Part shown: positions 1 to 64,000 of the stretch, in pieces
How positions within the stretch are numbered: position 1 is the stretch's first letter
Layout of the letters: each line of letters begins with the position of its first letter
Assembly (NCBI GenBank): GCA_902531175.1
Contig: CACADE010000001.1
Span: forward strand, 186,001-250,000
Direction: 5' to 3'
Source of the DNA: an uncultured Pelagibacteraceae bacterium
GTDB lineage: Bacteria > Pseudomonadota > Alphaproteobacteria > Pelagibacterales > Pelagibacteraceae
Length of the DNA stretch: 64,000 bases
Notes under the pieces: generated by a model
The model's database searches: none
The model's input: only the letters and a program-made list of their open reading frames with translations
Told to the model about the DNA's origin: nothing
Translations under genes and position numbers: made by a program

Positions 1-1
1 A

Positions 2-94
2 GAAGATTTTAAGAAAATATGCTCCAACCTTTGTGATAAAATTGCATCTATTAACAAACGCCTAAAAGAGTTTGAAAAAAAAGATGCGTCTTGA
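2..94 (+). CDS. C-terminal end of an unidentified gene (5' cut by window edge)
   Basis: An open frame runs into the window from its left edge and ends at a TGA. It encodes about 30 residues, rich in Lys and Glu, with a helical look and no recognisable motif. The stop lies inside the first codons of guaA, so the two genes overlap by 11 bases and are probably cotranscribed. Too little of the protein is present to name it. Confidence 0.5.
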
Positions 95-1643
95 AAATAA
101 TATAGATAAAATTTTAATAATCGATTTTGGGTCTCAGTTTACACAATTAATTGCAAGAAAAGTAAGAGAATTAAATGTTTTTTGTGAAATTATAAGTCAC
201 AACAAACTTAAAGTCTACAAAACTGAAAAAAATGTGAAAGGCATCATTTTATCAGGTGGTCCCTTAAATGTTTACCAAAATAAAAAAGTTAAATTCAATA
301 AAAGTATATTAAGTTCAAATATTCCAATTCTAGGCATTTGTTTTGGCCACCAGATAATCTCTAAAGAATTAGGAGGTAAAGTAAAACGAGCAAAATCAAG
401 AGAATTTGGGTTAGCAAAAGTTACAAAATTAAAAAAAAGCGCTTTAACTGAAAATTTCTTTTCAAAAAAATCTACCAATGTATGGATGAGTCATGGAGAT
501 GAGGTAATTAAATTACCTAAAGGTTTTAAAGTTATAGCAAAATCCTCAAATTCGAAATTATGCATGATAGAAAATGTAAAAAAAAAAATATATGGCATGC
601 AGTTTCATCCAGAAGTTTCCCATACAGTTAAAGGCAAAATAATATTAAAAAACTTTGTAATTAAAATTTGTAAAATTAAAAAAAATTGGACATCAAAAAA
701 TCAAAAATCCAAACTTATGCAGCAAATTAAAGAACAAGTTGGAAATTCTAAAGTAATTTGTGCATTATCTGGTGGAGTAGATAGTAGTGTAGTAGCAAAA
801 TTAATTAGTAATGCAATTGGAAAAAACTTAACTTGTATATTCGTTAATACTGGTCTGCTAAGAAAAAACGAAGAAAAACAAGTAGTGAATACTTTTAAAA
901 AAAAATTTAAATTGAATTTAATTTATGTAAATGCTGAACAATTATTCATAAGCAAATTAAAAAATGTAACGGATCCAGAAAAAAAAAGAAAAATTATTGG
1001 AAATTTATTTATCAAACTTTTTGAAAAATACGCAAAAAAAATAAAGAATGTAAAATTTCTAGCTCAAGGAACTTTATATCCTGATCTAATCGAAAGTAAG
1101 TCTGTAACAGGAAGTCAAACTTCAAAAATTAAGTCTCACCATAATGTTGGTGGTTTGCCAAAAAGAATGAAATTAAAATTAGTTGAACCATTGAAGTATT
1201 TATTTAAAGATGAGGTTAGAATGTTAGGTCTAGAATTAAATTTAAGTAAAGAAATTATTTCTAGACACCCTTTTCCTGGTCCTGGTTTAGCCATTAGAAT
1301 GCCAGGCATAATTACTAAAGAAAAAATAAAAATTTTAAAAGAAGCAGATAATTATTTTGTGAATGCATTAAGAGAACACAATCTATATCATAAGATATGG
1401 CAGGCTTATGCCGCATTACTACCTGTTAAAACAGTTGGTGTAATGGGAGACAATAGAACCTATGAATATTTATGTTTACTAAGAGCAATAACATCTGAAG
1501 ATGGAATGACAGCAGATTATTATCAATTTAATAAATCATTTATGCAAATGGTATCTAATAAAATAGTTAATAATATTCGAGGTATAAATAGAGTAGTTTA
1601 TGATGTGACCTCTAAACCGCCAAGCACTATTGAACTAGAATAA
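84..1643 (+). CDS. guaA: GMP synthase (glutamine-hydrolysing)
   Basis: Converts XMP to GMP using ATP and glutamine-derived ammonia, the last step of GMP synthesis in the cytoplasm. Residues 1-190 form a class I glutamine amidotransferase with nucleophile C86 in GICFGHQ and the catalytic pair H175/E177 in FHPEVS. An ATP pyrophosphatase domain follows, with the P-loop SGGVDSS at about 229-235. The C-terminal dimerisation domain ends in KPPSTIELE, as GuaA proteins do. I chose the ATG at 84 rather than the in-frame TTG at 72 because it gives the normal N-terminus and 519 residues (family about 520). It overlaps the preceding gene by 11 bases. No frameshift or missing catalytic residue is visible. 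Confidence 0.98.
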
Positions 1644-1663
1644 AAATAAATTATAATTTCACT

Positions 1664-2083
1664 ATGAAATATTTACACACAATGATTAGAATTTCTAATA
1701 TTGAAGAGTCTTTAAAATTTTTTTGTGATGGGCTGGGTTTAAAAGAGATAAAAAGAATGGAAAATGAAAAAGGTAGATACACATTAATTTTTTTAGCTGC
1801 ACCAAACGATAATAATGCAGAAATTGAACTTACTTATAATTGGGACGGTGACAATTTAGGAGAGGGATCCAGAAACTTTGGTCACTTAGCCTATAGAGTT
1901 AAAAATATATACGAAGTATGTAAAAGATTAATGGATATGGGTTATACAATTAATAGACCACCTAGAGATGGTCATATGGCATTTGTGAAATCACCAGATA
2001 AAATATCAATAGAAATACTTCAGGAAGGCAATCTTCCCCCAAAAGAGCCATGGTCATCGATGGAAAATACTGGAACTTGGTAA
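1664..2083 (+). CDS. gloA: Lactoylglutathione lyase (glyoxalase I)
   Basis: Isomerises the hemithioacetal of methylglyoxal and glutathione to S-lactoylglutathione, a cytoplasmic detoxification step. The 139 residues form the usual pair of VOC/glyoxalase beta-alpha-beta-beta-beta modules. The four metal ligands of GloA can be placed at H5, E55 (in IELTYNW), H74 (in FGHLAY) and E117 (in SIEIL). The length matches bacterial Ni/Co-type GloA (about 135). It follows guaA by 20 bases and meets the convergent terC gene after 2 bases. The glutathione it needs would be made by gshA and gshB further along the window. Confidence 0.93.
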   Translation: MKYLHTMIRISNIEESLKFFCDGLGLKEIKRMENEKGRYTLIFLAAPNDNNAEIELTYNWDGDNLGEGSRNFGHLAYRVKNIYEVCKRLMDMGYTINRPPRDGHMAFVKSPDKISIEILQEGNLPPKEPWSSMENTGTW

Positions 2084-2085
2084 TA

Positions 2086-2697
2086 TTAGAAATACTTTAT
2101 ATATTTTTCATTAATATTTAAAATTTCTAAATCGACTAGCCCACCTATTACTAATTGAATAGCAACCAATAGTATAAAACCTAAACCTATGTAAGCTATC
2201 CATAGATGTTTTTGTATATAATTTGCTAAATAAGTAGCTAATGCTCCAGTAAGGACTACTGATAATACTAAGCCAAAAATCATAAAACCAAAATTACCTT
2301 TGGCTGCACCCACAACGCCAATAACGTTATCAAAACTAATCGTAATATCTGCAAACAAAACCTTGTAAATACTTTTGATAAATGAAGGCTCCATAGATTT
2401 CTTTTTAGGAGACTTTATTTTTTGAATTTCAAATAAATCTTTTCTTAAGTCGTTAACAATCCAAATTAAAAGTAGTCCACCAAGAATTTTAATGAAGTAA
2501 AACTTAAATAAATATGTTGCAAATATTGCAAATATAACTTTGAAAACTAACGCACCAACTACGCCCCAAAATATTATCTTTTTTCTATTTTTTGGAACAA
2601 AATTAGCAGCAATCAATCCTATTATTATTGCATTATCCGCAGCTAGAATAATGTCTATAAATATAATTTGCAGTAAAATGAGTGATTGTTCTATCAA
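2086..2697 (-). CDS. TerC/YjbE-family integral membrane protein
   Basis: A 203-residue hydrophobic protein with about six or seven membrane segments in two half-repeats. Each half has the acidic membrane motif typical of TerC proteins: DIILAADNA near residue 15 and DITISFDNV near residue 116. Family members include manganese exporters and tellurite-resistance proteins, and the conserved Asp residues are thought to bind metal. The substrate cannot be decided from sequence. I looked in the 112-base upstream region for a yybP-ykoY manganese riboswitch, which often precedes this family, and did not see one. It is divergent from dctP. Confidence 0.85.
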   Translation of the reverse strand: MIEQSLILLQIIFIDIILAADNAIIIGLIAANFVPKNRKKIIFWGVVGALVFKVIFAIFATYLFKFYFIKILGGLLLIWIVNDLRKDLFEIQKIKSPKKKSMEPSFIKSIYKVLFADITISFDNVIGVVGAAKGNFGFMIFGLVLSVVLTGALATYLANYIQKHLWIAYIGLGFILLVAIQLVIGGLVDLEILNINEKYIKYF

Positions 2698-2809
2698 GAT
2701 GCTATTATAATAGTAATTATTTATTATATTTCAATAAAACATCAAAAATTTTTATTGATTTAAGTTTTAATACATAATGAGATATGTTTTTTAGAAATAT
2801 GGAGGATTT

Positions 2810-3781
2810 ATGAAACTTTTCAAAATTTTGTTCTCTGTTTTATTTTCTGTTCTTTTAACTGCCAATGCTTTTGCTGCAGAAAAATGGGATATGGCACTAG
2901 CTTATGGTGCAAGCAACTTCCATTCTGCTAATGCAGCTGAATTTGCTAAAAATGTTTCAGAAAAAAGTGGGGGAAAATTAACAATAGTAACTCACCCAGG
3001 TGGATCTCTTTTTAAAGGTGGAGAGATATTTAGGGCTGTTAGAACTGGACAAGCTCAAATTGGTGAAAGATTTATGTCGGCTCTAGGTAAAGAGGATCCG
3101 TTATTAGAGATTGACTCGCAACCATTTCTTGCGACATCTTATGATGATGCTATGAAACTGTATCAAGCATCAAAGCCTGCAATAATCAAAGGTTTAGATC
3201 AAAAAGGTCTTGTATTTTTATACGCTGTACCATGGCCTGCGCAAGGTCTTTATAGTAAAAAAGAGATTAACAGTGTTGCTGATTTAAAAGGTTTAAAATT
3301 TAGAGCGTATAATTCTGCAACTATTAGAATGGCTGAATTGACAGGTATGGCACCTACAAAAATAGAAGCAGCTGAAATAAGCCAAGCATTCTCAACTGGT
3401 GCGGTTGAAAGTATGATTACTTCACCAACTACTGGTAAGAACAGTAAAATTTGGGAAAATGGAGTAAAGTATTTTTATGATATTGCAGCTTGGTTTCCAA
3501 AAAATATGATTGTAGCTCACAGAGGTTCTTGGAATAAATTAGATAATGCTACACAAAAAATGATTATGGAAGAGGCAGCAGTTGCTGAGAAAAAAGGTTG
3601 GGCACTTTCAAAAAAAGGAAATGTTGCTGATAAAAAAGCTTTAGCTGATGCTGGAATGAAAGTAGGCAAAGTAAATACAGCCCTTGAAAGTCATTTCAAA
3701 AAAGTTGGTGCTACAATGGCAGAAGAATGGAAGAAAAAAGCTGGCGATAGAGGTGCTAGTGTTCTTGCTGCTTATAATTAA
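2810..3781 (+). CDS. dctP: TRAP transporter periplasmic solute-binding protein (DctP family)
   Basis: Captures an organic anion in the periplasm and delivers it to the DctQM membrane complex. The 323-residue precursor has a clear signal peptide with probable cleavage after AFA near residue 23. The family's carboxylate-binding arginine lies in LKFRAYN at about residue 165, followed by the usual EAAEISQAFSTGAVE segment. A strong Shine-Dalgarno GGAGGA sits eight to nine bases before the ATG, consistent with the high expression usual for binding proteins in SAR11. The gene is followed by a terminator-like hairpin and then dctQ. The substrate is not deducible; a carboxylate or amino-acid derivative is likely. 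Confidence 0.93.
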   Translation: MKLFKILFSVLFSVLLTANAFAAEKWDMALAYGASNFHSANAAEFAKNVSEKSGGKLTIVTHPGGSLFKGGEIFRAVRTGQAQIGERFMSALGKEDPLLEIDSQPFLATSYDDAMKLYQASKPAIIKGLDQKGLVFLYAVPWPAQGLYSKKEINSVADLKGLKFRAYNSATIRMAELTGMAPTKIEAAEISQAFSTGAVESMITSPTTGKNSKIWENGVKYFYDIAAWFPKNMIVAHRGSWNKLDNATQKMIMEEAAVAEKKGWALSKKGNVADKKALADAGMKVGKVNTALESHFKKVGATMAEEWKKKAGDRGASVLAAYN

Positions 3782-3793
3782 ATCATTATAATT

Positions 3794-3820
3794 AAAAAGG
3801 CCGTATTAAACGGCCTTTTT
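3794..3820 (+). terminator. Terminator-like hairpin between dctP and dctQ
   Basis: A perfect 11-base-pair stem (AAAAAGGCCGT / ACGGCCTTTTT) with a five-base ATTAA loop and a run of five T at its 3' side. It starts 13 bases after the dctP stop and ends only two bases before the dctQ ATG. It has the form of an intrinsic terminator. It could end most transcripts after dctP or stabilise its 3' end, and it occupies the position where a dctQ ribosome-binding site would be. Confidence 0.8.
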
Positions 3821-3822
3821 AT

Positions 3823-4314
3823 ATGTTTGCTAAAGTCAATAAATTTTTAAATAATCTTTATAGTTGCTCAGGCTATATCGCTGCATTCTTTCTTATTTTG
3901 GTTGCAGTTTTTATTTTAATTGGAATTTCATCAAGAATATTTGGTTTTTATATAAGAGGCCTAGCTGAATATTCTGGATATTGTATGGCTGCCTCATCTT
4001 TTTTTGCTTTATCTTATACTTTTGTAGAAGGTGGTCACATAAGAATTACTTTATTTTTAGAAAAAGCTACTGGGATTAAAAAGAGATTTTTGGAATTATG
4101 GAGTTTGATAGTTGCAACTATATTTTCTGGTTATTTAGCATTCTATTTTTTGAAAATGCTAAAAATATCTTATGAATTTCAAGAGAGAAGTGAAGGAGCT
4201 GACGAAATTTTAATTTGGATACCACAAACTAGTGTTGCTTTAGGATCACTAATATTTTTCATATGCGTATTTCATCAATTAGTTTTGAAAATACAAACAA
4301 AAAAAAATGACTGA
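3823..4314 (+). CDS. dctQ: TRAP transporter small membrane subunit (DctQ)
   Basis: The small permease subunit that pairs with DctM. It is 163 residues with four predicted membrane segments (about residues 18-40, 52-70, 90-115 and 133-155), as usual for DctQ. It carries the conserved GLAEYSGY motif near residue 46 that places it in the family. The ATG lies two bases after the terminator-like hairpin and has no Shine-Dalgarno sequence in the usual place, so initiation is probably inefficient unless the hairpin melts. The 3' end overlaps dctM by eight bases, suggesting coupled translation of the two membrane subunits. Confidence 0.9.
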   Translation: MFAKVNKFLNNLYSCSGYIAAFFLILVAVFILIGISSRIFGFYIRGLAEYSGYCMAASSFFALSYTFVEGGHIRITLFLEKATGIKKRFLELWSLIVATIFSGYLAFYFLKMLKISYEFQERSEGADEILIWIPQTSVALGSLIFFICVFHQLVLKIQTKKND

Positions 4315-5617
4315 AATTTTACTTACTATATTTTTCATAAGTGTTCTCTTGATATTTTTAGGCTCAGGAATTTGGGTTGCTATAAGCATGGTTGGTGTTT
4401 CATCTATAGGAATGATACTGTTCACCACAAGGCCAGTTGGTGATGCGATGGCAACAACAATTTGGGGAGCTTCATCTTCATGGACTTTAACTGCACTTCC
4501 TTTATTTGTTTGGATGGGTGAAATTTTATTTCGGACGAAGTTATCTGAAAATTTATTTGAAGGATTATCCCCATGGATGCAGAAACTACCCGGTGGCTTA
4601 GTGCATATTAATGTAGTTGGATGTGCTTTATTTGCAGCTATTTCAGGATCTTCTGCAGCAACTGTAGCCACAGTAGGAAAAATGTCTATTCCAGAACTAA
4701 GAAAAAGAAAATATCCAGAAAGTATTCTACTTGGAAGTTTAGCTGGTTCAGGAACGCTGGGTCTTCTAATTCCACCTTCAATAATTTTAATTATTTATGG
4801 TGTGACTGTCCAAGAGTCGATAGCAAAACTATTTATTGCTGGAATTGTACCAGGAATAATGATTGCGTTGATCTTTATGACATATGTAATGATTTGGTCC
4901 TTAATAAATAAAAAATCCATGCCTACTTTTAAACAAGACTTCTCACTTATGGAAAAGGTAAGGAAATCAGGAAAACTGATACCCGTAATATTATTAATAG
5001 TTTCAGTTATTGGTTCAATTTATACTGGTATAGCAACCGCAACTGAAGCAGCTTCTTTGGGTGTAGTAGGTGCATTAATTTTGTCATACTTTCAAAAGAG
5101 TTTGTCTTTTAGAACATTTAAAGAGTCTCTCTTGGGTGCTACTAAAACTTCTTGCATGATAGCTTTTATATTAGCTGGAGCCACTTTTTTATCTTTGGCA
5201 ATGGGTTTTACAGGATTGCCAAGAAATCTTGCTCTATGGATTGAAGGAATGGAACTTTCTCCTTATGTTTTAATTTTTGTTTTAATGATCTTTTATATAA
5301 TTCTTGGAATGTTTCTTGATGGTATATCTGCTGTAGTTTTAACAATGGCTATAATTGAACCAATGATTAGGCAAGCAGGTTTTGATATGATTTGGTTTGG
5401 TGTCTTTCTAGTTATTGTTGTCGAAATGGCTCAGATCACACCACCGGTTGGCTTCAATCTTTTTGTCCTTCAGGGTATGGCTAATAAAGACATGGGGTAT
5501 ATAGCAAGAAGTGCGTTTCCACTCTTCTTGCTAATGATTTTTGCTGTTATCTTAGTTGTTATATTTCCTGAAATCGCTCTATGGATGCCTGAGCAAATGA
5601 TAAAAAATATAAATTAG
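4307..5617 (+). CDS. dctM: TRAP transporter large membrane subunit (DctM)
   Basis: The ion-coupled channel of the TRAP transporter. The 436 residues form many hydrophobic helices. Signature segments include AAISGSSAATVATVG at about residue 107, the GSLAGSGTLGLLIPPS stretch at about 142, and MAQITPPVGFN near residue 380, which is the family's repeated PPS/PPV hairpin. The length is standard. It begins inside the end of dctQ and its stop codon overlaps by three bases with the stop of the convergent TPR gene. A Na+-driven mechanism is inferred from the family. Confidence 0.93.
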   Translation: MTEILLTIFFISVLLIFLGSGIWVAISMVGVSSIGMILFTTRPVGDAMATTIWGASSSWTLTALPLFVWMGEILFRTKLSENLFEGLSPWMQKLPGGLVHINVVGCALFAAISGSSAATVATVGKMSIPELRKRKYPESILLGSLAGSGTLGLLIPPSIILIIYGVTVQESIAKLFIAGIVPGIMIALIFMTYVMIWSLINKKSMPTFKQDFSLMEKVRKSGKLIPVILLIVSVIGSIYTGIATATEAASLGVVGALILSYFQKSLSFRTFKESLLGATKTSCMIAFILAGATFLSLAMGFTGLPRNLALWIEGMELSPYVLIFVLMIFYIILGMFLDGISAVVLTMAIIEPMIRQAGFDMIWFGVFLVIVVEMAQITPPVGFNLFVLQGMANKDMGYIARSAFPLFLLMIFAVILVVIFPEIALWMPEQMIKNIN

Positions 5618-6102
5618 TATTTTGATTTTTTAGACCCGTCTATTACGCCCTTCAGCTGATTGTATTCCTCACAATTACATCCCTCTAGAACACTCAATCT
5701 TTCTTTTGCTAAATTCATTCTATTTGTTGCAACATATAATTCACCAAGATATTCGTTAATTCCTATGTGATTTGGCTCAATAGCTAAACCTTGAAGATAA
5801 TATTTTTCACCATTTTCAAAATCGCCAGTTTTTCTTGTTGCAAATCCAAGGTAATTTAATGTATCTGCTTTATTTGGCTTCATCTTATTTGACTTTACTA
5901 AAAATTTAATTGCTCTCTGGTATCTTTTAATTGCTTTCTCTGTTTTACCATTTTTTTCTAATTTTTTTGCAGCTTTAATCAATTTCACTGCCTTATCATA
6001 ATGGCTTTCTGTTGATCCAGAATCGCTACTAGATCCAGCAGCAAAAGATGTTCCTGCTAAAAATATTAAAAAGAACATTGAAAAAAATATTTTTTTTATC
6101 AT
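5614..6102 (-). CDS. Exported tetratricopeptide-repeat protein
   Basis: A 162-residue protein with an N-terminal signal peptide ending near AFAAG (residue 22) and a low-complexity Ser-rich linker. Three TPR-like helical pairs follow, for example AIKRYQRAIKFL near 60, ADTLNYLGFA near 81 and NEYLGELYVAT near 118. A CxC pair (GCNCEEY) lies near the C-terminus. TPRs bind partner proteins; no enzymatic motif is seen. Its ATG overlaps the pxpA stop (TAATG), so it is translated with 5-oxoprolinase subunit A. The functional link to that enzyme is unknown. Confidence 0.8.
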   Translation of the reverse strand: MIKKIFFSMFFLIFLAGTSFAAGSSSDSGSTESHYDKAVKLIKAAKKLEKNGKTEKAIKRYQRAIKFLVKSNKMKPNKADTLNYLGFATRKTGDFENGEKYYLQGLAIEPNHIGINEYLGELYVATNRMNLAKERLSVLEGCNCEEYNQLKGVIDGSKKSKY

Positions 6103-6875
6103 TATTTAAATTTCCTTAAATTAGTTAGTGTTTTTAGTTCTAAGCCGTTATCTATTAAATTATTTTTTATAGATATAGCTGTAGCTAGAGAACTTTCATT
6201 ATCGCCATGTATACACACAGAGTCTATTTCACAAGGTATTTGCTTTCCGCTGTGACAATTTATGGCTTGGTTCTGAACCATGCTTAAAACATGACTTTTT
6301 GCTTTTTCTGGATCTGTAATAAGTGCATGAGGCTCTTTTCTAGATACTAAGTTTCCATTATCCTCATAATTTCTATCAGCAAAAATTTCACATGCTATCT
6401 TCATATCAAATTTCTTTGCCGCCTCTTCCATCTTTGAACCTGTCGGTACTAAATAAATTAAATCTTTATTAAAATTGCAGATTGATTTTGCAATGATAGT
6501 TGCAAGTTCAATATCTTCACAAGCCATATTGTTCAATGCCCCGTGTGGTTTAATATGTGTAACGATCTCTCCATGTTTTTCAGCTATATTTTGTAAAATT
6601 TCATACTGATCAATTAATAATTTATTTATTTCATCTGACGATAAATTTAGTCTTTTACGTCCAAAGTTTTCTGGATCATTAAATGATGGATGCGCACCTA
6701 TGCTAACACCGTTTTTCTTACAAATTTTTACAACTTGATTCATGCTATCTTCATCACCAGCATGATAACCACAAGCAACATTAGCTGAATTGACAATTTC
6801 TAGTAATTTTGGATCATTTTCATCAGAATGATGCTTTGATTTTTCACCTAGATCACAATTGATATTAATTTCCAT
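6102..6875 (-). CDS. pxpA: 5-oxoprolinase subunit A (LamB/YcsF family)
   Basis: One of three subunits of the bacterial ATP-dependent 5-oxoprolinase, which opens pyroglutamate to glutamate in the cytoplasm. Family motifs are all present: INCDLGE at residues 4-10, NVACGYHAGD near 32, GAHPSFNDPENFGR near 58, HIKPHGALNN near 104 and CIHGDN near 221. The 257 residues match the family. It is divergent from pxpB, with only 27 bases between the two start codons, so one small region must control both halves of the enzyme. The TPR gene follows with a one-base overlap. Confidence 0.93.
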   Translation of the reverse strand: MEININCDLGEKSKHHSDENDPKLLEIVNSANVACGYHAGDEDSMNQVVKICKKNGVSIGAHPSFNDPENFGRKRLNLSSDEINKLLIDQYEILQNIAEKHGEIVTHIKPHGALNNMACEDIELATIIAKSICNFNKDLIYLVPTGSKMEEAAKKFDMKIACEIFADRNYEDNGNLVSRKEPHALITDPEKAKSHVLSMVQNQAINCHSGKQIPCEIDSVCIHGDNESSLATAISIKNNLIDNGLELKTLTNLRKFK

Positions 6876-6902
6876 ACTAACAAATCATAAGTATAACATG
6901 GT

Positions 6903-7577
6903 ATGATAAAAAATATATTAAATCTTGGTGACGCAGCTTTGTATTGCGACTTTGGAAGTGATGTAAATCAAGAAATTAATTCAAATGTTATCAAATATTT
7001 TTACCATATAAAAAAATTAAATTTAAAAGGTATTACAAACTTAACTCCATCTTATAATAAATTAATAATTTCATATGATTTAAATATACATTCTTTTTTA
7101 TCTTTAAAAAAAAAAATTGAAAATATAGAGATTAAAGAAAACAATAAATTAGAAAAAAACCTAATCGAAATTCCAGTATGTTGTGATAATGACTTTGCAT
7201 TAGATATTGAAAGAGTTGAAAACAAATTAAAATTAAAATCAGAAATAATCCTCGAAAAATTTTTTAGTAAAAATTACTTTTGTTATATGACAGGATTTGT
7301 TGCTGGTATGCCTTTTCTTGGTGATCTCGACCAGGAGATGAGATTAAAAAGATTAGAAACACCAAGAGTTAAAGTTCCAAAAGGTTCAGTTGGAATAACA
7401 GAACAATTTTGCAACATATACTCTTTTGAGACACCTGGGGGATGGAATATTTTGGGAAATACACCACAAAATATTTTCGACTCATCTAATCAATCAAAGC
7501 CAAATCTAGTTAATCCTGGTGATACAATAAAATTTTATCGAATAACTTTAGATCAATATAATGAAATCAAAAGATAG
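6903..7577 (+). CDS. pxpB: 5-oxoprolinase subunit B (KipI-like)
   Basis: Subunit B of 5-oxoprolinase. The 224-residue cytoplasmic protein has the KipI-type N-terminal LGDAALYCDFG, the SYNKLIISYD segment, the FVAGMPFLGDL motif near residue 137 and PRVKVPKGSVGI near 157. The start chosen gives the normal N-terminus; an ATG five bases upstream reads straight into a stop. Its 3' end overlaps pxpC by 17 bases. It was originally described in Bacillus as a kinase inhibitor, but together with pxpA and pxpC the enzyme role is the better call. Confidence 0.9.
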   Translation: MIKNILNLGDAALYCDFGSDVNQEINSNVIKYFYHIKKLNLKGITNLTPSYNKLIISYDLNIHSFLSLKKKIENIEIKENNKLEKNLIEIPVCCDNDFALDIERVENKLKLKSEIILEKFFSKNYFCYMTGFVAGMPFLGDLDQEMRLKRLETPRVKVPKGSVGITEQFCNIYSFETPGGWNILGNTPQNIFDSSNQSKPNLVNPGDTIKFYRITLDQYNEIKR

Positions 7578-8517
7578 AAACTACTTTAAAATTTTAAGAG
7601 CTGGTATCAACACCACATATCAAGACTTAGGAAGAAATAATTTATACCATATTGGTATTCCTTTTAGTGGAGCGATGGATAAAAGAAATTTTCAATTGTT
7701 AAACTCACTTCTACAAAATGATTACAATTCACCTGTAATAGAATTTGCTTATCAAGGTCCACATTTGAAGTATTTTGGAAAAGATATTTTTTTTTGTATT
7801 TCTGGAAATGTATCATTTAAAATTATATCAAAAGAGGGTGTTATTGATGGTAATTCCTACCAATGTTATTTGTTAAAAAATGGAGATGAAGTCGATATAC
7901 ATTCAACCAACAAGTCCGTTTATGGATATTTTTCAATTAATGGAACTTTTGGTGTTGATTATTATTGGGGAAGCTGTTCAATAAATACACAAGCTCAAAT
8001 AGGACCAAATAACGGGAATAAATTTTCTAAAGATTTAGAAATTGAAATAATTGATATTAATAATTCTTTTAACAAAAGAAAACTTGATTACTTAGGTAGC
8101 ACTATTGAAAATATTAGAGTCATTAAAGGCACAAACTATGATTATTTCTCTAATTCTTCACAAGATAAATTCTTTAAAGAAATTTTTAAAATTACAAAAC
8201 TTTCAGACAGGATGGGTATGAGATTAGAAGGTCCAAAAATTGAAAATATCGTTGATCCTAACATAAAATCTGAAGGCTTGGTAAAAGGTGTAATTCAAAT
8301 AACATCTGCTGGAGATCCAATAATTATGTTATCAGATCATGGGACTATTGGTGGATATCCGAAGATTGCAACTGTCATATCTGCTGACTATGATCGACTG
8401 GTACAATTAACACCAGGATCTAATATTAAATTTAAAGATGTAAGCTTGGAGGATGCTGAAACATTATATAAACTTTATCAGATGGAGACTAATAATCTTA
8501 TTTCTCAAATTAAATGA
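7561..8517 (+). CDS. pxpC: 5-oxoprolinase subunit C (KipA-like, biotin-dependent carboxyltransferase-related fold)
   Basis: Subunit C of 5-oxoprolinase. The 318 residues show the family's opening pattern, RAGINTTYQDLGR then GIPFSGAMDKRNF near residue 36, and a conserved segment SAGDPIIMLSDHGTIGGYP near 258. It overlaps pxpB by 17 bases and its stop overlaps the start of the following EamA gene (ATGA), so pxpB-pxpC and the exporter form one operon. Fusions of PxpB and PxpC are common elsewhere; here they are separate. No inactivating changes are visible. Confidence 0.9.
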   Translation: MKSKDRNYFKILRAGINTTYQDLGRNNLYHIGIPFSGAMDKRNFQLLNSLLQNDYNSPVIEFAYQGPHLKYFGKDIFFCISGNVSFKIISKEGVIDGNSYQCYLLKNGDEVDIHSTNKSVYGYFSINGTFGVDYYWGSCSINTQAQIGPNNGNKFSKDLEIEIIDINNSFNKRKLDYLGSTIENIRVIKGTNYDYFSNSSQDKFFKEIFKITKLSDRMGMRLEGPKIENIVDPNIKSEGLVKGVIQITSAGDPIIMLSDHGTIGGYPKIATVISADYDRLVQLTPGSNIKFKDVSLEDAETLYKLYQMETNNLISQIK

Positions 8518-9383
8518 ATCTAATTACAAAATTACCAGGGCCACTATTAATTTTTTTTGGTGCTTTCAGTCTAAGTTTTGGAGGACTGATAGTCAAATCT
8601 TTCGAGGGTTCTACTTTATGGCAAATTCTATTTTGGAGATCAGTTTTTTTTATAATTGTAGTTCTGATCTTTCTAATTATTAGTTATAAGCAAAATTTTA
8701 TTTCAGCATTTTATAAATCTGGAGTCCCTGGTCTTATTGGAGGCATTATACTTGCTTGTGGCTTTAGTGGTTATGTTTTTGCAATGTATAATACCACTGT
8801 AGCAAATACTAATTTTATAATTCAAACCCAAACATTATTTTTAGCAATCTTTGGATATATCTTTTTAAAAGAAAAAATAAACTTAATAACATTAACTTCT
8901 ATAGTTTTAGCAATTTCAGGAATAATTTTGATGGTTGGAAGCTCATTAACAGTTGGGCAAATGAGTGGAAATATTGCTGCTTTTATTATGCCAATATCAT
9001 TCGCAACATTAATTTTAATAGTTAGAAAATTTCCTAGTGTAGATATGGTTCCATTACAATTTATTGCAGGCGTTATTGCTTTGATCATTGGATATTTTAT
9101 GTCTAATACGATCTTTATATCTTTAAATGACATTTTTTTGGGATTTTTAGCTGGCTTTTTTCAACTTGGTTTTGGTTTTATTTTTATTACAATCGGCGCA
9201 AGATCTACACCTTCAGCCTTAGTTGGAATCATAATGTTATCAGAAGCAGTTTTGGGACCTTTTTGGGCATGGATGATAATAAATGAAAATCCTCCAGCAA
9301 GTGTTTTAATTGGTGGTTTAATTGTGATATTTGCAGTTTTAATTCAATTTTTATCTATTCTAAACACTAAAAAAAAATATTAA
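8514..9383 (+). CDS. EamA/DMT-family transporter
   Basis: A 289-residue inner-membrane protein with about ten membrane helices in two EamA repeats (about 5-135 and 148-283). Each repeat ends in the typical pattern, FLKEKINLITLTSIVLAISG and AWMIINENPPASVLIGG. The family exports amino acids, nucleotides or other small metabolites by proton exchange. It starts inside the pxpC stop, so its substrate may relate to pyroglutamate or glutamate metabolism, but that is inference from position only. It is one of three EamA proteins in this window. Confidence 0.87.
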   Translation: MNLITKLPGPLLIFFGAFSLSFGGLIVKSFEGSTLWQILFWRSVFFIIVVLIFLIISYKQNFISAFYKSGVPGLIGGIILACGFSGYVFAMYNTTVANTNFIIQTQTLFLAIFGYIFLKEKINLITLTSIVLAISGIILMVGSSLTVGQMSGNIAAFIMPISFATLILIVRKFPSVDMVPLQFIAGVIALIIGYFMSNTIFISLNDIFLGFLAGFFQLGFGFIFITIGARSTPSALVGIIMLSEAVLGPFWAWMIINENPPASVLIGGLIVIFAVLIQFLSILNTKKKY

Positions 9384-9394
9384 TTTAACTTTAA

Positions 9395-10336
9395 ATGAAA
9401 AACAAATTAATCATATTATTTCTCATTTTATTTTCTTTTAATAATACCTCATATGCTACATTTAAATATAAAGTTGGTGATTTTGTTTCAGATGAATTAA
9501 ATATTACAAGTAGAAATTCTATACCTTTAACCGAAGGAAATTGGAAAGTTATATATTGGTATGGAGAGCACATATTTAGAGGTATTTATATTTACACCAT
9601 AACTTTAGCGCAAATAGAAAATAAAGTGCCAACAAAAATTTTAGAAATTTCAAAAGCAGAGGGTTTAAATGTTATTTTAGGTTATATTAATCCAATAATT
9701 ATAACTAGCACCTTTAGGCCTAAAAGGCATGGCTGTATTGAAAGATCCTATTATACTTTATTAAAATATTATAGATCAAAAGGAGCGACTCATAATTGTC
9801 TTTCAATCAAACATTATGACACAAACTTTGAACTTTATGAATATAATGACCCAGATCGTGATCTAAGATATCTTATTAATTGGGCAGAAAAAAATAATAT
9901 AATTTTTCCAAAAACTTATTTAGGCTACGATCTCTCGGTTTATATACCTAGAAAAGCAGATAGATGGCTAACAATTAATTACTTGCAGACCCCTGAGAGT
10001 TTTGCAAATTATAATTCACTATACGGATCTGAAACACAAAGTGAATTTCATCCTCAAAATATAAGCAGCTATCCTAAGGCAAAAAAAACTATGAATGAAT
10101 GGATTAATTATGTTACATCGTACCATGTTTCTATTGAAGAAGGTCTGAGAATTGATAGTAAATATAAAATAAAATTTGATAACTTGTCACAAGATTCGGA
10201 AAATTTAATTAAGAATAACAAAAACAGTAAAATGATAGCTGATTTAAAAAAACTCAATGATTTATATAAATCCGGAGTACTTTCAGACGAGGAATTTAAG
10301 AAATTAAAAGATAAAGTAATTAATTCAAGCAAATAA
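9395..10336 (+). CDS. Exported protein of unknown function with C-terminal SHOCT-like segment
   Basis: I do not recognise the 313-residue body. It has a signal peptide (about residues 1-22, ending near TSYA). The central region is rich in aromatic residues, contains two cysteines (CIERSYY near 111 and HNCLS near 129), and looks like a compact soluble domain. The last 35 residues, ADLKKLNDLYKSGVLSDEEF and on, fit the SHOCT short C-terminal oligomerisation motif. A poor match to a Shine-Dalgarno precedes the ATG, which lies 11 bases after the EamA gene. It is probably periplasmic or surface-associated. Confidence 0.7.
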   Translation: MKNKLIILFLILFSFNNTSYATFKYKVGDFVSDELNITSRNSIPLTEGNWKVIYWYGEHIFRGIYIYTITLAQIENKVPTKILEISKAEGLNVILGYINPIIITSTFRPKRHGCIERSYYTLLKYYRSKGATHNCLSIKHYDTNFELYEYNDPDRDLRYLINWAEKNNIIFPKTYLGYDLSVYIPRKADRWLTINYLQTPESFANYNSLYGSETQSEFHPQNISSYPKAKKTMNEWINYVTSYHVSIEEGLRIDSKYKIKFDNLSQDSENLIKNNKNSKMIADLKKLNDLYKSGVLSDEEFKKLKDKVINSSK

Positions 10337-10371
10337 AATTAGTGGATTAAATTTTACAAATCATCTATATT

Positions 10372-10534
10372 ATGTTTACGGGAGAATGGTTTGAAATAAA
10401 ACCTGCCGAAGGAGCAACCACCCCGGAAACTCTCAGGCAAATGGACCGTACATATTAACTCTGGAAAGAGAATTATTCTCGCCGAAGGAGCAAATCTCTC
10501 AGGCAAAAAGACAGAGGGGGCATAAAGAGTTAAT
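10372..10534 (+). ncRNA. Tandem glycine riboswitch of gcvT
   Basis: Two glycine aptamers in series precede gcvT. Aptamer 1 runs from about 10372 to 10453, with a closing helix ATGT..ACGG / CCGTACAT and the core GCCGAAGGAGCAA...ACTCTCAGGCAAA. Aptamer 2 runs from about 10459 to 10520, with P1 formed by CTCTG (10459-10463) and CAGAG (10512-10516) and the core CGCCGAAGGAGCAAATCTC. These conserved cores match the known cooperative glycine riboswitch, which activates glycine cleavage genes when glycine is high. The element ends at the gcvT start codon. No T-run terminator follows the aptamers, which points to control of translation. Confidence 0.95.
10454..10534 (+). promoter_or_regulatory. Candidate expression platform: helix masking the gcvT ribosome-binding site
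   Basis: ATTAACTCT at 10454-10462 is a perfect nine-base complement of AGAGTTAAT at 10526-10534, the bases immediately before the gcvT ATG. The second strand contains most of the only plausible Shine-Dalgarno (AAAGAG, 10524-10529). The first strand shares CTCT with the 5' side of the aptamer 2 P1 helix. The two helices are therefore mutually exclusive: glycine binding should hold P1 and expose the site. The pairing is seen directly; the switching role is inferred. Confidence 0.7.
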
Positions 10535-11641
10535 ATGAGTATAAAAAAAACATCGTTAAATAATCTCCACATCAAGTATGGCGCAAAGCTTGTAGAGTTT
10601 GCTGGATATCAAATGCCTATCCAATATAAAGATGGAATTATACAAGAGCATAAATACACACGTTCACACTCTGGTATTTTTGATGTTTCTCATATGGGTC
10701 AATTATTTATATCGGGTGGTGATGATCTTACAAATGATCTTGAGAAGATTTTTCCTGCGGATTTGAAAAAATTGAAAACTAATCAAAGTAAGTATTCATT
10801 TTTAATGAATAACAAAGGAGGAATTTTAGACGATCTGATAATTACTAAAACATCTGATGGATTTTTAATTATCTTGAATGCTGCATGCAAGTATAACGAT
10901 TATGAAGTAATAAAATCTAAACTTGATAATCAATATAAATTAAATCTTGACGAGTCATTGTCATTAATTGCATTACAGGGCCCTGAAGCAAAAAATGTTT
11001 TAAATAAAGTTATACGTGGTTGTGACAGTCTAAAATTTATGAACGGAAACAACTATGTCTATAAAAATGAAAAAGTATACATAACTAGATCAGGATATAC
11101 TGGCGAGGATGGGTTTGAAATTTCTATAAAACATAGTGATGCTGAAACTTTTGTAGAAAGTTTGATAAAAAATGGATCTAAATTGATTGGTTTAGGAGCA
11201 AGAGATACATTAAGAATGGAAGCTGGACTGTGCTTGTATGGAAATGATTTAGACAACGATACCAGTCCTATCGAAGCTAATCTAAAATGGGCAATACCTA
11301 AGAGCAGAATTGAGACTGAATTTGTTGGATCAGAAGTTTTAAAAAACCAATTTCAAATTGGAGTAAAAAAATTGAGAGTTGGCATAAAACCAGACAGCAA
11401 AGTAATTGCCAGAGGAAATACAAAAATTTACAATGATAAAAACCAAGAAATTGGGAAAGTAACAAGTGGTACATTTGGACCAAGCGTTGAACATCCAATA
11501 GCAATGGGATATGTCGATAATAATTATTCAACTGTAAATACAAAAATATTTCTTGAAGTTAGAGGAAAAAAAATTCCTGCAAATATTTGTAACTTACCGT
11601 TTTATAAAAAAAATTACGTAAAAGGGGAAATTAATGTCTGA
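10535..11641 (+). CDS. gcvT: Glycine cleavage system T protein (aminomethyltransferase)
   Basis: Transfers the methylene carbon from aminomethyl-lipoyl H protein to tetrahydrofolate, releasing ammonia. The 368 residues have the usual GcvT features: [11 protein letters not shown] near residue 46, [14 protein letters not shown] near 185 (folate-site region) and [20 protein letters not shown] near 221. The C-terminal beta barrel begins around residue 285. It is the first gene of gcvT-gcvH-gcvP and lies directly behind the tandem glycine riboswitch. It overlaps gcvH by eight bases. Confidence 0.97.
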
Positions 11642-12014
11642 AGTTAAATATTCAAAAGAACATGAGTGGATTAAACTAGATGGAGATGAAGCTACGATTG
11701 GAATAACTAAACATGCAACAGAAATGCTTGGGGATATAGTATTTGCTGAACTCCCAGAGAAAGGTTCAAATGTTGATAAAGATGGAACTGCTGGAGTGGT
11801 TGAGTCAACGAAAGCTGCTAGTGATGTTTACACTCCTGTTAGTGGAGAAGTTATAGATACAAATCAAATGATAGTTGATGATCCATCAAAAATAAATGAA
11901 GACCCAGAAGAGTCTGCATGGTTTTTTAAACTTAAAATAAAAGACAAATCTGAAATGGATAGTCTTATGAGTAAAGAAGAATATGAAAAATTTGCAAAGG
12001 AGACATCAGCATAA
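11634..12014 (+). CDS. gcvH: Glycine cleavage system H protein
   Basis: The lipoyl carrier that shuttles the aminomethyl group between P, T and L proteins. The 126-residue protein has the lipoyl-lysine at K60 in the motif ESTKAASD, and the conserved YTPVSGEV loop just after it. The N-terminal [16 protein letters not shown] strand pair is standard. It starts inside gcvT and its stop overlaps the gcvP ATG by one base (TAATG). The lipoamide dehydrogenase (L protein) is not in this window and would be shared with other dehydrogenase complexes. Confidence 0.97.
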
Positions 12015-14884
12015 TGTTACCAAATTCAGAAAAAGATTTTATAAAAAGACACATTGGACCTTCTAAAGAAGACCAATCAAAAATGTTAAAAGAATTAAAT
12101 TATCAATCAATAGATGATTTAATGAATAACACTGTTCCAGAAAAAATAATGTTTAAAGGTGAGCTTAATATCGGAGAATCTAATTCAGAATATGAGGCGT
12201 TAAGAAAATTAAGAGCAATTTCAAAAAAAAATCATGTTTACTCAAATTTTATTGGAATGGGTTATTATGGAACTTATACGCCATATGTAATTTTAAGAAA
12301 TATTTTAGAAAATCCAGGTTGGTATACATCATATACACCTTATCAGCCTGAAGTAGCTCAAGGAAGACTTGAGATGTTATTAAACTTTCAACAAATGATT
12401 GTTGATTTTACTGGAATGGATATCGCTAATGCTTCTTTATTGGATGAAGGTACAGCAGCAGCAGAAGCCATGGGTCTTAGTCATAGATTAAATAAAAAAG
12501 ATAGTAATTTAGTTTTTGTGTCTGAAGATTGCCATCCTCAAACAATAAATGTAATTCAAACTAGAGCCGAACCAATGGGTTTAAAAGTTTTAGTTGGAAA
12601 AGAAGATGAAGTTTTAGATCAATTAAAAGAGGATTTAGTTTGTGGAATTTTACAATATCCTGGAACTTTAGGAGATATTAAAGATCCTAGTGAAGCAATT
12701 AGCAAAATTCATAAAAAAAACGGTAAGGCTGTATTAGCTTGTGATTTATTAGCATTAGCAAAATTAAAAACACCAAGAGAACTTGGTGCTGATATAGCTG
12801 TTGGGAGCTCTCAGCGATTTGGAATACCAATGGGGTATGGAGGTCCACATGCAGCATTTTTTGCAACTAAAGACGAGTATAAAAGATCGATGCCTGGTAG
12901 AATTGTTGGTGTGTCGGTTGATAGACATGGTAACAAGGCATATAGATTATCTTTACAGACTAGAGAGCAACACATCAGAAGAGATAAGGCGACAAGCAAT
13001 ATTTGTACTGCACAAGCTTTATTAGCAATTGTTTCAGCAGCATATGCTATTTATCATGGCCCAGATGGAATTAAAAATATTTCTGAAAGAGTTTCTCAAT
13101 TAGCAAAAAGTTTTGCTGATAAAATAAAACAGTCAGGTTATGAAATTTATTCTGATTATTTTTTTGATACTGTTACAATTATTACCAAAGAAAAGACTGA
13201 TCAAATTTATAAAAATGCTCTAAATCAGAAAGTTAATATACGAAAAGTAAATTCTGAAATGCTTGCTGTCTCTTTCGATGAAAGAAAAAACGTTTATAGA
13301 GTAAATCAATTATTAAAAATTTTTAATGCTGCAGAATCAATAAAAAAAGAGGATCCTTCAGTTAAATTACCTAATTTACCAAAAAATTTATTAAGAACTT
13401 CAAAATATTTAGAGCATCCAATTTTTAACTTATATCATTCAGAAACTGAAATGCTTAGATATCTTAAAAAGCTAGAGGATAAGGATATAGCATTAAATAG
13501 AACTATGATAGCACTTGGTTCGTGTACAATGAAGTTAAATGCTGCCGCTGAAATGATCCCGATTTCTTGGAAAGAATTTGCAGAACCTCATCCTTTTGTT
13601 CCAGTTGAACAAATGGAAGGTTTTAGAGATTTGTTTACTGATTTAAAAAATTGGTTAAGATCTATAACAGGTTTTTCCGGTGTTTCTCTACAACCTAATG
13701 CAGGCGCTCAAGGAGAATATGCAGGTCTCATGGTTATAAGAAAGTACCACTTAGATAGAGATGATGCTCATCGTAATATATGTTTAATCCCAAGTTCGGC
13801 ACATGGTACAAATCCAGCAAGCGCACAAATGGTTGGAATGAAAGTCGTTGTTGTTAATTGTGATAAAGAGGGAAATGTAGATTTCGATGATTTAAAGAAA
13901 AAAGTAGAGCAACATTCAGAAAATCTTGCAGCTTTAATGGTAACTTACCCATCTACCCATGGAGTATTTGAGGAAAAAATAACTGATATTTGTGAGTTAG
14001 TTCATAAACATGGTGGACAGGTCTATATGGATGGAGCAAATTTAAATGCCCTTGTTGGAGTTGCAAAGCCTGGAAATTTTGGACCAGATGTTTGTCATAT
14101 TAATCTGCATAAAACATTTTGTATTCCTCACGGTGGTGGTGGACCTGGAATGGGACCTATAGCTTGTAAAAAACATTTACAAGTTTATCTGCCTAATCAT
14201 CCAGTAATAAAAGATTGCGGACCAACAAGTGGAATTGGAGCAGTATCAGCAGCTCCTTGGGGTAGTTCAAGTATTCTATCAATCTCTTGGATGTATATTA
14301 AAATGATGGGATCAGAAGGATTAAAGCTTGCTACTCAAGTTGCAATTTTAAACGCAAATTATATTGCTCATAGACTTAAAGATCACTTTCCTATTTTGTA
14401 CAAAGGTGCAAATGGCAATGTTGCACACGAGTGCATAATTGATATTAGAAATATTAAATCTGAAACAGGGGTAACCGAAGAAGATATTGCTAAAAGAATG
14501 ATAGATTTTGGATTTCACGCACCAACTATGTCATGGCCTGTAGCTGGCACTATGATGATAGAGCCAACTGAAAGTGAAGGTTTATCAGAAATAGACAGAT
14601 TTTGTGACACTTTAATTAAGATTAAACAAGAAATTGAAAAAATTAAATCAGGTGAATTTGATAAAATTGATAATCCAATTAAAAACGCTCCTCACACTGA
14701 TACTGAATTATCATCAGATGTATGGGAACATAAATATTCAAGACAAGAAGCAGCATATCCTGCAAGTTTTTTAAAACAAAACAAATTTTGGCCTCCAGTT
14801 GCTCGGGTAGACAATGTTTATGGAGATAAAAATATATTCTGCACATGTCCAAGTATGGATGAGTTTAAAGAAGACGCAGCATAG
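12014..14884 (+). CDS. gcvP: Glycine dehydrogenase (decarboxylating), P protein
   Basis: PLP enzyme that decarboxylates glycine and loads the aminomethyl group on GcvH. At 956 residues it is the fused single-chain form with both halves of the two-subunit type. The N-terminal half starts KDFIKRHIGPS. The C-terminal half holds the glycine-rich SLQPNAGAQGEYAG (about 555), SSAHGTNPASA (about 593) and the PLP lysine K700 in NLHKTFCIPHGGGGPG. All hallmark motifs are intact. It is translationally coupled to gcvH. The FAD oxidoreductase gene starts five bases after its stop. Confidence 0.98.
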   Translation: MLPNSEKDFIKRHIGPSKEDQSKMLKELNYQSIDDLMNNTVPEKIMFKGELNIGESNSEYEALRKLRAISKKNHVYSNFIGMGYYGTYTPYVILRNILENPGWYTSYTPYQPEVAQGRLEMLLNFQQMIVDFTGMDIANASLLDEGTAAAEAMGLSHRLNKKDSNLVFVSEDCHPQTINVIQTRAEPMGLKVLVGKEDEVLDQLKEDLVCGILQYPGTLGDIKDPSEAISKIHKKNGKAVLACDLLALAKLKTPRELGADIAVGSSQRFGIPMGYGGPHAAFFATKDEYKRSMPGRIVGVSVDRHGNKAYRLSLQTREQHIRRDKATSNICTAQALLAIVSAAYAIYHGPDGIKNISERVSQLAKSFADKIKQSGYEIYSDYFFDTVTIITKEKTDQIYKNALNQKVNIRKVNSEMLAVSFDERKNVYRVNQLLKIFNAAESIKKEDPSVKLPNLPKNLLRTSKYLEHPIFNLYHSETEMLRYLKKLEDKDIALNRTMIALGSCTMKLNAAAEMIPISWKEFAEPHPFVPVEQMEGFRDLFTDLKNWLRSITGFSGVSLQPNAGAQGEYAGLMVIRKYHLDRDDAHRNICLIPSSAHGTNPASAQMVGMKVVVVNCDKEGNVDFDDLKKKVEQHSENLAALMVTYPSTHGVFEEKITDICELVHKHGGQVYMDGANLNALVGVAKPGNFGPDVCHINLHKTFCIPHGGGGPGMGPIACKKHLQVYLPNHPVIKDCGPTSGIGAVSAAPWGSSSILSISWMYIKMMGSEGLKLATQVAILNANYIAHRLKDHFPILYKGANGNVAHECIIDIRNIKSETGVTEEDIAKRMIDFGFHAPTMSWPVAGTMMIEPTESEGLSEIDRFCDTLIKIKQEIEKIKSGEFDKIDNPIKNAPHTDTELSSDVWEHKYSRQEAAYPASFLKQNKFWPPVARVDNVYGDKNIFCTCPSMDEFKEDAA

Positions 14885-14889
14885 CCTTA

Positions 14890-16128
14890 ATGCGAATTGC
14901 AGTAATCGGATCAGGAATTTCTGGTTTATCAGCAGCACAAAAGCTTTCCAAAAAACATCATGTTGATTTATTCGAAAGCGAAGATCATTTTGGTGGTCAT
15001 TCATATACTTTAGATACTTTAATTAATGGTAAAAAAGTTCCTGTAGATATTGGCTTTATTGTCTTTAATCATGAAACTTATCCAAATCTCATAAATTTTT
15101 TTAACGAATTAAAAATTGAAATTGAAAAAAGTGATATGTCATTTTCTGTTTCTGTAAAAGATACAAATTATGAATATTGTGGTAGAGGTTTAAACGGAAT
15201 TTTTGCAAACAAAGCTAATCTTTTTAATTTAAAATTTTTAAAAATGTTTTTTGATATTATAAATTTCTACAAAAAGTGTGATCAAATTAAAAGTTTAAAT
15301 GGAGAGATTACTCTTGGTGAATTTCTTGAAAAAAATAAATGGTCAAAAAATTTTATTAATTTTCATCTAATCCCAATGGTTTCTGCTATCTGGTCTATGC
15401 CCCCAGTAGAAGCAAATCAAATGCCAATTAAATTTTTTTTAAAATTTTTTCAAAATCATGGACTTTTTAAATTAAAAAATAGACCACAATGGTACACAGT
15501 CACCAACAGAAGTAGAACTTATGTAGAGAAAGTATTAACTCAAATAAGTGGAGAATATTTTAAAAATTATAAGATTAGTTCGATAAAAAGAAATAAAATT
15601 GGTGTTCAAGTATATTACGGTGCTAGTAACGAATTTTTTGACTATGATAAAGTTGTCATTGCTACCCATGCAGACGATGCATTGAAAATTTTGAGTGAGC
15701 CGACTGAGGATGAAAAAAAAATACTTTCAAATTTTAAATATAAATCCAATCTAGCAGTAATACATACTGACGATGTATGTATGCCAAATAATAAAAAAGT
15801 TTGGTCTTCATGGAATTCCTCACTTGATAAATCAGATATTAGTAAGACATCATTAACTTATTGGTTGAACTTATTACAAAATCTGAAGACAGAAAAAAAT
15901 GTTTTCTTAACCTTAAATCCTTTTTTTGAAATAGATAAAAAAAAAATCCTACAAAAAGTTACTTTTACCCATCCTTATTTTGATCAAGATGCTTTGAATA
16001 ATCAAAAATTATTAAAAGAAATACAAAATAAAAGAAATGTATTGTTTTGTGGAAGTTATTTTGGTTACGGTTTTCATGAAGATGGAATAAAATCATCCAT
16101 TAATATGATTGAAAACCTAAATGATTAA
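14890..16128 (+). CDS. FAD/NAD(P)-binding amine-oxidase-like oxidoreductase of the Cfa lipid-modification cluster
   Basis: A 412-residue flavoprotein. The dinucleotide-binding motif IAVIGSGISGLSAAQKLSKK is at residues 3-22, followed by the acidic residue of the FAD site (DLFESEDHFGGHS) and GFIVFNHETYPNL near 57. The C-terminal FAD motif FCGSYFGYGFHEDG is near 390. Homologues always seem to travel with DUF1365 and a Cfa-type methyltransferase, as here (overlap of eight bases with the next gene), and are thought to oxidise or desaturate modified fatty acyl chains. Substrate is inferred from context only. It starts five bases after gcvP, so it may be read from the gcv transcript as well. Confidence 0.85.
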   Translation: MRIAVIGSGISGLSAAQKLSKKHHVDLFESEDHFGGHSYTLDTLINGKKVPVDIGFIVFNHETYPNLINFFNELKIEIEKSDMSFSVSVKDTNYEYCGRGLNGIFANKANLFNLKFLKMFFDIINFYKKCDQIKSLNGEITLGEFLEKNKWSKNFINFHLIPMVSAIWSMPPVEANQMPIKFFLKFFQNHGLFKLKNRPQWYTVTNRSRTYVEKVLTQISGEYFKNYKISSIKRNKIGVQVYYGASNEFFDYDKVVIATHADDALKILSEPTEDEKKILSNFKYKSNLAVIHTDDVCMPNNKKVWSSWNSSLDKSDISKTSLTYWLNLLQNLKTEKNVFLTLNPFFEIDKKKILQKVTFTHPYFDQDALNNQKLLKEIQNKRNVLFCGSYFGYGFHEDGIKSSINMIENLND

Positions 16129-16888
16129 AAACTCCAATATTTACGAAGGTAAAGTAATTCATAAAAGATTTAAGCCTAAATATCACTTTTTTAAATACAA
16201 CGTTTTCTCACTCTTTTTAGATCTTGATGAAATTAATTTGATACAAAAAAAAATTAAAATTTTTTCTAACAATAGTTTTAATATTTTAAGTTTTTATGAC
16301 AAAGATCACGGACCTAGAGATGGTAGTGATTTAAAAGCCTGGGTAATAGAAAATTTAAAATCAAACAACATTCAATTTGAAAACATAAAGGTAAAATTGC
16401 TTTGTTATCCTAGAATATTTGGTTACGTATTTAATCCATTAAGTATTTTTTTCGTTTATGATAATCATTCAAAAATTATAGCTATATTGTATGAAGTTAA
16501 AAATACATTTGGTGAGCAACATACTTATATATTTAAAGTCAACGACGAAAAAATAATTACAAATAGCTGTGAGAAGAAGTTTTTCGTTTCACCATTTATT
16601 GAAATGAAAAGTAAATACAATTTTAGAATCCTCAAACCTGAAAAAATGTTATCCGTAATAATTGATCAAAGTGATAAGGAGGGAAAATTGTTATATGCTT
16701 CACAAGATGGGGTTGCAAAAGAAATTAACAATAAAAATATGCTTATATCTTATATTTCTCACCCTTTAATGACCTTTAAAGTTATTGCCGCAATTCATTT
16801 TGAAGCATTAAAATTATGGTTAAAGGGAGTTAAGTTAGTTAAAAAAAACATAAAAATAAAAAATAATATTACGTTTGAAAAAAAATGA
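16121..16888 (+). CDS. DUF1365 family protein
   Basis: A 255-residue protein with the family hallmarks: a start of IYEGKVIHKRFKPKYHFFKY, FYDKDHGPRDGS near 60, the LLCYPRIFGYVFNPLSIFFVY block near 90 and EVKNTFGEQHTY near 125. DUF1365 has no settled biochemical role. Its nearly fixed partnership with Cfa-like methyltransferases points to membrane lipid modification. It overlaps the preceding gene by eight bases and the next by four, so the three are one translational unit. Confidence 0.88.
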   Translation: MIKNSNIYEGKVIHKRFKPKYHFFKYNVFSLFLDLDEINLIQKKIKIFSNNSFNILSFYDKDHGPRDGSDLKAWVIENLKSNNIQFENIKVKLLCYPRIFGYVFNPLSIFFVYDNHSKIIAILYEVKNTFGEQHTYIFKVNDEKIITNSCEKKFFVSPFIEMKSKYNFRILKPEKMLSVIIDQSDKEGKLLYASQDGVAKEINNKNMLISYISHPLMTFKVIAAIHFEALKLWLKGVKLVKKNIKIKNNITFEKK

Positions 16889-18066
16889 ATTTTAATCTTT
16901 TGTCAGATAAAATCGTATTTAATTCTCTAAAACTAATAAAGCATGGATTTCTTGAAATTCAAAATCATGACAGCAAAATATATAAGTTTGGTAATGAGAG
17001 TGAACAATTAAGAGCAAAGATTAAAATTAACAAACCTGGTTTAACACTTCAAATAATAAAATCGGGAAGTGTAGGACTTGCAGAAGCGTACATGCGAAAT
17101 GAATTTGAAACAGATAATCTAACTAATCTAATAGAAATAACAGCTAAAAATATAAAAATTGTCTATAAATTTTCAGGTATTTTTGATTTATCAATGATTA
17201 ATAAATTAAAGAGTATTTTCATAAAAAATAATAAGAGTAGAAGTAAGAAAAATATTTCAAAACATTATGATTTAGGAAATGATTTCTTTTCATTATGGTT
17301 GGATCCTTCACTTACTTATTCAAGTGCAATTTTTGAAAAACAAAAAGACGATTTATTTTCTGCTCAACTAAATAAATATAAAAAGCTTACAGAATTAATA
17401 AAGCCAAACGTAGGAAATAAAATTTTAGAAATTGGCTGTGGCTGGGGTGGCTTTGCTGAATATGTGGGTAAAAATTATGATGTAAAATTAGATTGTATAA
17501 CAATTTCTAAAGAGCAATTTGAATTTTCAAAAAAAAGAATATTTGAAAATGGATTGAATGAAAAAGTGAACATATTTTTGAAAGATTATAGAGATGTAAA
17601 AGACAAATATGATTCTATCGCATCTATAGAAATGATAGAAGCGGTTGGGCAAAATTATTTAGTCAATTATTTTAAAAGTATTAAAAAAAATCTATCTGAG
17701 AATGGAAGGGCCGCGATACAAGCGATAACAATCGATGATAGTTTATTTGACAGATATAAAACCAAAGAAGACTTTATACAAAAATACATATTTCCTGGAG
17801 GTTTTTTGCCATCAAAAAGAAAATTATATGATTTATCTAGTAGCAACGGTTTAGAAATTAAAAAATATGAGTCATATGGCTCTCACTATTCCAATACTTT
17901 AAAAATATGGAGAGATGAATTCCTAAAAAAATGGGAAGAGATTTCAAAACATGGATTTGATAATAAATTTAAACGTATGTGGCATTTTTATTTGTCATAT
18001 TGTGAAGCTGGGTTTAAATCAAAGAATATAGATTTAATTCAATTTTCCATGCAAAATAAAATTTAA
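16885..18066 (+). CDS. Cyclopropane-fatty-acyl-phospholipid synthase-like SAM methyltransferase
   Basis: Uses S-adenosylmethionine to methylate or cyclopropanate unsaturated acyl chains of membrane phospholipids. The 393 residues show the Cfa pattern: KHYDLGNDFFSLWLDPSLTY at 126-145, the SAM site LEIGCGWGG at 181-189, IEMIEAVG near 249, IFPGGFLPS near 294 and the active-site cysteine C373 in YCEAGF. The N-terminal lipid-binding region (1-120) is present. Cluster members of this kind have been linked in Rhodobacter-type bacteria to furan or methylated fatty acids rather than cyclopropanes, so the exact product is open. Confidence 0.92.
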   Translation: MNFNLLSDKIVFNSLKLIKHGFLEIQNHDSKIYKFGNESEQLRAKIKINKPGLTLQIIKSGSVGLAEAYMRNEFETDNLTNLIEITAKNIKIVYKFSGIFDLSMINKLKSIFIKNNKSRSKKNISKHYDLGNDFFSLWLDPSLTYSSAIFEKQKDDLFSAQLNKYKKLTELIKPNVGNKILEIGCGWGGFAEYVGKNYDVKLDCITISKEQFEFSKKRIFENGLNEKVNIFLKDYRDVKDKYDSIASIEMIEAVGQNYLVNYFKSIKKNLSENGRAAIQAITIDDSLFDRYKTKEDFIQKYIFPGGFLPSKRKLYDLSSSNGLEIKKYESYGSHYSNTLKIWRDEFLKKWEEISKHGFDNKFKRMWHFYLSYCEAGFKSKNIDLIQFSMQNKI

Positions 18067-18067
18067 T

Positions 18068-18616
18068 ATGATTAACGAAAAATTTTTTAAAGTATTTTTA
18101 TTGATAATTTTCACAGGATTAATTACAAGCTGTATAAATAATCAATCTATGAAACCAGAAGATTTTAAAGACCAAAAACCAAGACTAATAATTGAAGAAT
18201 ATTTAAGCGGAAACGTCAAAGCTTGGGGTATACTACAAAACAGATCAGGTAAAGTTACAAGACAATTTTCAGCAGACCTAGATGGTAAGTGGGATGGCAA
18301 ACAACTTATATTAGACGAAAAATTTATTTGGAATGATGGTGAAATACAAAATAGGCAATGGGTAATAGATAAAATTGATGAACATAATTACGAGGGAACT
18401 GCAGGCGATGTAGTTGGTAAGGCTAGGGGGTATTCATATGGCCCAGCATTTAAATTTGAGTATGTTTTGTTAGTTCCTGTGAAAGGAAAAAATATCAAAA
18501 TTACTTTTGATGATTGGATATTTATGCAAGACGAAAGAGTAGCTATCAACAGAGCTAAGATGACAAAATTTGGAATTAAAGTTGCAGAGTTGACTGTGAT
18601 GTTTGTTAAAGATTAA
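18068..18616 (+). CDS. DUF3833 lipoprotein
   Basis: A 182-residue protein with a lipoprotein signal peptide: hydrophobic residues 7-19 followed by the lipobox ITSC, so the mature protein would be lipidated on C22. The body holds the DUF3833 pattern, IEEYLSGNVKAWGILQNRSG near 41 and LDEKFIWNDGE near 77. Function is unknown; it is likely an envelope-anchored calycin-like beta barrel. It starts one base after the methyltransferase gene and is two bases from the convergent SDR gene. DUF3833 proteins recur in the same cluster in other proteobacteria. Confidence 0.87.
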   Translation: MINEKFFKVFLLIIFTGLITSCINNQSMKPEDFKDQKPRLIIEEYLSGNVKAWGILQNRSGKVTRQFSADLDGKWDGKQLILDEKFIWNDGEIQNRQWVIDKIDEHNYEGTAGDVVGKARGYSYGPAFKFEYVLLVPVKGKNIKITFDDWIFMQDERVAINRAKMTKFGIKVAELTVMFVKD

Positions 18617-18618
18617 TT

Positions 18619-19377
18619 TTATTTTTTTTGTAATTTAGTTAATTTCCGTATTAAATAAAAATATAATCGATCAGGTATTATTTTTAAAAATTTAAGGATC
18701 AAAGTTAATTCTTTTGGGTAGTGTATTTCAAAATTAAAACCATTAATAAGCCCATCATAAATTTTGTCTGCCGAGAATTCTGGAGTTTTTAGAAAAGGCA
18801 TCTTAAAATCATTCTTATCAGTCATTGGTGTTTTGATAAAACCTGGAGAAACTAAACAAACCCTCACGCCATATCTTCCAAAATCAAAATGTAAACTTTC
18901 AGCAAGATTAATTAAAGCAGCTTTGGATGGTCCATAGCCACTTGAGTTAGGTAAGCCTTTGTATCCTGCAATCGAAGATACAATGGTAATAATACCTTTT
19001 CCTCTTTCTCGAAAATGAGTTTCAACTGCTTTTATACAATTTAATGTTCCAAAAAAATTTACTTTAAATACATTTTCAATTTGCTCTACATCAATTTCTT
19101 TTTCTTTTTTTGGATCCCAAGTTCCCGTAGAAAAAAAACAAATTTCGATGTCACCAAGTTCCTTTTTTATATTTTCAAAAACAGACTTACACTTTTCCTT
19201 ATCATTTACATCAAGTGGAAAAGATTTAATATTTTGATGCTTATCTTCGATTTCTTTTAATAAATTTTCTCTTCTTGCAGAAATAGCAACTGTCCATCCA
19301 TTATTAGCAAATTTTAACGCAAGTGCTTTGCCAATTCCTGTACTTCCGCCGGTGATCCAAATTACTTTTTTATTCAT
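18619..19377 (-). CDS. Short-chain dehydrogenase/reductase
   Basis: A 252-residue NAD(P)-dependent SDR. The nucleotide motif TGGSTGIGKAL is at residues 8-18. The catalytic set is S (VSSIAGYKG near 140), Y and K (YGPSKAAL near 153). The RR after ISAR suggests NADP preference. The C-terminal 25 residues extend into a hydrophobic/basic tail (LTLILKFLKIIPDRLYF) that could touch the membrane. It is convergent with the DUF3833 gene and divergent from tspO by 24 bases. Similar SDRs occur in the Cfa/DUF1365 clusters, so a role in lipid modification is inferred. Confidence 0.87.
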   Translation of the reverse strand: MNKKVIWITGGSTGIGKALALKFANNGWTVAISARRENLLKEIEDKHQNIKSFPLDVNDKEKCKSVFENIKKELGDIEICFFSTGTWDPKKEKEIDVEQIENVFKVNFFGTLNCIKAVETHFRERGKGIITIVSSIAGYKGLPNSSGYGPSKAALINLAESLHFDFGRYGVRVCLVSPGFIKTPMTDKNDFKMPFLKTPEFSADKIYDGLINGFNFEIHYPKELTLILKFLKIIPDRLYFYLIRKLTKLQKK

Positions 19378-19401
19378 ATTTAACTGCTGTATAGTACTTA
19401 A

Positions 19402-19869
19402 ATGCTAAAAAATAAAATTTTATCTTTTATTCTCTTTGCAATTACTACGTTTTCAGCTTCATTTATTGGAGGTTTGGTTACTATAAATTTTAAAGAACCT
19501 TGGTATTCAAATTTATCTAAACCTCAATACAATCCACCAGATTGGATATTTGGGCCAGTATGGACATTACTTTATTTATTTATGACAATAGCCATATGGA
19601 ATGTGTGGCATAAAAACACAAAAAATTTAAATATTGTATTTTTATATTTCATTCATCTTTTTTTTAATACAACTTGGAGTGTTGTTTTCTTTGGTTTCCA
19701 TAATATTTCTTTAGCAATTTTAAATCTTGTTGTGTTAATTATATTTATTGTTTTATTGGTATTTAAATATAAGAATATAAGTCAATTAAGCATGTACTTG
19801 ATGATTCCATATTTGTTATGGTGTTGTTTTGCATTGCTTTTAAATATAAACATTTTTTTGATAAACTAA
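19402..19869 (+). CDS. tspO: TspO/MBR family membrane protein
   Basis: A 155-residue membrane protein with five helices. The family signature WYSNLSKPQYNPPDWIFGPVWT lies in the first loop around residues 33-54, and FNTTWSVVFFGFHN near 92 is the conserved helix 3 region. TspO binds porphyrins and related ligands and in Rhodobacter modulates the response to oxygen and light. It follows the lipid-modification cluster and is divergent from the SDR gene with 24 bases between start codons. Its stop is one base before the next ATG. Confidence 0.92.
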   Translation: MLKNKILSFILFAITTFSASFIGGLVTINFKEPWYSNLSKPQYNPPDWIFGPVWTLLYLFMTIAIWNVWHKNTKNLNIVFLYFIHLFFNTTWSVVFFGFHNISLAILNLVVLIIFIVLLVFKYKNISQLSMYLMIPYLLWCCFALLLNINIFLIN

Positions 19870-19870
19870 T

Positions 19871-20974
19871 ATGGATGATGTTGTAATAGTAGGCGGTGGT
19901 ATAATTGGAGCTGCAACTGCATACTTTATGTCCAAAGAAGGTAGAAAAGTAAAAGTCATTGAAAGGGATCCAACTTATAAAACTGCATCGTTCCCATTAT
20001 CACTTGGTGGATTTAGACGACAGTTTTTTCAAAAAGAAAATATTCTTTTAGGAAAATTTGCAAGGGAATTTATATTTCAAATACCAGAATTATTGAAAAC
20101 TGAAAAAAATCCAAATCCAACAGCTAGCATGGTGCCCAATGGATATCTTCTAATGTTTGGACCAGATCATGCAGAAGAGCAATACAGAGCTTTAGAAAAT
20201 CATAAAGAATGTGAAGCGGGTACAAAAAATATTAAAGGTTCTGAATTGAAAAACTATTTTCCTTACATTAATGAGGAAGGAATTGAAACTGCAACATTTA
20301 CTGATAACAAGAGTGAGGGATGGATTGATCCATTTTTATTTCATAGCGCTTTAAAGCATAAAGCAATTGATCTTGGGGCAGAATTTATTAAGGGAGAGGT
20401 TAAGAGCCTATCTGAAATTAATGCAAAGACAATTATTTCCGCAGCTGGGTGCTGGACTAAGGAACTACTTGAAGATATTCCTGTAGTACCTCAAAAACAT
20501 ACAGTCTTTAGAGTTAAATGTCCTAAACATATTCCAGAGATGCCATTATCCGGAGATCTAACAACAGGAGTATATTGGCGACCAGAAGGAAAAGAATATT
20601 TAGCAGGTTCTCCAATTTCAGTTTTTGATGCAGAAGATCTCGAACCTGCATGGAATGATTTTGAAGAATTAGTTTGGCCTGCTCTTGCAAAAAGAATACC
20701 AGCATTTGAAGAACTCAAATTAACAGGTGGATGGGCTGGATATTATGATTGTAACAAATTAGATAATAATGCTGTAGTTGGAAAACATCCAAAATATGAA
20801 AATGTTTACATGGCCTCAGGATTTACTGGCAGAGGTTTAATGCAAGCACCAGGAATTGGTAGAGCTCTAACTGAATTAATAACTACAGGCAGTTATCAAA
20901 CTATAGATATTAGTGTTTTCGCGGTCGAAAGAGTATTAAATAGTTCTGCAAGACCCGAGCCCTACGTCTTATAA
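19871..20974 (+). CDS. FAD-dependent oxidoreductase, DAO family (sarcosine/glycine oxidase-like)
   Basis: A 367-residue flavoenzyme of the D-amino-acid oxidase family. The FAD motif VVIVGGGIIGAATAYFMS is at residues 4-21, with the acidic VKVIERDP after it. The covalent-FAD-type or substrate pocket region SLGGFRRQF is near 44, and the C-terminal MASGFTGRGLMQAPGIGR near 313 is standard. Family members oxidise sarcosine, dimethylglycine, glycine or similar N-substituted amino acids. The substrate cannot be assigned, but such oxidases fit the glycine and one-carbon genes nearby. Confidence 0.85.
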   Translation: MDDVVIVGGGIIGAATAYFMSKEGRKVKVIERDPTYKTASFPLSLGGFRRQFFQKENILLGKFAREFIFQIPELLKTEKNPNPTASMVPNGYLLMFGPDHAEEQYRALENHKECEAGTKNIKGSELKNYFPYINEEGIETATFTDNKSEGWIDPFLFHSALKHKAIDLGAEFIKGEVKSLSEINAKTIISAAGCWTKELLEDIPVVPQKHTVFRVKCPKHIPEMPLSGDLTTGVYWRPEGKEYLAGSPISVFDAEDLEPAWNDFEELVWPALAKRIPAFEELKLTGGWAGYYDCNKLDNNAVVGKHPKYENVYMASGFTGRGLMQAPGIGRALTELITTGSYQTIDISVFAVERVLNSSARPEPYVL

Positions 20975-21139
20975 TTTTTTTACGTAAACTCCCATCATCC
21001 CATTAAAAAAAGATACAGCAATTATAAGAATTTGACCTTTTAGTGAGTAAAAATCAAATGATGGATAAAAACTGATAGCTATACTCAAAAAAATATAGGT
21101 TAATAAAAAGGGTCTATAAAATTTCTTTAAAAATTTCAT
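20969..21139 (-). CDS. Small two-helix membrane protein, 56 residues
   Basis: A short open frame begins with ATG and ends with TAA. It encodes a basic start (MKFLKKFYRP), a hydrophobic helix (FLLTYIFLSIAISFY), a short polar loop (DFYSLKGQ) and a second helix (ILIIAVSFFNGMMGVYV) before KKL. The layout, with the positive ends on one side, is what a real inner-membrane hairpin protein has. It sits 11 bases after the MDR oxidoreductase stop on the same strand and overlaps the convergent DAO gene by six bases. No family is recognised. Confidence 0.6.
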   Translation of the reverse strand: MKFLKKFYRPFLLTYIFLSIAISFYPSFDFYSLKGQILIIAVSFFNGMMGVYVKKL

Positions 21140-21150
21140 AAAAATTCTAA

Positions 21151-22158
21151 TTAAATTTTTACAAGCATTTTTCCTATGTTTTTACCTTTTAATAAATCAA
21201 TGAATGATTTTGGCGTATTTTCTATACCCTCGTAAACAGTTTCTTTAAATTTAATTTTATCTTCTAATAGCCATTTAGCCATATCGGTTTCAAACTGTTC
21301 TCTATCATCTTCATGATCAAAAATTATAAAACCTTTAATAGTTAGTCTTTTTACAAGAACATGAGCCATATTTTTTAAACCAGAGCCAGGATTAGTTGCA
21401 TTCATTTGGGATATCCTTCCACAAATTACAATTCTTCCAAAGTTCTTCATTTGAAAAATAGCTGACTCTAAGAAATCGCCACCTACATTATCAAAATATA
21501 AATCAAATCCTTCAGGACAAACTTCTTTAAGATGCAAAACAAGATTTTCAATTTTTTTATAGTTAAACGCATGATCAATTTTTAAATCATTTTTCAGCCA
21601 TTTAACTTTTTCATCTGATCCTGTACTTGCAATTACTTTACAACCCATATTTTTTGCAATTTGACAAACAGTAGATCCAACACTACCTCCAGCTGAAGAA
21701 ACAAGGATTGTTTGACCTGATTTTAATTCACCATGTTTAAAAAGTCCTATATAAGCCGTATGACCTGTCATTCCAAGTGGACCCAGATATGTTTGTATAG
21801 GAATATTCATTGGCTCAATTTTTTTTAGATCATTGGAATTACAAACAAAGTAATCTCTCATTCCGAAATTACTAAAAACAATATCTCCTTCTTTAAAATT
21901 TTTGTCTTTAGACTCTTTAACTATACCTAAAGCATAACCTTCCATCTCTTCACCAATATTAAAAGGCGGTTTATAGTTTTTTCTTTCAGTCATCCTTGCC
22001 CTCATATAAGGATCAACTGAAATCCATAAATTTAAAACCAATATATTGTTCTTAGTATCTAAAGATATCTCCTTAGTTTTTATTTCAAAGTCAGTTTCTT
22101 TTGGTAAACCTGTAGGGATATAGTTTTTTAAAGCTACAAATTTGCTTGTTACAGGCAT
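21151..22158 (-). CDS. NADP-dependent oxidoreductase, MDR superfamily (alkenal/one reductase-like)
   Basis: A 335-residue zinc-independent medium-chain reductase resembling bacterial CurA/YfmJ and prostaglandin reductase proteins. Visible hallmarks are LNLWISVDPYMRARM near 42, the LGMTGHTAYIGL block near 128 and the nucleotide site VSSAGGSVGSTVCQIAK near 155. FDLYFDNVGGDFLES near 215 is the conserved central loop. Such enzymes reduce carbon-carbon double bonds of reactive enals or enones with NADPH. It lies three bases after msrA and is followed by a small membrane protein gene, which together suggest a detoxification operon. Confidence 0.88.
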   Translation of the reverse strand: MPVTSKFVALKNYIPTGLPKETDFEIKTKEISLDTKNNILVLNLWISVDPYMRARMTERKNYKPPFNIGEEMEGYALGIVKESKDKNFKEGDIVFSNFGMRDYFVCNSNDLKKIEPMNIPIQTYLGPLGMTGHTAYIGLFKHGELKSGQTILVSSAGGSVGSTVCQIAKNMGCKVIASTGSDEKVKWLKNDLKIDHAFNYKKIENLVLHLKEVCPEGFDLYFDNVGGDFLESAIFQMKNFGRIVICGRISQMNATNPGSGLKNMAHVLVKRLTIKGFIIFDHEDDREQFETDMAKWLLEDKIKFKETVYEGIENTPKSFIDLLKGKNIGKMLVKI

Positions 22159-22161
22159 TAA

Positions 22162-22734
22162 TTATGATCCCCAAATAATATCAAGTATTCTCTCTCTTTT
22201 GCATGCTTTCTTATATTTTAAATAATTTTCTAAATATACTTGATAGTAATCTTGATGTTTATCCTCTGCTTTGTAAAAAATCTCAAATTCTTTAACATAT
22301 GTGACTACCTTCTTTTTAAATTTCTTTTCTAATCTTTTTATATCTTTATCAATTAAATCTTTCTGATAATCGTTTTCATAAAATGCTACAGATCTGTAGC
22401 TGTATCCTTTATCGCAAAACTGGCCATAAGCATCAAATGGATCAATATTAAGCCAGAAATTCTTTAAGAGTTCTTTATAGGATATTTTCTCTTTGTCATA
22501 AATTATTTCAACAACCTCAAAATGACCAGTATCTCCATAAGTGACTTCCCTATATGTTGGATTTGCAGTGATCCCTCCTGAGTAACCAGATATAACTTCT
22601 TCTACACCTTCCAACATTTCAAAAGACTCTTCCATGCACCAGAAGCAACCTCCTGCAAAATACGCTTTATCTTTTGAATGAGAGAATGATGTCGAGATAA
22701 GAAATAATAAAAAAAAGTAATAAAATAACCTCAT
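22162..22734 (-). CDS. msrA: Exported peptide-methionine (S)-S-oxide reductase
   Basis: Reduces the S form of methionine sulfoxide in proteins. The 190 residues start with a signal peptide (about 1-20, ending FSHSKD), so this copy should act in the periplasm. The catalytic motif GGCFWC is at 28-33, with C30 as the nucleophile. Y and E of the active site are in the conserved YSGG and EVTYGDTGHFEVVEI segments. A Cys near the C-terminus (YKKACKRER) could act as a resolving residue. It is followed after three bases by the MDR reductase. Confidence 0.92.
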   Translation of the reverse strand: MRLFYYFFLLFLISTSFSHSKDKAYFAGGCFWCMEESFEMLEGVEEVISGYSGGITANPTYREVTYGDTGHFEVVEIIYDKEKISYKELLKNFWLNIDPFDAYGQFCDKGYSYRSVAFYENDYQKDLIDKDIKRLEKKFKKKVVTYVKEFEIFYKAEDKHQDYYQVYLENYLKYKKACKRERILDIIWGS

Positions 22735-22771
22735 ATATAAAATATATAATAATGAGGGTTTAAATCTATGG

Positions 22772-22812
22772 TATTAAAGGTAGCTACTTATTTAAGTAGC
22801 ATACCTTTAATA
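22772..22812 (-). terminator. Long hairpin between fdh and msrA
   Basis: An imperfect inverted repeat of 18 base pairs: TATTAAAGGTA pairs with TACCTTTAATA and the inner GCTACTT with AAGTAGC, around an ATTT loop with one bulged base. It begins nine bases after the fdh stop. No long T-run follows on the minus strand, so it may act as a terminator, a 3' stabiliser or a processing site between fdh and msrA. Confidence 0.6.
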
Positions 22813-22820
22813 AATCTATT

Positions 22821-24020
22821 TTATTTTTTTTGATATTTGGCAGCCTCTTCTGATCCACTAGTTGCAGACCCTTTACTGTAAGAATGCGCACCCATTCCTG
22901 CTAATTGGCCATCTTTTACGATCAAATATTGATTTCTAATTTCATTTCCTTCAAAGAAACATTCTAATATTTCTCTAACACCATCTGCATATCTTGCTTG
23001 AGCAGATAAAGATGTACCAGAAGTGTGTGGTGTCATTCCATGATTTGGCATTGTTCTCCATACATGATCATTTGGAGCGGGCTGAGGAAACCATACATCA
23101 CCTGCGTAACCACTTAGTTGTCCGCTTTTTAGTGCTTTTGCTATTGCGTCTCGATTACAAATTTTACCTCTTGCAGTGTTAACTATGTATGCTCCTTTTT
23201 TCATTTTGCTTATCATTTCATCATCAAACAAATTTTCAGTTTCAGGATGAAGTGGGCAATTAATTGTAACAACATCGCAAACTTTTACCATAGACTCTAC
23301 TGACTCATGAAAAGTTAAGTTTAGTTCTTTTTCAACACTGTCAGGTAATTTATGTCTGTCAAAATAGTGCAAATGAACATCAAATGGTTTCATTTTTCTA
23401 AGTGCATCTAATCCTATTCTTCCAGCAGCAACAGTTCCTATATGCATTCCTTCAACGTCATAACTTCTTTGAACAGCATCTGCAATATTCCATCCACCTT
23501 CATTAACTATTCTATGTTGATTATGATAATCTCTAACCATTGAAACAATCATCATGACTATGTGTTCAGCAACTGATCTTGAATTACAAAAAGTTACTTC
23601 AACAACATCAATTTTATTATCCATTGCTGCTTGTAAATCAACGTGATCAGAACCTATTCCTGCTGTAATTGCCATCTTAAGGTTTTTAGCTTTAGCAATT
23701 CTTTCTTTAGTTAAATAATAAGGGAAAAATGGTTGAGAGATAACAATATCAGCATCAACAATATGTTTATCCGCTTCACATCCATCTCCATCTTTACTGT
23801 TAGTAACAACTAATTCGTGTCCATTACTCTCTAAAAACTTTCTCAAACCAAGTTCACCTGAAACACAACCAAGTAATTGGCCTGGTGTAAAATCTCTTCC
23901 TTTAGGCGATGGCAATGTCATTCCATCTGGATATTTCTCCAATTTTGGTAAATCCGACAGAGGATAAGATTTAGGCATTCCTCCTTTTGGATCATCATAC
24001 AATACACAAAGTACTTTCAT
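22821..24020 (-). CDS. fdh: NAD-dependent formate dehydrogenase
   Basis: Oxidises formate to CO2 with reduction of NAD, as a single cofactor-free chain of the D-2-hydroxyacid dehydrogenase superfamily. The 399 residues carry the FDH-specific N-terminus (KVLCVLYDDPKGG), the TAGIGSDHVDL segment near 118, the Rossmann motif GTVAAGRIG near 197 and the signature WFPQPAPNDHVWR with the Gln and His of the active site near 308. The tail GAHSYSKGSATSGSEEA is shared with methylotroph enzymes. It likely drains formate made from tetrahydrofolate-bound C1 units. A Shine-Dalgarno AGGAG precedes the ATG. Confidence 0.96.
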   Translation of the reverse strand: MKVLCVLYDDPKGGMPKSYPLSDLPKLEKYPDGMTLPSPKGRDFTPGQLLGCVSGELGLRKFLESNGHELVVTNSKDGDGCEADKHIVDADIVISQPFFPYYLTKERIAKAKNLKMAITAGIGSDHVDLQAAMDNKIDVVEVTFCNSRSVAEHIVMMIVSMVRDYHNQHRIVNEGGWNIADAVQRSYDVEGMHIGTVAAGRIGLDALRKMKPFDVHLHYFDRHKLPDSVEKELNLTFHESVESMVKVCDVVTINCPLHPETENLFDDEMISKMKKGAYIVNTARGKICNRDAIAKALKSGQLSGYAGDVWFPQPAPNDHVWRTMPNHGMTPHTSGTSLSAQARYADGVREILECFFEGNEIRNQYLIVKDGQLAGMGAHSYSKGSATSGSEEAAKYQKK

Positions 24021-24033
24021 TTTTACTCCTATT

Positions 24034-24101
24034 ACTAGCTTGTAAAGCTAAATTATTAATTATTATTTGAAAAGACTAGCACAAGTTAAATAGGACTAGC
24101 A
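24034..24101 (-). promoter_or_regulatory. Candidate operator region upstream of fdh
   Basis: The hexamer ACTAGC occurs three times (24034, 24075, 24095). The two distal copies are identical over eight bases (GACTAGCA) and start 20 bases apart, and the third is 41 bases further, close to whole helical turns. The proximal copy is part of a perfect inverted repeat, TAGCTT-GTA-AAGCTA (24036-24050), in the fdh leader. The repeats are seen; a regulator-binding role is inferred. Confidence 0.4.
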
Positions 24102-24113
24102 AACAAATTATGT

Positions 24114-24578
24114 TTATTTTGGGTAATCCCTTTTAGCAATAAATTTATTCAAGATTATGCCGAAAACTATCACAATAATTGATCCACTTATAACTGGGGA
24201 TATTAAATATTCAAAAGATACAGATCCCATGATCACAATTATAGGATTCCCTCCTGCAGGAGGGTGGGTTACATTAAGAATGATCATTAATCCGACACCT
24301 ATTCCAACAGCGACAGGTATAATAATATATATTGGAAGTGGAACGAAATTCACAAATATCACACCAACAAGTGCAGTTAAAAAATGACCAAAAAATATAT
24401 TTTTAGGTTTTGCGAAAGGACTTTCTGGATACCCATAAAGTAAAACCATTGTAGAACCAAAGGAAGCAATCAAAAATAATCCATAAGGTGTTTTATAAGT
24501 AAGCAATGACAAAACCCCGATTGTCAAAGTAGAAAATATTGCTGCAATAAGAGGTTTTTTTAAATCCAAATTATTCAT
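24114..24578 (-). CDS. HPP family membrane protein
   Basis: A 154-residue inner-membrane protein with four or five helices. The family's naming motif appears as NVTHPPAGGNP near residue 105, and YGYPESPFAKPKNIFFGH near 46 is the usual companion segment. HPP proteins have been associated with nitrite transport in plastids and cyanobacteria, but most bacterial members are uncharacterised. I chose the ATG at 24578, which overlaps the upstream SufU-like gene by eight bases, rather than one 24 bases earlier, because it removes an unusual polar extension. Confidence 0.82.
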   Translation of the reverse strand: MNNLDLKKPLIAAIFSTLTIGVLSLLTYKTPYGLFLIASFGSTMVLLYGYPESPFAKPKNIFFGHFLTALVGVIFVNFVPLPIYIIIPVAVGIGVGLMIILNVTHPPAGGNPIIVIMGSVSFEYLISPVISGSIIVIVFGIILNKFIAKRDYPK

Positions 24579-24972
24579 CAATGTTGAGTTTCTTAAGTGC
24601 AATTAATGGCATTAATACACAGTTTTTTCTAGATATATTTTTTTTATTAAACAATTTATTAAATTTATTTAGATTTTTTGGCAAAGGTTTAATTTCTTTT
24701 TCAAAATAATCGATAAGATTTTTTAATAAATAATTAACTTTATTTTTATTATTTTTGATAAGTTTATGAGATATTAAGCTTGCAGAAGCCTGACAGTATA
24801 CACAAGACTTTGTCTGATACCCAACATCTTGTATTATATCTTTCTTAATATTTACTCTCATTTCAATTATATCACCACAAGTTTTATTTTTGTATTTCGA
24901 TCTATGGGTGTAATCTTTCAATATCTTATTATTAGTCGTGTCAGATGCAATTTTTATTATATCTAAATCCAT
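24571..24972 (-). CDS. SufU/NifU-like iron-sulfur cluster scaffold or sulfur-transfer protein
   Basis: A 133-residue IscU-fold protein. The expected cysteines are C32 in KTCGD, C57 (and an extra C60) in SCVYCQASASL, and C118 in RKNCVLMPLIAL. This is the SufU pattern in which a zinc-bound thiol accepts sulfur from SufS. The family's linker after the second cysteine is shorter than in some SufU proteins. It is paired with the HPP membrane protein by overlap. No suf operon is visible beside it, so the partner desulfurase must be elsewhere. Confidence 0.82.
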   Translation of the reverse strand: MDLDIIKIASDTTNNKILKDYTHRSKYKNKTCGDIIEMRVNIKKDIIQDVGYQTKSCVYCQASASLISHKLIKNNKNKVNYLLKNLIDYFEKEIKPLPKNLNKFNKLFNKKNISRKNCVLMPLIALKKLNIDE

Positions 24973-25019
24973 ATTTATTTAATAATATCACTTAAAATTT
25001 ATAAAAAATAAATTAATTT

Positions 25020-25925
25020 ATGCCTGATTTAAAAAATCCTAAAGTAGCTATTCCAATTGTTTTATTTGCAGGCATACTTTGGTCATTTGGACCATATGTT
25101 GTAAGACATATAGATCAACCCGAAACTGTCCCTTGGCAATACTTGTTTGCTAGAGGTATTGTTATTTTTTTATTGCTCAATGTTTACTTATTCTTGGAAG
25201 AAGGAATTTCTTTTTATAAAAATTATTTAAAAATTGGGATATCTGGAGTTATAGGTGGTGTTGGTTTAGGAACAGCAATGATAACTTTTATTTGGTCAAT
25301 TACTAATACGACAGCAGCAGTAACTCTATTATGTTTGGCTGCTATGCCTTTTATAACCGCGTTACTTGGTTTTCTTTTTTTGAAAGAAAAAATATCAATT
25401 ACAGTATGGATATCAATTTTAGTTGCTGCATTTGGTATAATAGTAATGGCCTACGGTAATACTGAAGAAAATTCTTTAATGGGTCTAATATTTGGATTGG
25501 TATCTGCGCTAGGTTTTTCAATTTTTTCAGTAAGTCTTAGATGGAGAAAACAAACTCCCAAGTTTACAACAGTTGCTATAGCAGGCTTATTTTGTTTTTT
25601 ATTTTCAACAGTTATGCTTTTAAATAACGATGCAAATTTTTTATCTTCAAATAAAAATGAAGCATTATTTGCCACTCATGGAACACTTGTGTGCATGGGC
25701 TTAATTCTTTATTCAATTGGATCTAAACATATTCCTGCAGCTGATTTGACTCTATTGTCTTTGACTGAAGTAATAGGAGGAATATTTTGGGTTTGGCTTC
25801 CATGGCTTGGAATAAATGAAATTCCTTCAACCAACACAATTATTGGTGGCTTCTTTATTTTTTTAGCTATATTTTATTATAGTATGATAATGCAATCTAA
25901 TAGAAGATTTATTGGATTAAATTAA
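25020..25925 (+). CDS. EamA/DMT-family transporter
   Basis: A 301-residue protein with ten membrane helices in two EamA repeats (about 8-138 and 152-290). Typical segments are WSFGPYVVRHI at the first helix, AMPFITALLGFLFLKEKIS near 113 and LSLTEVIGGIFWVWLPWLG near 245. It lies six bases upstream of the amidinotransferase gene on the same strand, so the two are probably cotranscribed. Export of the amidinotransferase product, or of a related metabolite, is a reasonable but untested idea. Confidence 0.87.
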   Translation: MPDLKNPKVAIPIVLFAGILWSFGPYVVRHIDQPETVPWQYLFARGIVIFLLLNVYLFLEEGISFYKNYLKIGISGVIGGVGLGTAMITFIWSITNTTAAVTLLCLAAMPFITALLGFLFLKEKISITVWISILVAAFGIIVMAYGNTEENSLMGLIFGLVSALGFSIFSVSLRWRKQTPKFTTVAIAGLFCFLFSTVMLLNNDANFLSSNKNEALFATHGTLVCMGLILYSIGSKHIPAADLTLLSLTEVIGGIFWVWLPWLGINEIPSTNTIIGGFFIFLAIFYYSMIMQSNRRFIGLN

Positions 25926-25931
25926 TTTTAC

Positions 25932-27047
25932 ATGGTTCAAAATAATAAGATTGTTAATAGTTGGAATGAATGGGATCCATTAAAACATGTAATTGTTGGT
26001 AGAGCAGATGGTACATGTATTCCAGCACCCGAACCTGCTTTAGATGCTAAAGTTCCAGAAGATTCTGATATGCGAGGAACTTATGGTCCAAGAACTATGG
26101 ACACTGTTGATAAAGCTAATGAGCTATTAGATAACTTCTCAAATTTGCTTGAAAAAAGGGGTATAAAAGTTGATAGACCAACGCCTTTAGATTTTAATCA
26201 ACCAACATCAACTCCTGACTGGAAAGCCGAAACTATGTTTGGATGCATGCCACCTAGAGATGTTTTGTTAACTGTGGGAAATGAAATATTAGAAGCTACA
26301 ATGAGCTACAGGTGCAGATGGTTTGAGTACCTATGTTACAGACCATTATTAAAAGACTATTATAATAAAGATCCAAATATGAGACATGAGTCAGCTCCAA
26401 AGCCTAGATTAACAGATGCAGACTATAGAAAAGACTATTTATCAGATAAAATTGGTGTAACAAAAAGACTTGAATGGACAGAAAATAAATACTTTGTCAC
26501 AACTGAGGAAGAGCCATTATTTGATGCCGCAGATATTCTAAGATTTGGAAAGGATTTAGTTGTACAACATGGATTTACAACTAACTTAAAAGGAATTGAT
26601 TGGATAAAAAGACATTTTAAGGATCATAGAGTTCATGCTGTAAATTTCCCAGGCGATCCTTATCCAATTCATATTGATGCAACCTTTACCCCAATTAAAG
26701 AAGGGTTAATTATTAATAATCCACAACGTAGACTTCCAAAAGAACAAAGAAAATTATTTGAAAATAATGGATGGGAAATTATTGATGCTGCACAACCTGC
26801 TCATAATACCCCACCACCACTTTGTTACTCTTCAGTATGGCTATCAATGAATGTTTTAGTTCTTGACCCTAAAACTGTATGCGTTGAAAAAAGTGAAAAA
26901 TATCAAGCTGAACAGTTAGATAAATTAGGTATGGAAGTTATCCCTGTTGAGTTGAGAGATGCATATGCTTTTGGTGGAGGCCTTCATTGTTGTACAGCCG
27001 ATGTTTATAGAGAAGGTACTTTAAAAGATTATTTTCCAAAACAATAA
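25932..27047 (+). CDS. Arginine:glycine-type amidinotransferase
   Basis: A 371-residue member of the amidinotransferase branch of the guanidine-modifying superfamily. The catalytic residues align with glycine amidinotransferase: D198 in EPLFDAADILR, H247 in YPIHIDATF and the nucleophile C353 in GGGLHCCTADVYREG. The family segments CMPPRDVLLTVGNEI near 105 and MSYRCRWFEYLCYRP near 124 are intact. Such enzymes move the amidino group from arginine to glycine (giving guanidinoacetate and ornithine) or to another amine. The neighbouring threonine aldolase gene, which would supply glycine, favours glycine as acceptor, but other acceptors cannot be excluded. Confidence 0.88.
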   Translation: MVQNNKIVNSWNEWDPLKHVIVGRADGTCIPAPEPALDAKVPEDSDMRGTYGPRTMDTVDKANELLDNFSNLLEKRGIKVDRPTPLDFNQPTSTPDWKAETMFGCMPPRDVLLTVGNEILEATMSYRCRWFEYLCYRPLLKDYYNKDPNMRHESAPKPRLTDADYRKDYLSDKIGVTKRLEWTENKYFVTTEEEPLFDAADILRFGKDLVVQHGFTTNLKGIDWIKRHFKDHRVHAVNFPGDPYPIHIDATFTPIKEGLIINNPQRRLPKEQRKLFENNGWEIIDAAQPAHNTPPPLCYSSVWLSMNVLVLDPKTVCVEKSEKYQAEQLDKLGMEVIPVELRDAYAFGGGLHCCTADVYREGTLKDYFPKQ

Positions 27048-27048
27048 A

Positions 27049-28098
27049 ATGAATGCAAAAATTAATACAAAACGCAAAAGAGTAAAATTTGCTTCAGATA
27101 ATGTGACAGGAGCTTGTCCAGAAGTTTTGGATGCAATTATCAAAGCAAATGATGGTATTGCTCCTCCGTATGGTAACGATGAAATTTCTGGTGTGTTACA
27201 AGAAAAATTTTCTAAAATTTTCGAAAAGGATGTAATAGTTTACCCTACAGCATCAGGAACTGCGTCAAATGCTTTAGCACTCTCTGCTATATCTCCATCA
27301 TTTGGAAATATTTATTGCCATAAATTTTCTCATATCAATGTTGATGAGTGTGGAGCCCCTGAATTTTATACAGGTGGAGCAAAACTTGTTCCATTAAACG
27401 GCAAAGATGGCAAAATAACAGTTGATGAGCTAAATGATAATATTGGAGGGTTTGGAATTGTGCATCATACTCAACCATCTATTGTTAGCATAACACAAGC
27501 AACAGAAACTGGTGAAGTTTATACTTTAGATCAAATTAGAAATATCTCTGAAATTGCACATAAAAAAAAATTAAAAGTACATATGGATGGTGCTAGATTT
27601 GCTAATGCGCTTGTTTCACTAGATGTTACTCCCGCAGAAATGACATGGAAATCAGGAATTGACATATTATCTTTTGGAGCAACGAAGAACGGATGTATAG
27701 CAGCTGAAGCAATTATTATATTTAATAAGGAATTAGTTGGCAATTTACCTTTTTTGTTAAAAAGATCCGGTCATCTATTGTCTAAAATGCGTTTTGTTTC
27801 TGCACAATTAGATGGATATATCTCGAATGATGTTTGGTTAAAAAACGCAAGACACGCAAATCTAATGGCAAAAAAATTAAGCGATGGTTTAGTTTCTAGT
27901 AATCAAGTTAAACTTGAATATCCAACTGAGGCAAATGAAGTTTTTGTTAAACTGCCAAAAAAGATGGTTGAGCATTTAAATACAGAAGAATATATGATGA
28001 GCAATGAGGAATTAGGCGGTAAGACAGTTAGACTTGTTACAGCTTGGAATACTAAAAGTAGTGAAGTAGACGAGTTTCTAAAAACTATATCTAATTAA
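27049..28098 (+). CDS. Threonine aldolase family PLP enzyme
   Basis: A 349-residue fold-type I PLP enzyme of the beta-eliminating lyase/low-specificity threonine aldolase family. The PLP lysine is K213 in SFGATKNG, and HMDGARFANA near 178 is the conserved aspartate motif. VYPTASGTASNALAL near 64 binds the phosphate. It splits threonine or allo-threonine into glycine and acetaldehyde. The ATG is one base after the amidinotransferase stop, so the two are cotranslated. SAR11 bacteria depend on external or alternative glycine sources, which gives this enzyme a clear use. Confidence 0.9.
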   Translation: MNAKINTKRKRVKFASDNVTGACPEVLDAIIKANDGIAPPYGNDEISGVLQEKFSKIFEKDVIVYPTASGTASNALALSAISPSFGNIYCHKFSHINVDECGAPEFYTGGAKLVPLNGKDGKITVDELNDNIGGFGIVHHTQPSIVSITQATETGEVYTLDQIRNISEIAHKKKLKVHMDGARFANALVSLDVTPAEMTWKSGIDILSFGATKNGCIAAEAIIIFNKELVGNLPFLLKRSGHLLSKMRFVSAQLDGYISNDVWLKNARHANLMAKKLSDGLVSSNQVKLEYPTEANEVFVKLPKKMVEHLNTEEYMMSNEELGGKTVRLVTAWNTKSSEVDEFLKTISN

Positions 28099-28322
28099 CT
28101 AGGATTTTCTTTTAAAAATTTAATATAGTTGATTACTTCATCAAATTTGTCATCAGGAATATCTTTATAAGTAGAATTAAATTTGTTTTTTACACATATT
28201 GCTACATGAGCGTATGGATTTCTTCCTTTTGGATGATTTGGATGATCAGGAAGTTGACCATCCAAATAATCGCCAGCTTCCTGAATAATTTTCCAGAGTT
28301 TACTTGCGTTTTCTTTGTTCAT
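28095..28322 (-). CDS. Small protein with phage-antirepressor-like C-terminal segment, 75 residues
   Basis: Encodes 75 mostly polar residues. The second half, GRNPYAHVAICVKNKFNSTY then KDIPDDKFDEVINYIK, resembles the C-terminal segment of ORF6C/BRO-type phage antirepressor and related DNA-associated proteins, where a pattern of SYKDIP followed by a helix is common. This is recognition by eye. The stop overlaps the threonine aldolase stop by four bases, and the gene is divergent from the methyltransferase gene of the putative defence operon with 92 bases between. It could regulate that operon. Confidence 0.6.
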   Translation of the reverse strand: MNKENASKLWKIIQEAGDYLDGQLPDHPNHPKGRNPYAHVAICVKNKFNSTYKDIPDDKFDEVINYIKFLKENPS

Positions 28323-28414
28323 ACCTCACAAAATCTTGCTTTATCTCAAAATCCTCTAGTTTATTACCTAGTGTCCTATAAAATCCCTTAATAATTTATT
28401 AACTTATTTCAAAT
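28323..28414. promoter_or_regulatory. Divergent intergenic region upstream of the methyltransferase-helicase-nuclease operon
   Basis: This 92-base AT-rich gap must hold the promoters of both the operon and the small minus-strand gene. CTAGT occurs twice, at 28355-28359 and 28368-28372, followed by a TATAAAAT stretch near 28377 that could be a minus-10 box for the operon. There is no good Shine-Dalgarno before the methyltransferase ATG. No tRNA or attachment-site repeat is seen. Confidence 0.35.
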
Positions 28415-31078
28415 ATGCAAATAGATAAAATATCAAATAACATAAAAAGTCTTTATAAAAATTATTCAGAAAAAAATTTTATTTTTGAATTTATAGATTC
28501 ATTTTCTTTTTATCCAAAAAATACAATAACCAGATTAAAAGGAGACAGAAATTTATCAAATAAAGAGAATGAATTAATATGGAAAGATCGAATTTATTAT
28601 GTGAATTGCAAAGATATTAAAGAAGATATACATATTTTTATAAGTAATCTCAAAGAAGATAATAATATCAAAAAACAAAAAATTAGATTTTTAATTGTAA
28701 CCAATTTTGATTTGTTTCTTAGTATAGATATTAAAACAAAACAATCTTTAGAGTGTAAATTTCTTGAAATACATAAATTTATAGATTTTTTTTTACCATT
28801 AGTAGGTATAGAAAAATTTCAAACTATAGAGGAAAGTCCTGCGGATATAAAAGCATCAAATAATTTAGGTAAGCTTTATGATCAAATTTTAAAAGATAAC
28901 AAATATTATGATTTAACTAAACATAGATATTCTATGAATATTTTTTTTACTCGTTTGCTATTTTTATATTATTCAGATGATTCAGGAGTTTTTGAAAAAA
29001 ATTTATTTCTCAAAACAATAAGTAATTTTACTAAATCAGATGGAAAAGATCTTCATATTTTTTTTGATAAATTATTCGAAATTTTAAAAGTAAATAAAAA
29101 AGATAATACCCCAAGTTATTTTGAAAAATTTCCAAACGTAAATGGTTTTTTATTCAAAGATAAAATTCATTTGCCAAAATTTACAAGAAAAACAAGAGAT
29201 ATGATTATTGAATTTGCTACTTTGGATTGGCAAAATATTAATCCTGATATTTTGGGGTCCATGCTCCAAGAAGTTGTTAGTCCTGATGAGAGAGAGGAAG
29301 AAGAGATGCACTATACATCAGTGCCGAATATCTTGAAAGTTTTGGATCCTTTATTACTCGATGAAATAAAAAAAAAAATTGAAAATGCTGATAAAGATGA
29401 AAACAAATTAAAAAAAATATTGTTACACATACATAATTTAAAAGTCTTTGATCCTGCATGTGGCTCAGGGAATTTTCTAATTATTGCTTACAAACAATTA
29501 TGTTTGCTAGAAATAGAGATTATAAAAATATTAAAGGAAATTAATCCTGAAAATTGGAAACTAGTAATGCCAGGAATAAAAATAAGTCAATTTTTTGGTA
29601 TTGAAAAATCTCACTTTGCAACTGAAACTGCAAAATTATCTCTTTGGTTAGCGGAGCATCAAATGAATTTGATTTATAAAGACGTTTTTGAAAAAATAAA
29701 TCCATCTTTACCTATTGAAGATAATGATAAAATAATTTGTGATAATTCTATACGTGTAAAATGGGAGAAGTTGTTTTCTAAAGAAAAAATTGACTCAAAT
29801 ATTATAATTGTTAGCAATCCACCCTTTAAATCAAAAGCAAATAGAAACAAAGCTCAACAAGAAGATGTAAAATATATACTTGGTAACTCAAGTATACTTA
29901 ATTATGTTGGATTGTGGTTTTTGAAATCTGCAGATTTTACAGACCAGTTTCCTTCTACTAAAATTGGACTTCTTGCAACAAATTCAATTAATAAAGGTGA
30001 GCAAGTTGAAATATTATGGAAAAAAATTTTGCAAAAAAAAATAAAAATATTCTTTGCTCATAAATCATTTAAATGGAAAAATAATGCAAGAAATAATGCC
30101 ACAGTTATTGTTTCTATTATCTGTATGTCAAAAAAAAATATTTCCAATAAATTTTTAGCAATAAATGAAAGCTCAAGCTTAGTAGAAAATATTAATCCTT
30201 ATTTAATACCTGGACCTGATATAATTGTTAAAAAATCATCAGAGCCAATATTCTCTCTCCCTAAAATGACCCTAGGGGAAATGGCCAGGGATGGTGGAAA
30301 TTTATTTTTGAATTCTAGAGATGTTGACATGTTACTCTCAGAAAATCCAAACTGTGAAAAAATAATCAAACCATTTATTGGTGCTGAAGAATTTATTGAA
30401 GGAACAAAGAGATGGTGTCTCTGGATTAATGAAAATGAAATTAAAAACTTTCAAAACATAAAATTTATTAAAAATAGATTACAAAAAGTTGAGAGCTATA
30501 GGTTATCCAGTCGAAATTTAACTACTCAATCTTTTTCAAAAAAACCTTACAGATTTGTTGAAATACGCAATCAAGAAAAAGATACTATATTTATTCCTGA
30601 AAATTCTACTTCAAATAGAACATACGTGCCGATTGGTTATGCTGATAAAAATTCAATTCTATCTAATAAATTAAAGATTATTTACGCACCTGAGCTATAC
30701 TTATTTGCTTTATTATCGAGTAAAATGCACAATATTTGGATTGATAGTATTGGTGGAAAGTATGGCCCAAGTTTTATTTATTCTACTAGGATAATTTACA
30801 ATAATTTTCCTATCCCATCAATTAAAGAGGAAGAAAAAAAGGAATTAAAAAAACTCTCAAACGAGCTTCTTGATTTAAGAAATAAATTTTTTGATAAAAA
30901 TATTGCTTACCTTTATAATAATGAAACTATGCCTAATTCTCTTAAAAAAATTCATAATAAAATAGATGATCTAGTAGATAAGATTTATGCAAACAAAATA
31001 TTTGAAAGTGATCAGGACAGACTTTCATTCCTATTCAAAATGTATGCTAATAAAAACCAAAATAATGAATTATTTTAA
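28415..31078 (+). CDS. MmeI-family N6-adenine DNA methyltransferase lacking an obvious nuclease domain
   Basis: An 887-residue DNA methyltransferase. Residues about 1-290 match the helical spacer of MmeI-type proteins (WQNINPDILGSMLQEVVSPD near 272) but I see no PD-ExK nuclease motif at the N-terminus, where type IIL enzymes carry one. The family HYTS box is at 299-302, motif I VFDPACGSGNF at 344-354 and catalytic motif IV NPPF at 468-471. The target-recognition region lies around 560-760, and the C-terminal helices (LSSKMHNIWIDSIGGKYG, then YSTRIIYNNFPIP) are typical. It should methylate adenine in a specific site. Its stop overlaps the helicase start (TAATG). Confidence 0.88.
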   Translation: MQIDKISNNIKSLYKNYSEKNFIFEFIDSFSFYPKNTITRLKGDRNLSNKENELIWKDRIYYVNCKDIKEDIHIFISNLKEDNNIKKQKIRFLIVTNFDLFLSIDIKTKQSLECKFLEIHKFIDFFLPLVGIEKFQTIEESPADIKASNNLGKLYDQILKDNKYYDLTKHRYSMNIFFTRLLFLYYSDDSGVFEKNLFLKTISNFTKSDGKDLHIFFDKLFEILKVNKKDNTPSYFEKFPNVNGFLFKDKIHLPKFTRKTRDMIIEFATLDWQNINPDILGSMLQEVVSPDEREEEEMHYTSVPNILKVLDPLLLDEIKKKIENADKDENKLKKILLHIHNLKVFDPACGSGNFLIIAYKQLCLLEIEIIKILKEINPENWKLVMPGIKISQFFGIEKSHFATETAKLSLWLAEHQMNLIYKDVFEKINPSLPIEDNDKIICDNSIRVKWEKLFSKEKIDSNIIIVSNPPFKSKANRNKAQQEDVKYILGNSSILNYVGLWFLKSADFTDQFPSTKIGLLATNSINKGEQVEILWKKILQKKIKIFFAHKSFKWKNNARNNATVIVSIICMSKKNISNKFLAINESSSLVENINPYLIPGPDIIVKKSSEPIFSLPKMTLGEMARDGGNLFLNSRDVDMLLSENPNCEKIIKPFIGAEEFIEGTKRWCLWINENEIKNFQNIKFIKNRLQKVESYRLSSRNLTTQSFSKKPYRFVEIRNQEKDTIFIPENSTSNRTYVPIGYADKNSILSNKLKIIYAPELYLFALLSSKMHNIWIDSIGGKYGPSFIYSTRIIYNNFPIPSIKEEEKKELKKLSNELLDLRNKFFDKNIAYLYNNETMPNSLKKIHNKIDDLVDKIYANKIFESDQDRLSFLFKMYANKNQNNELF

Positions 31079-33006
31079 TGACTAACGTAATTGACGTTGA
31101 ATACAAATCTACTGGTAAAAGTCTAAATATTGATAACCTCGGTATGAGGGAAATGCAAAGGAAAGCTTTTCAAAAAAGAAATGAAAAGTATATTTTAATA
31201 AAAGCTCCACCAGCATCTGGAAAATCAAGGGCTCTTATGTTTATTGGTTTAGATAAAATATACAACCAAGGAATACAAAAAGTAATTGTTTCAGTTCCAG
31301 AGAGAACAATAGGTAAATCTTTTCAAAAAACCTTTCTAAAAAAAAATGGTTTTTTTGCTGACTGGGATTTTGATGAAAAATATGATTTATGTACACCAGG
31401 TGATGAAGGTAAAACAGTATTATTCAGAAATTTTTTGAATGATACTTCTGCAAAAATTTTAGTTTGCACACATTCAACTTTTAGAAGATCTTATAACCAA
31501 TTAAATCCAGAGATATTTAATAATACTCTAGTTGCAATTGATGAGTTTCATCATGTATCTGTTGATGAAGCTAATAAGTTAGGTCGAGTACTTAATACTT
31601 TAATGAAAAAATCAAATGCACATATAGTTGCTATGACTGGCTCATATTTTAGAGGAGATAGTGTGGCCGTATTACTCCCAGAGGATGAAGCTTTGTTTAA
31701 AATAGTTACTTATAACTATTATGACCAATTGAATGGTTACAAATATTTAAAAACATTAGGTATTGGGTATCATTTTTACCAAGGGGAATATATTCAAGCA
31801 ATTGATGAAGTTTTAGACACAAATAAAAAAACTATAATTCATATTCCTCACACCATTTCCGGTGAATCTTTAAAGGATAAATCAAGAGAGGTTGACGGTA
31901 TTTTAGATGTAATTGGAGAGTTTCAAAATAGAGATAAAAAAACAGGAATTTTAAATATAAAGAGAAAAAATGATGGAAAAATATTAAAGGTAGCCGACCT
32001 TGTAACTGATACTAAAGATAGAGAGGTAACTCTAGATTTCCTAAGGAGCATGTCTAAGCTAGATGATGTAGATATTATTATTGCAATGGCTATGGCTATA
32101 GAGGGATTTGACTGGCCGTATTGTGAGCATGCTTTAACTATTGGCCATAGAGCTTCATTAACCCAAATTATACAAATTATTGGCAGGGCAACTCGTGATA
32201 GTGAAAACAAAACACACTCTCAATTTACAAATCTAATTGTAGAACCAGATGCAGAGTCTAATGAAGTAATAATATCAGTTAATACTATGCTTAAAGCAAT
32301 ATCAGCCTCATTATTAATGGAGCAAGTTTTAGCCCCTAATGTAAATTTTAAAAGTACAAAATCTGAAAAGTCTGATGATGATGATGTTGTGGTCAAAGGT
32401 TACAAAAAACCCTCAAAAAAAGTTCAAGAAATTATAGATACTAATTTAAATGATCTTAAGGCAAATATGCTACAGGATACGAATATACTTAAAGCAATGA
32501 CTGGAGCTGTATCACCAGAGGTATTAAATAAAGTAATGATACCTGAGTTTCTTCAAAAACAACATCCAGATCTAACTAATGAAGAAAATGAGCAATTAAG
32601 ACAATATTTTATTTTGAATACACAGATAAAGGCTGGTCAAATTAAAGAAAAAAATAATACAAAAATTATAACTGTAGCCAATCAATTTTATAATTTAGAT
32701 GAACTTTCTATTGACCTAATTGACTCCATTAACCCTTTTCAAAAAGCTTATGAAGTAACTTCTAAACATATAAATTCAAATTTACTTAAAGCAATAAGCA
32801 ATATTATGCACTCCCAGTCTAACAGAATATCTATGTCTGATGGAGAAGCAATTTTACTTTGGAAAGAAAAAATTCCTCAATTTCAGAAAGAAAATGGGAG
32901 ATTGCCAGATATAAACTCTGTAAACGAGGAAGAAAAAAGAATGGCAGAAGCTATTGAATATTTAAAAAGAAAAAAAAGAGAATATTTAAAAAATAAAAAA
33001 GATTAA
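31078..33006 (+). CDS. Superfamily 2 helicase/translocase of the putative defence operon
   Basis: A 642-residue ATP-dependent nucleic-acid motor. Walker A is PPASGKS at 44-50, the Walker B/DEAD-type box is DEFH at 155-158, motif III is TGS at 187-189 and motif VI is QIIGRATRD at 366-374. IEGFDWPYCEHALTIGH near 341 is the motif V region. The architecture up to about residue 400 is like the R subunits of type I/III restriction enzymes and related helicases. The C-terminal 240 residues are charged, helical and not recognised, ending in a Lys-rich tail. No nuclease motif was seen. It is coupled to the methyltransferase by a one-base overlap. Confidence 0.88.
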   Translation: MTNVIDVEYKSTGKSLNIDNLGMREMQRKAFQKRNEKYILIKAPPASGKSRALMFIGLDKIYNQGIQKVIVSVPERTIGKSFQKTFLKKNGFFADWDFDEKYDLCTPGDEGKTVLFRNFLNDTSAKILVCTHSTFRRSYNQLNPEIFNNTLVAIDEFHHVSVDEANKLGRVLNTLMKKSNAHIVAMTGSYFRGDSVAVLLPEDEALFKIVTYNYYDQLNGYKYLKTLGIGYHFYQGEYIQAIDEVLDTNKKTIIHIPHTISGESLKDKSREVDGILDVIGEFQNRDKKTGILNIKRKNDGKILKVADLVTDTKDREVTLDFLRSMSKLDDVDIIIAMAMAIEGFDWPYCEHALTIGHRASLTQIIQIIGRATRDSENKTHSQFTNLIVEPDAESNEVIISVNTMLKAISASLLMEQVLAPNVNFKSTKSEKSDDDDVVVKGYKKPSKKVQEIIDTNLNDLKANMLQDTNILKAMTGAVSPEVLNKVMIPEFLQKQHPDLTNEENEQLRQYFILNTQIKAGQIKEKNNTKIITVANQFYNLDELSIDLIDSINPFQKAYEVTSKHINSNLLKAISNIMHSQSNRISMSDGEAILLWKEKIPQFQKENGRLPDINSVNEEEKRMAEAIEYLKRKKREYLKNKKD

Positions 33007-33010
33007 AAAA

Positions 33011-34192
33011 TTGTATAATTATAAAAAGGAATTATTAGATATATTTGAAAATGATAATTCTCCGTTATTAAATATAAGCTCTCAGACATCTTCAACAACA
33101 AATGAACAAAAATTAATTGATATATTTAATGAAATAAATCTTTTCTTTAAAAAAAACAATAGAGAACCAAAAACAAACGAAGATATTAATGAAAGACGAT
33201 TGTCTATAATTTTAAATGAAATTCGTGCCGACTTTAATAAAAAAAATATTCTGAAGTCACATGATGTAAACAATCTTTTGGGAGATTTAAGAGAGATATC
33301 ATCATTACAAGATATTTTTGAAAATGATTATAGAAATATATTAGACACATCTATAGAAGATGAATTATTTGACATAAAATCTTTTGATTTAGAAAGAGCA
33401 AGAACTGACTTTGTTGCCAAAAGAAAACCTATAGAAAATTTTGAAAAATATAAAGACGTTTTCAAAAAAATTCATTCAGAATTAAAATCAAATAATAGAA
33501 AAATAATTAAATTTGAAGATAAAGATCTAAAGGAAGGAAATTTCTTTGTGCTTGATGGAATGGTTTTTCTTTTAGAAAAAATTGATAATAAATCTACCAA
33601 AATATTTAATGATAAATCACAAGGTAATCGGAAAAGATATGACCCAAGAACTATTTGTATTTTCGAAAATGGTATGAAATCAAACATGTATTTAAGATCA
33701 TTACAAAAATTATTATACAAGAATGGAAAACGTGTAAGTGAGTCACAAGATGAAACATTAGAAATATTTAATAAAAATTTCAATGTAGAGAATATCAGTG
33801 GATATATTTATGTTCTCAGGTCTCTCAGTGAAAAACAACAAATAAAGAACATACCTGATTTATATAAAATTGGATTTTCTAAAAACGAAGTAAGTATGAG
33901 AATAAAAAATGCACCAAATGAAACTACATTCTTAAATGATAAAGTTGAAATTATATCTGAAACCAAAATAAAAGGCTACAAACCAGGTAGTATAGAAAAC
34001 ATAATTCAAAGTTTTTTCGCTGCTAGAAAAATGAATATTGAAGTTTTAGATAAAAAAAATAAAAAAGTCTATCCAGATGAGTGGTTTTCAGTCCCAATTG
34101 ATATTATCCATCAAGCCATTGATCTATTACGTAAAAATAATTTAATTGGGCATAGATATGATGAAATTAAAAAAGAAATTTATAAGGTTTAA
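33011..34192 (+). CDS. GIY-YIG (T5orf172-type) nuclease with a conserved N-terminal region
   Basis: A 393-residue protein. The C-terminal part (about 262-375) is a GIY-YIG domain of the T5orf172/MUG113 type: GYIYVLRS at 264-271 as the first strand, LYKIGFS at 284-290 as the second, R297, a helix with E329 as probable metal ligand and the EWF motif at 357-359. The N-terminal 250 residues hold a conserved block (RTDFVAKRKP at 131-140, EGNFFVLDGMVFLLEK at 175-190 and TICIFENGMKSNMYLRSL at 214-231) without named function. No ATG fits, so a TTG five bases after the helicase stop is used as start. It is the likely DNA-cutting component. Confidence 0.83.
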   Translation: MYNYKKELLDIFENDNSPLLNISSQTSSTTNEQKLIDIFNEINLFFKKNNREPKTNEDINERRLSIILNEIRADFNKKNILKSHDVNNLLGDLREISSLQDIFENDYRNILDTSIEDELFDIKSFDLERARTDFVAKRKPIENFEKYKDVFKKIHSELKSNNRKIIKFEDKDLKEGNFFVLDGMVFLLEKIDNKSTKIFNDKSQGNRKRYDPRTICIFENGMKSNMYLRSLQKLLYKNGKRVSESQDETLEIFNKNFNVENISGYIYVLRSLSEKQQIKNIPDLYKIGFSKNEVSMRIKNAPNETTFLNDKVEIISETKIKGYKPGSIENIIQSFFAARKMNIEVLDKKNKKVYPDEWFSVPIDIIHQAIDLLRKNNLIGHRYDEIKKEIYKV

Positions 34193-34273
34193 TATATTTT
34201 TAAATGATTTATTTTTTGAGTAGTTCTACTTTGCTTAAAATTAGCTATTTGATTTACTAAAAAAGTTCTAGGA

Positions 34274-34870
34274 TTAATTAGTTAATAGAGATTCAACAAA
34301 TTCCCAATCTATAAGATTATCAACAAATTTGTCTAAATATTCAGGTCTTCTATTTCTATAATCAATGTAATATGAATGCTCCCAGACATCACAACCAAGT
34401 ATTGGTTTTAAGTTATCAATTAAAGGATTAGCAGCATTAGCTGTCTTTGTAACAACTAATTTATCATTATTTAAAGATAACCAACACCAACCTGATCCAA
34501 ATTGAGTTATTCCTGCTTGTTTGAATTCATCTTTGAATTTTTCAACACTTCCAAAATCTTCAATAATTTTTTTCTCAAGTTTTGACGGAATATTCCCACC
34601 ACCTTTTGGCTTCATGCATTTCCAAAAAAGATTATGGTTCCAATGCTGGCTTGCATTATTAAATATTCCAGCTTTTGAGTTATCTTTTGAGCTTTTAACT
34701 ATTATATCTTCCAATGACATTTCAGCCATAACAGTATCTTTTATAAAATTGTTAAGATTTGTTATGTAGGTTTGATGATGTTTTCCATGATGTAATTCTA
34801 ATGTTTCTTGTGACATTATTGGAGACAAAGACTCATTAGAATAATCTAGTTTTGGTAATTTAAAAGTCAT
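34274..34870 (-). CDS. sodB: Superoxide dismutase, iron type
   Basis: Dismutates superoxide to oxygen and hydrogen peroxide. The 198-residue cytoplasmic enzyme has the four metal ligands at H27, H79 (SQHWNH), D161 and H165 (CDVWEHSYY). The Gln at 75, contributed from the helix carrying the second ligand, is characteristic of Fe rather than Mn enzymes. No signal peptide is present. It follows the 61-residue gene and msrB on the same strand, with a 63-base gap that contains palindromes, so it probably has its own promoter. Confidence 0.97.
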   Translation of the reverse strand: MTFKLPKLDYSNESLSPIMSQETLELHHGKHHQTYITNLNNFIKDTVMAEMSLEDIIVKSSKDNSKAGIFNNASQHWNHNLFWKCMKPKGGGNIPSKLEKKIIEDFGSVEKFKDEFKQAGITQFGSGWCWLSLNNDKLVVTKTANAANPLIDNLKPILGCDVWEHSYYIDYRNRRPEYLDKFVDNLIDWEFVESLLTN

Positions 34871-34914
34871 AATATTATTTATAATATTTTCTTGTAAATA
34901 AACTTAATTAAGTT
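34871..34914 (-). promoter_or_regulatory. Palindromes upstream of sodB
   Basis: Two perfect inverted repeats lie in the sodB leader: AATATTAT-TT-ATAATATT (34871-34888), touching the start codon, and the 14-base AACTTAATTAAGTT (34901-34914). In AT-rich DNA such repeats can arise by chance, but their stacking directly before a metal-dependent stress gene makes an operator plausible. No known consensus box is claimed. Confidence 0.35.
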
Positions 34915-34933
34915 GACGCAATTAAATACAAAA

Positions 34934-35119
34934 TTAGTTTTCTAAAGCGTTTTCTTCTCTCATAAGAATGGGTCGACCATCTTGAGCAGTGTTTAAAGGT
35001 ATAATTTTACCATTGTATCTTGCGCATAACGTAGGCGCACTTCTCACCTGTTCTCCCAAATTTACTTCTAAATCTGCTATAACTAATTCAACCCCTTTCA
35101 ATATACTCAATATCTTCAT
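34934..35119 (-). CDS. Conserved-looking small protein, 61 residues
   Basis: A 61-residue soluble protein that I do not recognise. It is short and mixed in composition (VELVIADLEVNLGEQVRSAP then TLCARYNGKIIPLNTAQDGR) with one cysteine and no membrane helix. It is supported as real by an excellent Shine-Dalgarno (GGAGGA, five to six bases before the ATG), rare in this window, and by its place 12 bases after msrB on the same strand. It is likely part of an msrB-centred oxidative-stress unit that continues toward sodB. Confidence 0.7.
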   Translation of the reverse strand: MKILSILKGVELVIADLEVNLGEQVRSAPTLCARYNGKIIPLNTAQDGRPILMREENALEN

Positions 35120-35131
35120 TATTCCTCCGTT

Positions 35132-35590
35132 TTATGATGATGGCTTAAATATTAAACACAAGCCGTTATTACAATATCTCTTTCCTGTCGATCCAGGACC
35201 GTCTTCAAAGACATGACCATGATGGGCACCACATTTTGCACAATGGTACTCAATTCTTTTTATGCCAAAGCTGTAATCAACCTTAGTTTTAAAAGCTCCA
35301 GGAAGCGCCTCTGTAAATGATGGCCAACCAGTTCCACTATCAAATTTTGAGCTAGACTTAAATAGTTTGGCTCCACAATTTGCACAGTGATAAAAACCTT
35401 CTCTTTTCTCGTAATTAAGAGGGCTTGAGAATGGTCGTTCGGTTGCTTCCTCAAACATTATTTTTTTTTGGGCTTCTGTTAAATTTTGATTAATTATTTT
35501 TTTGGTTTCAGCTAATGAAATTTTGTATGGAAAAATACTGTATAATAAAGATCCAAATATAGATAATTTTATAAATTTTCTTTTGTTCAT
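35132..35590 (-). CDS. msrB: Exported peptide-methionine (R)-S-oxide reductase
   Basis: Reduces the R form of methionine sulfoxide. The 152 residues begin with a basic, hydrophobic signal sequence (about 1-27), so the enzyme should act in the periplasm, complementing the exported MsrA coded elsewhere in the window. Zinc is held by C69, C72, C117 and C120. The catalytic cysteine is C140 in KRYCNNG, and GTGWPSF near 86 and HHGHVFEDGP near 123 complete the active site. An extra C145 close by could be the resolving residue. The small downstream gene follows after 12 bases. Confidence 0.93.
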   Translation of the reverse strand: MNKRKFIKLSIFGSLLYSIFPYKISLAETKKIINQNLTEAQKKIMFEEATERPFSSPLNYEKREGFYHCANCGAKLFKSSSKFDSGTGWPSFTEALPGAFKTKVDYSFGIKRIEYHCAKCGAHHGHVFEDGPGSTGKRYCNNGLCLIFKPSS

Positions 35591-35655
35591 AACTTTCTTA
35601 ATAGATCAATATTACTTTATTTGAATGAGATATTTTGACAGCTTCGATTTTAAAT

Positions 35656-35683
35656 TGGTAGCTTCATATTAATGAAGCTACCA
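35656..35683 (-). terminator. Hairpin terminator after the GYD gene
   Basis: A perfect 12-base-pair stem, TGGTAGCTTCAT / ATGAAGCTACCA, with the four-base loop ATTA. It lies six bases past the GYD gene stop on the minus strand. The following T-run is weak, so termination strength is uncertain, but the position and symmetry fit a transcript end. Confidence 0.65.
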
Positions 35684-35689
35684 TTAAGA

Positions 35690-36013
35690 TTATTGTCCAG
35701 GCACTTTATAGCCACTTGATACTTTTGTTGCATGATTTGCAATTTCATTCATTGGTGTTTCTTCACAAATAGCGATATTTTTTAGTGCACCGCTTCCCTC
35801 TGTAGCCAATTTTATAGCAGCCATTTGCTCAAATGTACCATGGGTTTCAACTATAAAGTCATAGGGTCCTCTTAAATATGTGTAAGATTTCATTTCAGCT
35901 CCAACACTTTCAGAACACTTTCTAGCAACCTCGGATCTATCTGATCCAGGATCTTTTAAAAAGCCTGCGAATGCTTTCTCTGTAAAATTTCCCATTAAAA
36001 AAAATTTAGCCAT
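35690..36013 (-). CDS. GYD domain protein
   Basis: A 107-residue GYD-family protein, a small alpha/beta fold related to dimeric ferredoxin-like domains. Visible features are GNFTEKAFAGFLKDPGSDR near the start, the GPYDFIVETHG core near 50 and a C-terminal PMNEIANHATKVSSGYKVPG tail. Function in the family is unknown. An ideal Shine-Dalgarno (AAAGGAGGT) and an extended minus-10 box precede it, and a hairpin follows, so it is likely a well-expressed single-gene unit. Confidence 0.85.
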   Translation of the reverse strand: MAKFFLMGNFTEKAFAGFLKDPGSDRSEVARKCSESVGAEMKSYTYLRGPYDFIVETHGTFEQMAAIKLATEGSGALKNIAICEETPMNEIANHATKVSSGYKVPGQ

Positions 36014-36032
36014 AGATACCTCCTTTAAATGT

Positions 36033-36041
36033 ATTATAGCA
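36033..36041 (-). promoter_or_regulatory. Extended -10 promoter element of the GYD gene
   Basis: On the minus strand the sequence TGCTATAAT gives a consensus TATAAT hexamer with the extended TG motif. It lies 20 bases before the GYD start codon, leaving a short leader that contains the AAAGGAGGT ribosome-binding site. No good -35 hexamer is visible, which is common for extended -10 promoters. Confidence 0.6.
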
Positions 36042-36084
36042 CTTAAAATAATTTTTTTTAATATTTTATTGATTTATAAAAAAT

Positions 36085-36741
36085 TTATTCTCTTCCAATT
36101 TCCAGTAATTGTGGTGGTTCAAATACCCCACTTTGTATTTCACTGTTTGATATATTTATCATGGATTTGGCAACTATTTCTGCATTTATCGATTTATATT
36201 TTTTTAAATCTCCAACTAAAATTGGCGATATACATCTCATGGCGAAAATACCTATTTTTTCTCCAAGTCTTTCCTCTTTTCTTTTTCCAATTAAAAACGA
36301 AGGTCTAATTACAATAAATTTTTTAAAGTTTAGTTTTCTTAATTCTTCTTCAGCCATACCTTTATTTTTTAAATACAAATTTGTTTTTTTTGAACTGGCA
36401 CCTAATGAAGAAATATAAGTAAAATTTTGTACATTATTATCGCTACAAATTTTTCCAATTGTTACAGGTAAATTATACTCAGTGTTTATATAATCTTGTT
36501 TCTTAGGTGTTTTTTTCTTTGTAGTTCCAATACAAAAAAAACAATCATCACCTTTTATTTCTGACTTAATATTTTCTAATTTTGTAAAATCTGTTTGAAT
36601 AACTTCTATTTTAGAATCTATTTTTGAAGTAGAAGATCTTACAAAAACCTTGATTTTTTCATATTTTTGATCATTGGCTAACAATTTAAGTAATATTCCA
36701 CCAATTAATCCAGTTGAACCGAATATCAATGCTGTTTTCAT
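36085..36741 (-). CDS. NAD(P)-binding epimerase-like protein (HTATIP2/TIP30-like)
   Basis: A 218-residue atypical short-chain dehydrogenase. The N-terminal nucleotide motif is GSTGLIGGIL at residues 8-17. CFFCIGTTKKK near 69 and the FTYISSLGAS segment near 104 match the TIP30/YbjT-like group, with a Tyr and Lys (YLKNKGMAEE) further on. Substrate is unknown; these proteins often bind NADPH without a defined reaction. It is 15 bases after the MFS gene on the same strand. Confidence 0.82.
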   Translation of the reverse strand: MKTALIFGSTGLIGGILLKLLANDQKYEKIKVFVRSSTSKIDSKIEVIQTDFTKLENIKSEIKGDDCFFCIGTTKKKTPKKQDYINTEYNLPVTIGKICSDNNVQNFTYISSLGASSKKTNLYLKNKGMAEEELRKLNFKKFIVIRPSFLIGKRKEERLGEKIGIFAMRCISPILVGDLKKYKSINAEIVAKSMINISNSEIQSGVFEPPQLLEIGRE

Positions 36742-36756
36742 AATGTTGAACTTACA

Positions 36757-38049
36757 CTAAATTTTCTTAAATTCGTTCAAATTATTTGGTTCATCTATTG
36801 GTTCAGTTGAAGGATTAAGTTCTATACCGGCTGGAGTAATCGTTTGAGGCATAGGTGCAAATTGTGAATCTGGGTTATCTCCAGACTCTCTAATTTGCAT
36901 TCTATATATTCCAAATAAACCAATAAATGAATGAAATATAATTAAAAAAATAAAAAATCCATTTTCTCCTAAAAATTCCATAAATAATGAGCACATAAAA
37001 GGACCGCAAATTGCACCAAGACCAAAAACAAATTGTAATCCTGCTCCTGCTGCTACAAATTTTTCTTTTGGTATAAAATCATTTGTGTGTGCAAAAATTA
37101 AAGCAAACATTGGTAGACTACAAAAAGAAAAACACATTATACAGATATAAAAAAATATTTTTGATGTTGCTAAACCTTCAGGCATATACATTTGACCTGA
37201 AGAAATAATTGCCAAAAAACAAAATAAAGCCGCCCCAAACGTTGTATAAATAATTACAATTCTTCTGTCTAAAACATCTGATAATTTTCCTATTGGCCAT
37301 TGAGATATAGCTCCAGATATAGCAAATAAAAAGGTTACTATTGAAACTTCTAAAATACTAAAATTCATCGATGTAGCATAAACTGCAATCAATGAGAAAA
37401 CAGCTGAATGTGATATTCCAATTAAAAACGAACTTACAACTCCAAATGGTGATGATTTATAAACTTCCTTTAGCTTCATACCTGATATTTTTTTAAAGTT
37501 TGGAGCCTTTCTTTTAGTTAATAATATTGGAACAAGAGACAATGACATAAATAAAGATATCAGTATAAAAGGTTGAAAGTTTTCTGGTTTACTAAAGTTT
37601 ATGAAAAACATTCCAATCGCCATAGAGGCATACATAACAATCATGTAGATTGATAAAATACTACCTCTATTCTTATTTGTAGATCTATCGTTTAACCAGC
37701 TTTCAGCAACTGTATAAAGACAAACCATGCTAAATCCAGAAATCATTCTAAGCACAAACCATGAAATAGGATTTACAAAAATAGAGTGTAATAAGACCAC
37801 AATTGAAGTGACAGAAGCAAAAGCTGCGAATACTCTAATATGCCCAACTCTATGAATTAATGATTGTATAATTTTTGCTCCAATAAAATATCCAACAAAA
37901 TATCCAGAAAACAAAAAGCCTGTCGATGATAGACCAAAATTTTCTTTAACTGCTCTAACACCTAAAAGAGTACCTTGAAAACCATGAGCTAGCATTATAA
38001 ATGCCATACCCATAAAAAGAGCCCAAGAGTTTTTTATAATTTTGTTCAT
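36757..38049 (-). CDS. MFS transporter
   Basis: A 430-residue major facilitator protein with twelve membrane helices. The conserved loop between helices 2 and 3 is present in the form IHRVGHIRV near residue 65, and GKLSDVLDRRIVII near 253 is its counterpart in the second half. A cytoplasmic Pro-rich tail of about 35 residues (PMPQTITPAGIELNPSTEP) matches a subgroup of bacterial YcaD-like MFS proteins. Substrate is unknown. Confidence 0.88.
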   Translation of the reverse strand: MNKIIKNSWALFMGMAFIMLAHGFQGTLLGVRAVKENFGLSSTGFLFSGYFVGYFIGAKIIQSLIHRVGHIRVFAAFASVTSIVVLLHSIFVNPISWFVLRMISGFSMVCLYTVAESWLNDRSTNKNRGSILSIYMIVMYASMAIGMFFINFSKPENFQPFILISLFMSLSLVPILLTKRKAPNFKKISGMKLKEVYKSSPFGVVSSFLIGISHSAVFSLIAVYATSMNFSILEVSIVTFLFAISGAISQWPIGKLSDVLDRRIVIIYTTFGAALFCFLAIISSGQMYMPEGLATSKIFFYICIMCFSFCSLPMFALIFAHTNDFIPKEKFVAAGAGLQFVFGLGAICGPFMCSLFMEFLGENGFFIFLIIFHSFIGLFGIYRMQIRESGDNPDSQFAPMPQTITPAGIELNPSTEPIDEPNNLNEFKKI

Positions 38050-38119
38050 AAAATTAGCGGTGTTTATGGGCGATCTAATTTTAAATCAAGACAAATTTGT
38101 GACAAAAAGAAAAATAATT

Positions 38120-38986
38120 TTATTTAGAAGAAGATTTTAATTTTAGATATGAGTGAACAGCTATAGTGAATATAATTACAAGTCCACCAATTATTGTCTC
38201 TATACTCGGCTGTTCTTTGATAACTAACCAAACCCAAATGGGTCCTAAAATGGTCTCTAGAAGAAAAAACAGATTCACTTCCTCGGCAGGTATAAATCTT
38301 GGAGCAATCGTCACCAAAACGAATGGTATTGCTACACACAAAATACACATTAAAGGTATATAAATCAGGTCTTTTTCAACTAACTCATAACTTTCAACGA
38401 AAAAGAGAGCAAATAGAGCTACTGTAAGCTTACCGACAACTGCTGAAGGTAGCAAATCTCTATCTTTTGCTGACCTTATTATTACCGCGTTGGTGGCGAG
38501 TCCAAAAGCTGTTGTTATACCCATAAGATCACCAAACAAGTTACCCATCTCTAGAGAGTCATAAAATATATATATTACTGCAACTAAAGTAATCGCTATT
38601 GCTATCCAAGTCTTCTTATCGGGAACCTCTTTTAGAAATATTGCACCAAGTATTGCCGAAAGCATGGGTGCCATTGCAATCATTATTAATGTATTTGCTA
38701 CATTTGTATTTTGGATTGAAATTATAAATGTGATGTTACAAATCGAAAAACTTATAATATAAAAAATACCAGCGTAACCAACATTTAAAAATGCCTTAAT
38801 AAAGTTTTTTTTATAAAATATAAGAAGTCCAATTAATACAGCTACAAATGGTATCGCACCTCTATAAAACAATAATCCCCAAGTATCTATAGAAGATAAT
38901 CTTATAAAAAGTGAATCTGGTGTGATAAACATCACAGCTATAAATGCAAGGGATGATCCTTTTTGCTGATTTGACAAATTTTTCAA
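38120..38986 (-). CDS. EamA/DMT-family transporter
   Basis: A 288-residue protein with ten membrane helices in two EamA repeats. FFLLETILGPIWVWLVIKEQPS near 240 is the typical penultimate segment and MLSAILGAIFLKEVPD near 108 its first-half equivalent. Its start follows directly after the gshB stop with no gap, so it is in the gshA-gshB transcript. Export of a thiol or cysteine-related metabolite is possible, but this rests only on position. Confidence 0.87.
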   Translation of the reverse strand: MKNLSNQQKGSSLAFIAVMFITPDSLFIRLSSIDTWGLLFYRGAIPFVAVLIGLLIFYKKNFIKAFLNVGYAGIFYIISFSICNITFIISIQNTNVANTLIMIAMAPMLSAILGAIFLKEVPDKKTWIAIAITLVAVIYIFYDSLEMGNLFGDLMGITTAFGLATNAVIIRSAKDRDLLPSAVVGKLTVALFALFFVESYELVEKDLIYIPLMCILCVAIPFVLVTIAPRFIPAEEVNLFFLLETILGPIWVWLVIKEQPSIETIIGGLVIIFTIAVHSYLKLKSSSK

Positions 38987-39910
38987 CTATAAACCTTTCC
39001 AAAAAGTCTTAGCCAAGTTTATCTTAGATAAATCAAAATATGTTTTTATACCCGTTGGTGATGTTACATTTATATCTCCATTTAACTTTCCATCAATAAA
39101 GTCTATTCCTGCAAAGTAAATTCCATCTTTCTTAATTTTTTTTGCAATTATATTTGAAACTTTAAGTTCTTTATTGCTTAAAAATGCGATTTTAGGTTTT
39201 GCACCCTTGCTCATATTGCTCAATATTGATCCTGATTTTGGAACTCTAGATATAGCTCCACAAACCTTACCATTTATAATAAAAACTCTTTTATCTCCAA
39301 ACTTAATTTTATTTAAAAATTTTTGACACATAATATGACCATGTTTTTTCAATATTTGTTTTATTTTTAATAAATTAAGCTTCTCTGAAATAAGATTTAT
39401 ATCATTACCTCCGTAGCTATGAATAGGTTTAATTATTATCTTTTTATGTTTTTTTAAAAATTTTTTAATTTCAATCAAATCTTTAGTAAATATTGTATCC
39501 GCCATATAATTTTTAAAGTTTAAAGAATAAAATTTTTCTGAAATATTTCTTACTGAAGTAGGATCATTAATAATTTTTGTTTTATCTTTGATTCTATCTA
39601 ACATTAATGTTGTAGAAATATATTCCAAGTTAAAAGGTGGATCCTGTCTGATTAAAATATATTTTGCAAAGGATAAGTCTAATTTTGATTTTTTTAGAAT
39701 TTTATAAAATTTCTTTTTTGAATAATCAATTTTAATAAAATATCCATCACTTACAGTTTTTCCTCTTATATTCGATAAATTTTCTGGATAATAATAAAAT
39801 AATTTATAACCCTTGTTTTGAGCTTCATGAGCTAAAAAAATAGTAGTATCTGTTTTGATATTTAATTTTTTTAAATTATCACCTTGTATAGCAACAATTT
39901 TATTGGTCAT
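38987..39910 (-). CDS. gshB: Glutathione synthetase
   Basis: Joins gamma-glutamylcysteine and glycine with ATP to make glutathione. The ATP-grasp protein has LIRQDPPFNLEYIS near 94, INDPTSVRNISEK near 122 and the conserved glycine-rich IIKPIHSYGGNDI loop near 164. FAGIDFIDGKLNGDINVTSPTG near 277 holds the metal-binding Asp and Asn. I prefer the ATG at 39910, giving 307 residues, over one nine bases upstream; both overlap the end of gshA. The full set of ligase motifs is intact. Confidence 0.92.
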   Translation of the reverse strand: MTNKIVAIQGDNLKKLNIKTDTTIFLAHEAQNKGYKLFYYYPENLSNIRGKTVSDGYFIKIDYSKKKFYKILKKSKLDLSFAKYILIRQDPPFNLEYISTTLMLDRIKDKTKIINDPTSVRNISEKFYSLNFKNYMADTIFTKDLIEIKKFLKKHKKIIIKPIHSYGGNDINLISEKLNLLKIKQILKKHGHIMCQKFLNKIKFGDKRVFIINGKVCGAISRVPKSGSILSNMSKGAKPKIAFLSNKELKVSNIIAKKIKKDGIYFAGIDFIDGKLNGDINVTSPTGIKTYFDLSKINLAKTFWKGL

Positions 39911-41195
39911 ATAAATCATTCAAATTTTCGGAATTTGAATACTTACTTATTATGTTATCAGCATTTGTTTTTTTATTTTTTACAATTTTTTCTAAGTGAT
40001 CTAAAAACTTTGCTTCACTTAATTTTTTTCTATTTAAAAAGTCTCTCTTTTTTAATCCTGATTTTGATATGTCTAATAGTCTCTCTGCCCAATACGAAAT
40101 ATCCTTGCCCATCAAATTAGTTTTCAAGCCGTTTTTAGGGGCATTTTTATAAGCTGAAAGCACTTCATTAGCTTCCCAATTTTTAATTAAATCTAAAGCT
40201 TCTTCAAGATTTCCATAAAGTAATCCAGTGAATAGGGCAGGACCAGCACATAAACATTCCCATCCGCACGCATCCATTGATCTTAATTCGATATATTGTT
40301 TTAATCTGTTCTCTGTAAATATTGTTCCTAAATGTGTATCAAGATCAATAGTACTTGGAATTTTATTTCCAATTTCTTTAATTTCTCCATTCATAAAGTT
40401 TTTAAATAAATATTTTTTTCCAGATATATAATTACCTTCACTTTGTAAAAATAAGATTGGATAATTCATAATATAATCTGCATATTTTTCAAAATTTACA
40501 TCTTTTAAAAAAAACTCAGGCAATCCACCTCTAGATGTTTCTTGCCAAACTTTAGATCTGTAAGATAAGTATCCACTATTACTTTTTTCAACTATAGAGG
40601 AATTTGCAAAAAGTCCGATAGATATTGGAACTAAATTATTTGCCAACTTAAATTTTTTTATAAAATCTTCTTCTGAGGTATAATCTAAATTTAATTGGGT
40701 ACCTGCAGTTTTATACATCATATCCAAACTTAGTTTTCCTCCAACAGGCATATCTTTGGTCATAACCTCATACCTTTTTTTTGGATTATTAGGTATATCC
40801 TCAAGTTTAGATATAGGATCATATCCAGCGCTTACTATTTTAAAATCTAATTTTTCAATTACCTGATTTAACTCAAATAAATATTCATGAGATTCAGCAC
40901 AAGCTTCGTGAATATTATTTAATTTTGCTCCAGATAGCTCTATTTGATTACCAGGCTCTAAAGTAATACTTTTACCATTCTTAGTTAACGCTATTGGACT
41001 TTTTTCCTCAAAAATAGGTTTCCAGCCAAACTCATATAAATTTTCAAACATTTTCTTGATTTTGGAATAATCAATTCTCGTATTTGTTTTTTTATCAAAA
41101 ATAAATTTTTCATGCTCAACTCCAATCTTCAAATTAGATTTATCCTTTGAGCCTGACTTAAAATGTTCTATTATTTGTTCCTTTGTTTCTATCAT
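39900..41195 (-). CDS. gshA: Glutamate-cysteine ligase, plant/alphaproteobacterial type
   Basis: Makes gamma-glutamylcysteine, the first step of glutathione synthesis. The 431-residue protein belongs to the GCS2 family, with IGVEHEKFIFD near 24, the LEPGNQIELSGA motif near 77 and GTQLNLDYTSEEDF near 163. RSMDACGWECLCAGPALFTG near 315 is also typical and holds several cysteines. The start of gshB lies within its last codons. Its own ATG overlaps the stop of the upstream YyaL gene by one base. Confidence 0.93.
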   Translation of the reverse strand: MIETKEQIIEHFKSGSKDKSNLKIGVEHEKFIFDKKTNTRIDYSKIKKMFENLYEFGWKPIFEEKSPIALTKNGKSITLEPGNQIELSGAKLNNIHEACAESHEYLFELNQVIEKLDFKIVSAGYDPISKLEDIPNNPKKRYEVMTKDMPVGGKLSLDMMYKTAGTQLNLDYTSEEDFIKKFKLANNLVPISIGLFANSSIVEKSNSGYLSYRSKVWQETSRGGLPEFFLKDVNFEKYADYIMNYPILFLQSEGNYISGKKYLFKNFMNGEIKEIGNKIPSTIDLDTHLGTIFTENRLKQYIELRSMDACGWECLCAGPALFTGLLYGNLEEALDLIKNWEANEVLSAYKNAPKNGLKTNLMGKDISYWAERLLDISKSGLKKRDFLNRKKLSEAKFLDHLEKIVKNKKTNADNIISKYSNSENLNDLYDQ

Positions 41196-43144
41196 TAGCT
41201 TATATTGTTTCTTTTTAGATAATCTTCAATTTCCTTTATATTACTTAATTTGTTAGAGCAAGTTTGATTTTTACATATAACAATTTTTGCCTCTTTTACT
41301 TCATTATCTAGATATTTAAATGTAGCTCTAGTAAAGAATTTTTTTTGCAAATACTTTTTTATATTAGGATCTAAATTTTGCTTTCCATGAATTGTAAAAG
41401 ATATACTTTCATTACAAATATCCAATGATTTTACAAAACTAAACATTTGTGCAAAGTTTGAGTTTAAAACTTGGTGGAAACTTTTTTTTAAAATATCAAT
41501 TTTTTCAAACCATATTTTATCGCTAGTTATAATATATATTTTATTACATAAGTTTAAATATACACTATTTCCATTTGGTATATTATTATCATTTAGATCT
41601 ATTGGTTGTACAAATAGATCATTGTCTAATATTTTATTTTTCTGCATTAAGCCTGATTTTTTATCAAAGAAGTATTCCCAGGTTTTTATTAAAATATCAT
41701 TTGCTTTTCCGATGTATTTAACGTCACCATCTAACTCATAAATAGTTATCAAAAGACTAGCATAGTATACGTAATCTTCCAAAAAAGCGTCAATCTCTGT
41801 GTCTTGATAGCAATGGAAAATTTTGTCTGATAAATATTTTTCCAATATCTTTATACTAACAAGAGTATTTTGTTTTAGTTCTTCATTATCAGTTACTAGC
41901 GATGAAAGAAGAAGTGTTTCTAATAAAAAACAATTTTGATCAGTTTGAGATTTATCATCAAATAATGGTTTAGTACGTTTATTTCTTTGATCTAATAACG
42001 TTTTTTCTATGTTTGAGATTTCTTTAATCTCATCATCGGAAAGTTTATTATGAGTTTCTATTAAAATATTATTACCTTCAAAATTTCCCTCTTCAGTTAA
42101 ATTATACTTTTTTGCAAATAAATTAAATTTAGAACCCAGAGTATTTTTTAGTTCTGCATAATTCCATACATAATATTTTCCTTCAACACCATCGCTATCG
42201 GCATCATATGCAGACCCATAAAGATCAAAATCATTTTTAAATTCTGAATTGATAAAATTTATGGTTTGCTCTAACTTCCCTTTATAATAAAGATTATTAG
42301 TTTTTTGAAAGAACTTATTTAACAATCCTATATATTGAATATTATCATATAGCATTTTTTCGAAGTGAGGGATGATCCAATTTTCATCAACAGTGTATCT
42401 TGCTATACCTCCAGCTAGATGATCATACATTCCTTTTGAAGAAATATTGTAAAGTAAAGTTTCAACAGGTTTAAAGTATTCTTCTTTTCCTGTTTTTAAA
42501 TAAAAATAAAACATTGCATCAAATAAATAAAATTGGGGAAACTTAGGAGCTCCCTTGAAACTCCCATTATCTTTATCAAGGTGCTGTATAATTTTTTCTA
42601 AAAACGGTTCTAAAGGTTGATTTAATATTGCTGATCTTTGATTAATTTTACCAAATATTTCTTGCATTTGGGGTGCTTGATCGAGAATTTTTTCTCTATT
42701 CTTATTATATACGTCAGAAACATTATTTAGAACTTTTTGAAAATCTGGTCTTCCATGCATTTCTTTTGGTGGGAAATAAGTTCCACCAGTAAAAGGAACT
42801 CCATTTTCATCAAGAAACATCGATAAAGGCCAACCTCCTTGTGTTCCTGTTAAAATAGATAAACTTCTTTGAAAAACATAATCTAAATCAGGTCTTTCTT
42901 CTCTATCAACTTTAATGTTTATAAATTTTTCATTCATTATTTTAGCTGTTTCATCATCTTCAAAACTTTCATGAGCCATAACATGACACCAATGACAACT
43001 CGCATATCCAACACTAAGAAATATTGGTTTTTTTTCTTTTTTTGCTTGTTCTAAACTTTCTTTATTCCAAGCAAACCAGTTAACTGGATTATCTTTATGT
43101 TGTTTTAAATACGGACTCTTCTCTTCCTTGAGTTTATTAGTCAT
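41195..43144 (-). CDS. Thioredoxin-domain protein of the YyaL/SPATA20 family
   Basis: A 649-residue protein. The N-terminal thioredoxin-like domain (1-165) has the CxxC motif in GYASCHWCHVM near 47, followed by the highly conserved KVDREERPDLD. The remainder is an (alpha/alpha)6-barrel region of the kind seen in glycosyl hydrolases, with HLAGGIARYTVDENWIIPHFEKMLYDN near 250 forming its core. Function is unsettled; roles in redox or cellulose/AGE-like isomerisation have been proposed. It has no signal peptide. Its coupling to gshA by a one-base overlap supports a thiol-redox role. Confidence 0.9.
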   Translation of the reverse strand: MTNKLKEEKSPYLKQHKDNPVNWFAWNKESLEQAKKEKKPIFLSVGYASCHWCHVMAHESFEDDETAKIMNEKFINIKVDREERPDLDYVFQRSLSILTGTQGGWPLSMFLDENGVPFTGGTYFPPKEMHGRPDFQKVLNNVSDVYNKNREKILDQAPQMQEIFGKINQRSAILNQPLEPFLEKIIQHLDKDNGSFKGAPKFPQFYLFDAMFYFYLKTGKEEYFKPVETLLYNISSKGMYDHLAGGIARYTVDENWIIPHFEKMLYDNIQYIGLLNKFFQKTNNLYYKGKLEQTINFINSEFKNDFDLYGSAYDADSDGVEGKYYVWNYAELKNTLGSKFNLFAKKYNLTEEGNFEGNNILIETHNKLSDDEIKEISNIEKTLLDQRNKRTKPLFDDKSQTDQNCFLLETLLLSSLVTDNEELKQNTLVSIKILEKYLSDKIFHCYQDTEIDAFLEDYVYYASLLITIYELDGDVKYIGKANDILIKTWEYFFDKKSGLMQKNKILDNDLFVQPIDLNDNNIPNGNSVYLNLCNKIYIITSDKIWFEKIDILKKSFHQVLNSNFAQMFSFVKSLDICNESISFTIHGKQNLDPNIKKYLQKKFFTRATFKYLDNEVKEAKIVICKNQTCSNKLSNIKEIEDYLKRNNIS

Positions 43145-43159
43145 GTTTTCTTTTAAATA

Positions 43160-43717
43160 TTAGTGATGATAAAAAGGTTTTCTATCAAATATCTTTTTTA
43201 CCATTGGTTCAAACTCTTCTAAAGACATAGATTTGTAGTTAGGATCAAAAGAAGACTGGTCATATTTTTCACAAAAATCAACTGTATCTTGATAATATTT
43301 GTGGTCCTTGAATTTATCCCTAGCGTTTCTATCACCCCCTAAATGATGAGCACTGTAATAAGTTTGAAAAAGTCCATGATGAAGTATTATCCAATATGTT
43401 TTTTCTGAAACATAAGGTCTGATTATTGAAGCAGCATATTGAGAATGATTCATAGGCGCCAAGTCATCCCCTATGTCATGAAGTAAAGTTGCTACAACCA
43501 TCTCCTCACTTTCTCCATTCTTGTAAGCTCTTGTTGCTGCTTGCAAGGAATGTTCTAATCTAGTTATTTGATAACCCTCAAGAGTTGTAGTTTGACTTGC
43601 AAGATATTTGAGCAATCTATCCGCTGTCTTACGTTCAAAATTTTTTTCATATTTTTCTAATAATTCATAATCTTCTTTTGAACCATTTTTCATTTCAGTA
43701 AAATTTACTTTTTTCAT
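43160..43717 (-). CDS. HD-domain protein resembling PhnZ/MIOX-type diiron oxygenases
   Basis: A 185-residue HD-domain protein. The opening YQITRLEHSLQAA and VATLLHDIGDD segments align by eye with PhnZ, which oxidatively cleaves a hydroxyphosphonate. Six candidate ligands follow that scheme: His in LEH, His-Asp in LLHDIG, His in MNHSQY, His in ILHHG and Asp in EKYDQ. A tyrosine stands where PhnZ has its mobile Glu, so a different substrate is expected. A plain HD phosphohydrolase cannot be ruled out. Its stop is 15 bases before the YyaL gene and its ATG overlaps the purF stop by one base. Confidence 0.7.
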   Translation of the reverse strand: MKKVNFTEMKNGSKEDYELLEKYEKNFERKTADRLLKYLASQTTTLEGYQITRLEHSLQAATRAYKNGESEEMVVATLLHDIGDDLAPMNHSQYAASIIRPYVSEKTYWIILHHGLFQTYYSAHHLGGDRNARDKFKDHKYYQDTVDFCEKYDQSSFDPNYKSMSLEEFEPMVKKIFDRKPFYHH

Positions 43718-45159
43718 TAATTACTCGACCCAGTACTTAATAACGATAATTGTGTAACTTTATCTTCTCCAAGTTCATCAATTATTTTTACTGGATAATC
43801 ACCAGTAAAATGATGATCAGTTAACTGAGGATAAGCATCATTTCTCTTCTCAAAACCCATCCCTCGATACAAACCATCTAACGTTAAAAATTTAAGTGAT
43901 TTTGCTTTTATAAATTCTTTTATTTCATCTACTGATTTATTTGCTGCTAATAATTCTTTTTTTGTAGGTGTATCAACTCCATAAAAATCGGGGTATTTTA
44001 TTTCTGGACTAGCTATCCTAACATGTATCTCTTTAGCGCCATTATCATACAACATTTTTACAATCTTTGATGAAGTAGTTCCTCTTACAAGAGAGTCATC
44101 AACTAAAATAATTTTCTTATTTTTAATAACTGAAACATTTGCATTTAATTTTAATTTAACTCCTAAACTTCTAATTTGCTGTGAAGGTTCTATAAAAGTT
44201 CTACCAACATAATGATTTCTTATTAAACCTAGATCAAAGTTTATTTTTTTTTCTTCTGCATAACCTAATGCAGCAGCATTACCAGAGTCTGGCACTGGTA
44301 CAACTAGGTCAGCATCTAAATTATCTTCTTTAGCTAATTCGCCTCCAAATCTTTTACGATATTCGTAGGCTGTTTTACCATTTAAAATACTATCTGGTCT
44401 TGAAAAATAAATATATTCAAATACACATGGTCTCACTTTTTTTTGAGGAAATGGCTTAATACTTTTTAATTCATCATTTTCTACATAAACAATTTCACCA
44501 TTTTCAACATCTCTAACAAACTTTGCACCAATAATATCAAAAGCACAGGTTTCAGACGCAAAAACATAAGAGTTTTTTAATTTTCCAATAACTAGAGGTC
44601 TAATTCCATAAGGATCTCTTACCCCAATAAGAGTATTTTGTGTCATCATAACCAAAGCATATCCCCCTTGAATTTGAAATAAAGCATCAATAACTTTATC
44701 AATTGTCTTTGGTCTTTTCGATTTAGCTATGAGTTTAACTATCGTTTCTGTATCTGATGTTGTGTAAAAGATTGAGCCTTCTTCAACCATTTTATTTCTT
44801 AGTGTTATGGCATTCGTTAGATTTCCATTATGTGCAACACCAATTCCACCCGAATTAGTATCAGCAAAGAATGGTTGTACATTTCTTAAAGCAGTTCCGC
44901 CAGTTGTAGAATATCTATTGTGACCTATTGCATAATTTCCTGGTAAGTTTTTTAAAACTTTTTCCTCATTAAAGTTGTCACCAACTAAACCAAATCTTTT
45001 TTCAGAGTGATATTTTTCACCATCAAATGATACAATTCCACAACCTTCTTGCCCTCTATGTTGTAACGCATGAAGTCCTAAAGCGGTTAAGGTCGATGCT
45101 TCTGGTGTATTGCTTATACCAAAGACGGCACATTCCTCTTTTAATTTAGGGTTATACAT
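43717..45159 (-). CDS. purF: Amidophosphoribosyltransferase
   Basis: First committed enzyme of purine synthesis, making phosphoribosylamine from PRPP and glutamine. The ATG at 45159 gives a nine-residue propeptide before the catalytic Cys of KEECAVFGI, which becomes N-terminal after processing. The Ntn-hydrolase domain (ALQHRGQEGCG, NRYSTTG) is followed by the PRPP loop ILVDDSLVRGTTS near 345. A start 27 bases further up is possible but makes the propeptide unusually long. It overlaps cvpA by eight bases; cvpA-purF is a common pairing. Confidence 0.96.
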   Translation of the reverse strand: MYNPKLKEECAVFGISNTPEASTLTALGLHALQHRGQEGCGIVSFDGEKYHSEKRFGLVGDNFNEEKVLKNLPGNYAIGHNRYSTTGGTALRNVQPFFADTNSGGIGVAHNGNLTNAITLRNKMVEEGSIFYTTSDTETIVKLIAKSKRPKTIDKVIDALFQIQGGYALVMMTQNTLIGVRDPYGIRPLVIGKLKNSYVFASETCAFDIIGAKFVRDVENGEIVYVENDELKSIKPFPQKKVRPCVFEYIYFSRPDSILNGKTAYEYRKRFGGELAKEDNLDADLVVPVPDSGNAAALGYAEEKKINFDLGLIRNHYVGRTFIEPSQQIRSLGVKLKLNANVSVIKNKKIILVDDSLVRGTTSSKIVKMLYDNGAKEIHVRIASPEIKYPDFYGVDTPTKKELLAANKSVDEIKEFIKAKSLKFLTLDGLYRGMGFEKRNDAYPQLTDHHFTGDYPVKIIDELGEDKVTQLSLLSTGSSN

Positions 45160-45697
45160 CTTGAACTTTTTCTTTAGCGTCTTCATATTGTTTTTGATTT
45201 GGAAATACCTTTATAAGATAGATACTACCTTTTTCAACCCAAGGAAATGTTAATGAATCTTTTAAATTTAACGGCCATTTTTTGCTATCGTAGATGACGT
45301 CAATAGCTGTAAACAAACAAACAATTAGAACATAGCTCTTAGCGATTCCAAAGAAAAAACCAAAAACTTTATCGATTGAACCTAATCCAGTGTAGGTTAC
45401 AACTTTACTTATTGCTTTATTTCCTAAAAGAATAAGAAATATTATTAAGATAAATAATATTACACCTACAGTTATGTCAAGAACATATTCACTATCTAAA
45501 ATACCATCAAAGTAAGGCTTTACTTTCGGAAATAAATAAATTGTTAAAATATATGCCAAAACCCATTTGGCGGCTGACAATAAACTTAAAACAAAACCTT
45601 TTCTAGACCCTTGAACTAAAAAATAAATGGTTAATATAAAAAAAATATAATCAAACAATGTTACTTGTATAAAAAAATCCTGAATAGCTTCAATCAT
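45152..45697 (-). CDS. cvpA: CvpA family membrane protein
   Basis: A 181-residue protein with four membrane helices in the first 130 residues (starting at about 15, 35, 70 and 100). The pattern FDYIFFILTIYFLVQGSRKGF near 15 and GLGSIDKVFGFFFGIAKSY near 96 identify CvpA. It was named for colicin V production, and in other bacteria supports envelope integrity. It is sandwiched between the RND gene and purF, overlapping by one and eight bases. No unusual change is visible. Confidence 0.9.
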   Translation of the reverse strand: MIEAIQDFFIQVTLFDYIFFILTIYFLVQGSRKGFVLSLLSAAKWVLAYILTIYLFPKVKPYFDGILDSEYVLDITVGVILFILIIFLILLGNKAISKVVTYTGLGSIDKVFGFFFGIAKSYVLIVCLFTAIDVIYDSKKWPLNLKDSLTFPWVEKGSIYLIKVFPNQKQYEDAKEKVQDV

Positions 45698-48072
45698 TAA
45701 TTGAATGGTTTAATTTTAAGCAATAAAGAAGGTAAAAGTGTTAAAACTGAAACCATTGCAAGCAACATAGCAATCCCCGTGAATACACCAAAGTAAATTG
45801 TTGGTATAAAATTTGACATTACTAAAATTGAAAATCCAAAAACTATTGTAATTGAAGTATTTAAAATAGCTTTACCGACTGTTGAATGGCACAATTTAAG
45901 TGTCTTATTATAACTTTTTAATTTTTCATACTCCTCTTTAAATCTATAAATATAATGAATGCTATTATCTACAGCTATACCTATAGTTATTGCTGCTATT
46001 GTAATTGTCATCATATCAAGAGGAATTCCCAATAATCCAATTAAACCTAATATAAAAAAAGCTGCTATAAAATTTGGCACAACACCTATTAAAGCTAATT
46101 TTAAATTTTTGAAAAGAATGATAAACATTATCAGAATTCCAAGCATAACGAATCCAAGGGTCAAAATTTGAGATTTGAATAAACTTTGTAAAAGATTGTT
46201 AAACAGAATTAATACTCCACCTAATTTATATTCATCTTTTTTTAAATTTAATTTATTTTCAAGATCAGAATGTATTTTAATAAGTAAATCATTTCTTCTT
46301 AGATTATCCAATGAGTCTTTTATCCTTAAGCTTATTCTAGCCTCAGAGTCTTTTATAGATATGTATGGATCAACAATTTCTCTTTTTATGTTATCTGGTA
46401 TTTTAGTATATAAGACTCCCATTTCTAAAGAACCTAACTCTTTATTGTTATTTAATTGTGTAGCAACATCAATTATTGAAGAAAAAGAGAGAACTTTTCC
46501 AACTGGCTCCAATGAGTCTAAATAGTTATGGACCTTTTTTATCTTATCAATTTTGTCTTTAGTAAACCAATATTTTTCATCATTTTCATCTTCATCACCC
46601 CAATCATCCTCGTCATCGTCTGATTTTTGTTCAATTTCATCTTTTTTTGGAAATTTTAAAATAACTTCAAGTGGTGTCGTGCCACCTAATTTTTCATCTA
46701 TAAGTTTCATTCCTTTGTAAATTTCTGTTTTTTTATCAAAATAATTTATAAAACTATTTTCCACTTCAAGTTTTGAAATTCCTAATATACTTAAAAATAT
46801 AATTATTAAGGTAGTTCCAAATATTGTATTTTGATTTGAAACTGAAACGTTGCTAAAAAAATTAGTTATTTTGGTCCCTTTCTCTTCTTTTAAAGAAACT
46901 TTATTAAAATTTAATAAATTAATTAATGTTGGCAATAGACTAAAAGTAATAAGAAATGAAATTATTAAACCAAAAGTCATCATAAATCCAAAATCTATTA
47001 TTGGTTTTATTTCACTAAACACCAGAGACAAGAAAGCAAATATAGTTGTTAAAGCTGTATATAATATAGGCCAAAACATCTTGCTTGTTGTTAAAGAGAT
47101 AATCTTAAATTTATTCAATTTAGGAAATTGTTTTGAGATTTGAAGGTATCTAGTACTAATATGAATATTCATAGCCATCGTCAATATCAACATTAAAGCA
47201 ATAAAATTTGATGATATAACAGTAACTTTCCATCCCAAGAGACCTAAAAGTCCAGTCATTATTAATACTGAAAAAAAACAACTACTAATTGGGACAATTA
47301 CCCATATTAATTTTCTAAATACATACCAAAGAGTAGCAATAATAAATACAAAAACGCCAAGACCAAAAACTATTATATCATTTTTTATAAAGGTCATCAT
47401 GTCATCAGCAATCATAGGAATGCCTCCTAAATGAATTTTACTAGTTGAGTCAAAATTTTTAATTACTTGTCTTATTTCCAAAATATTTTTATGGTTTTGT
47501 TTTTTTAAATTATCTTTATATAATTCTTCTTCTGACTTACTTTTAAACTCTGTAACTTTATCTTTTGATTTTAAGTAAACTATAATGCCAGATGTTTTAC
47601 CATCCTCACTGATAACAAAATTTCTGAAAACAGGACTATTCAGTATTTCATTAAATCCTCTTTCTTTATCAATGTTCGGGGATGTTAGTGTTGAGTAGTT
47701 TTGTAGTCTTTCAATAAGAGGATCATCAGAGCTACTTAATAATGGAATATCTAATAGCGTGATTACATTATGTACCCAGTCAAGTTGTTGAATTTGGTTT
47801 TTAAGTTTTAATAGATTTTTAATAGAAGACTCTTCTATCATTCTCTTTTTTGGTGTGTATGTAAGAACTAAAAATTCTTTTGCACCATATCTATCGTTTA
47901 TTTCATTCAGGTATTTTAAATCTGGATCACCTTCTATTAATAATGTTTCAGAGGATGCATCAAGTCTAAAGTTTTTTGAGTGATATCCAAAAAAAAATAA
48001 TAAAATTAATAATAAAATTAAAATTAAGCTTGGTTTTTTTAAAATATTATTCTGATAAAATTTGGCTAACAT
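45697..48072 (-). CDS. RND/MMPL-superfamily exporter
   Basis: A 791-residue transporter with twelve membrane helices arranged as 1+5 and 1+5, each half with a large periplasmic loop (about 35-225 and 440-610). The second loop holds a very acidic stretch (SDDDEDDWGDEDENDE near 486), unusual in this family. Conserved membrane segments are MLILTMAMNIHISTRYLQ near 290 and ITIGIAVDNSIHYIYRFKEE near 693, the SSD-like core. Relatives are called hydrophobe or hopanoid/sterol-type exporters; the cargo here is unknown. It precedes cvpA with a one-base overlap. Confidence 0.87.
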   Translation of the reverse strand: MLAKFYQNNILKKPSLILILLLILLFFFGYHSKNFRLDASSETLLIEGDPDLKYLNEINDRYGAKEFLVLTYTPKKRMIEESSIKNLLKLKNQIQQLDWVHNVITLLDIPLLSSSDDPLIERLQNYSTLTSPNIDKERGFNEILNSPVFRNFVISEDGKTSGIIVYLKSKDKVTEFKSKSEEELYKDNLKKQNHKNILEIRQVIKNFDSTSKIHLGGIPMIADDMMTFIKNDIIVFGLGVFVFIIATLWYVFRKLIWVIVPISSCFFSVLIMTGLLGLLGWKVTVISSNFIALMLILTMAMNIHISTRYLQISKQFPKLNKFKIISLTTSKMFWPILYTALTTIFAFLSLVFSEIKPIIDFGFMMTFGLIISFLITFSLLPTLINLLNFNKVSLKEEKGTKITNFFSNVSVSNQNTIFGTTLIIIFLSILGISKLEVENSFINYFDKKTEIYKGMKLIDEKLGGTTPLEVILKFPKKDEIEQKSDDDEDDWGDEDENDEKYWFTKDKIDKIKKVHNYLDSLEPVGKVLSFSSIIDVATQLNNNKELGSLEMGVLYTKIPDNIKREIVDPYISIKDSEARISLRIKDSLDNLRRNDLLIKIHSDLENKLNLKKDEYKLGGVLILFNNLLQSLFKSQILTLGFVMLGILIMFIILFKNLKLALIGVVPNFIAAFFILGLIGLLGIPLDMMTITIAAITIGIAVDNSIHYIYRFKEEYEKLKSYNKTLKLCHSTVGKAILNTSITIVFGFSILVMSNFIPTIYFGVFTGIAMLLAMVSVLTLLPSLLLKIKPFN

Positions 48073-48097
48073 TGACTATTAGCTTTTATAATTTAAT

Positions 48098-49513
48098 TTA
48101 ATTATTTTGAATATCTTTAAATTTGGTAAACATTGCTTCAAATTCGAGCATAACGTTGCCCGTAGGTCCATGTCTTTGCTTTTGAATAATTAATTCTGCC
48201 AAATGAGACACTTCATTCATTTTTGCTTGCCACTCAGCATGTTCTACTGTTGCAGGTCTAGGCTCTTTTCCTTGTAAATAATAAGCTTCTCTATAGACAA
48301 ACATCACTACATCTGCATCTTGTTCAATTGAACCTGATTCTCTTAAATCTGATAATTGTGGTTTTTTATCATCTCTTTGTTCAACTGCTCTCGATAATTG
48401 TGAAAGCGCTAATACAGGCACGGCTAATTCTTTAGCTAAAGCTTTTAATCCTTGTGTAATTTCTGAAATTTCTTGAACTCTTCCATTGTTTGAATTAGAT
48501 GCTCTCATCAATTGTATGTAATCTATTACTACCATATCTAATCCATGTAATCTTTTAATTCTTCGGGCTCTATTACTTAAGGCGGCAATTGTTATTGCTG
48601 GTGTCTCATCAATGTATAAAGGAAGCTCAGAAATATCTTTTGATGTCTCAATAAATTTATCAAATTGTTCTTCAGATATTTTACCTCGTCTTATGTCATT
48701 AGATTTAATACGTGATTGCTCAGCTAAAATTCTTGTTGAAAGTTGTTCTGAGGACATCTCAAGAGAAAAAAAAGCTACAGACGTTTTTTCTCCACTCTCC
48801 TGAATTTTTTTTGCCGCATTAAATGCAATATTTGTTGCCAATGCTGTTTTACCCATTGATGGTCTTCCGGCTATTATGACTAGATCTGATTTATGCAATC
48901 CACCCAGTCTATCATCTAAATCTCTCAAACCTGTTGGTACACCGACTATACCCTCTTCATTTTTATAAGCATTTGAAGCCATTTCAATTGTTTGCCTCAT
49001 TGCTTCATCAAATTTTATCAACGAAGAACTGAAAGATCCTTTTTCAGCTAAATCAAATAAAGATTTTTCATAAGTCTCTATTATATTTTGGCCATCAATA
49101 CCAATATCATTTAGTTTAGCTTGGTCTATGACATCTCCAGAAATTTTTATTAATTGCCTTTTGACATATAGATCAAAAATTAATTTAGAGTATTCTATCG
49201 CTTGTCTTGATGATGTCGAAAATTTTGTAATCTTCACTAAATATTCAGGAATATTTAATTCATCTTTTTCTTTTTCAAAATAGTTTTTTAATGTGATTGG
49301 ATTAGCTAAGAGCCCTCCAAAAATTAATTTTTCTAATGCTTCAAATATTTTTTTATGAATTGGATCATAAAAATTCTTACTAGATAAAATTAAGCTTACT
49401 TCATCGAAAATTTCATTTGTTAATAGTATAGATCCAATTACTGATTGTTCAGCCTCAATATTGTTTGGTAATTCATCAGCTTTGCTTCTTAATATATTCA
49501 AAGATTGAGACAT
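48098..49513 (-). CDS. dnaB: Replicative DNA helicase
   Basis: Hexameric helicase that unwinds DNA ahead of the replication fork. The N-terminal domain (1-105) begins with LPNNIEAEQSVIGSILL. The RecA-like domain has Walker A AGRPSMGKTALATN near 215, the VVIDYIQLMR Walker B near 325 and SQLSRAVEQRDDKKPQLSDLRESGSIEQDADV near 377. The ATG at 49513 was preferred over a TTG six bases upstream. It lies downstream of rpsF-rpsR-rplI, an arrangement common in alphaproteobacteria, separated by 67 bases. Confidence 0.97.
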   Translation of the reverse strand: MSQSLNILRSKADELPNNIEAEQSVIGSILLTNEIFDEVSLILSSKNFYDPIHKKIFEALEKLIFGGLLANPITLKNYFEKEKDELNIPEYLVKITKFSTSSRQAIEYSKLIFDLYVKRQLIKISGDVIDQAKLNDIGIDGQNIIETYEKSLFDLAEKGSFSSSLIKFDEAMRQTIEMASNAYKNEEGIVGVPTGLRDLDDRLGGLHKSDLVIIAGRPSMGKTALATNIAFNAAKKIQESGEKTSVAFFSLEMSSEQLSTRILAEQSRIKSNDIRRGKISEEQFDKFIETSKDISELPLYIDETPAITIAALSNRARRIKRLHGLDMVVIDYIQLMRASNSNNGRVQEISEITQGLKALAKELAVPVLALSQLSRAVEQRDDKKPQLSDLRESGSIEQDADVVMFVYREAYYLQGKEPRPATVEHAEWQAKMNEVSHLAELIIQKQRHGPTGNVMLEFEAMFTKFKDIQNN

Positions 49514-49580
49514 TCTCAATATTATTTAATTTTTGATGAAATAACAAAGTTTAATTTTTTATGGGGAAAAAAATGTATAA

Positions 49581-50036
49581 TTATTTATTGTCTTCAGAAA
49601 TTACTTTTATATTTATTTCAGTTTGTATTTCGGAATGCAAATTTAAAATTACTTTAAATGTACCCAAAGTTTTTATTTCTTTAACAGGTTGTATTTGAGA
49701 TGGATTTATCTCGATTTTTTCTTTTTCTATGATCATTTTTGAGATTTCTGACGGTTTAACTGAACCATAAAGTTCTTTATTTTCAGTGCTTAGTTTTTTT
49801 ATTAAAAACTCTTTGTTTTGCAAAGTTTCTTTTAATGTTTTTGCAGCAGCTTTCTTTTCTTGATCTTTTTTGTCTAGCTCAACTTTTATCTTTTCAACTT
49901 CTTTTATATTTTCTTTGGATGCAAATAATGCCTTTTTATTAGAAATAAGGTAATTTCTTGCATAACCTCTCTTAACATCTATAATTTCACCTATTGAGCC
50001 TAACTTTCTCACGTTTTCTAATAAAATAACTTTCAT
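49581..50036 (-). CDS. rplI: 50S ribosomal protein L9
   Basis: The 151-residue protein binds 23S rRNA at the base of the L1 stalk. The start KVILLENVRKLGSIGEIIDVKRGYARNYL is the L9 N-terminal domain, and VILNLHSEIQTEINIKVI is its C-terminal domain. The long lysine-rich connecting helix (about 45-95) is intact. It is two bases downstream of rpsR. The operon rpsF-rpsR-rplI is standard. Confidence 0.98.
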   Translation of the reverse strand: MKVILLENVRKLGSIGEIIDVKRGYARNYLISNKKALFASKENIKEVEKIKVELDKKDQEKKAAAKTLKETLQNKEFLIKKLSTENKELYGSVKPSEISKMIIEKEKIEINPSQIQPVKEIKTLGTFKVILNLHSEIQTEINIKVISEDNK

Positions 50037-50038
50037 TT

Positions 50039-50308
50039 TTAAATTAATGCTAAATTTCTAGCTCTCTTTATTGACAAAGATAATTCCCTCTGTTTTTTTT
50101 GACTAACTGAAGTAATTCTTGATGGTAAGATTTTTCCGTTTTCAGATATATATCTTTTTAATAACTTAATATTTTTATAATCTATTGTAGGAGCACCTTT
50201 ACCCGAAAGGGGACACTTCTTTTTAAATTTGTATTTTTGATTTTGAAAAACACTTAGCTTAGAAAAGTTATTCTGTGAATTTTTCTTTTTTAATACTTTT
50301 TTTTTCAT
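50039..50308 (-). CDS. rpsR: 30S ribosomal protein S18
   Basis: An 89-residue basic protein that binds next to S6 in the 30S platform. The pattern [24 protein letters not shown] then [23 protein letters not shown] is diagnostic. The N-terminal 20 residues (lysine-rich) are longer than in many bacteria. The ATG overlaps the rpsF stop by one base. Confidence 0.97.
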
Positions 50309-50652
50309 TATATTGATTTCTTGCCGTTTTCATCGTTTTTGTTAAAGTAATTCGTTTCTGTGTCTATTTTTTTAACTTTAACGGTTAGATATCGCAATAA
50401 AGACTTGTCAATTTTTTCACTCTTTTCTAGTTTTGATATTGTATTACCATTTCCTTTTATTTTAAAATGTAAATAATTACCTTTTTTGTTTTTTTTTATT
50501 AAATACGACAAGTTCATCAATCCCCAATTTTCAATTTTAAGTATGTCCCCATTATTTTCTTGGACTATTTTACTATATTTTTCCTCAATTTGCTTAAATT
50601 GATTGGGAGATACATCAGGTCTTGCAATTATAGTATGTTCGTAATAGCTCAT
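50308..50652 (-). CDS. rpsF: 30S ribosomal protein S6
   Basis: A 114-residue protein that pairs with S18. The opening [17 protein letters not shown] and the [22 protein letters not shown] core are typical. [12 protein letters not shown] is the last strand. It is the first gene of rpsF-rpsR-rplI and is divergent from fabD with 85 AT-rich bases between, which must hold both promoters. In many bacteria this leader binds S6-S18; none of the known motifs could be confirmed here by eye. Confidence 0.97.
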
Positions 50653-50737
50653 TATAATCTTTTAAAAAAAAGAGGATATACTATTATAAAATTTTAAATA
50701 CAATAAAAAAAAATTTAAATTTTTTAAAGTTTTTTCT

Positions 50738-51667
50738 ATGTTTTCACTTCTATTTCCGGGCCAAGGATCCCAACACATGGGAATGGCAAAAGAATTATAC
50801 GATAATTTTGATTACATAAGAAAATTATTTGAAGAGGCAGATGATCTTCTAAAATATAAAATTAGTGAAATTATATTTGAGGGCCCAACAGAAAAATTAA
50901 ACAGTACTCAGCATACACAACCTGCTATATTTTTAACAAGTTACTCCATATATTTAACTATTTATAAAGATACAAATTTTGATGCTAGTAAAGCAGAATT
51001 TTTTGCAGGACATTCGTTAGGAGAATATTCAGCTTTATGTTGTGCCGAGTCATTAAATTTTAAGGATACTTTGCTATTGCTTAGAGACAGAGGAAATGCA
51101 ATGAACAATGCCGTTAAAAATGGAAATGGAGGTATGGTTGCAATTCTTGGTGCTGATAAAAATAAAGTTGACCAGCTACTATCAGACAATCAAGATGATT
51201 TTAAATGTTACATAGCAAACGATAATTCACCAGGACAGATCGTAGTGAGTGGAGAGCTTAAAAATTTAGAATTATTACAATCAAAGTTATCAAATGAAAA
51301 GATTAAAAATATAAAACTTCCAGTAAGCGCACCTTTTCATTGCCCACTAATGAAAAATGCAACTATTGAAATGTTAGATAAAATAAAGTCAATAGAATTT
51401 AAAACACCAACTGTGAAAGTTTACTCTAATGTCTCAGCAACTTTTTCAAAAAATTCCAATGAAATAAAAAAACTTCTTTTAGAACAAATAGAAAGTCCAG
51501 TAAGATGGAGAGAAATTATAGAAAATATGTCAAAAAATGGTGTAAATAATTTTATCGAAATTGGTCCTGGTAAAGTATTATCTGGATTAGTTAAAAGAAT
51601 TGATAGAAATAATATTGTAAATCAAGTAAATAATTTAGAAGATATTAAAAGACTTAATTTAAAATGA
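50738..51667 (+). CDS. fabD: Malonyl-CoA:ACP transacylase
   Basis: Loads malonate on acyl carrier protein for fatty-acid elongation. The 309 residues have the N-terminal FPGQGSQ, the nucleophile serine in AGHSLGEYSAL near 91 and the catalytic His in SAPFHCPLM near 200. The GQIVVSGE segment near 166 is also typical. It starts the fabD-fabG-acpP set and overlaps fabG by four bases. Confidence 0.97.
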   Translation: MFSLLFPGQGSQHMGMAKELYDNFDYIRKLFEEADDLLKYKISEIIFEGPTEKLNSTQHTQPAIFLTSYSIYLTIYKDTNFDASKAEFFAGHSLGEYSALCCAESLNFKDTLLLLRDRGNAMNNAVKNGNGGMVAILGADKNKVDQLLSDNQDDFKCYIANDNSPGQIVVSGELKNLELLQSKLSNEKIKNIKLPVSAPFHCPLMKNATIEMLDKIKSIEFKTPTVKVYSNVSATFSKNSNEIKKLLLEQIESPVRWREIIENMSKNGVNNFIEIGPGKVLSGLVKRIDRNNIVNQVNNLEDIKRLNLK

Positions 51668-52401
51668 TAAATCTAAAAAATACTAATATTTTATTAACAG
51701 GGGCTACTGGCATCATTGGTAATTCAATTCTTGAAAAATGTTATGATTATGGAGCAAATATTCTGGCCACAGGAACAAACAATGAAAAATTAGAGAAGTT
51801 AAAACTTAATTATCCAAATATTAATATCAAAGTATTTGATATTTCTAAACATGATCAAATCGAGAACTTTTTAGAAGAAGTAAATATTTTATTTAAAAAT
51901 AAAATTGATATTTTAATTAATAATGCAGGAATCACACTGGACAATCTATCTATAAGAATGAAAGAAAGTGAATGGAAAAGTGTTATTGATATAAATCTAA
52001 CTTCTACTTATTTAACAAGTAAGTTTGCTATTAAGAAAATGTTAAAAAATAAGAGTGGAAAGATAATAAATATTACATCTGTTGTTGGGCATACAGGAAA
52101 TATTGGTCAGGCAAATTATGCTGCATCTAAATCTGGAATAATTGGAATGTCAAAAAGCTTAGCTTTAGAATATGGAAAAAAAAATATAAAAATAAATTGT
52201 ATTTCACCAGGATTTATAGAAAGTAATATGACAGACAAAATTTCAGAGACTCATAAAGAATTATTAAAATCAAAAATATCGCTAGATAGGTTTGGACAAC
52301 CTGTTGATGTTGCTAATACAGTACTTTTTTTATCCTCTGATTTATCTAATTATATTACTGGGGAGACAATACATGTGAATGGTGGCATGTATTTTAGTTG
52401 A
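51664..52401 (+). CDS. fabG: 3-oxoacyl-ACP reductase
   Basis: NADPH-dependent reduction of beta-ketoacyl-ACP. The 245-residue SDR has TGATGIIGNSI at 13-23, NNAGIT near 87, the catalytic Ser in ITSVVGHTG near 138 and YAASKSG with Tyr and Lys near 151. The end, GETIHVNGGMYFS, is the usual FabG C-terminus. The start overlaps fabD (ATGA), and the stop codon lies within a perfect TTGACA hexamer likely to serve acpP. Confidence 0.96.
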   Translation: MINLKNTNILLTGATGIIGNSILEKCYDYGANILATGTNNEKLEKLKLNYPNINIKVFDISKHDQIENFLEEVNILFKNKIDILINNAGITLDNLSIRMKESEWKSVIDINLTSTYLTSKFAIKKMLKNKSGKIINITSVVGHTGNIGQANYAASKSGIIGMSKSLALEYGKKNIKINCISPGFIESNMTDKISETHKELLKSKISLDRFGQPVDVANTVLFLSSDLSNYITGETIHVNGGMYFS

Positions 52402-52425
52402 CAAAATAATATAAATATTTATTAA
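52398..52425 (+). promoter_or_regulatory. Probable acpP promoter
   Basis: A consensus -35 hexamer TTGACA (52398-52403) overlaps the fabG stop codon. A TATTAA -10-like hexamer follows after a 16-base spacer (52420-52425). Transcription would start about 18 bases before the acpP ATG, leaving room for the AAGGAAG ribosome-binding site. A dedicated promoter would explain the higher demand for acyl carrier protein. Confidence 0.55.
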
Positions 52426-52449
52426 CGAATTAACTTTAAAAGGAAGAAT

Positions 52450-52689
52450 ATGTCTGAAGATATTTCAAGTAAGGTAAAAAAAATAGTTGCAGATCATCTG
52501 GGAATTGATGAGGCAAAAGTTACAGAAGAATCAAGTTTTATTGATGACCTCGGTGCTGACAGTTTGGATACAGTTGAATTGGTAATGGCATTTGAAGAAG
52601 AATTTGGATCTGAAATCTCCGATAGTGATGCAGAGAAAATCCTAACTGTTGGTGATGCTGTTAAATTTATCGAAAATAAAGCAAATTAA
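52450..52689 (+). CDS. acpP: Acyl carrier protein
   Basis: Carries growing acyl chains on phosphopantetheine. The 79-residue acidic protein has the attachment serine S38 in [12 protein letters not shown]. The four-helix pattern is normal. It is preceded by a good Shine-Dalgarno (AAAGGAAG) and its own probable promoter. In most alphaproteobacteria fabF follows; here gmk starts 12 bases after the stop. Confidence 0.98.
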
Positions 52690-52701
52690 TTTTTTTAATT
52701 A

Positions 52702-53331
52702 ATGACCAGCTTCACTAAAGGTGGTATGATAATTTTATCTTCACCTTCGGGAGCAGGAAAAACAACACTAGTTAAAAAAATATCAAAAAATAAAAATTAT
52801 TTTACTTCTATTTCACATACCACTAGACCGCCAAGACCTAAAGAAAAAGATGGCAAAGATTATTTTTTCATTTCTAAAATAAAATTTAAAGAATTGATCT
52901 CTAAAAAAGAATTTTTAGAATATGCAAATGTTTTTAACAATTTTTATGGATCTTCCAAAAAAATTGTTTATGAAAAACTTGAAAAAAGTCAAAATGTTCT
53001 CTTTGATATTGATTGGCAAGGTACAAAAAAAATAAAAAAGAAAAAATTAAAATATAAATTACTTACTGTATTCATATTACCACCAACAAAAAATGAACTT
53101 TATAAAAGATTACTAAAAAGAGAGAGAAAAAATCACGTAACTGTGAAAAAAAGAATGAAGCAATTTAAAAGTGATATATTGCATTGGAAGGATTATGATT
53201 ATGTTGTAGTAAATGATGATTTAATAAAGTGTTACAAAAAAATTATGTCTATAATTTCCAAAAAAAATAAAAAAAAACCTTTTTATGATAAAAAGAAAAT
53301 TAAAAAACATATTGAAAACTTATTAAGTTAA
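52702..53331 (+). CDS. gmk: Guanylate kinase
   Basis: Phosphorylates GMP to GDP with ATP, downstream of guaA in nucleotide metabolism. The 209 residues have the P-loop SSPSGAGKTT at 13-22 and the GMP-binding SISHTTRPPRPKEKDGKDYFF near 36. FDIDWQGTKKIKKK near 95 is the Walker B region. The C-terminal 25 residues are exceptionally lysine-rich, which reflects the AT-rich coding bias. It converges on rsmA with a nine-base overlap. Confidence 0.96.
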   Translation: MTSFTKGGMIILSSPSGAGKTTLVKKISKNKNYFTSISHTTRPPRPKEKDGKDYFFISKIKFKELISKKEFLEYANVFNNFYGSSKKIVYEKLEKSQNVLFDIDWQGTKKIKKKKLKYKLLTVFILPPTKNELYKRLLKRERKNHVTVKKRMKQFKSDILHWKDYDYVVVNDDLIKCYKKIMSIISKKNKKKPFYDKKKIKKHIENLLS

Positions 53332-54114
53332 TTCTTCATATATTTTTGTTATTTCTAGATACTTTTGAACTGAAATATTTTGAGGCCTATCTTTTAAGTT
53401 CAATCCTATTTTCTCACAAATTGACGATTGGTTCTGAAAAATTTTCTTAAATGGTTTGTTAATCATTTTTCTTCTTTGGGAAAAAAATGTATTAGTTATA
53501 TATTCAAGATTATCTGCTCTGTTTATTTTAAAAATCTCATCTTTAGGTTTTAAAGCGATTAAACTACTCCAAATTTTTGGTATGGGATTAAAATTTTCTG
53601 GAGCAATATCAAATATCTTCTCTTTATGTAATTTCCATGATGTAAAAATAGCCAATCTTCCAAAGTATTTTGTATTTTCTTCAGCAATAATTCTATCGGC
53701 CACTTCTTTTTGAAATATAAAAATAAATTTTTCATAAAATTTGTTAAGATTTTCTAATTTTAAATAATTTATTAAGATTTTCGTAGATATATTATAGGGT
53801 AGGTTGCCAAATACTTTAATTGGTTTATCGCAAATAAAATTATTATAACAATTTAAAATATCATCATTTATTAATTTAACTTTAGAACCAAATTTGTCTT
53901 TTAATTTTGCGGATAGTTGTTTGTCTTTTTCTACAATAATCAATTTTTTTGGTTTTTTTTGAATTAAAAGATTCGTTAAATTTCCTGTTCCTGGACCTAT
54001 TTCCAACAAAATATCATTTGAATTTATTTCACCTTCATCGACTATTTTTTCTAAAATATTTATATTTTTAAGAAAATTTTGACCTAAGCTTTTCTTGGCT
54101 AGAAAGTCACTCAT
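53323..54114 (-). CDS. rsmA: 16S rRNA dimethyladenosine transferase
   Basis: Dimethylates two adjacent adenosines near the 3' end of 16S rRNA. The 263 residues show KSLGQNFLKN at 8-17, the SAM site LEIGPGTGNLT near 39 and the catalytic NLPYNIST near 104. NPIPKIWSSLIALKP near 181 is also typical. It overlaps pdxA by four bases, and pdxA-rsmA following surA-lptD is a common bacterial order. Confidence 0.97.
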   Translation of the reverse strand: MSDFLAKKSLGQNFLKNINILEKIVDEGEINSNDILLEIGPGTGNLTNLLIQKKPKKLIIVEKDKQLSAKLKDKFGSKVKLINDDILNCYNNFICDKPIKVFGNLPYNISTKILINYLKLENLNKFYEKFIFIFQKEVADRIIAEENTKYFGRLAIFTSWKLHKEKIFDIAPENFNPIPKIWSSLIALKPKDEIFKINRADNLEYITNTFFSQRRKMINKPFKKIFQNQSSICEKIGLNLKDRPQNISVQKYLEITKIYEELT

Positions 54115-55070
54115 AATTTATTTAAAAATTTCATTGCATAGATAAATGAAGATGGATCAGATATATTTTTTCCCAACATTTTATGATTTGGTCCATGATC
54201 AGGTGAAATTCTTATAAATGGTAACCCCAAAGTTATATTTATTGCATTAAAATTGTATAATGTTTTTATTGGAGTCAACACTTGATCATGATACATGCCA
54301 ATAACAACATCATACTTTCTTATATTTTCTTTTAAAAAAAAAGTATCTGCAGAAAAAGGACCATAAATTCTTATTTTATTTTTTTTTAAAAAATTTATAG
54401 CAGGTACTATAATTTTTTCCTCCTCACTAATTTTATTTATGGTTTCACAATGAGGATTAAGACCTAAAACTGCAATCTTAGGACTCTTTTTTAATATATT
54501 TCGGTAAAAATTATTTATCTTTTTAGCTGAGTTAACAATTTTTTCTTTTGAAATATTTTTTGTTACATTTTTTATGGGTAAATGTGTAGTTAATGGAGAT
54601 ACAGAAAGTTCTCTATTGTAAATCAACATTACTTCATTTTTCGATTTAGATTTCTTAGACAGGTACTCTGTAATACCTAAATATTTCTTCTTTAAAAAAG
54701 TTTTTTTTGAGACTGGACCGTTTATTAAAGCAAATTTTTTGTTATCTTTTCTCATTAGATCTAGAGCATGTTTGAAACATTGGTTGATATATTCGTTAGA
54801 TGATTCGGATATTCTACCAAAAGCTTTTTTAAATTTAAGATTTATATCAATTATGTTTGGATTATTAAAATCTGCCTCTTCTATAGTATTTATTTTCTTT
54901 AAGTAAAATTGTAATTTTAATTTTTTTAATTGTTTTTTTAATAATTCGTGACTCCCTATAATTATAATTTTCTTCCTTTTATTTTTATTCTTTTTAAAGA
55001 ACTTTCCCAGTATTTCCGAGAAAGTGCTATTTGGCTCGCCTAGCAAAATAATAATATATTTAATATTCAT
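54111..55070 (-). CDS. pdxA: 4-hydroxythreonine-4-phosphate dehydrogenase
   Basis: Oxidises 4-phosphohydroxythreonine in pyridoxal phosphate synthesis. The 319 residues contain the ALINGPVSKKTF segment near 117, the metal-binding histidines in TTHLPIKNV near 157, and GPFSADTFF near 237 with GMYHDQVLTPIK near 259. ISPDHGPNHKMLGKN near 288 is the family's C-terminal motif, close to the GTA form found elsewhere. It is sandwiched with overlaps between the surA-like gene and rsmA. PLP made here serves gcvP and the threonine aldolase. Confidence 0.94.
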   Translation of the reverse strand: MNIKYIIILLGEPNSTFSEILGKFFKKNKNKRKKIIIIGSHELLKKQLKKLKLQFYLKKINTIEEADFNNPNIIDINLKFKKAFGRISESSNEYINQCFKHALDLMRKDNKKFALINGPVSKKTFLKKKYLGITEYLSKKSKSKNEVMLIYNRELSVSPLTTHLPIKNVTKNISKEKIVNSAKKINNFYRNILKKSPKIAVLGLNPHCETINKISEEEKIIVPAINFLKKNKIRIYGPFSADTFFLKENIRKYDVVIGMYHDQVLTPIKTLYNFNAINITLGLPFIRISPDHGPNHKMLGKNISDPSSFIYAMKFLNKL

Positions 55071-55986
55071 AAATACTCTGATTTTGTTTAATTTTTCTAA
55101 AAAATAGTAGTGAAAATTGGTTTAATTGTTTATTTTTTTCAAATTTTATAAATTCCTGAAGCTCTTTATTAATGTCAATTTTTTCTTTAATTATTTTTTT
55201 TTCATTAACTTTTAATATTAAATAACCATTTGGATATTTAATAGGTTTTGAAAAATCACCAACACTAATATTTTTTATAACGTTATTTATTTCTTTTGAT
55301 AATAGAGTTTCTTTTACCCAGCCTATACTTCCACCATTAGACGAACTATTTGAAATACTAAACTTAGATGCTGAATACTCAAAACCATTTTTATTAATAT
55401 TATTTTTTATTAATTTGAATTTTTTATCTTCAGTTTCGTTTTGATTTAGTTCAAAAAGTATCTCTGATAAATTATAACTAAATTTTAGATCACTAGATAT
55501 TTTTTTTTCTAACTGTTTTTTTAGATAATCTCTATCAATTTTAACTAAATTATAAAATTTATTGTATATAAGTTCGTTCCAAAGAGCTTCTATTTTTAGC
55601 TTATCAATTAAATTTTTCTCTTCAATATTCTCATTTTTAATAAGCTCTTCAAATTGTTTATCATTCTTTATATTTTTAAAATTATAAAGATTTATCCTTA
55701 ATTCATCGATAAAATTATATTTTTTTTCTAAGTCAAAATATTTCTTTAATTCTTTTTTTTTTATAATTTCCTTAATTAAAGAGTTTTTTGATAATTCTTT
55801 GATTTCAGTAGAATTTAATTTTTTTAAATCCGGTCTAAGAAAAAGAAGGAGTTTTTGTTCATTTAATATATCAACATTTGTAATTATTTCATTACCTATC
55901 TTATATTTTATCGAAATTTCTGAATATGCATTTAAAGTTAAAAAAAAACAAAAAAAAACAAAAAAATATTTCATTAATTTTGTCAT
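55060..55986 (-). CDS. SurA-like periplasmic chaperone/peptidyl-prolyl isomerase
   Basis: A 308-residue protein with a signal peptide (about 5-22, ending AYSE). The N-terminal region is the SurA-N type helical chaperone fold. A single parvulin domain lies at about 165-265, recognised by SASKFSISNSSSNGGSIGW and ISVGDFSKPIKYPNGYLILKV. E. coli SurA has two parvulin domains, so this is a short form. It would fold outer-membrane proteins. It lies directly downstream of lptD, with one base between stop and start, matching the common lptD-surA order. Confidence 0.85.
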   Translation of the reverse strand: MTKLMKYFFVFFCFFLTLNAYSEISIKYKIGNEIITNVDILNEQKLLLFLRPDLKKLNSTEIKELSKNSLIKEIIKKKELKKYFDLEKKYNFIDELRINLYNFKNIKNDKQFEELIKNENIEEKNLIDKLKIEALWNELIYNKFYNLVKIDRDYLKKQLEKKISSDLKFSYNLSEILFELNQNETEDKKFKLIKNNINKNGFEYSASKFSISNSSSNGGSIGWVKETLLSKEINNVIKNISVGDFSKPIKYPNGYLILKVNEKKIIKEKIDINKELQEFIKFEKNKQLNQFSLLFFRKIKQNQSIYEY

Positions 55987-55987
55987 T

Positions 55988-58375
55988 TTATTTTAAAATA
56001 CTATTTGCAACACCGATCTCAGTGAAAGGTATAATTTTTATTAAAAAAGAAAGACTTGTGTTTGGTTCTAAATTTCCATCTTTGTAAAATGATTTTGAAT
56101 AATTTAAACTTATTGACAAACAGTCAGTTAAATACTCATAGTTTAAATCATAAAACTGAGTAAAGTTATCCACTAAATCTTTTGACGTTTTGAAACTTAA
56201 AAAATTTTCTTCATTCAATGCATAACTCGTCTTATTTGTGATATTTTCAGAGTTTCCAAAATCGTTATCTTCAGTAAAATAATAAAAATTAGATATGAAA
56301 TTATTAACTCTCAGGTCAATATTAATTCCTTCTAGATTAGAATATTTTAAGTCTCTATCATAAGAAAATACGTATCCTAATCCTAAATTATTGTTTAAGC
56401 TCAAATTCATATTTCCAAAAATATCAGATCTAGTTTCATTTAATTTCGATTTTACTGGTAGATCATTACTCTTTTTTATTTTAATAACATTGGCTAAATT
56501 TAAATCAAATATCCTTCCATTATTATTATTTTCTCTTTGAAATTCTAAACCCAATGTTAATGATTCACCGCCTTCCACTTGATAATTTGATCCAATCCTA
56601 TTTAAACTGTAAACATTATCGTAATTTAGTCTAATATCCTTTGATGTTATATTTCTGTTTCCATTAGGACTATATCTGAAAGACATTTTTGGTTTAAGGA
56701 AATTTGTATACTGATCCATTTTTTTTTGTAATGGGTAGCTTCCATCAATTTTAACAATTCCATAAAGATTGTATTCTGTATTTTCATTAAAGTTCAAAGA
56801 ATTTTGAGAATAAATATTTGTATTTTTTAATAGCACATCATAATTTGTAACAATTCCATTTTTATTAATAAAATCAAATGAACTAAATAAAAAATCATTA
56901 TTATAAATTGCTTCAGTAACATTAGTATTATAATTCTTGTGAAATCCGTATGATCTAAAATCAAAAGATCCATTATATTTTTTATTAATATCTATATTTT
57001 TTGAAAAATTAAAATTCGGAAATATATATTGATATCTGTCATGATACCCTTTTGATAAATCCTCATAAATTAATATAGATGAGTTTAATTTAGTCTTATT
57101 ATCTATTCTCCAATTTAAATCTAATTTGGAATTCAATAAACTTTCGCTTTTAATTAGAGGAGATGTCTCGCTCAATTTATGTGTTTTGAGGAAGTTGTCA
57201 TCCTTTACATCTTGTAAATTTAAAACAAAATCAATTTTCTCATTTAATGAACCAACTTGATTGTAAAAAAAATGCGACTTTGTTCCTTCGGATCCAATTA
57301 ACATACTGAAGTCACTTGTAATTTTGGAATTTTCAAGAGATTGTCGGTATTCATTTTGAAGCAAATAACTTTTGTCAGCGTATATCCTTGGATTAAAAGT
57401 TAAATCTTTATCATGCGATATAACTTTATAATATGGAATATTAATTGATGTTCCTAGTTTTTTTGAACTACCATATGATGGAGTTAGAAATCCAGACTTT
57501 CTTTTAACACTTGGATCTGGGTGATTAAAATAAGGTAAATAAAATAACTTTTTATCTAAAATTTTTAACCATGAATTCTTATATTCAAAAATCTTATCGT
57601 CTTTATTGTGTATGAATTCATTACTTGTAAGTTCCCATCCTCTACATTTTTTATTATTTATATTACAAGTACTAAAAACTGCTTTATGAACCTCAGTGAT
57701 GTTTTTGTTTAAAATTGCTGACCTACCTCTCATTTTTGGGTCATTATTTTCATTACCAAAATAATTATTTATAAAGTCAATTTTTAGTTCTTTTCCAATA
57801 ATTTCGTTATTTTTAAGATTAATTATTAGATCTTCAAATATAAACTTATTATTATTACTATCAGTTATCGTAGATAAATTTGACTTAATTATCTCATTTT
57901 CTAAATCATATTTAAATTTTTCTTCAAACTCATATTTATTATTTAGATTATCCTTAATGATTGTATATTCATTGCTATATAGACTATTTTTTAATCTATC
58001 AAAGTAAATAGAATTGGATGTAATATCATATTTATCACTAATTTTTGTTTTTGTCTCAACTTCACTAAATACTATCTCATCAATTGTTTTGTATATTATT
58101 TTTTCCCCATAAATAATAACTTCATTGATATAATCTTCAAAAATGACATTATTTAAAAAGATTACTTCATTGGTTATTTTATCATAAATAGCTTTATCAG
58201 ATTTTATATTAATTTGTTTTTCTGGTATCTTCGTTTCAGAATTAAATCCGATAATTAAATTACCTTGATTTTTAACCTCCATATTTTTTGCATCAAAAAT
58301 TATCTCACTAGATAAATTAGTATTTATAAAGAGAAAGAGAAAAAATATTTTTAAATTTAGCCTAAGTATTTTCAT
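55988..58375 (-). CDS. lptD: LPS-assembly protein LptD
   Basis: Outer-membrane barrel that inserts lipopolysaccharide at the cell surface. The 795-residue precursor has a signal peptide (about 1-22). The N-terminal OstA/jellyroll-type domain (about 25-200) is followed by the DUF3769/LptD barrel, with ILNKNITEVHKAVFSTCNIN near 208 and KLFYLPYFNHPDPSVKRKSGFLTP near 272 as signature. Four cysteines are visible near 217, 223 and the C-terminus (DCLS), so the disulfide pattern may be reduced. It overlaps lptG by 14 bases. Confidence 0.93.
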   Translation of the reverse strand: MKILRLNLKIFFLFLFINTNLSSEIIFDAKNMEVKNQGNLIIGFNSETKIPEKQINIKSDKAIYDKITNEVIFLNNVIFEDYINEVIIYGEKIIYKTIDEIVFSEVETKTKISDKYDITSNSIYFDRLKNSLYSNEYTIIKDNLNNKYEFEEKFKYDLENEIIKSNLSTITDSNNNKFIFEDLIINLKNNEIIGKELKIDFINNYFGNENNDPKMRGRSAILNKNITEVHKAVFSTCNINNKKCRGWELTSNEFIHNKDDKIFEYKNSWLKILDKKLFYLPYFNHPDPSVKRKSGFLTPSYGSSKKLGTSINIPYYKVISHDKDLTFNPRIYADKSYLLQNEYRQSLENSKITSDFSMLIGSEGTKSHFFYNQVGSLNEKIDFVLNLQDVKDDNFLKTHKLSETSPLIKSESLLNSKLDLNWRIDNKTKLNSSILIYEDLSKGYHDRYQYIFPNFNFSKNIDINKKYNGSFDFRSYGFHKNYNTNVTEAIYNNDFLFSSFDFINKNGIVTNYDVLLKNTNIYSQNSLNFNENTEYNLYGIVKIDGSYPLQKKMDQYTNFLKPKMSFRYSPNGNRNITSKDIRLNYDNVYSLNRIGSNYQVEGGESLTLGLEFQRENNNNGRIFDLNLANVIKIKKSNDLPVKSKLNETRSDIFGNMNLSLNNNLGLGYVFSYDRDLKYSNLEGINIDLRVNNFISNFYYFTEDNDFGNSENITNKTSYALNEENFLSFKTSKDLVDNFTQFYDLNYEYLTDCLSISLNYSKSFYKDGNLEPNTSLSFLIKIIPFTEIGVANSILK

Positions 58376-59447
58376 TTATCCTAACCAGTCCTATCGAGCA
58401 TATTAAGAATAATATTAAGTGTGGAGTCCATACTGATAAATATATGGGTAGTGTTCCATTGGAACCTAAAAGATTTGAAAAGTAATTTAAATAATAAACC
58501 AATACAGATACAAAAACACTGAATAAAATTGAGAAAAATGTAGATCTTATAAATTGAGTTTTTTTAATCAATAAATATCCTAAAATAGACATGAGAACAT
58601 AAAATACGGACATACTATATATTTTATTTAGATGGATTTTAACGTCTTTATTTGAATAACCAATTTTTTGATAATTATTTGAAAGTTCATGTAATTGATA
58701 AATATTTAAAGAATTTAAATTTGAAAATAGTTTAGAAATTATTTCCCCATTAAAGGACGAATTATAAACATAAGTTAAATAATTTTTCTTACCTCCATCT
58801 TTAGATGTCATAGTCACATTTTTCAAACTCCAATTTTTTGCCGTTATATCCGCAGTTTCCGCTTTTAAGGTATTATTTTTTTGATAATATTTGTCTGATT
58901 CGGTTATTGTAATAGATCTTAAATTATTATTATCAAATTTTTCAGCATGTATTATAAAGTTTCTATTATCTAATTCTTCTTTTATCCATAAGCCATTCTC
59001 ATTTACAACTGCTAAATATTCATTGGTATTTGAGAACTTATTCTTTACTTCAAGATAACGACTTTTTAAATTTGAAGATAAAGAATAAAAAAATAAAATT
59101 AAACATATGCCTAAAATTATTGATAAAAATGATAAAATGCCTAAAATTCGCATATTACTTATCCCGTTGGATTTCAGTATGTCTAACTCATTTTTATCTC
59201 TAAGAACAATGTAAAAATAGTTTGTTGCTATTAAAAATATAAATGGAAAGATTTCAAATAGTAATGATGGAGCATTTAAAGCTGATAAATATAAAGCATA
59301 ATAAATTTCAACATTATATTTTTCAAAAAATCTTATCTCTTCAAAGGTATTTATTATAAGAGCAATACAGAGAAAAACAAAACTAACTATAAAAAAGTTT
59401 TTTAAGAATAGATTAAATATATAGATTTGATATTTTTTTATAATCAT
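58362..59447 (-). CDS. lptG: LPS export system permease LptG
   Basis: Inner-membrane partner of LptF in the LPS-extracting ABC transporter. The 361 residues have six membrane helices, three at each end, around a periplasmic jellyroll domain (about 130-265). ELDILKSNGISNMRILG near 87 is the coupling-helix motif. The ATG overlaps the lptF stop (ATGA). The ATPase LptB is not in this window. Confidence 0.93.
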   Translation of the reverse strand: MIIKKYQIYIFNLFLKNFFIVSFVFLCIALIINTFEEIRFFEKYNVEIYYALYLSALNAPSLLFEIFPFIFLIATNYFYIVLRDKNELDILKSNGISNMRILGILSFLSIILGICLILFFYSLSSNLKSRYLEVKNKFSNTNEYLAVVNENGLWIKEELDNRNFIIHAEKFDNNNLRSITITESDKYYQKNNTLKAETADITAKNWSLKNVTMTSKDGGKKNYLTYVYNSSFNGEIISKLFSNLNSLNIYQLHELSNNYQKIGYSNKDVKIHLNKIYSMSVFYVLMSILGYLLIKKTQFIRSTFFSILFSVFVSVLVYYLNYFSNLLGSNGTLPIYLSVWTPHLILFLICSIGLVRINENT

Positions 59448-60574
59448 AAATACCTCAATCTAAATTTTGTTTTAAATAAAAGATATAAGTAAAATAACAA
59501 TATTAATAATATTGGAGACAGTAATGAAATTATTTCTACATATAATGAGTGATCTAGATATTTATAACTTAGCTGACAAAGTAAAATTAAAGCAAAACCA
59601 AAAATAAATAATATAAATTTAGAGTAGTTGTTCAAAAAATTTTGTTTTGGTCTTATTACTAATAAAGAACCAATTAAAGAAATAAATATAATATAAATAG
59701 GATTTATAGTTCTTTTAAATATTTCCGCATAGATATCTTTGACTAAAAACGAATTTTCTGAACTACATCTTAGCTTTTTATCTTTCCTGTTTTCAAAAAA
59801 TTTTTCTATACATTGTAGTAAAATTAAAGTTTCTGTTTCTGCAATTTTTTTTATTTTTCTTGTCTTTGAACTAAATTTTGACATGTCATAAATTGTTTCT
59901 TCAAAGTTAATATTGTACAATTTATTTTCATTTAAATTTGTAATGTCTCCATTAAATAAGTTAAGGCCATATTTTCCATCCACATTAATAATTTTTCCAC
60001 TCTTTGCTACAATTATCTTTGTTTCACGTTTATTTATAATTTCTTTAATATATATTCCTTTTATATCACCATTCTTTTTATATTCTTCAACAAAGATTGT
60101 TAAATTCTTCATTACGTTTGAAAATTTTTTCTCTTGAATAAGTTTTGGAAATAATTCTAAAGATGAATTTTTTAAATAAGACTGACCTAGATTTTGTGAA
60201 AATGGAACAATGTAAGTATTTAGTGCTAATTGCATTATAACAAAAAATAAGGATAGTTTTCCAATAAAATTTATAAAAGAAATTTTTTTAATTCCATTTG
60301 TCCAAAAAACTAGAATTTCATTATTTTCCTCATATTTATTTAAAATATAGAATAGACTTATAAAGAATGTAAAAACTATTAATTTACTGAATATTTTTGG
60401 AATATTAAGAATTGTATATAAAAAATATATTTTTATACCATGACCATCTTCAGAAATAACATCTAATAGGTTTACCGCCTGTATAACCCATACAATTACA
60501 GTTATAACAACAGAAGACAGTAAGAAAAATAGCAATATATCAGTAGATAGTTTGCGAAAGATTAATTTATTCAT
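59444..60574 (-). CDS. lptF: LPS export system permease LptF
   Basis: Second permease of the LPS exporter. The 376 residues have three N-terminal and three C-terminal helices around a periplasmic domain. NNEILVFWTNGIKKISFINFIG near 79 is the coupling-helix segment and IFISLIGSLLVIRPKQNF near 297 starts the last helices. It is the first gene of lptF-lptG-lptD-surA-pdxA-rsmA. It is divergent from pepA with 54 bases between the start codons. Confidence 0.92.
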   Translation of the reverse strand: MNKLIFRKLSTDILLFFLLSSVVITVIVWVIQAVNLLDVISEDGHGIKIYFLYTILNIPKIFSKLIVFTFFISLFYILNKYEENNEILVFWTNGIKKISFINFIGKLSLFFVIMQLALNTYIVPFSQNLGQSYLKNSSLELFPKLIQEKKFSNVMKNLTIFVEEYKKNGDIKGIYIKEIINKRETKIIVAKSGKIINVDGKYGLNLFNGDITNLNENKLYNINFEETIYDMSKFSSKTRKIKKIAETETLILLQCIEKFFENRKDKKLRCSSENSFLVKDIYAEIFKRTINPIYIIFISLIGSLLVIRPKQNFLNNYSKFILFIFGFALILLCQLSYKYLDHSLYVEIISLLSPILLILLFYLYLLFKTKFRLRYL

Positions 60575-60628
60575 TGAAATTATAAATTTAATAAATATAC
60601 AACAATATCTATTAAATATTTCAAAAAA

Positions 60629-62065
60629 ATGAAGCTAAAATTAGAATTTGCAATTAAAGTACCTAAAGTAGCCATAGATAATGAGGTTATTTTATTAAAA
60701 GATAAAAATAATAAACATAAAATAATCAAATATTTAAATAAAAGTTTATTTAATAATAAATTATTTTTAGAGAAAAAATTTGTTACCCAAATCATTGATG
60801 GAAAAACCTATATTTTTGTAAATTGTGTAAAATCAAAAAAATCAATAGATTATGAAAAGTTAGGTTCTGATTTATATGATTTTTTAAAAAATAATAAAAT
60901 AGAGAAATCTTTTTTTGAGCCAAACTCATCACACTTAACAAATGTGCAATTAGAAAAACTCTTGCACGGTGCACAGCTTAAATCGTACAATTTTAATATT
61001 TATAAGACCGAAAAATCAAAAAATGTAATGACAAATTTTTATGTAATTGGAAAAAAATTTGTAAAATCTAACTTATTAAGGAATAAATTAAATTCACTTT
61101 TAGAAGGTGTTTTTCTCACAAGAGATTTAGTATCAGAGCCAGGTAATATTCTTCACCCAGATGAGTATGCAAAACGTATAACAAAATTAAGGAAATTTGG
61201 TTTAAAAGTAATTGTATATGATCAAAAAAAATTAAGAAAGTTAGGTATGAATGCTTTACTAGGTGTTGGCCAAGGAAGTATTAGAGGATCATATTTGGTT
61301 ACAATAGAATGGAATGGAGCAAAAAATAAATCAAAACCCTTAGCCTTTGTAGGAAAAGGTGTGTGTTTTGATACAGGAGGATATTCTCTTAAACCAGCTA
61401 AATTTATGGAAGATATGACATATGATATGGCTGGTTCAGCAACTGTTGTTGGACTTATGAAGACACTTGCTCTTAGAAAATCAAAAATAAATGCAGTTGG
61501 AGTAGTTGGATTAGTTGAAAATATGGTAAGTGGTAACGCTCAAAGACCTGGTGATATCGTAAAATCATACAGCGGAAAAACTATCGAAGTTTTAAATACT
61601 GATGCTGAAGGTAGGTTAGTCTTGGCAGATGCTCTAACATTTACAGAAGAAAAATTTAAACCACAGTTTATTGTTGATCTTGCAACCTTAACTGGAGCTA
61701 TAATTGTTTCTCTTGGTTCAGAATATGCAGGTCTTTTTTCAAACAATGACAAACTATCAAAACAACTAATTGAAGCGGGAGAAAATGTCGACGAAAAATT
61801 ATGGAGAATGCCATTAAATGAAAATTTTGATAAATTAATTAACTCTAAAAATGCAGATATGCAAAATATTAATTATGTTGGAGGAGCTGGATCTACAACT
61901 GCTGCACAATTTTTACAAAGATTTATAATTAATAAAACTCCATGGGCTCATTTAGATATAGCTGGTATGGCTTTTTCAAAATATGGAGGCGCCTTAAATT
62001 CAGGTGGAGCAACTGGATACGGAGTTAGATTGTTAAATAAATTAATTGAAGATAACTATGAGTAA
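60629..62065 (+). CDS. pepA: Leucyl aminopeptidase (M17 family)
   Basis: Removes N-terminal residues from peptides in the cytoplasm with two metal ions. The 478 residues have the catalytic domain with GKGVCFDTGGYSLKPAKFMEDM near 246 and the signature NTDAEGRLVLADAL near 326. The N-terminal domain (1-165) is less conserved, as usual. The stop overlaps the ndk start, and pepA-ndk are cotranscribed. Confidence 0.96.
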   Translation: MKLKLEFAIKVPKVAIDNEVILLKDKNNKHKIIKYLNKSLFNNKLFLEKKFVTQIIDGKTYIFVNCVKSKKSIDYEKLGSDLYDFLKNNKIEKSFFEPNSSHLTNVQLEKLLHGAQLKSYNFNIYKTEKSKNVMTNFYVIGKKFVKSNLLRNKLNSLLEGVFLTRDLVSEPGNILHPDEYAKRITKLRKFGLKVIVYDQKKLRKLGMNALLGVGQGSIRGSYLVTIEWNGAKNKSKPLAFVGKGVCFDTGGYSLKPAKFMEDMTYDMAGSATVVGLMKTLALRKSKINAVGVVGLVENMVSGNAQRPGDIVKSYSGKTIEVLNTDAEGRLVLADALTFTEEKFKPQFIVDLATLTGAIIVSLGSEYAGLFSNNDKLSKQLIEAGENVDEKLWRMPLNENFDKLINSKNADMQNINYVGGAGSTTAAQFLQRFIINKTPWAHLDIAGMAFSKYGGALNSGGATGYGVRLLNKLIEDNYE

Positions 62066-62468
62066 CATTCAACAAACTTTATCGATAATCAAACCTGATG
62101 CAGTTGAAAGAAACCTTCAGGACCAAATTAAAAAAGATTTTAAAAATAATGGCTTTGAAATTATTAAAGAAAAAAAAATTCATATATCTAAAGAGGAAGC
62201 TGAGAGATTTTATAAAGTTCACGAGACTAAACCATTTTACAATGATTTATGTGCCTATTTATCATCAGGACCGATAGTGGTTATGACTTTGGAGAGAGAT
62301 AATGCTGTAATGGAAAATAGAAAGTTAATGGGAGCAACAAATCCAACTGAAGCAGAAGATGGAACTTTAAGGAAAAAATATGGCATTTCAATTGACAAAA
62401 ATTCTGTTCATGGTTCTGATAGTCTTGAAAATGCTAAAATTGAATTAGATTTTTTTTTTAATAATTAG
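62058..62468 (+). CDS. ndk: Nucleoside diphosphate kinase
   Basis: Equilibrates NTP and dNTP pools. The 136-residue protein starts QTLSIIKPDAVE and carries the phospho-acceptor histidine in NSVHGSDS near 115. RKLMGATNPTEAEDGTLR near 87 is standard. I chose the ATG at 62058, eight bases before the pepA stop, instead of an in-frame TTG at 62046. The 3' end overlaps the convergent purN by 11 bases. Confidence 0.97.
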   Translation: MSNIQQTLSIIKPDAVERNLQDQIKKDFKNNGFEIIKEKKIHISKEEAERFYKVHETKPFYNDLCAYLSSGPIVVMTLERDNAVMENRKLMGATNPTEAEDGTLRKKYGISIDKNSVHGSDSLENAKIELDFFFNN

Positions 62469-63036
62469 TTAAAAATTTAATAATTGCTTTTGGGTAAACT
62501 TTATGTTCTATTTTCAAAATTTTTTTCTCCAGACTTTTTTTGTCATCAGTTTTTAAGATTCTTATTTTTTTTTGAAAAATAATTTTACCAGAGTCTAATT
62601 TTTTATTTACAATATGAACAGTAGCTCCTGAATATTTTTCTTTATTTTCAATAGCTCTTTTATGAGTATTTAATCCTTTATATTTAGGTAGAAGGGATGG
62701 ATGAATATTCAATATAGGTTTAGAATATTTATTAATAAAATTGTTTGAAAGTATTTTCATAAATCCAGCTAAACAAATTAAATCAGTTTTATATTTTTCT
62801 AATAATTTTAGCGATTGACTTTCAAATTTTTTTTTATTTTTATAAGAAATATATAAATTTTTAATTTTAAATTTTTTTGCAATTCCCAATCCCTTTGCAT
62901 AAGCATTATTGGAAATTACCAATATAATTTTAAATTTAGCATTCTTTGTTTTTGAATATTTTATTAATGATTTAAGATTACTACCCCTACCGCTAATTAA
63001 AACTGCAATTTTTTTTTTACCAGATAATTTTTCCAC
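62458..63036 (-). CDS. purN: Phosphoribosylglycinamide formyltransferase
   Basis: Transfers a formyl group from 10-formyltetrahydrofolate to GAR in purine synthesis. The 192 residues have VLISGRGSNLKSLI near 12, CLAGFMKILS near 88 and the catalytic IHPSLLPKYKGLNTHKRAIE near 106, with the histidine and downstream Asp. The start lies in the last 20 bases of purM, the usual purM-purN pairing. The lysine content is very high, as elsewhere in this genome. Confidence 0.95.
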   Translation of the reverse strand: MEKLSGKKKIAVLISGRGSNLKSLIKYSKTKNAKFKIILVISNNAYAKGLGIAKKFKIKNLYISYKNKKKFESQSLKLLEKYKTDLICLAGFMKILSNNFINKYSKPILNIHPSLLPKYKGLNTHKRAIENKEKYSGATVHIVNKKLDSGKIIFQKKIRILKTDDKKSLEKKILKIEHKVYPKAIIKFLTNY

Positions 63037-64000
63037 TGAGTTTTACTTTTTTTGAATTTTTTGTGATTTTTCCAATTATATAGGGTTTGTAATTTTTTGG
63101 AAAAAATTTAATTATCCTTTTATAGTGTATAGGTTTTATTATTAAACAAAAACCAACACCGCAATTAAAAGTTTTTAACATTTCTCTTTCACTTATGCCA
63201 CTTTCTTTAAGCCATTTAAAAATATTAAGTGTTCTTAATTTTTTTAAATTAATCTCAGCACAAAGGTTATTAGGAATGACTCTTTTAATATTATCTTCTA
63301 AACCACCACCAGTTATGTTTGCGCAAGCATTTAAATATTTTCTATCAATTAATTTTAAAATATATTTTACATAAATTTTTGTGGGTTCAAGTAACTCTTT
63401 CTTTAAATAAGAATTTTTTTTTAAGTCAATTTTCTTTTTTTTTAAAACGTGTCTAACTAAAGAAAACCCGTTAGAATGAAGTCCGCTAGAAGGTACTGCT
63501 ATAACCAAATCATTTTTTCTGATTTTGTTAATCAAAATTTTATGTTTTTCTACTATACCTAAGGAAAAACCTGCTATGTCAAATTTACCCTTAGAATATG
63601 TCCCAGGCATTTCAGCAGTCTCTCCACCAACAAGCTCACAGCCAGCCAACTTACATCCTTTAATAATACCTTTAATAAGATTTTTTAGTTTTTTTGTATT
63701 GATTTTTTCAACTGATATATAATCTAAAAAAAGAAGAGGTTTTGCTCCTTGAACGATTAGATCATTTACACACATCGCTACCAGATCAATTCCAATGGTA
63801 TCATATTTCTTTAGTTGATTGGCAACTTCAATTTTTGTGCCAACTCCATCAGTACTAGTTACAAGGTATGGATTTTTTAGTTTTAGGGGAAGTTTTGTTA
63901 GTGCTCCAAATCCTCCAATATTCTTAAATTTACCACTTTTTTTTGATTTTTTTGTACTTGAGGATATAAATTTAATAAAATTATCTGCTTTTTTTATGCT
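63017..64000 (-). CDS. purM: Phosphoribosylformylglycinamidine cyclo-ligase, N-terminus cut by window edge
   Basis: Forms aminoimidazole ribonucleotide from FGAM and ATP. The frame is open to the right edge, so the true start lies beyond the window. Visible features are NIGGFGALTKL, TSTDGVGTKIEVAN, IGIDLVAMCVNDLIVQGAKP and, further on, GGETAEMPGTY and ANITGGGLEDNI. About 327 residues are present of a usual 345. It precedes purN with a 20-base overlap. An internal ATG within VAMCVND is not the start. Confidence 0.96.
   Translation of the reverse strand, partial: SIKKADNFIKFISSSTKKSKKSGKFKNIGGFGALTKLPLKLKNPYLVTSTDGVGTKIEVANQLKKYDTIGIDLVAMCVNDLIVQGAKPLLFLDYISVEKINTKKLKNLIKGIIKGCKLAGCELVGGETAEMPGTYSKGKFDIAGFSLGIVEKHKILINKIRKNDLVIAVPSSGLHSNGFSLVRHVLKKKKIDLKKNSYLKKELLEPTKIYVKYILKLIDRKYLNACANITGGGLEDNIKRVIPNNLCAEINLKKLRTLNIFKWLKESGISEREMLKTFNCGVGFCLIIKPIHYKRIIKFFPKNYKPYIIGKITKNSKKVKLSGKIIW

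Follow-up and report, generated by a model that had tools for sequence, protein, structure and literature searches.

An intact DnmA-YeeB-YeeC operon at a variable site in a Pelagibacteraceae genome: a candidate split, type I-like restriction-modification system

The window analyzed here, a stretch of 64,000 nucleotides, contains three intact, co-oriented open reading frames on the + strand at 28415-31078, 31078-33006, and 33011-34192. An earlier note on this DNA had described a three-gene operon at 28415-34192 encoding a methyltransferase (MTase), an SF2 helicase, and a GIY-YIG protein, and the reading frames and their Pfam domains agree with this description. The MTase and helicase genes overlap by one base, as noted before; the gap between the helicase and GIY-YIG genes is four bases (33007-33010), not five. 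The features are as follows.

28360-34247 (ends approximate), no strand: segment missing at the same intergenic site of close relatives (empty site), by genome comparison
28415-31078, + strand: DnmA/YeeA-like MmeI-family adenine methyltransferase, 887 aa, with MmeI_N, helical spacer, MTase, target recognition, and C-terminal domains
28418-28897, + strand: MmeI_N domain lacking the nuclease motif D-x(9-10)-ExK (Pfam domain; aligned columns)
30212-30820, + strand: MmeI_TRD, target recognition domain (Pfam), evolving near-independently of the rest across the family
31078-33006, + strand: YeeB-like SF2 helicase, 642 aa, motifs intact, with relatives of 54-60% identity at 80 loci
33011-34192, + strand: YeeC-like T5orf172/GIY-YIG protein, 393 aa, TTG start
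33800-34126, + strand: T5orf172 (GIY-YIG) domain (Pfam), eight residues invariant in 72/72 relatives

The first protein has the full MmeI domain order (MmeI_N, MmeI_hel, MmeI_Mtase, MmeI_TRD, and MmeI_C in Pfam) and aligns over residues 81-878 with the solved structure of MmeI (PDB 5hr4, E 7e-152). Pfam assigned DEAD (4.8e-10) and ResIII (1.1e-7) to the second protein, with Helicase_C under its cut-off, and T5orf172 (5.8e-11) and MUG113 (1.1e-6) to the third. The motifs DPACGSGNF and NPPF and GIY/YIG stretches are present, as are APPASGKS, DEFH, and GRATR, so that the helicase motifs are indeed intact, as stated before. In the GIY-YIG protein, residues G264, Y267, K286, G288, R297, E329, E357, and W358 are the invariant ones. 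A T5orf172 family search of the window's own genome returned nothing at E 0.001, although the protein itself scores 5.8e-11, which we take as a loss in the first look of the search tool. An AlphaFold2 model of this protein (mean pLDDT 85, pTM 0.40) confirmed the GIY-YIG fold in a BFVD search, where its structural matches were viral T5orf172/Hef-like endonucleases; Foldseek against the PDB gave no match at E 0.001. The model of the helicase had low confidence (pLDDT 69), and the search of solved structures gave one chance-level match for the helicase and none for the GIY-YIG protein. Against PHROGs, the helicase matched general DNA-helicase families only, the MTase one unnamed family, and the GIY-YIG protein gave chance-level matches.

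We compared the operon with the best 80 of 218 related loci, which come from many phyla and encode helicases of 54-60% identity. A GIY-YIG relative lies downstream of the helicase in 79/80 loci, the one exception having 0 bases left there. An MTase lies upstream in all 44 loci with about 10 kb of upstream sequence and in 66/80 overall; the remaining 14 have 2.8 kb or less upstream. This linkage, which bears out the co-occurrence foreseen by the earlier note, indicates that the three genes form one unit and are not neighbors by chance.

Judged by its gene content and motifs, the operon is an intact member of the published dnmA(yeeA)-yeeB-yeeC cluster, and thus of an already known kind. In the accessible text of PMC7261158 and PMC9973331, DnmA(YeeA)-YeeB-YeeC of Bacillus subtilis and its homologues comprise an MTase without a nuclease motif, an SF2 helicase, and a T5orf172/GIY-YIG protein in the same order and on the same strand as here. 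The proteins of the window have diverged from those of the 80 loci compared, whereas the gene make-up shows no detectable difference. In the B. subtilis control genome, profile searches found MmeI_TRD and T5orf172; their adjacency there is taken from the accessible part of PMC9973331. The suggestion that the system is something new is therefore not supported, since it matches this characterized cluster.

Other systems share parts with the operon. Like type I restriction-modification systems (HsdRMS), it combines an MTase, a recognition domain, an SF2 motor, and a nuclease in one presumed machine, but its recognition domain is fused to the MTase, HsdS is absent from the operon, and motor and nuclease are two genes instead of a single-chain HsdR, with a nuclease of the GIY-YIG type. 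In PADLOC, the MTase resembles DrmMI of DISARM (5.9e-35), Mad2 of MADS (5e-16) and, weakly, PglX of BREX (4e-4), whereas the helicase and GIY-YIG proteins match no such model at E 0.1. Neither of these two matched a Drm model for the DISARM partners DrmA, DrmB (DUF1998), or DrmC (PLD), and the BREX partners PglZ and BrxC/PglY are not found among the three operon proteins. Searches of these proteins with Pfam, PADLOC, and defense models thus uphold the earlier statement that type I, BREX, and DISARM partners are missing from the operon. The helicase shows weak similarity to the phosphorothioate-linked PbeA (9e-11) and to RadD (1.5e-5) and a Dnd restriction model (4.6e-5), the last two far below cut-off, but the operon carries no phosphorothioation genes. 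The DISARM, BREX, and phosphorothioate readings were rejected, the similarity being confined to single genes or weak.

PADLOC labels the first protein REase_MTase_IIG (841 bits), as would be expected of a conventional type IIL/IIG restriction enzyme that works alone beside two chance neighbors. It shares its domain order with MmeI and lone type IIL enzymes but lacks their D-x(9-10)-ExK motif and is accompanied by separate helicase and GIY-YIG genes. At the aligned columns, this motif occurs in 0/62 cluster MTases and in 7/7 lone MmeI homologues; the latter were hand-picked from a spread list for a late match start in the query, and their lone status was judged by tblastn within the regions around each. 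The D column is a gap in 62/62 cluster MTases, and the register of the alignment is therefore unsure there; the E column holds K (42), R (12), S (3), Q (2), N (1), A (1), or T (1). In another plausible register an acidic residue replaces the D in 45/62, and a subsequent ExK occurs in 4/62 (L009, L011, L070, and L082), which may retain a residual nuclease motif. A simple pattern, D-x8-11-[EQ]xK, also matches 14/62 within the first 130 residues, at scattered positions. The MTase of the window lacks the motif in either register. Together with the linkage (79/80 and 44/44), this led us to reject the reading as a stand-alone type IIL/IIG enzyme beside chance neighbors, which we regard as highly improbable.

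We then asked how the parts of the operon evolve, using 50 loci. Mean pairwise identity rises from 0.41 in the target recognition domain (TRD) through 0.56 in the MTase core to 0.70 in the helicase; alignment noise may account for part of the TRD rates. Pairwise identities of the helicase correlate by rank with those of the MTase core (0.69), the GIY-YIG protein (0.72), and MmeI_N (0.79), and hardly with those of the TRD (0.10). Slight nonzero correlations link the TRD to the GIY-YIG protein (0.16, p 0.04) and the MTase core (0.18, p 0.02). These alignments suggest that evolution of the TRD is almost uncoupled from that of the other parts and that the apparently dead MmeI_N nuclease domain tracks the helicase.

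From the observed gene content, intact motifs, linkage, and presence or absence at a variable site, we propose that the operon encodes a split, type I-like restriction-modification system that marks self DNA and attacks unmarked DNA, a reading to which we assign a probability of roughly 60%. It is favored by an MTase without nuclease motif, a near-independent TRD, and an MmeI_N domain that follows the helicase. The MTase would use its internal TRD to recognize an asymmetric site and place m6A on host DNA. At an unmarked site, it would recruit the helicase YeeB, probably through the dead MmeI_N domain; YeeB would then move along or open the DNA, which the GIY-YIG protein YeeC would cut. Morgan et al. 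2009 had already suggested a type I-like scheme, according to the accessible part of PMC7261158, where B. subtilis DnmA is described as placing m6A at the non-palindromic site GACGAG. The self-contained division of labor claimed by the earlier note is thus supported by linkage, motif loss, and TRD pattern; restriction itself is a prediction.

Several results count against this reading, among them the small nonzero TRD correlations. As far as the accessible text of PMC9973331 and PMC7261158 goes, single deletions in B. subtilis left sensitivity to three phages unchanged and deletion of dnmA left plasmid transformation unchanged; according to the same portion of PMC9973331, phage genomes show no depletion of the DnmA motif. 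The divergence of the window copy also counts against it. Its helicase deviates at 17/225 near-invariant family positions (median 1), its GIY-YIG protein at 6/42 (median 0), H333Q among them, and its MTase at 9/99 (median 1); the branch leading to the helicase is roughly nine times as long as the median. Reduced or altered activity of this copy is therefore possible.

Such data would also fit a relic operon in which only the MTase still works, as a regulatory (orphan) m6A enzyme, and the helicase and nuclease are inactive, as proposed for B. subtilis, where the negative results were published. The deviations of the window helicase and GIY-YIG protein, second in number only to those of the copy G016, point the same way. 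However, none of the three frames is interrupted and their catalytic motifs are preserved, the altered positions common to the window and G016 copies (two with an identical new residue) look like a diverged lineage and not like random decay, and the turnover of TRDs across the family is more in keeping with restriction than with a constant regulatory motif. We consider a relic unlikely. Phage could instead be blocked without classical site cleavage, for example, if the helicase sensed replication intermediates and YeeC nicked them while the MTase shielded host DNA. This would accord with Vibrio crassostreae, in which loss of the first two genes reportedly makes cells more sensitive to some phages, according to the accessible part of PMC9973331; but direct evidence is absent and the TRD pattern fits site-specific discrimination, making such a block rather improbable.

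Whether the operon sits at a variable locus was a check proposed by the earlier note, and it does. Within the genus, it adds 5.9 kb to a site that is empty in close relatives, and among 150 genomes it is present in its own and one other. No convincing direct repeats were found at the insertion ends. The two flanking matches at the empty site overlap by roughly 25 bases, a weak similarity only. Related operons also occur on plasmids, and in IMG/VR relatives lie on 39 putatively viral contigs, with all three genes in 25/39 loci. A phage origin was considered and rejected: among 50,697 phage records, we found no full-length helicase relative, and two records match 25% of the query.

A less expected result is that defense-type cargo frequently lies inside the operon. 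In 39/66 related operons, extra DNA separates the MTase and helicase genes, and its reading frames lie on the operon strand in 91/91 cases and are rich in defense and toxin families. Candidate effectors include SIR2, TIR, Shedu, Schlafen-like, Fic, RhuM, and PrrC-like proteins. The window copy has no such cargo, its MTase and helicase genes being directly adjacent. Extra toxin or defense genes between core genes are described for restriction-modification operons in the accessible text of PMC3710099 and PMC12255303, a likeness that related DnmA-YeeB-YeeC operons share with type I systems. Among the papers listed in searches of mainly open-access literature, none was recognizable from its listing as reporting a cargo slot in the DnmA-YeeB-YeeC operon. 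Tentatively, the operon might be a chassis whose fixed slot between MTase and helicase exchanges stand-alone effectors. These would be co-expressed with the restriction-modification core and act as a backup upon its inhibition, and the core would dock the helicase on the dead nuclease domain of its MTase.

The DnmA-YeeB-YeeC family spans many phyla and plasmids; one homologue seems inert, and effects on phages are reported for another. Two direct predictions follow from the TRD and MmeI_N patterns, and effectors may also be sought in the internal slot. With an intact system in a small marine-type genome and an empty site in its close relatives, cost and benefit may be compared between near-identical hosts.

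The three co-oriented genes described in the earlier note are real and intact, and catalytic motifs were found in the adenine methyltransferase (MTase), the helicase and the GIY-YIG protein of the window:

28415-31078, co-oriented with the other two: MTase gene with the complete MmeI domain order
31078-33006, co-oriented with the other two: gene for a DEAD/ResIII-type SF2 helicase
33011-34192, co-oriented with the other two: GIY-YIG gene starting with TTG, with a C-terminal T5orf172/MUG113 (GIY-YIG) domain

The gap before the GIY-YIG gene measures four bases instead of the five claimed. The window's genome comprises 1.30 Mb in 25 contigs and is 96.9% complete; its size and gene content point to Pelagibacterales. 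Overall, the operon is real, intact, patchy in distribution and well conserved.

Two published accounts describe the same arrangement as dnmA-yeeB-yeeC of Bacillus subtilis, with the gene order conserved in other bacteria (PMC9973331, PMC7261158), and our control family searches of B. subtilis found both MmeI_TRD and T5orf172. On these grounds we classed the window operon with the known system, and its membership of the DnmA-YeeB-YeeC family, judged by gene content and order, appears close to certain; the novelty suggested earlier is thereby lost to the published arrangement. According to these accounts, B. subtilis DnmA produces m6A at GACGAG, single deletions left sensitivity to three phages unaltered and deletion of dnmA left plasmid transformation unaffected, and a cited study of Vibrio crassostreae found that deleting the first two genes increased sensitivity to some phages (PMC9973331, PMC7261158). 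As cited there, Makarova et al. (2011) reported an association with defence islands, and Morgan et al. (2009) noted that the nuclease motif is missing and suggested a type I-like scheme (PMC9973331, PMC7261158). In our alignment of the N-terminal domain, D-x(9-10)-ExK occupied the aligned columns in 7/7 lone MmeI homologues and 0/62 cluster MTases, with an unsure register; an alternative register would allow an acid-x-ExK pattern in four of the 62, the window MTase not among them. The window copy likely functions as a split restriction-modification (R-M) system.

Searching genome_contigs with the helicase gave 218 loci, and because the best 80 were retained, the sample is biased to close relatives and to finds of six peptide patterns; it includes near-duplicates (e.g., L028 and L035, or L013 and L018, the latter two from one MAG). 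A GIY-YIG relative lay downstream of the helicase in 79 of these 80 loci (in the other, L038, the DNA runs out there), on the operon strand in 78/79, the remaining one being a piece at a contig edge on the opposite strand (L017). In 74 of the 78 same-strand loci no more than 20 bases separated the start of its ORF from the end of the helicase gene, and the gap was 143-455 bases in the other four (L035, L037, L051 and L064), reflecting start-codon choices of the ORF caller in L037 and L064 and a frame break in L035. The MTase was found upstream in 66/80 loci overall and in all 44 that extend about 10 kb in that direction. By this linkage the three genes form one unit. In one locus (L036:1725-1940) the complete helicase gene is preceded by a partial extra match to the N-terminus of the helicase.

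The 39 IMG/VR loci comprised 25 with all three genes, nine with helicase and GIY-YIG, two with MTase and helicase, and three with helicase alone. Plasmid records contained the helicase in 228 cases (115 predicted conjugative) and an MTase relative in 264; a tblastn check of 13 regions hand-picked from the latter gave six triplets and seven lone MTases. On a Ligilactobacillus salivarius plasmid the annotation splits the MTase of a triplet (L151, 5767-8442) into two MmeI fragments and one shorter MTase, and this triplet adjoins type I R-M genes.

We compared pairwise identities across 50 loci, each with complete copies of the three genes. Mean identity was highest for the helicase (0.70), followed by the MTase core (0.56) and by MmeI_N (the N-terminal MTase domain) and the GIY-YIG gene (0.46 each), and lowest for the target recognition domain (TRD; 0.41). 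Rank correlations were high for helicase and MmeI_N (0.79), helicase and GIY-YIG (0.72), helicase and MTase core (0.69), and GIY-YIG and MTase core (0.67; p 0.002 each, 499 permutations); those of the TRD were 0.10 with the helicase (p 0.15), 0.16 with GIY-YIG (p 0.04) and 0.18 with the MTase core (p 0.02). Exchange of the TRD while the other parts co-evolve is expected from changing site specificity. MmeI_N tracks the helicase best, which suggests that it may be the contact surface for the helicase. Eight residues of the GIY-YIG domain were invariant in 72/72 sequences. The individual domains of the modelled GIY-YIG protein fold well (mean pLDDT 85, pTM 0.40), and the model resembles viral T5orf172/Hef-like endonucleases.

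On the helicase tree, branch lengths were 1.2 for the window copy and 1.29 for that of G016, a second genus member, against a median of 0.13. These two lay apart from L007, L008 and L017, further Pelagibacteraceae loci that grouped together, although the placement of such long branches is unsure. The two copies have altered near-invariant sites in common; among them, both carry Gln at helicase E363 and at GIY-YIG H333. Of 150 genomes searched (own included), only the window's genome and G016 contained the helicase and GIY-YIG genes. All three operon genes are present in G016, where the diverged triplet (L138, 6067-11855) occupies a different genomic place.

The operon is flanked upstream by what we take to be a threonine-aldolase-like gene and downstream by a presumed Fe/Mn superoxide-dismutase-like gene. 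We drew 101 genus members (own included), and in nine besides the window's genome both flanking genes were matched on one contig. They are 6,181 bases apart in the window's genome, 276 in five relatives (G011, G013, G077, G078 and G086), 432-433 in two (G027 and G080), and 1,490-1,583 in G010 and G039, with an unrelated hydrolase-like gene in between; G089 has the empty form as far as its contig end. Identity of the flanking DNA is about 95-97% for the empty forms, whose junctions fall near 28359 and 34248. These empty and short forms at the same flanks indicate that the operon is 5.9 kb gained in the window's genome or lost in the relatives, at a variable site. The intergenic site at 28100-34270 has alternative contents in close relatives: empty, operon, hydrolase-like gene or about 430 bases. 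Elsewhere in the window, 49581-63775 is low in G+C (down to 21%), and its ORFs of at least 150 aa look like ordinary housekeeping genes.

Among the 66 loci with an MTase (from the best 80 of 218), 27 were tight, with an MTase-helicase gap of at most 153 bases, and 39 had 532-9,070 bases between the two genes. This slot contained at least one ORF of at least 60 aa in 38 of the 39 (L031 had none), for example:

L027:4909-9889, operon strand: cargo slot
L057:5793-10004, operon strand: cargo slot
L037:7318-9908, operon strand: cargo slot

All 91 slot ORFs were on the operon strand; flanking ORFs were 207 plus and 122 minus upstream, and 270 plus and 254 minus downstream. A Pfam search of 30 of the 91, mostly one per sequence cluster, matched 20 at 0.01 and left ten without a match. 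For the 74 slot ORFs of at least 120 aa, the best 25 of 27 Pfam families at 1e-5 included RhuM (9), HATPase_c_4 (9), Fic (8), SLFN_AlbA_2 (8), YhcG_C (4), Bro-N (3), SIR2_2 (2), ORF6N (2) and PIN (2), with single matches to TIR, CAP12-TIR, Shedu, AAA_13 (presumably PrrC-like), Abi_C, PDDEXK_3, KilA-N, DUF3800 and an IS200-type transposase. The top single PADLOC models, PDC-S05 and PDC-S23, matched 11/74 ORFs (best 25 of 183 models); PDC candidates derive from effectors embedded in R-M operons. As a control we took a random 74 of 222 flanking ORFs, equal in number to the slot ORFs: no Pfam family exceeded three, the best 25 of 69 being mostly housekeeping or mobile-element genes, and PADLOC gave a few defence-type matches (mad2 3, MTase_II 2; best 25 of 128). 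The slot is variable and holds genes predicted to be of defence or toxin type. Tight and cargo states required 11 changes on the helicase tree (68 labelled rows), a count made without a shuffle control. Some cargo looks broken, with RhuM fragments in L028 and L035 and pieces in L083, and the window copy has none.

Embedding of effectors within R-M operons is already known from earlier reports (PMC3710099, PMC12255303, PMC12988326). Our literature search, with most subscription papers outside its reach, found no report of embedded cargo in a dnmA-yeeB-yeeC-type operon, and we consider the cargo slot the part of the finding most worth following.
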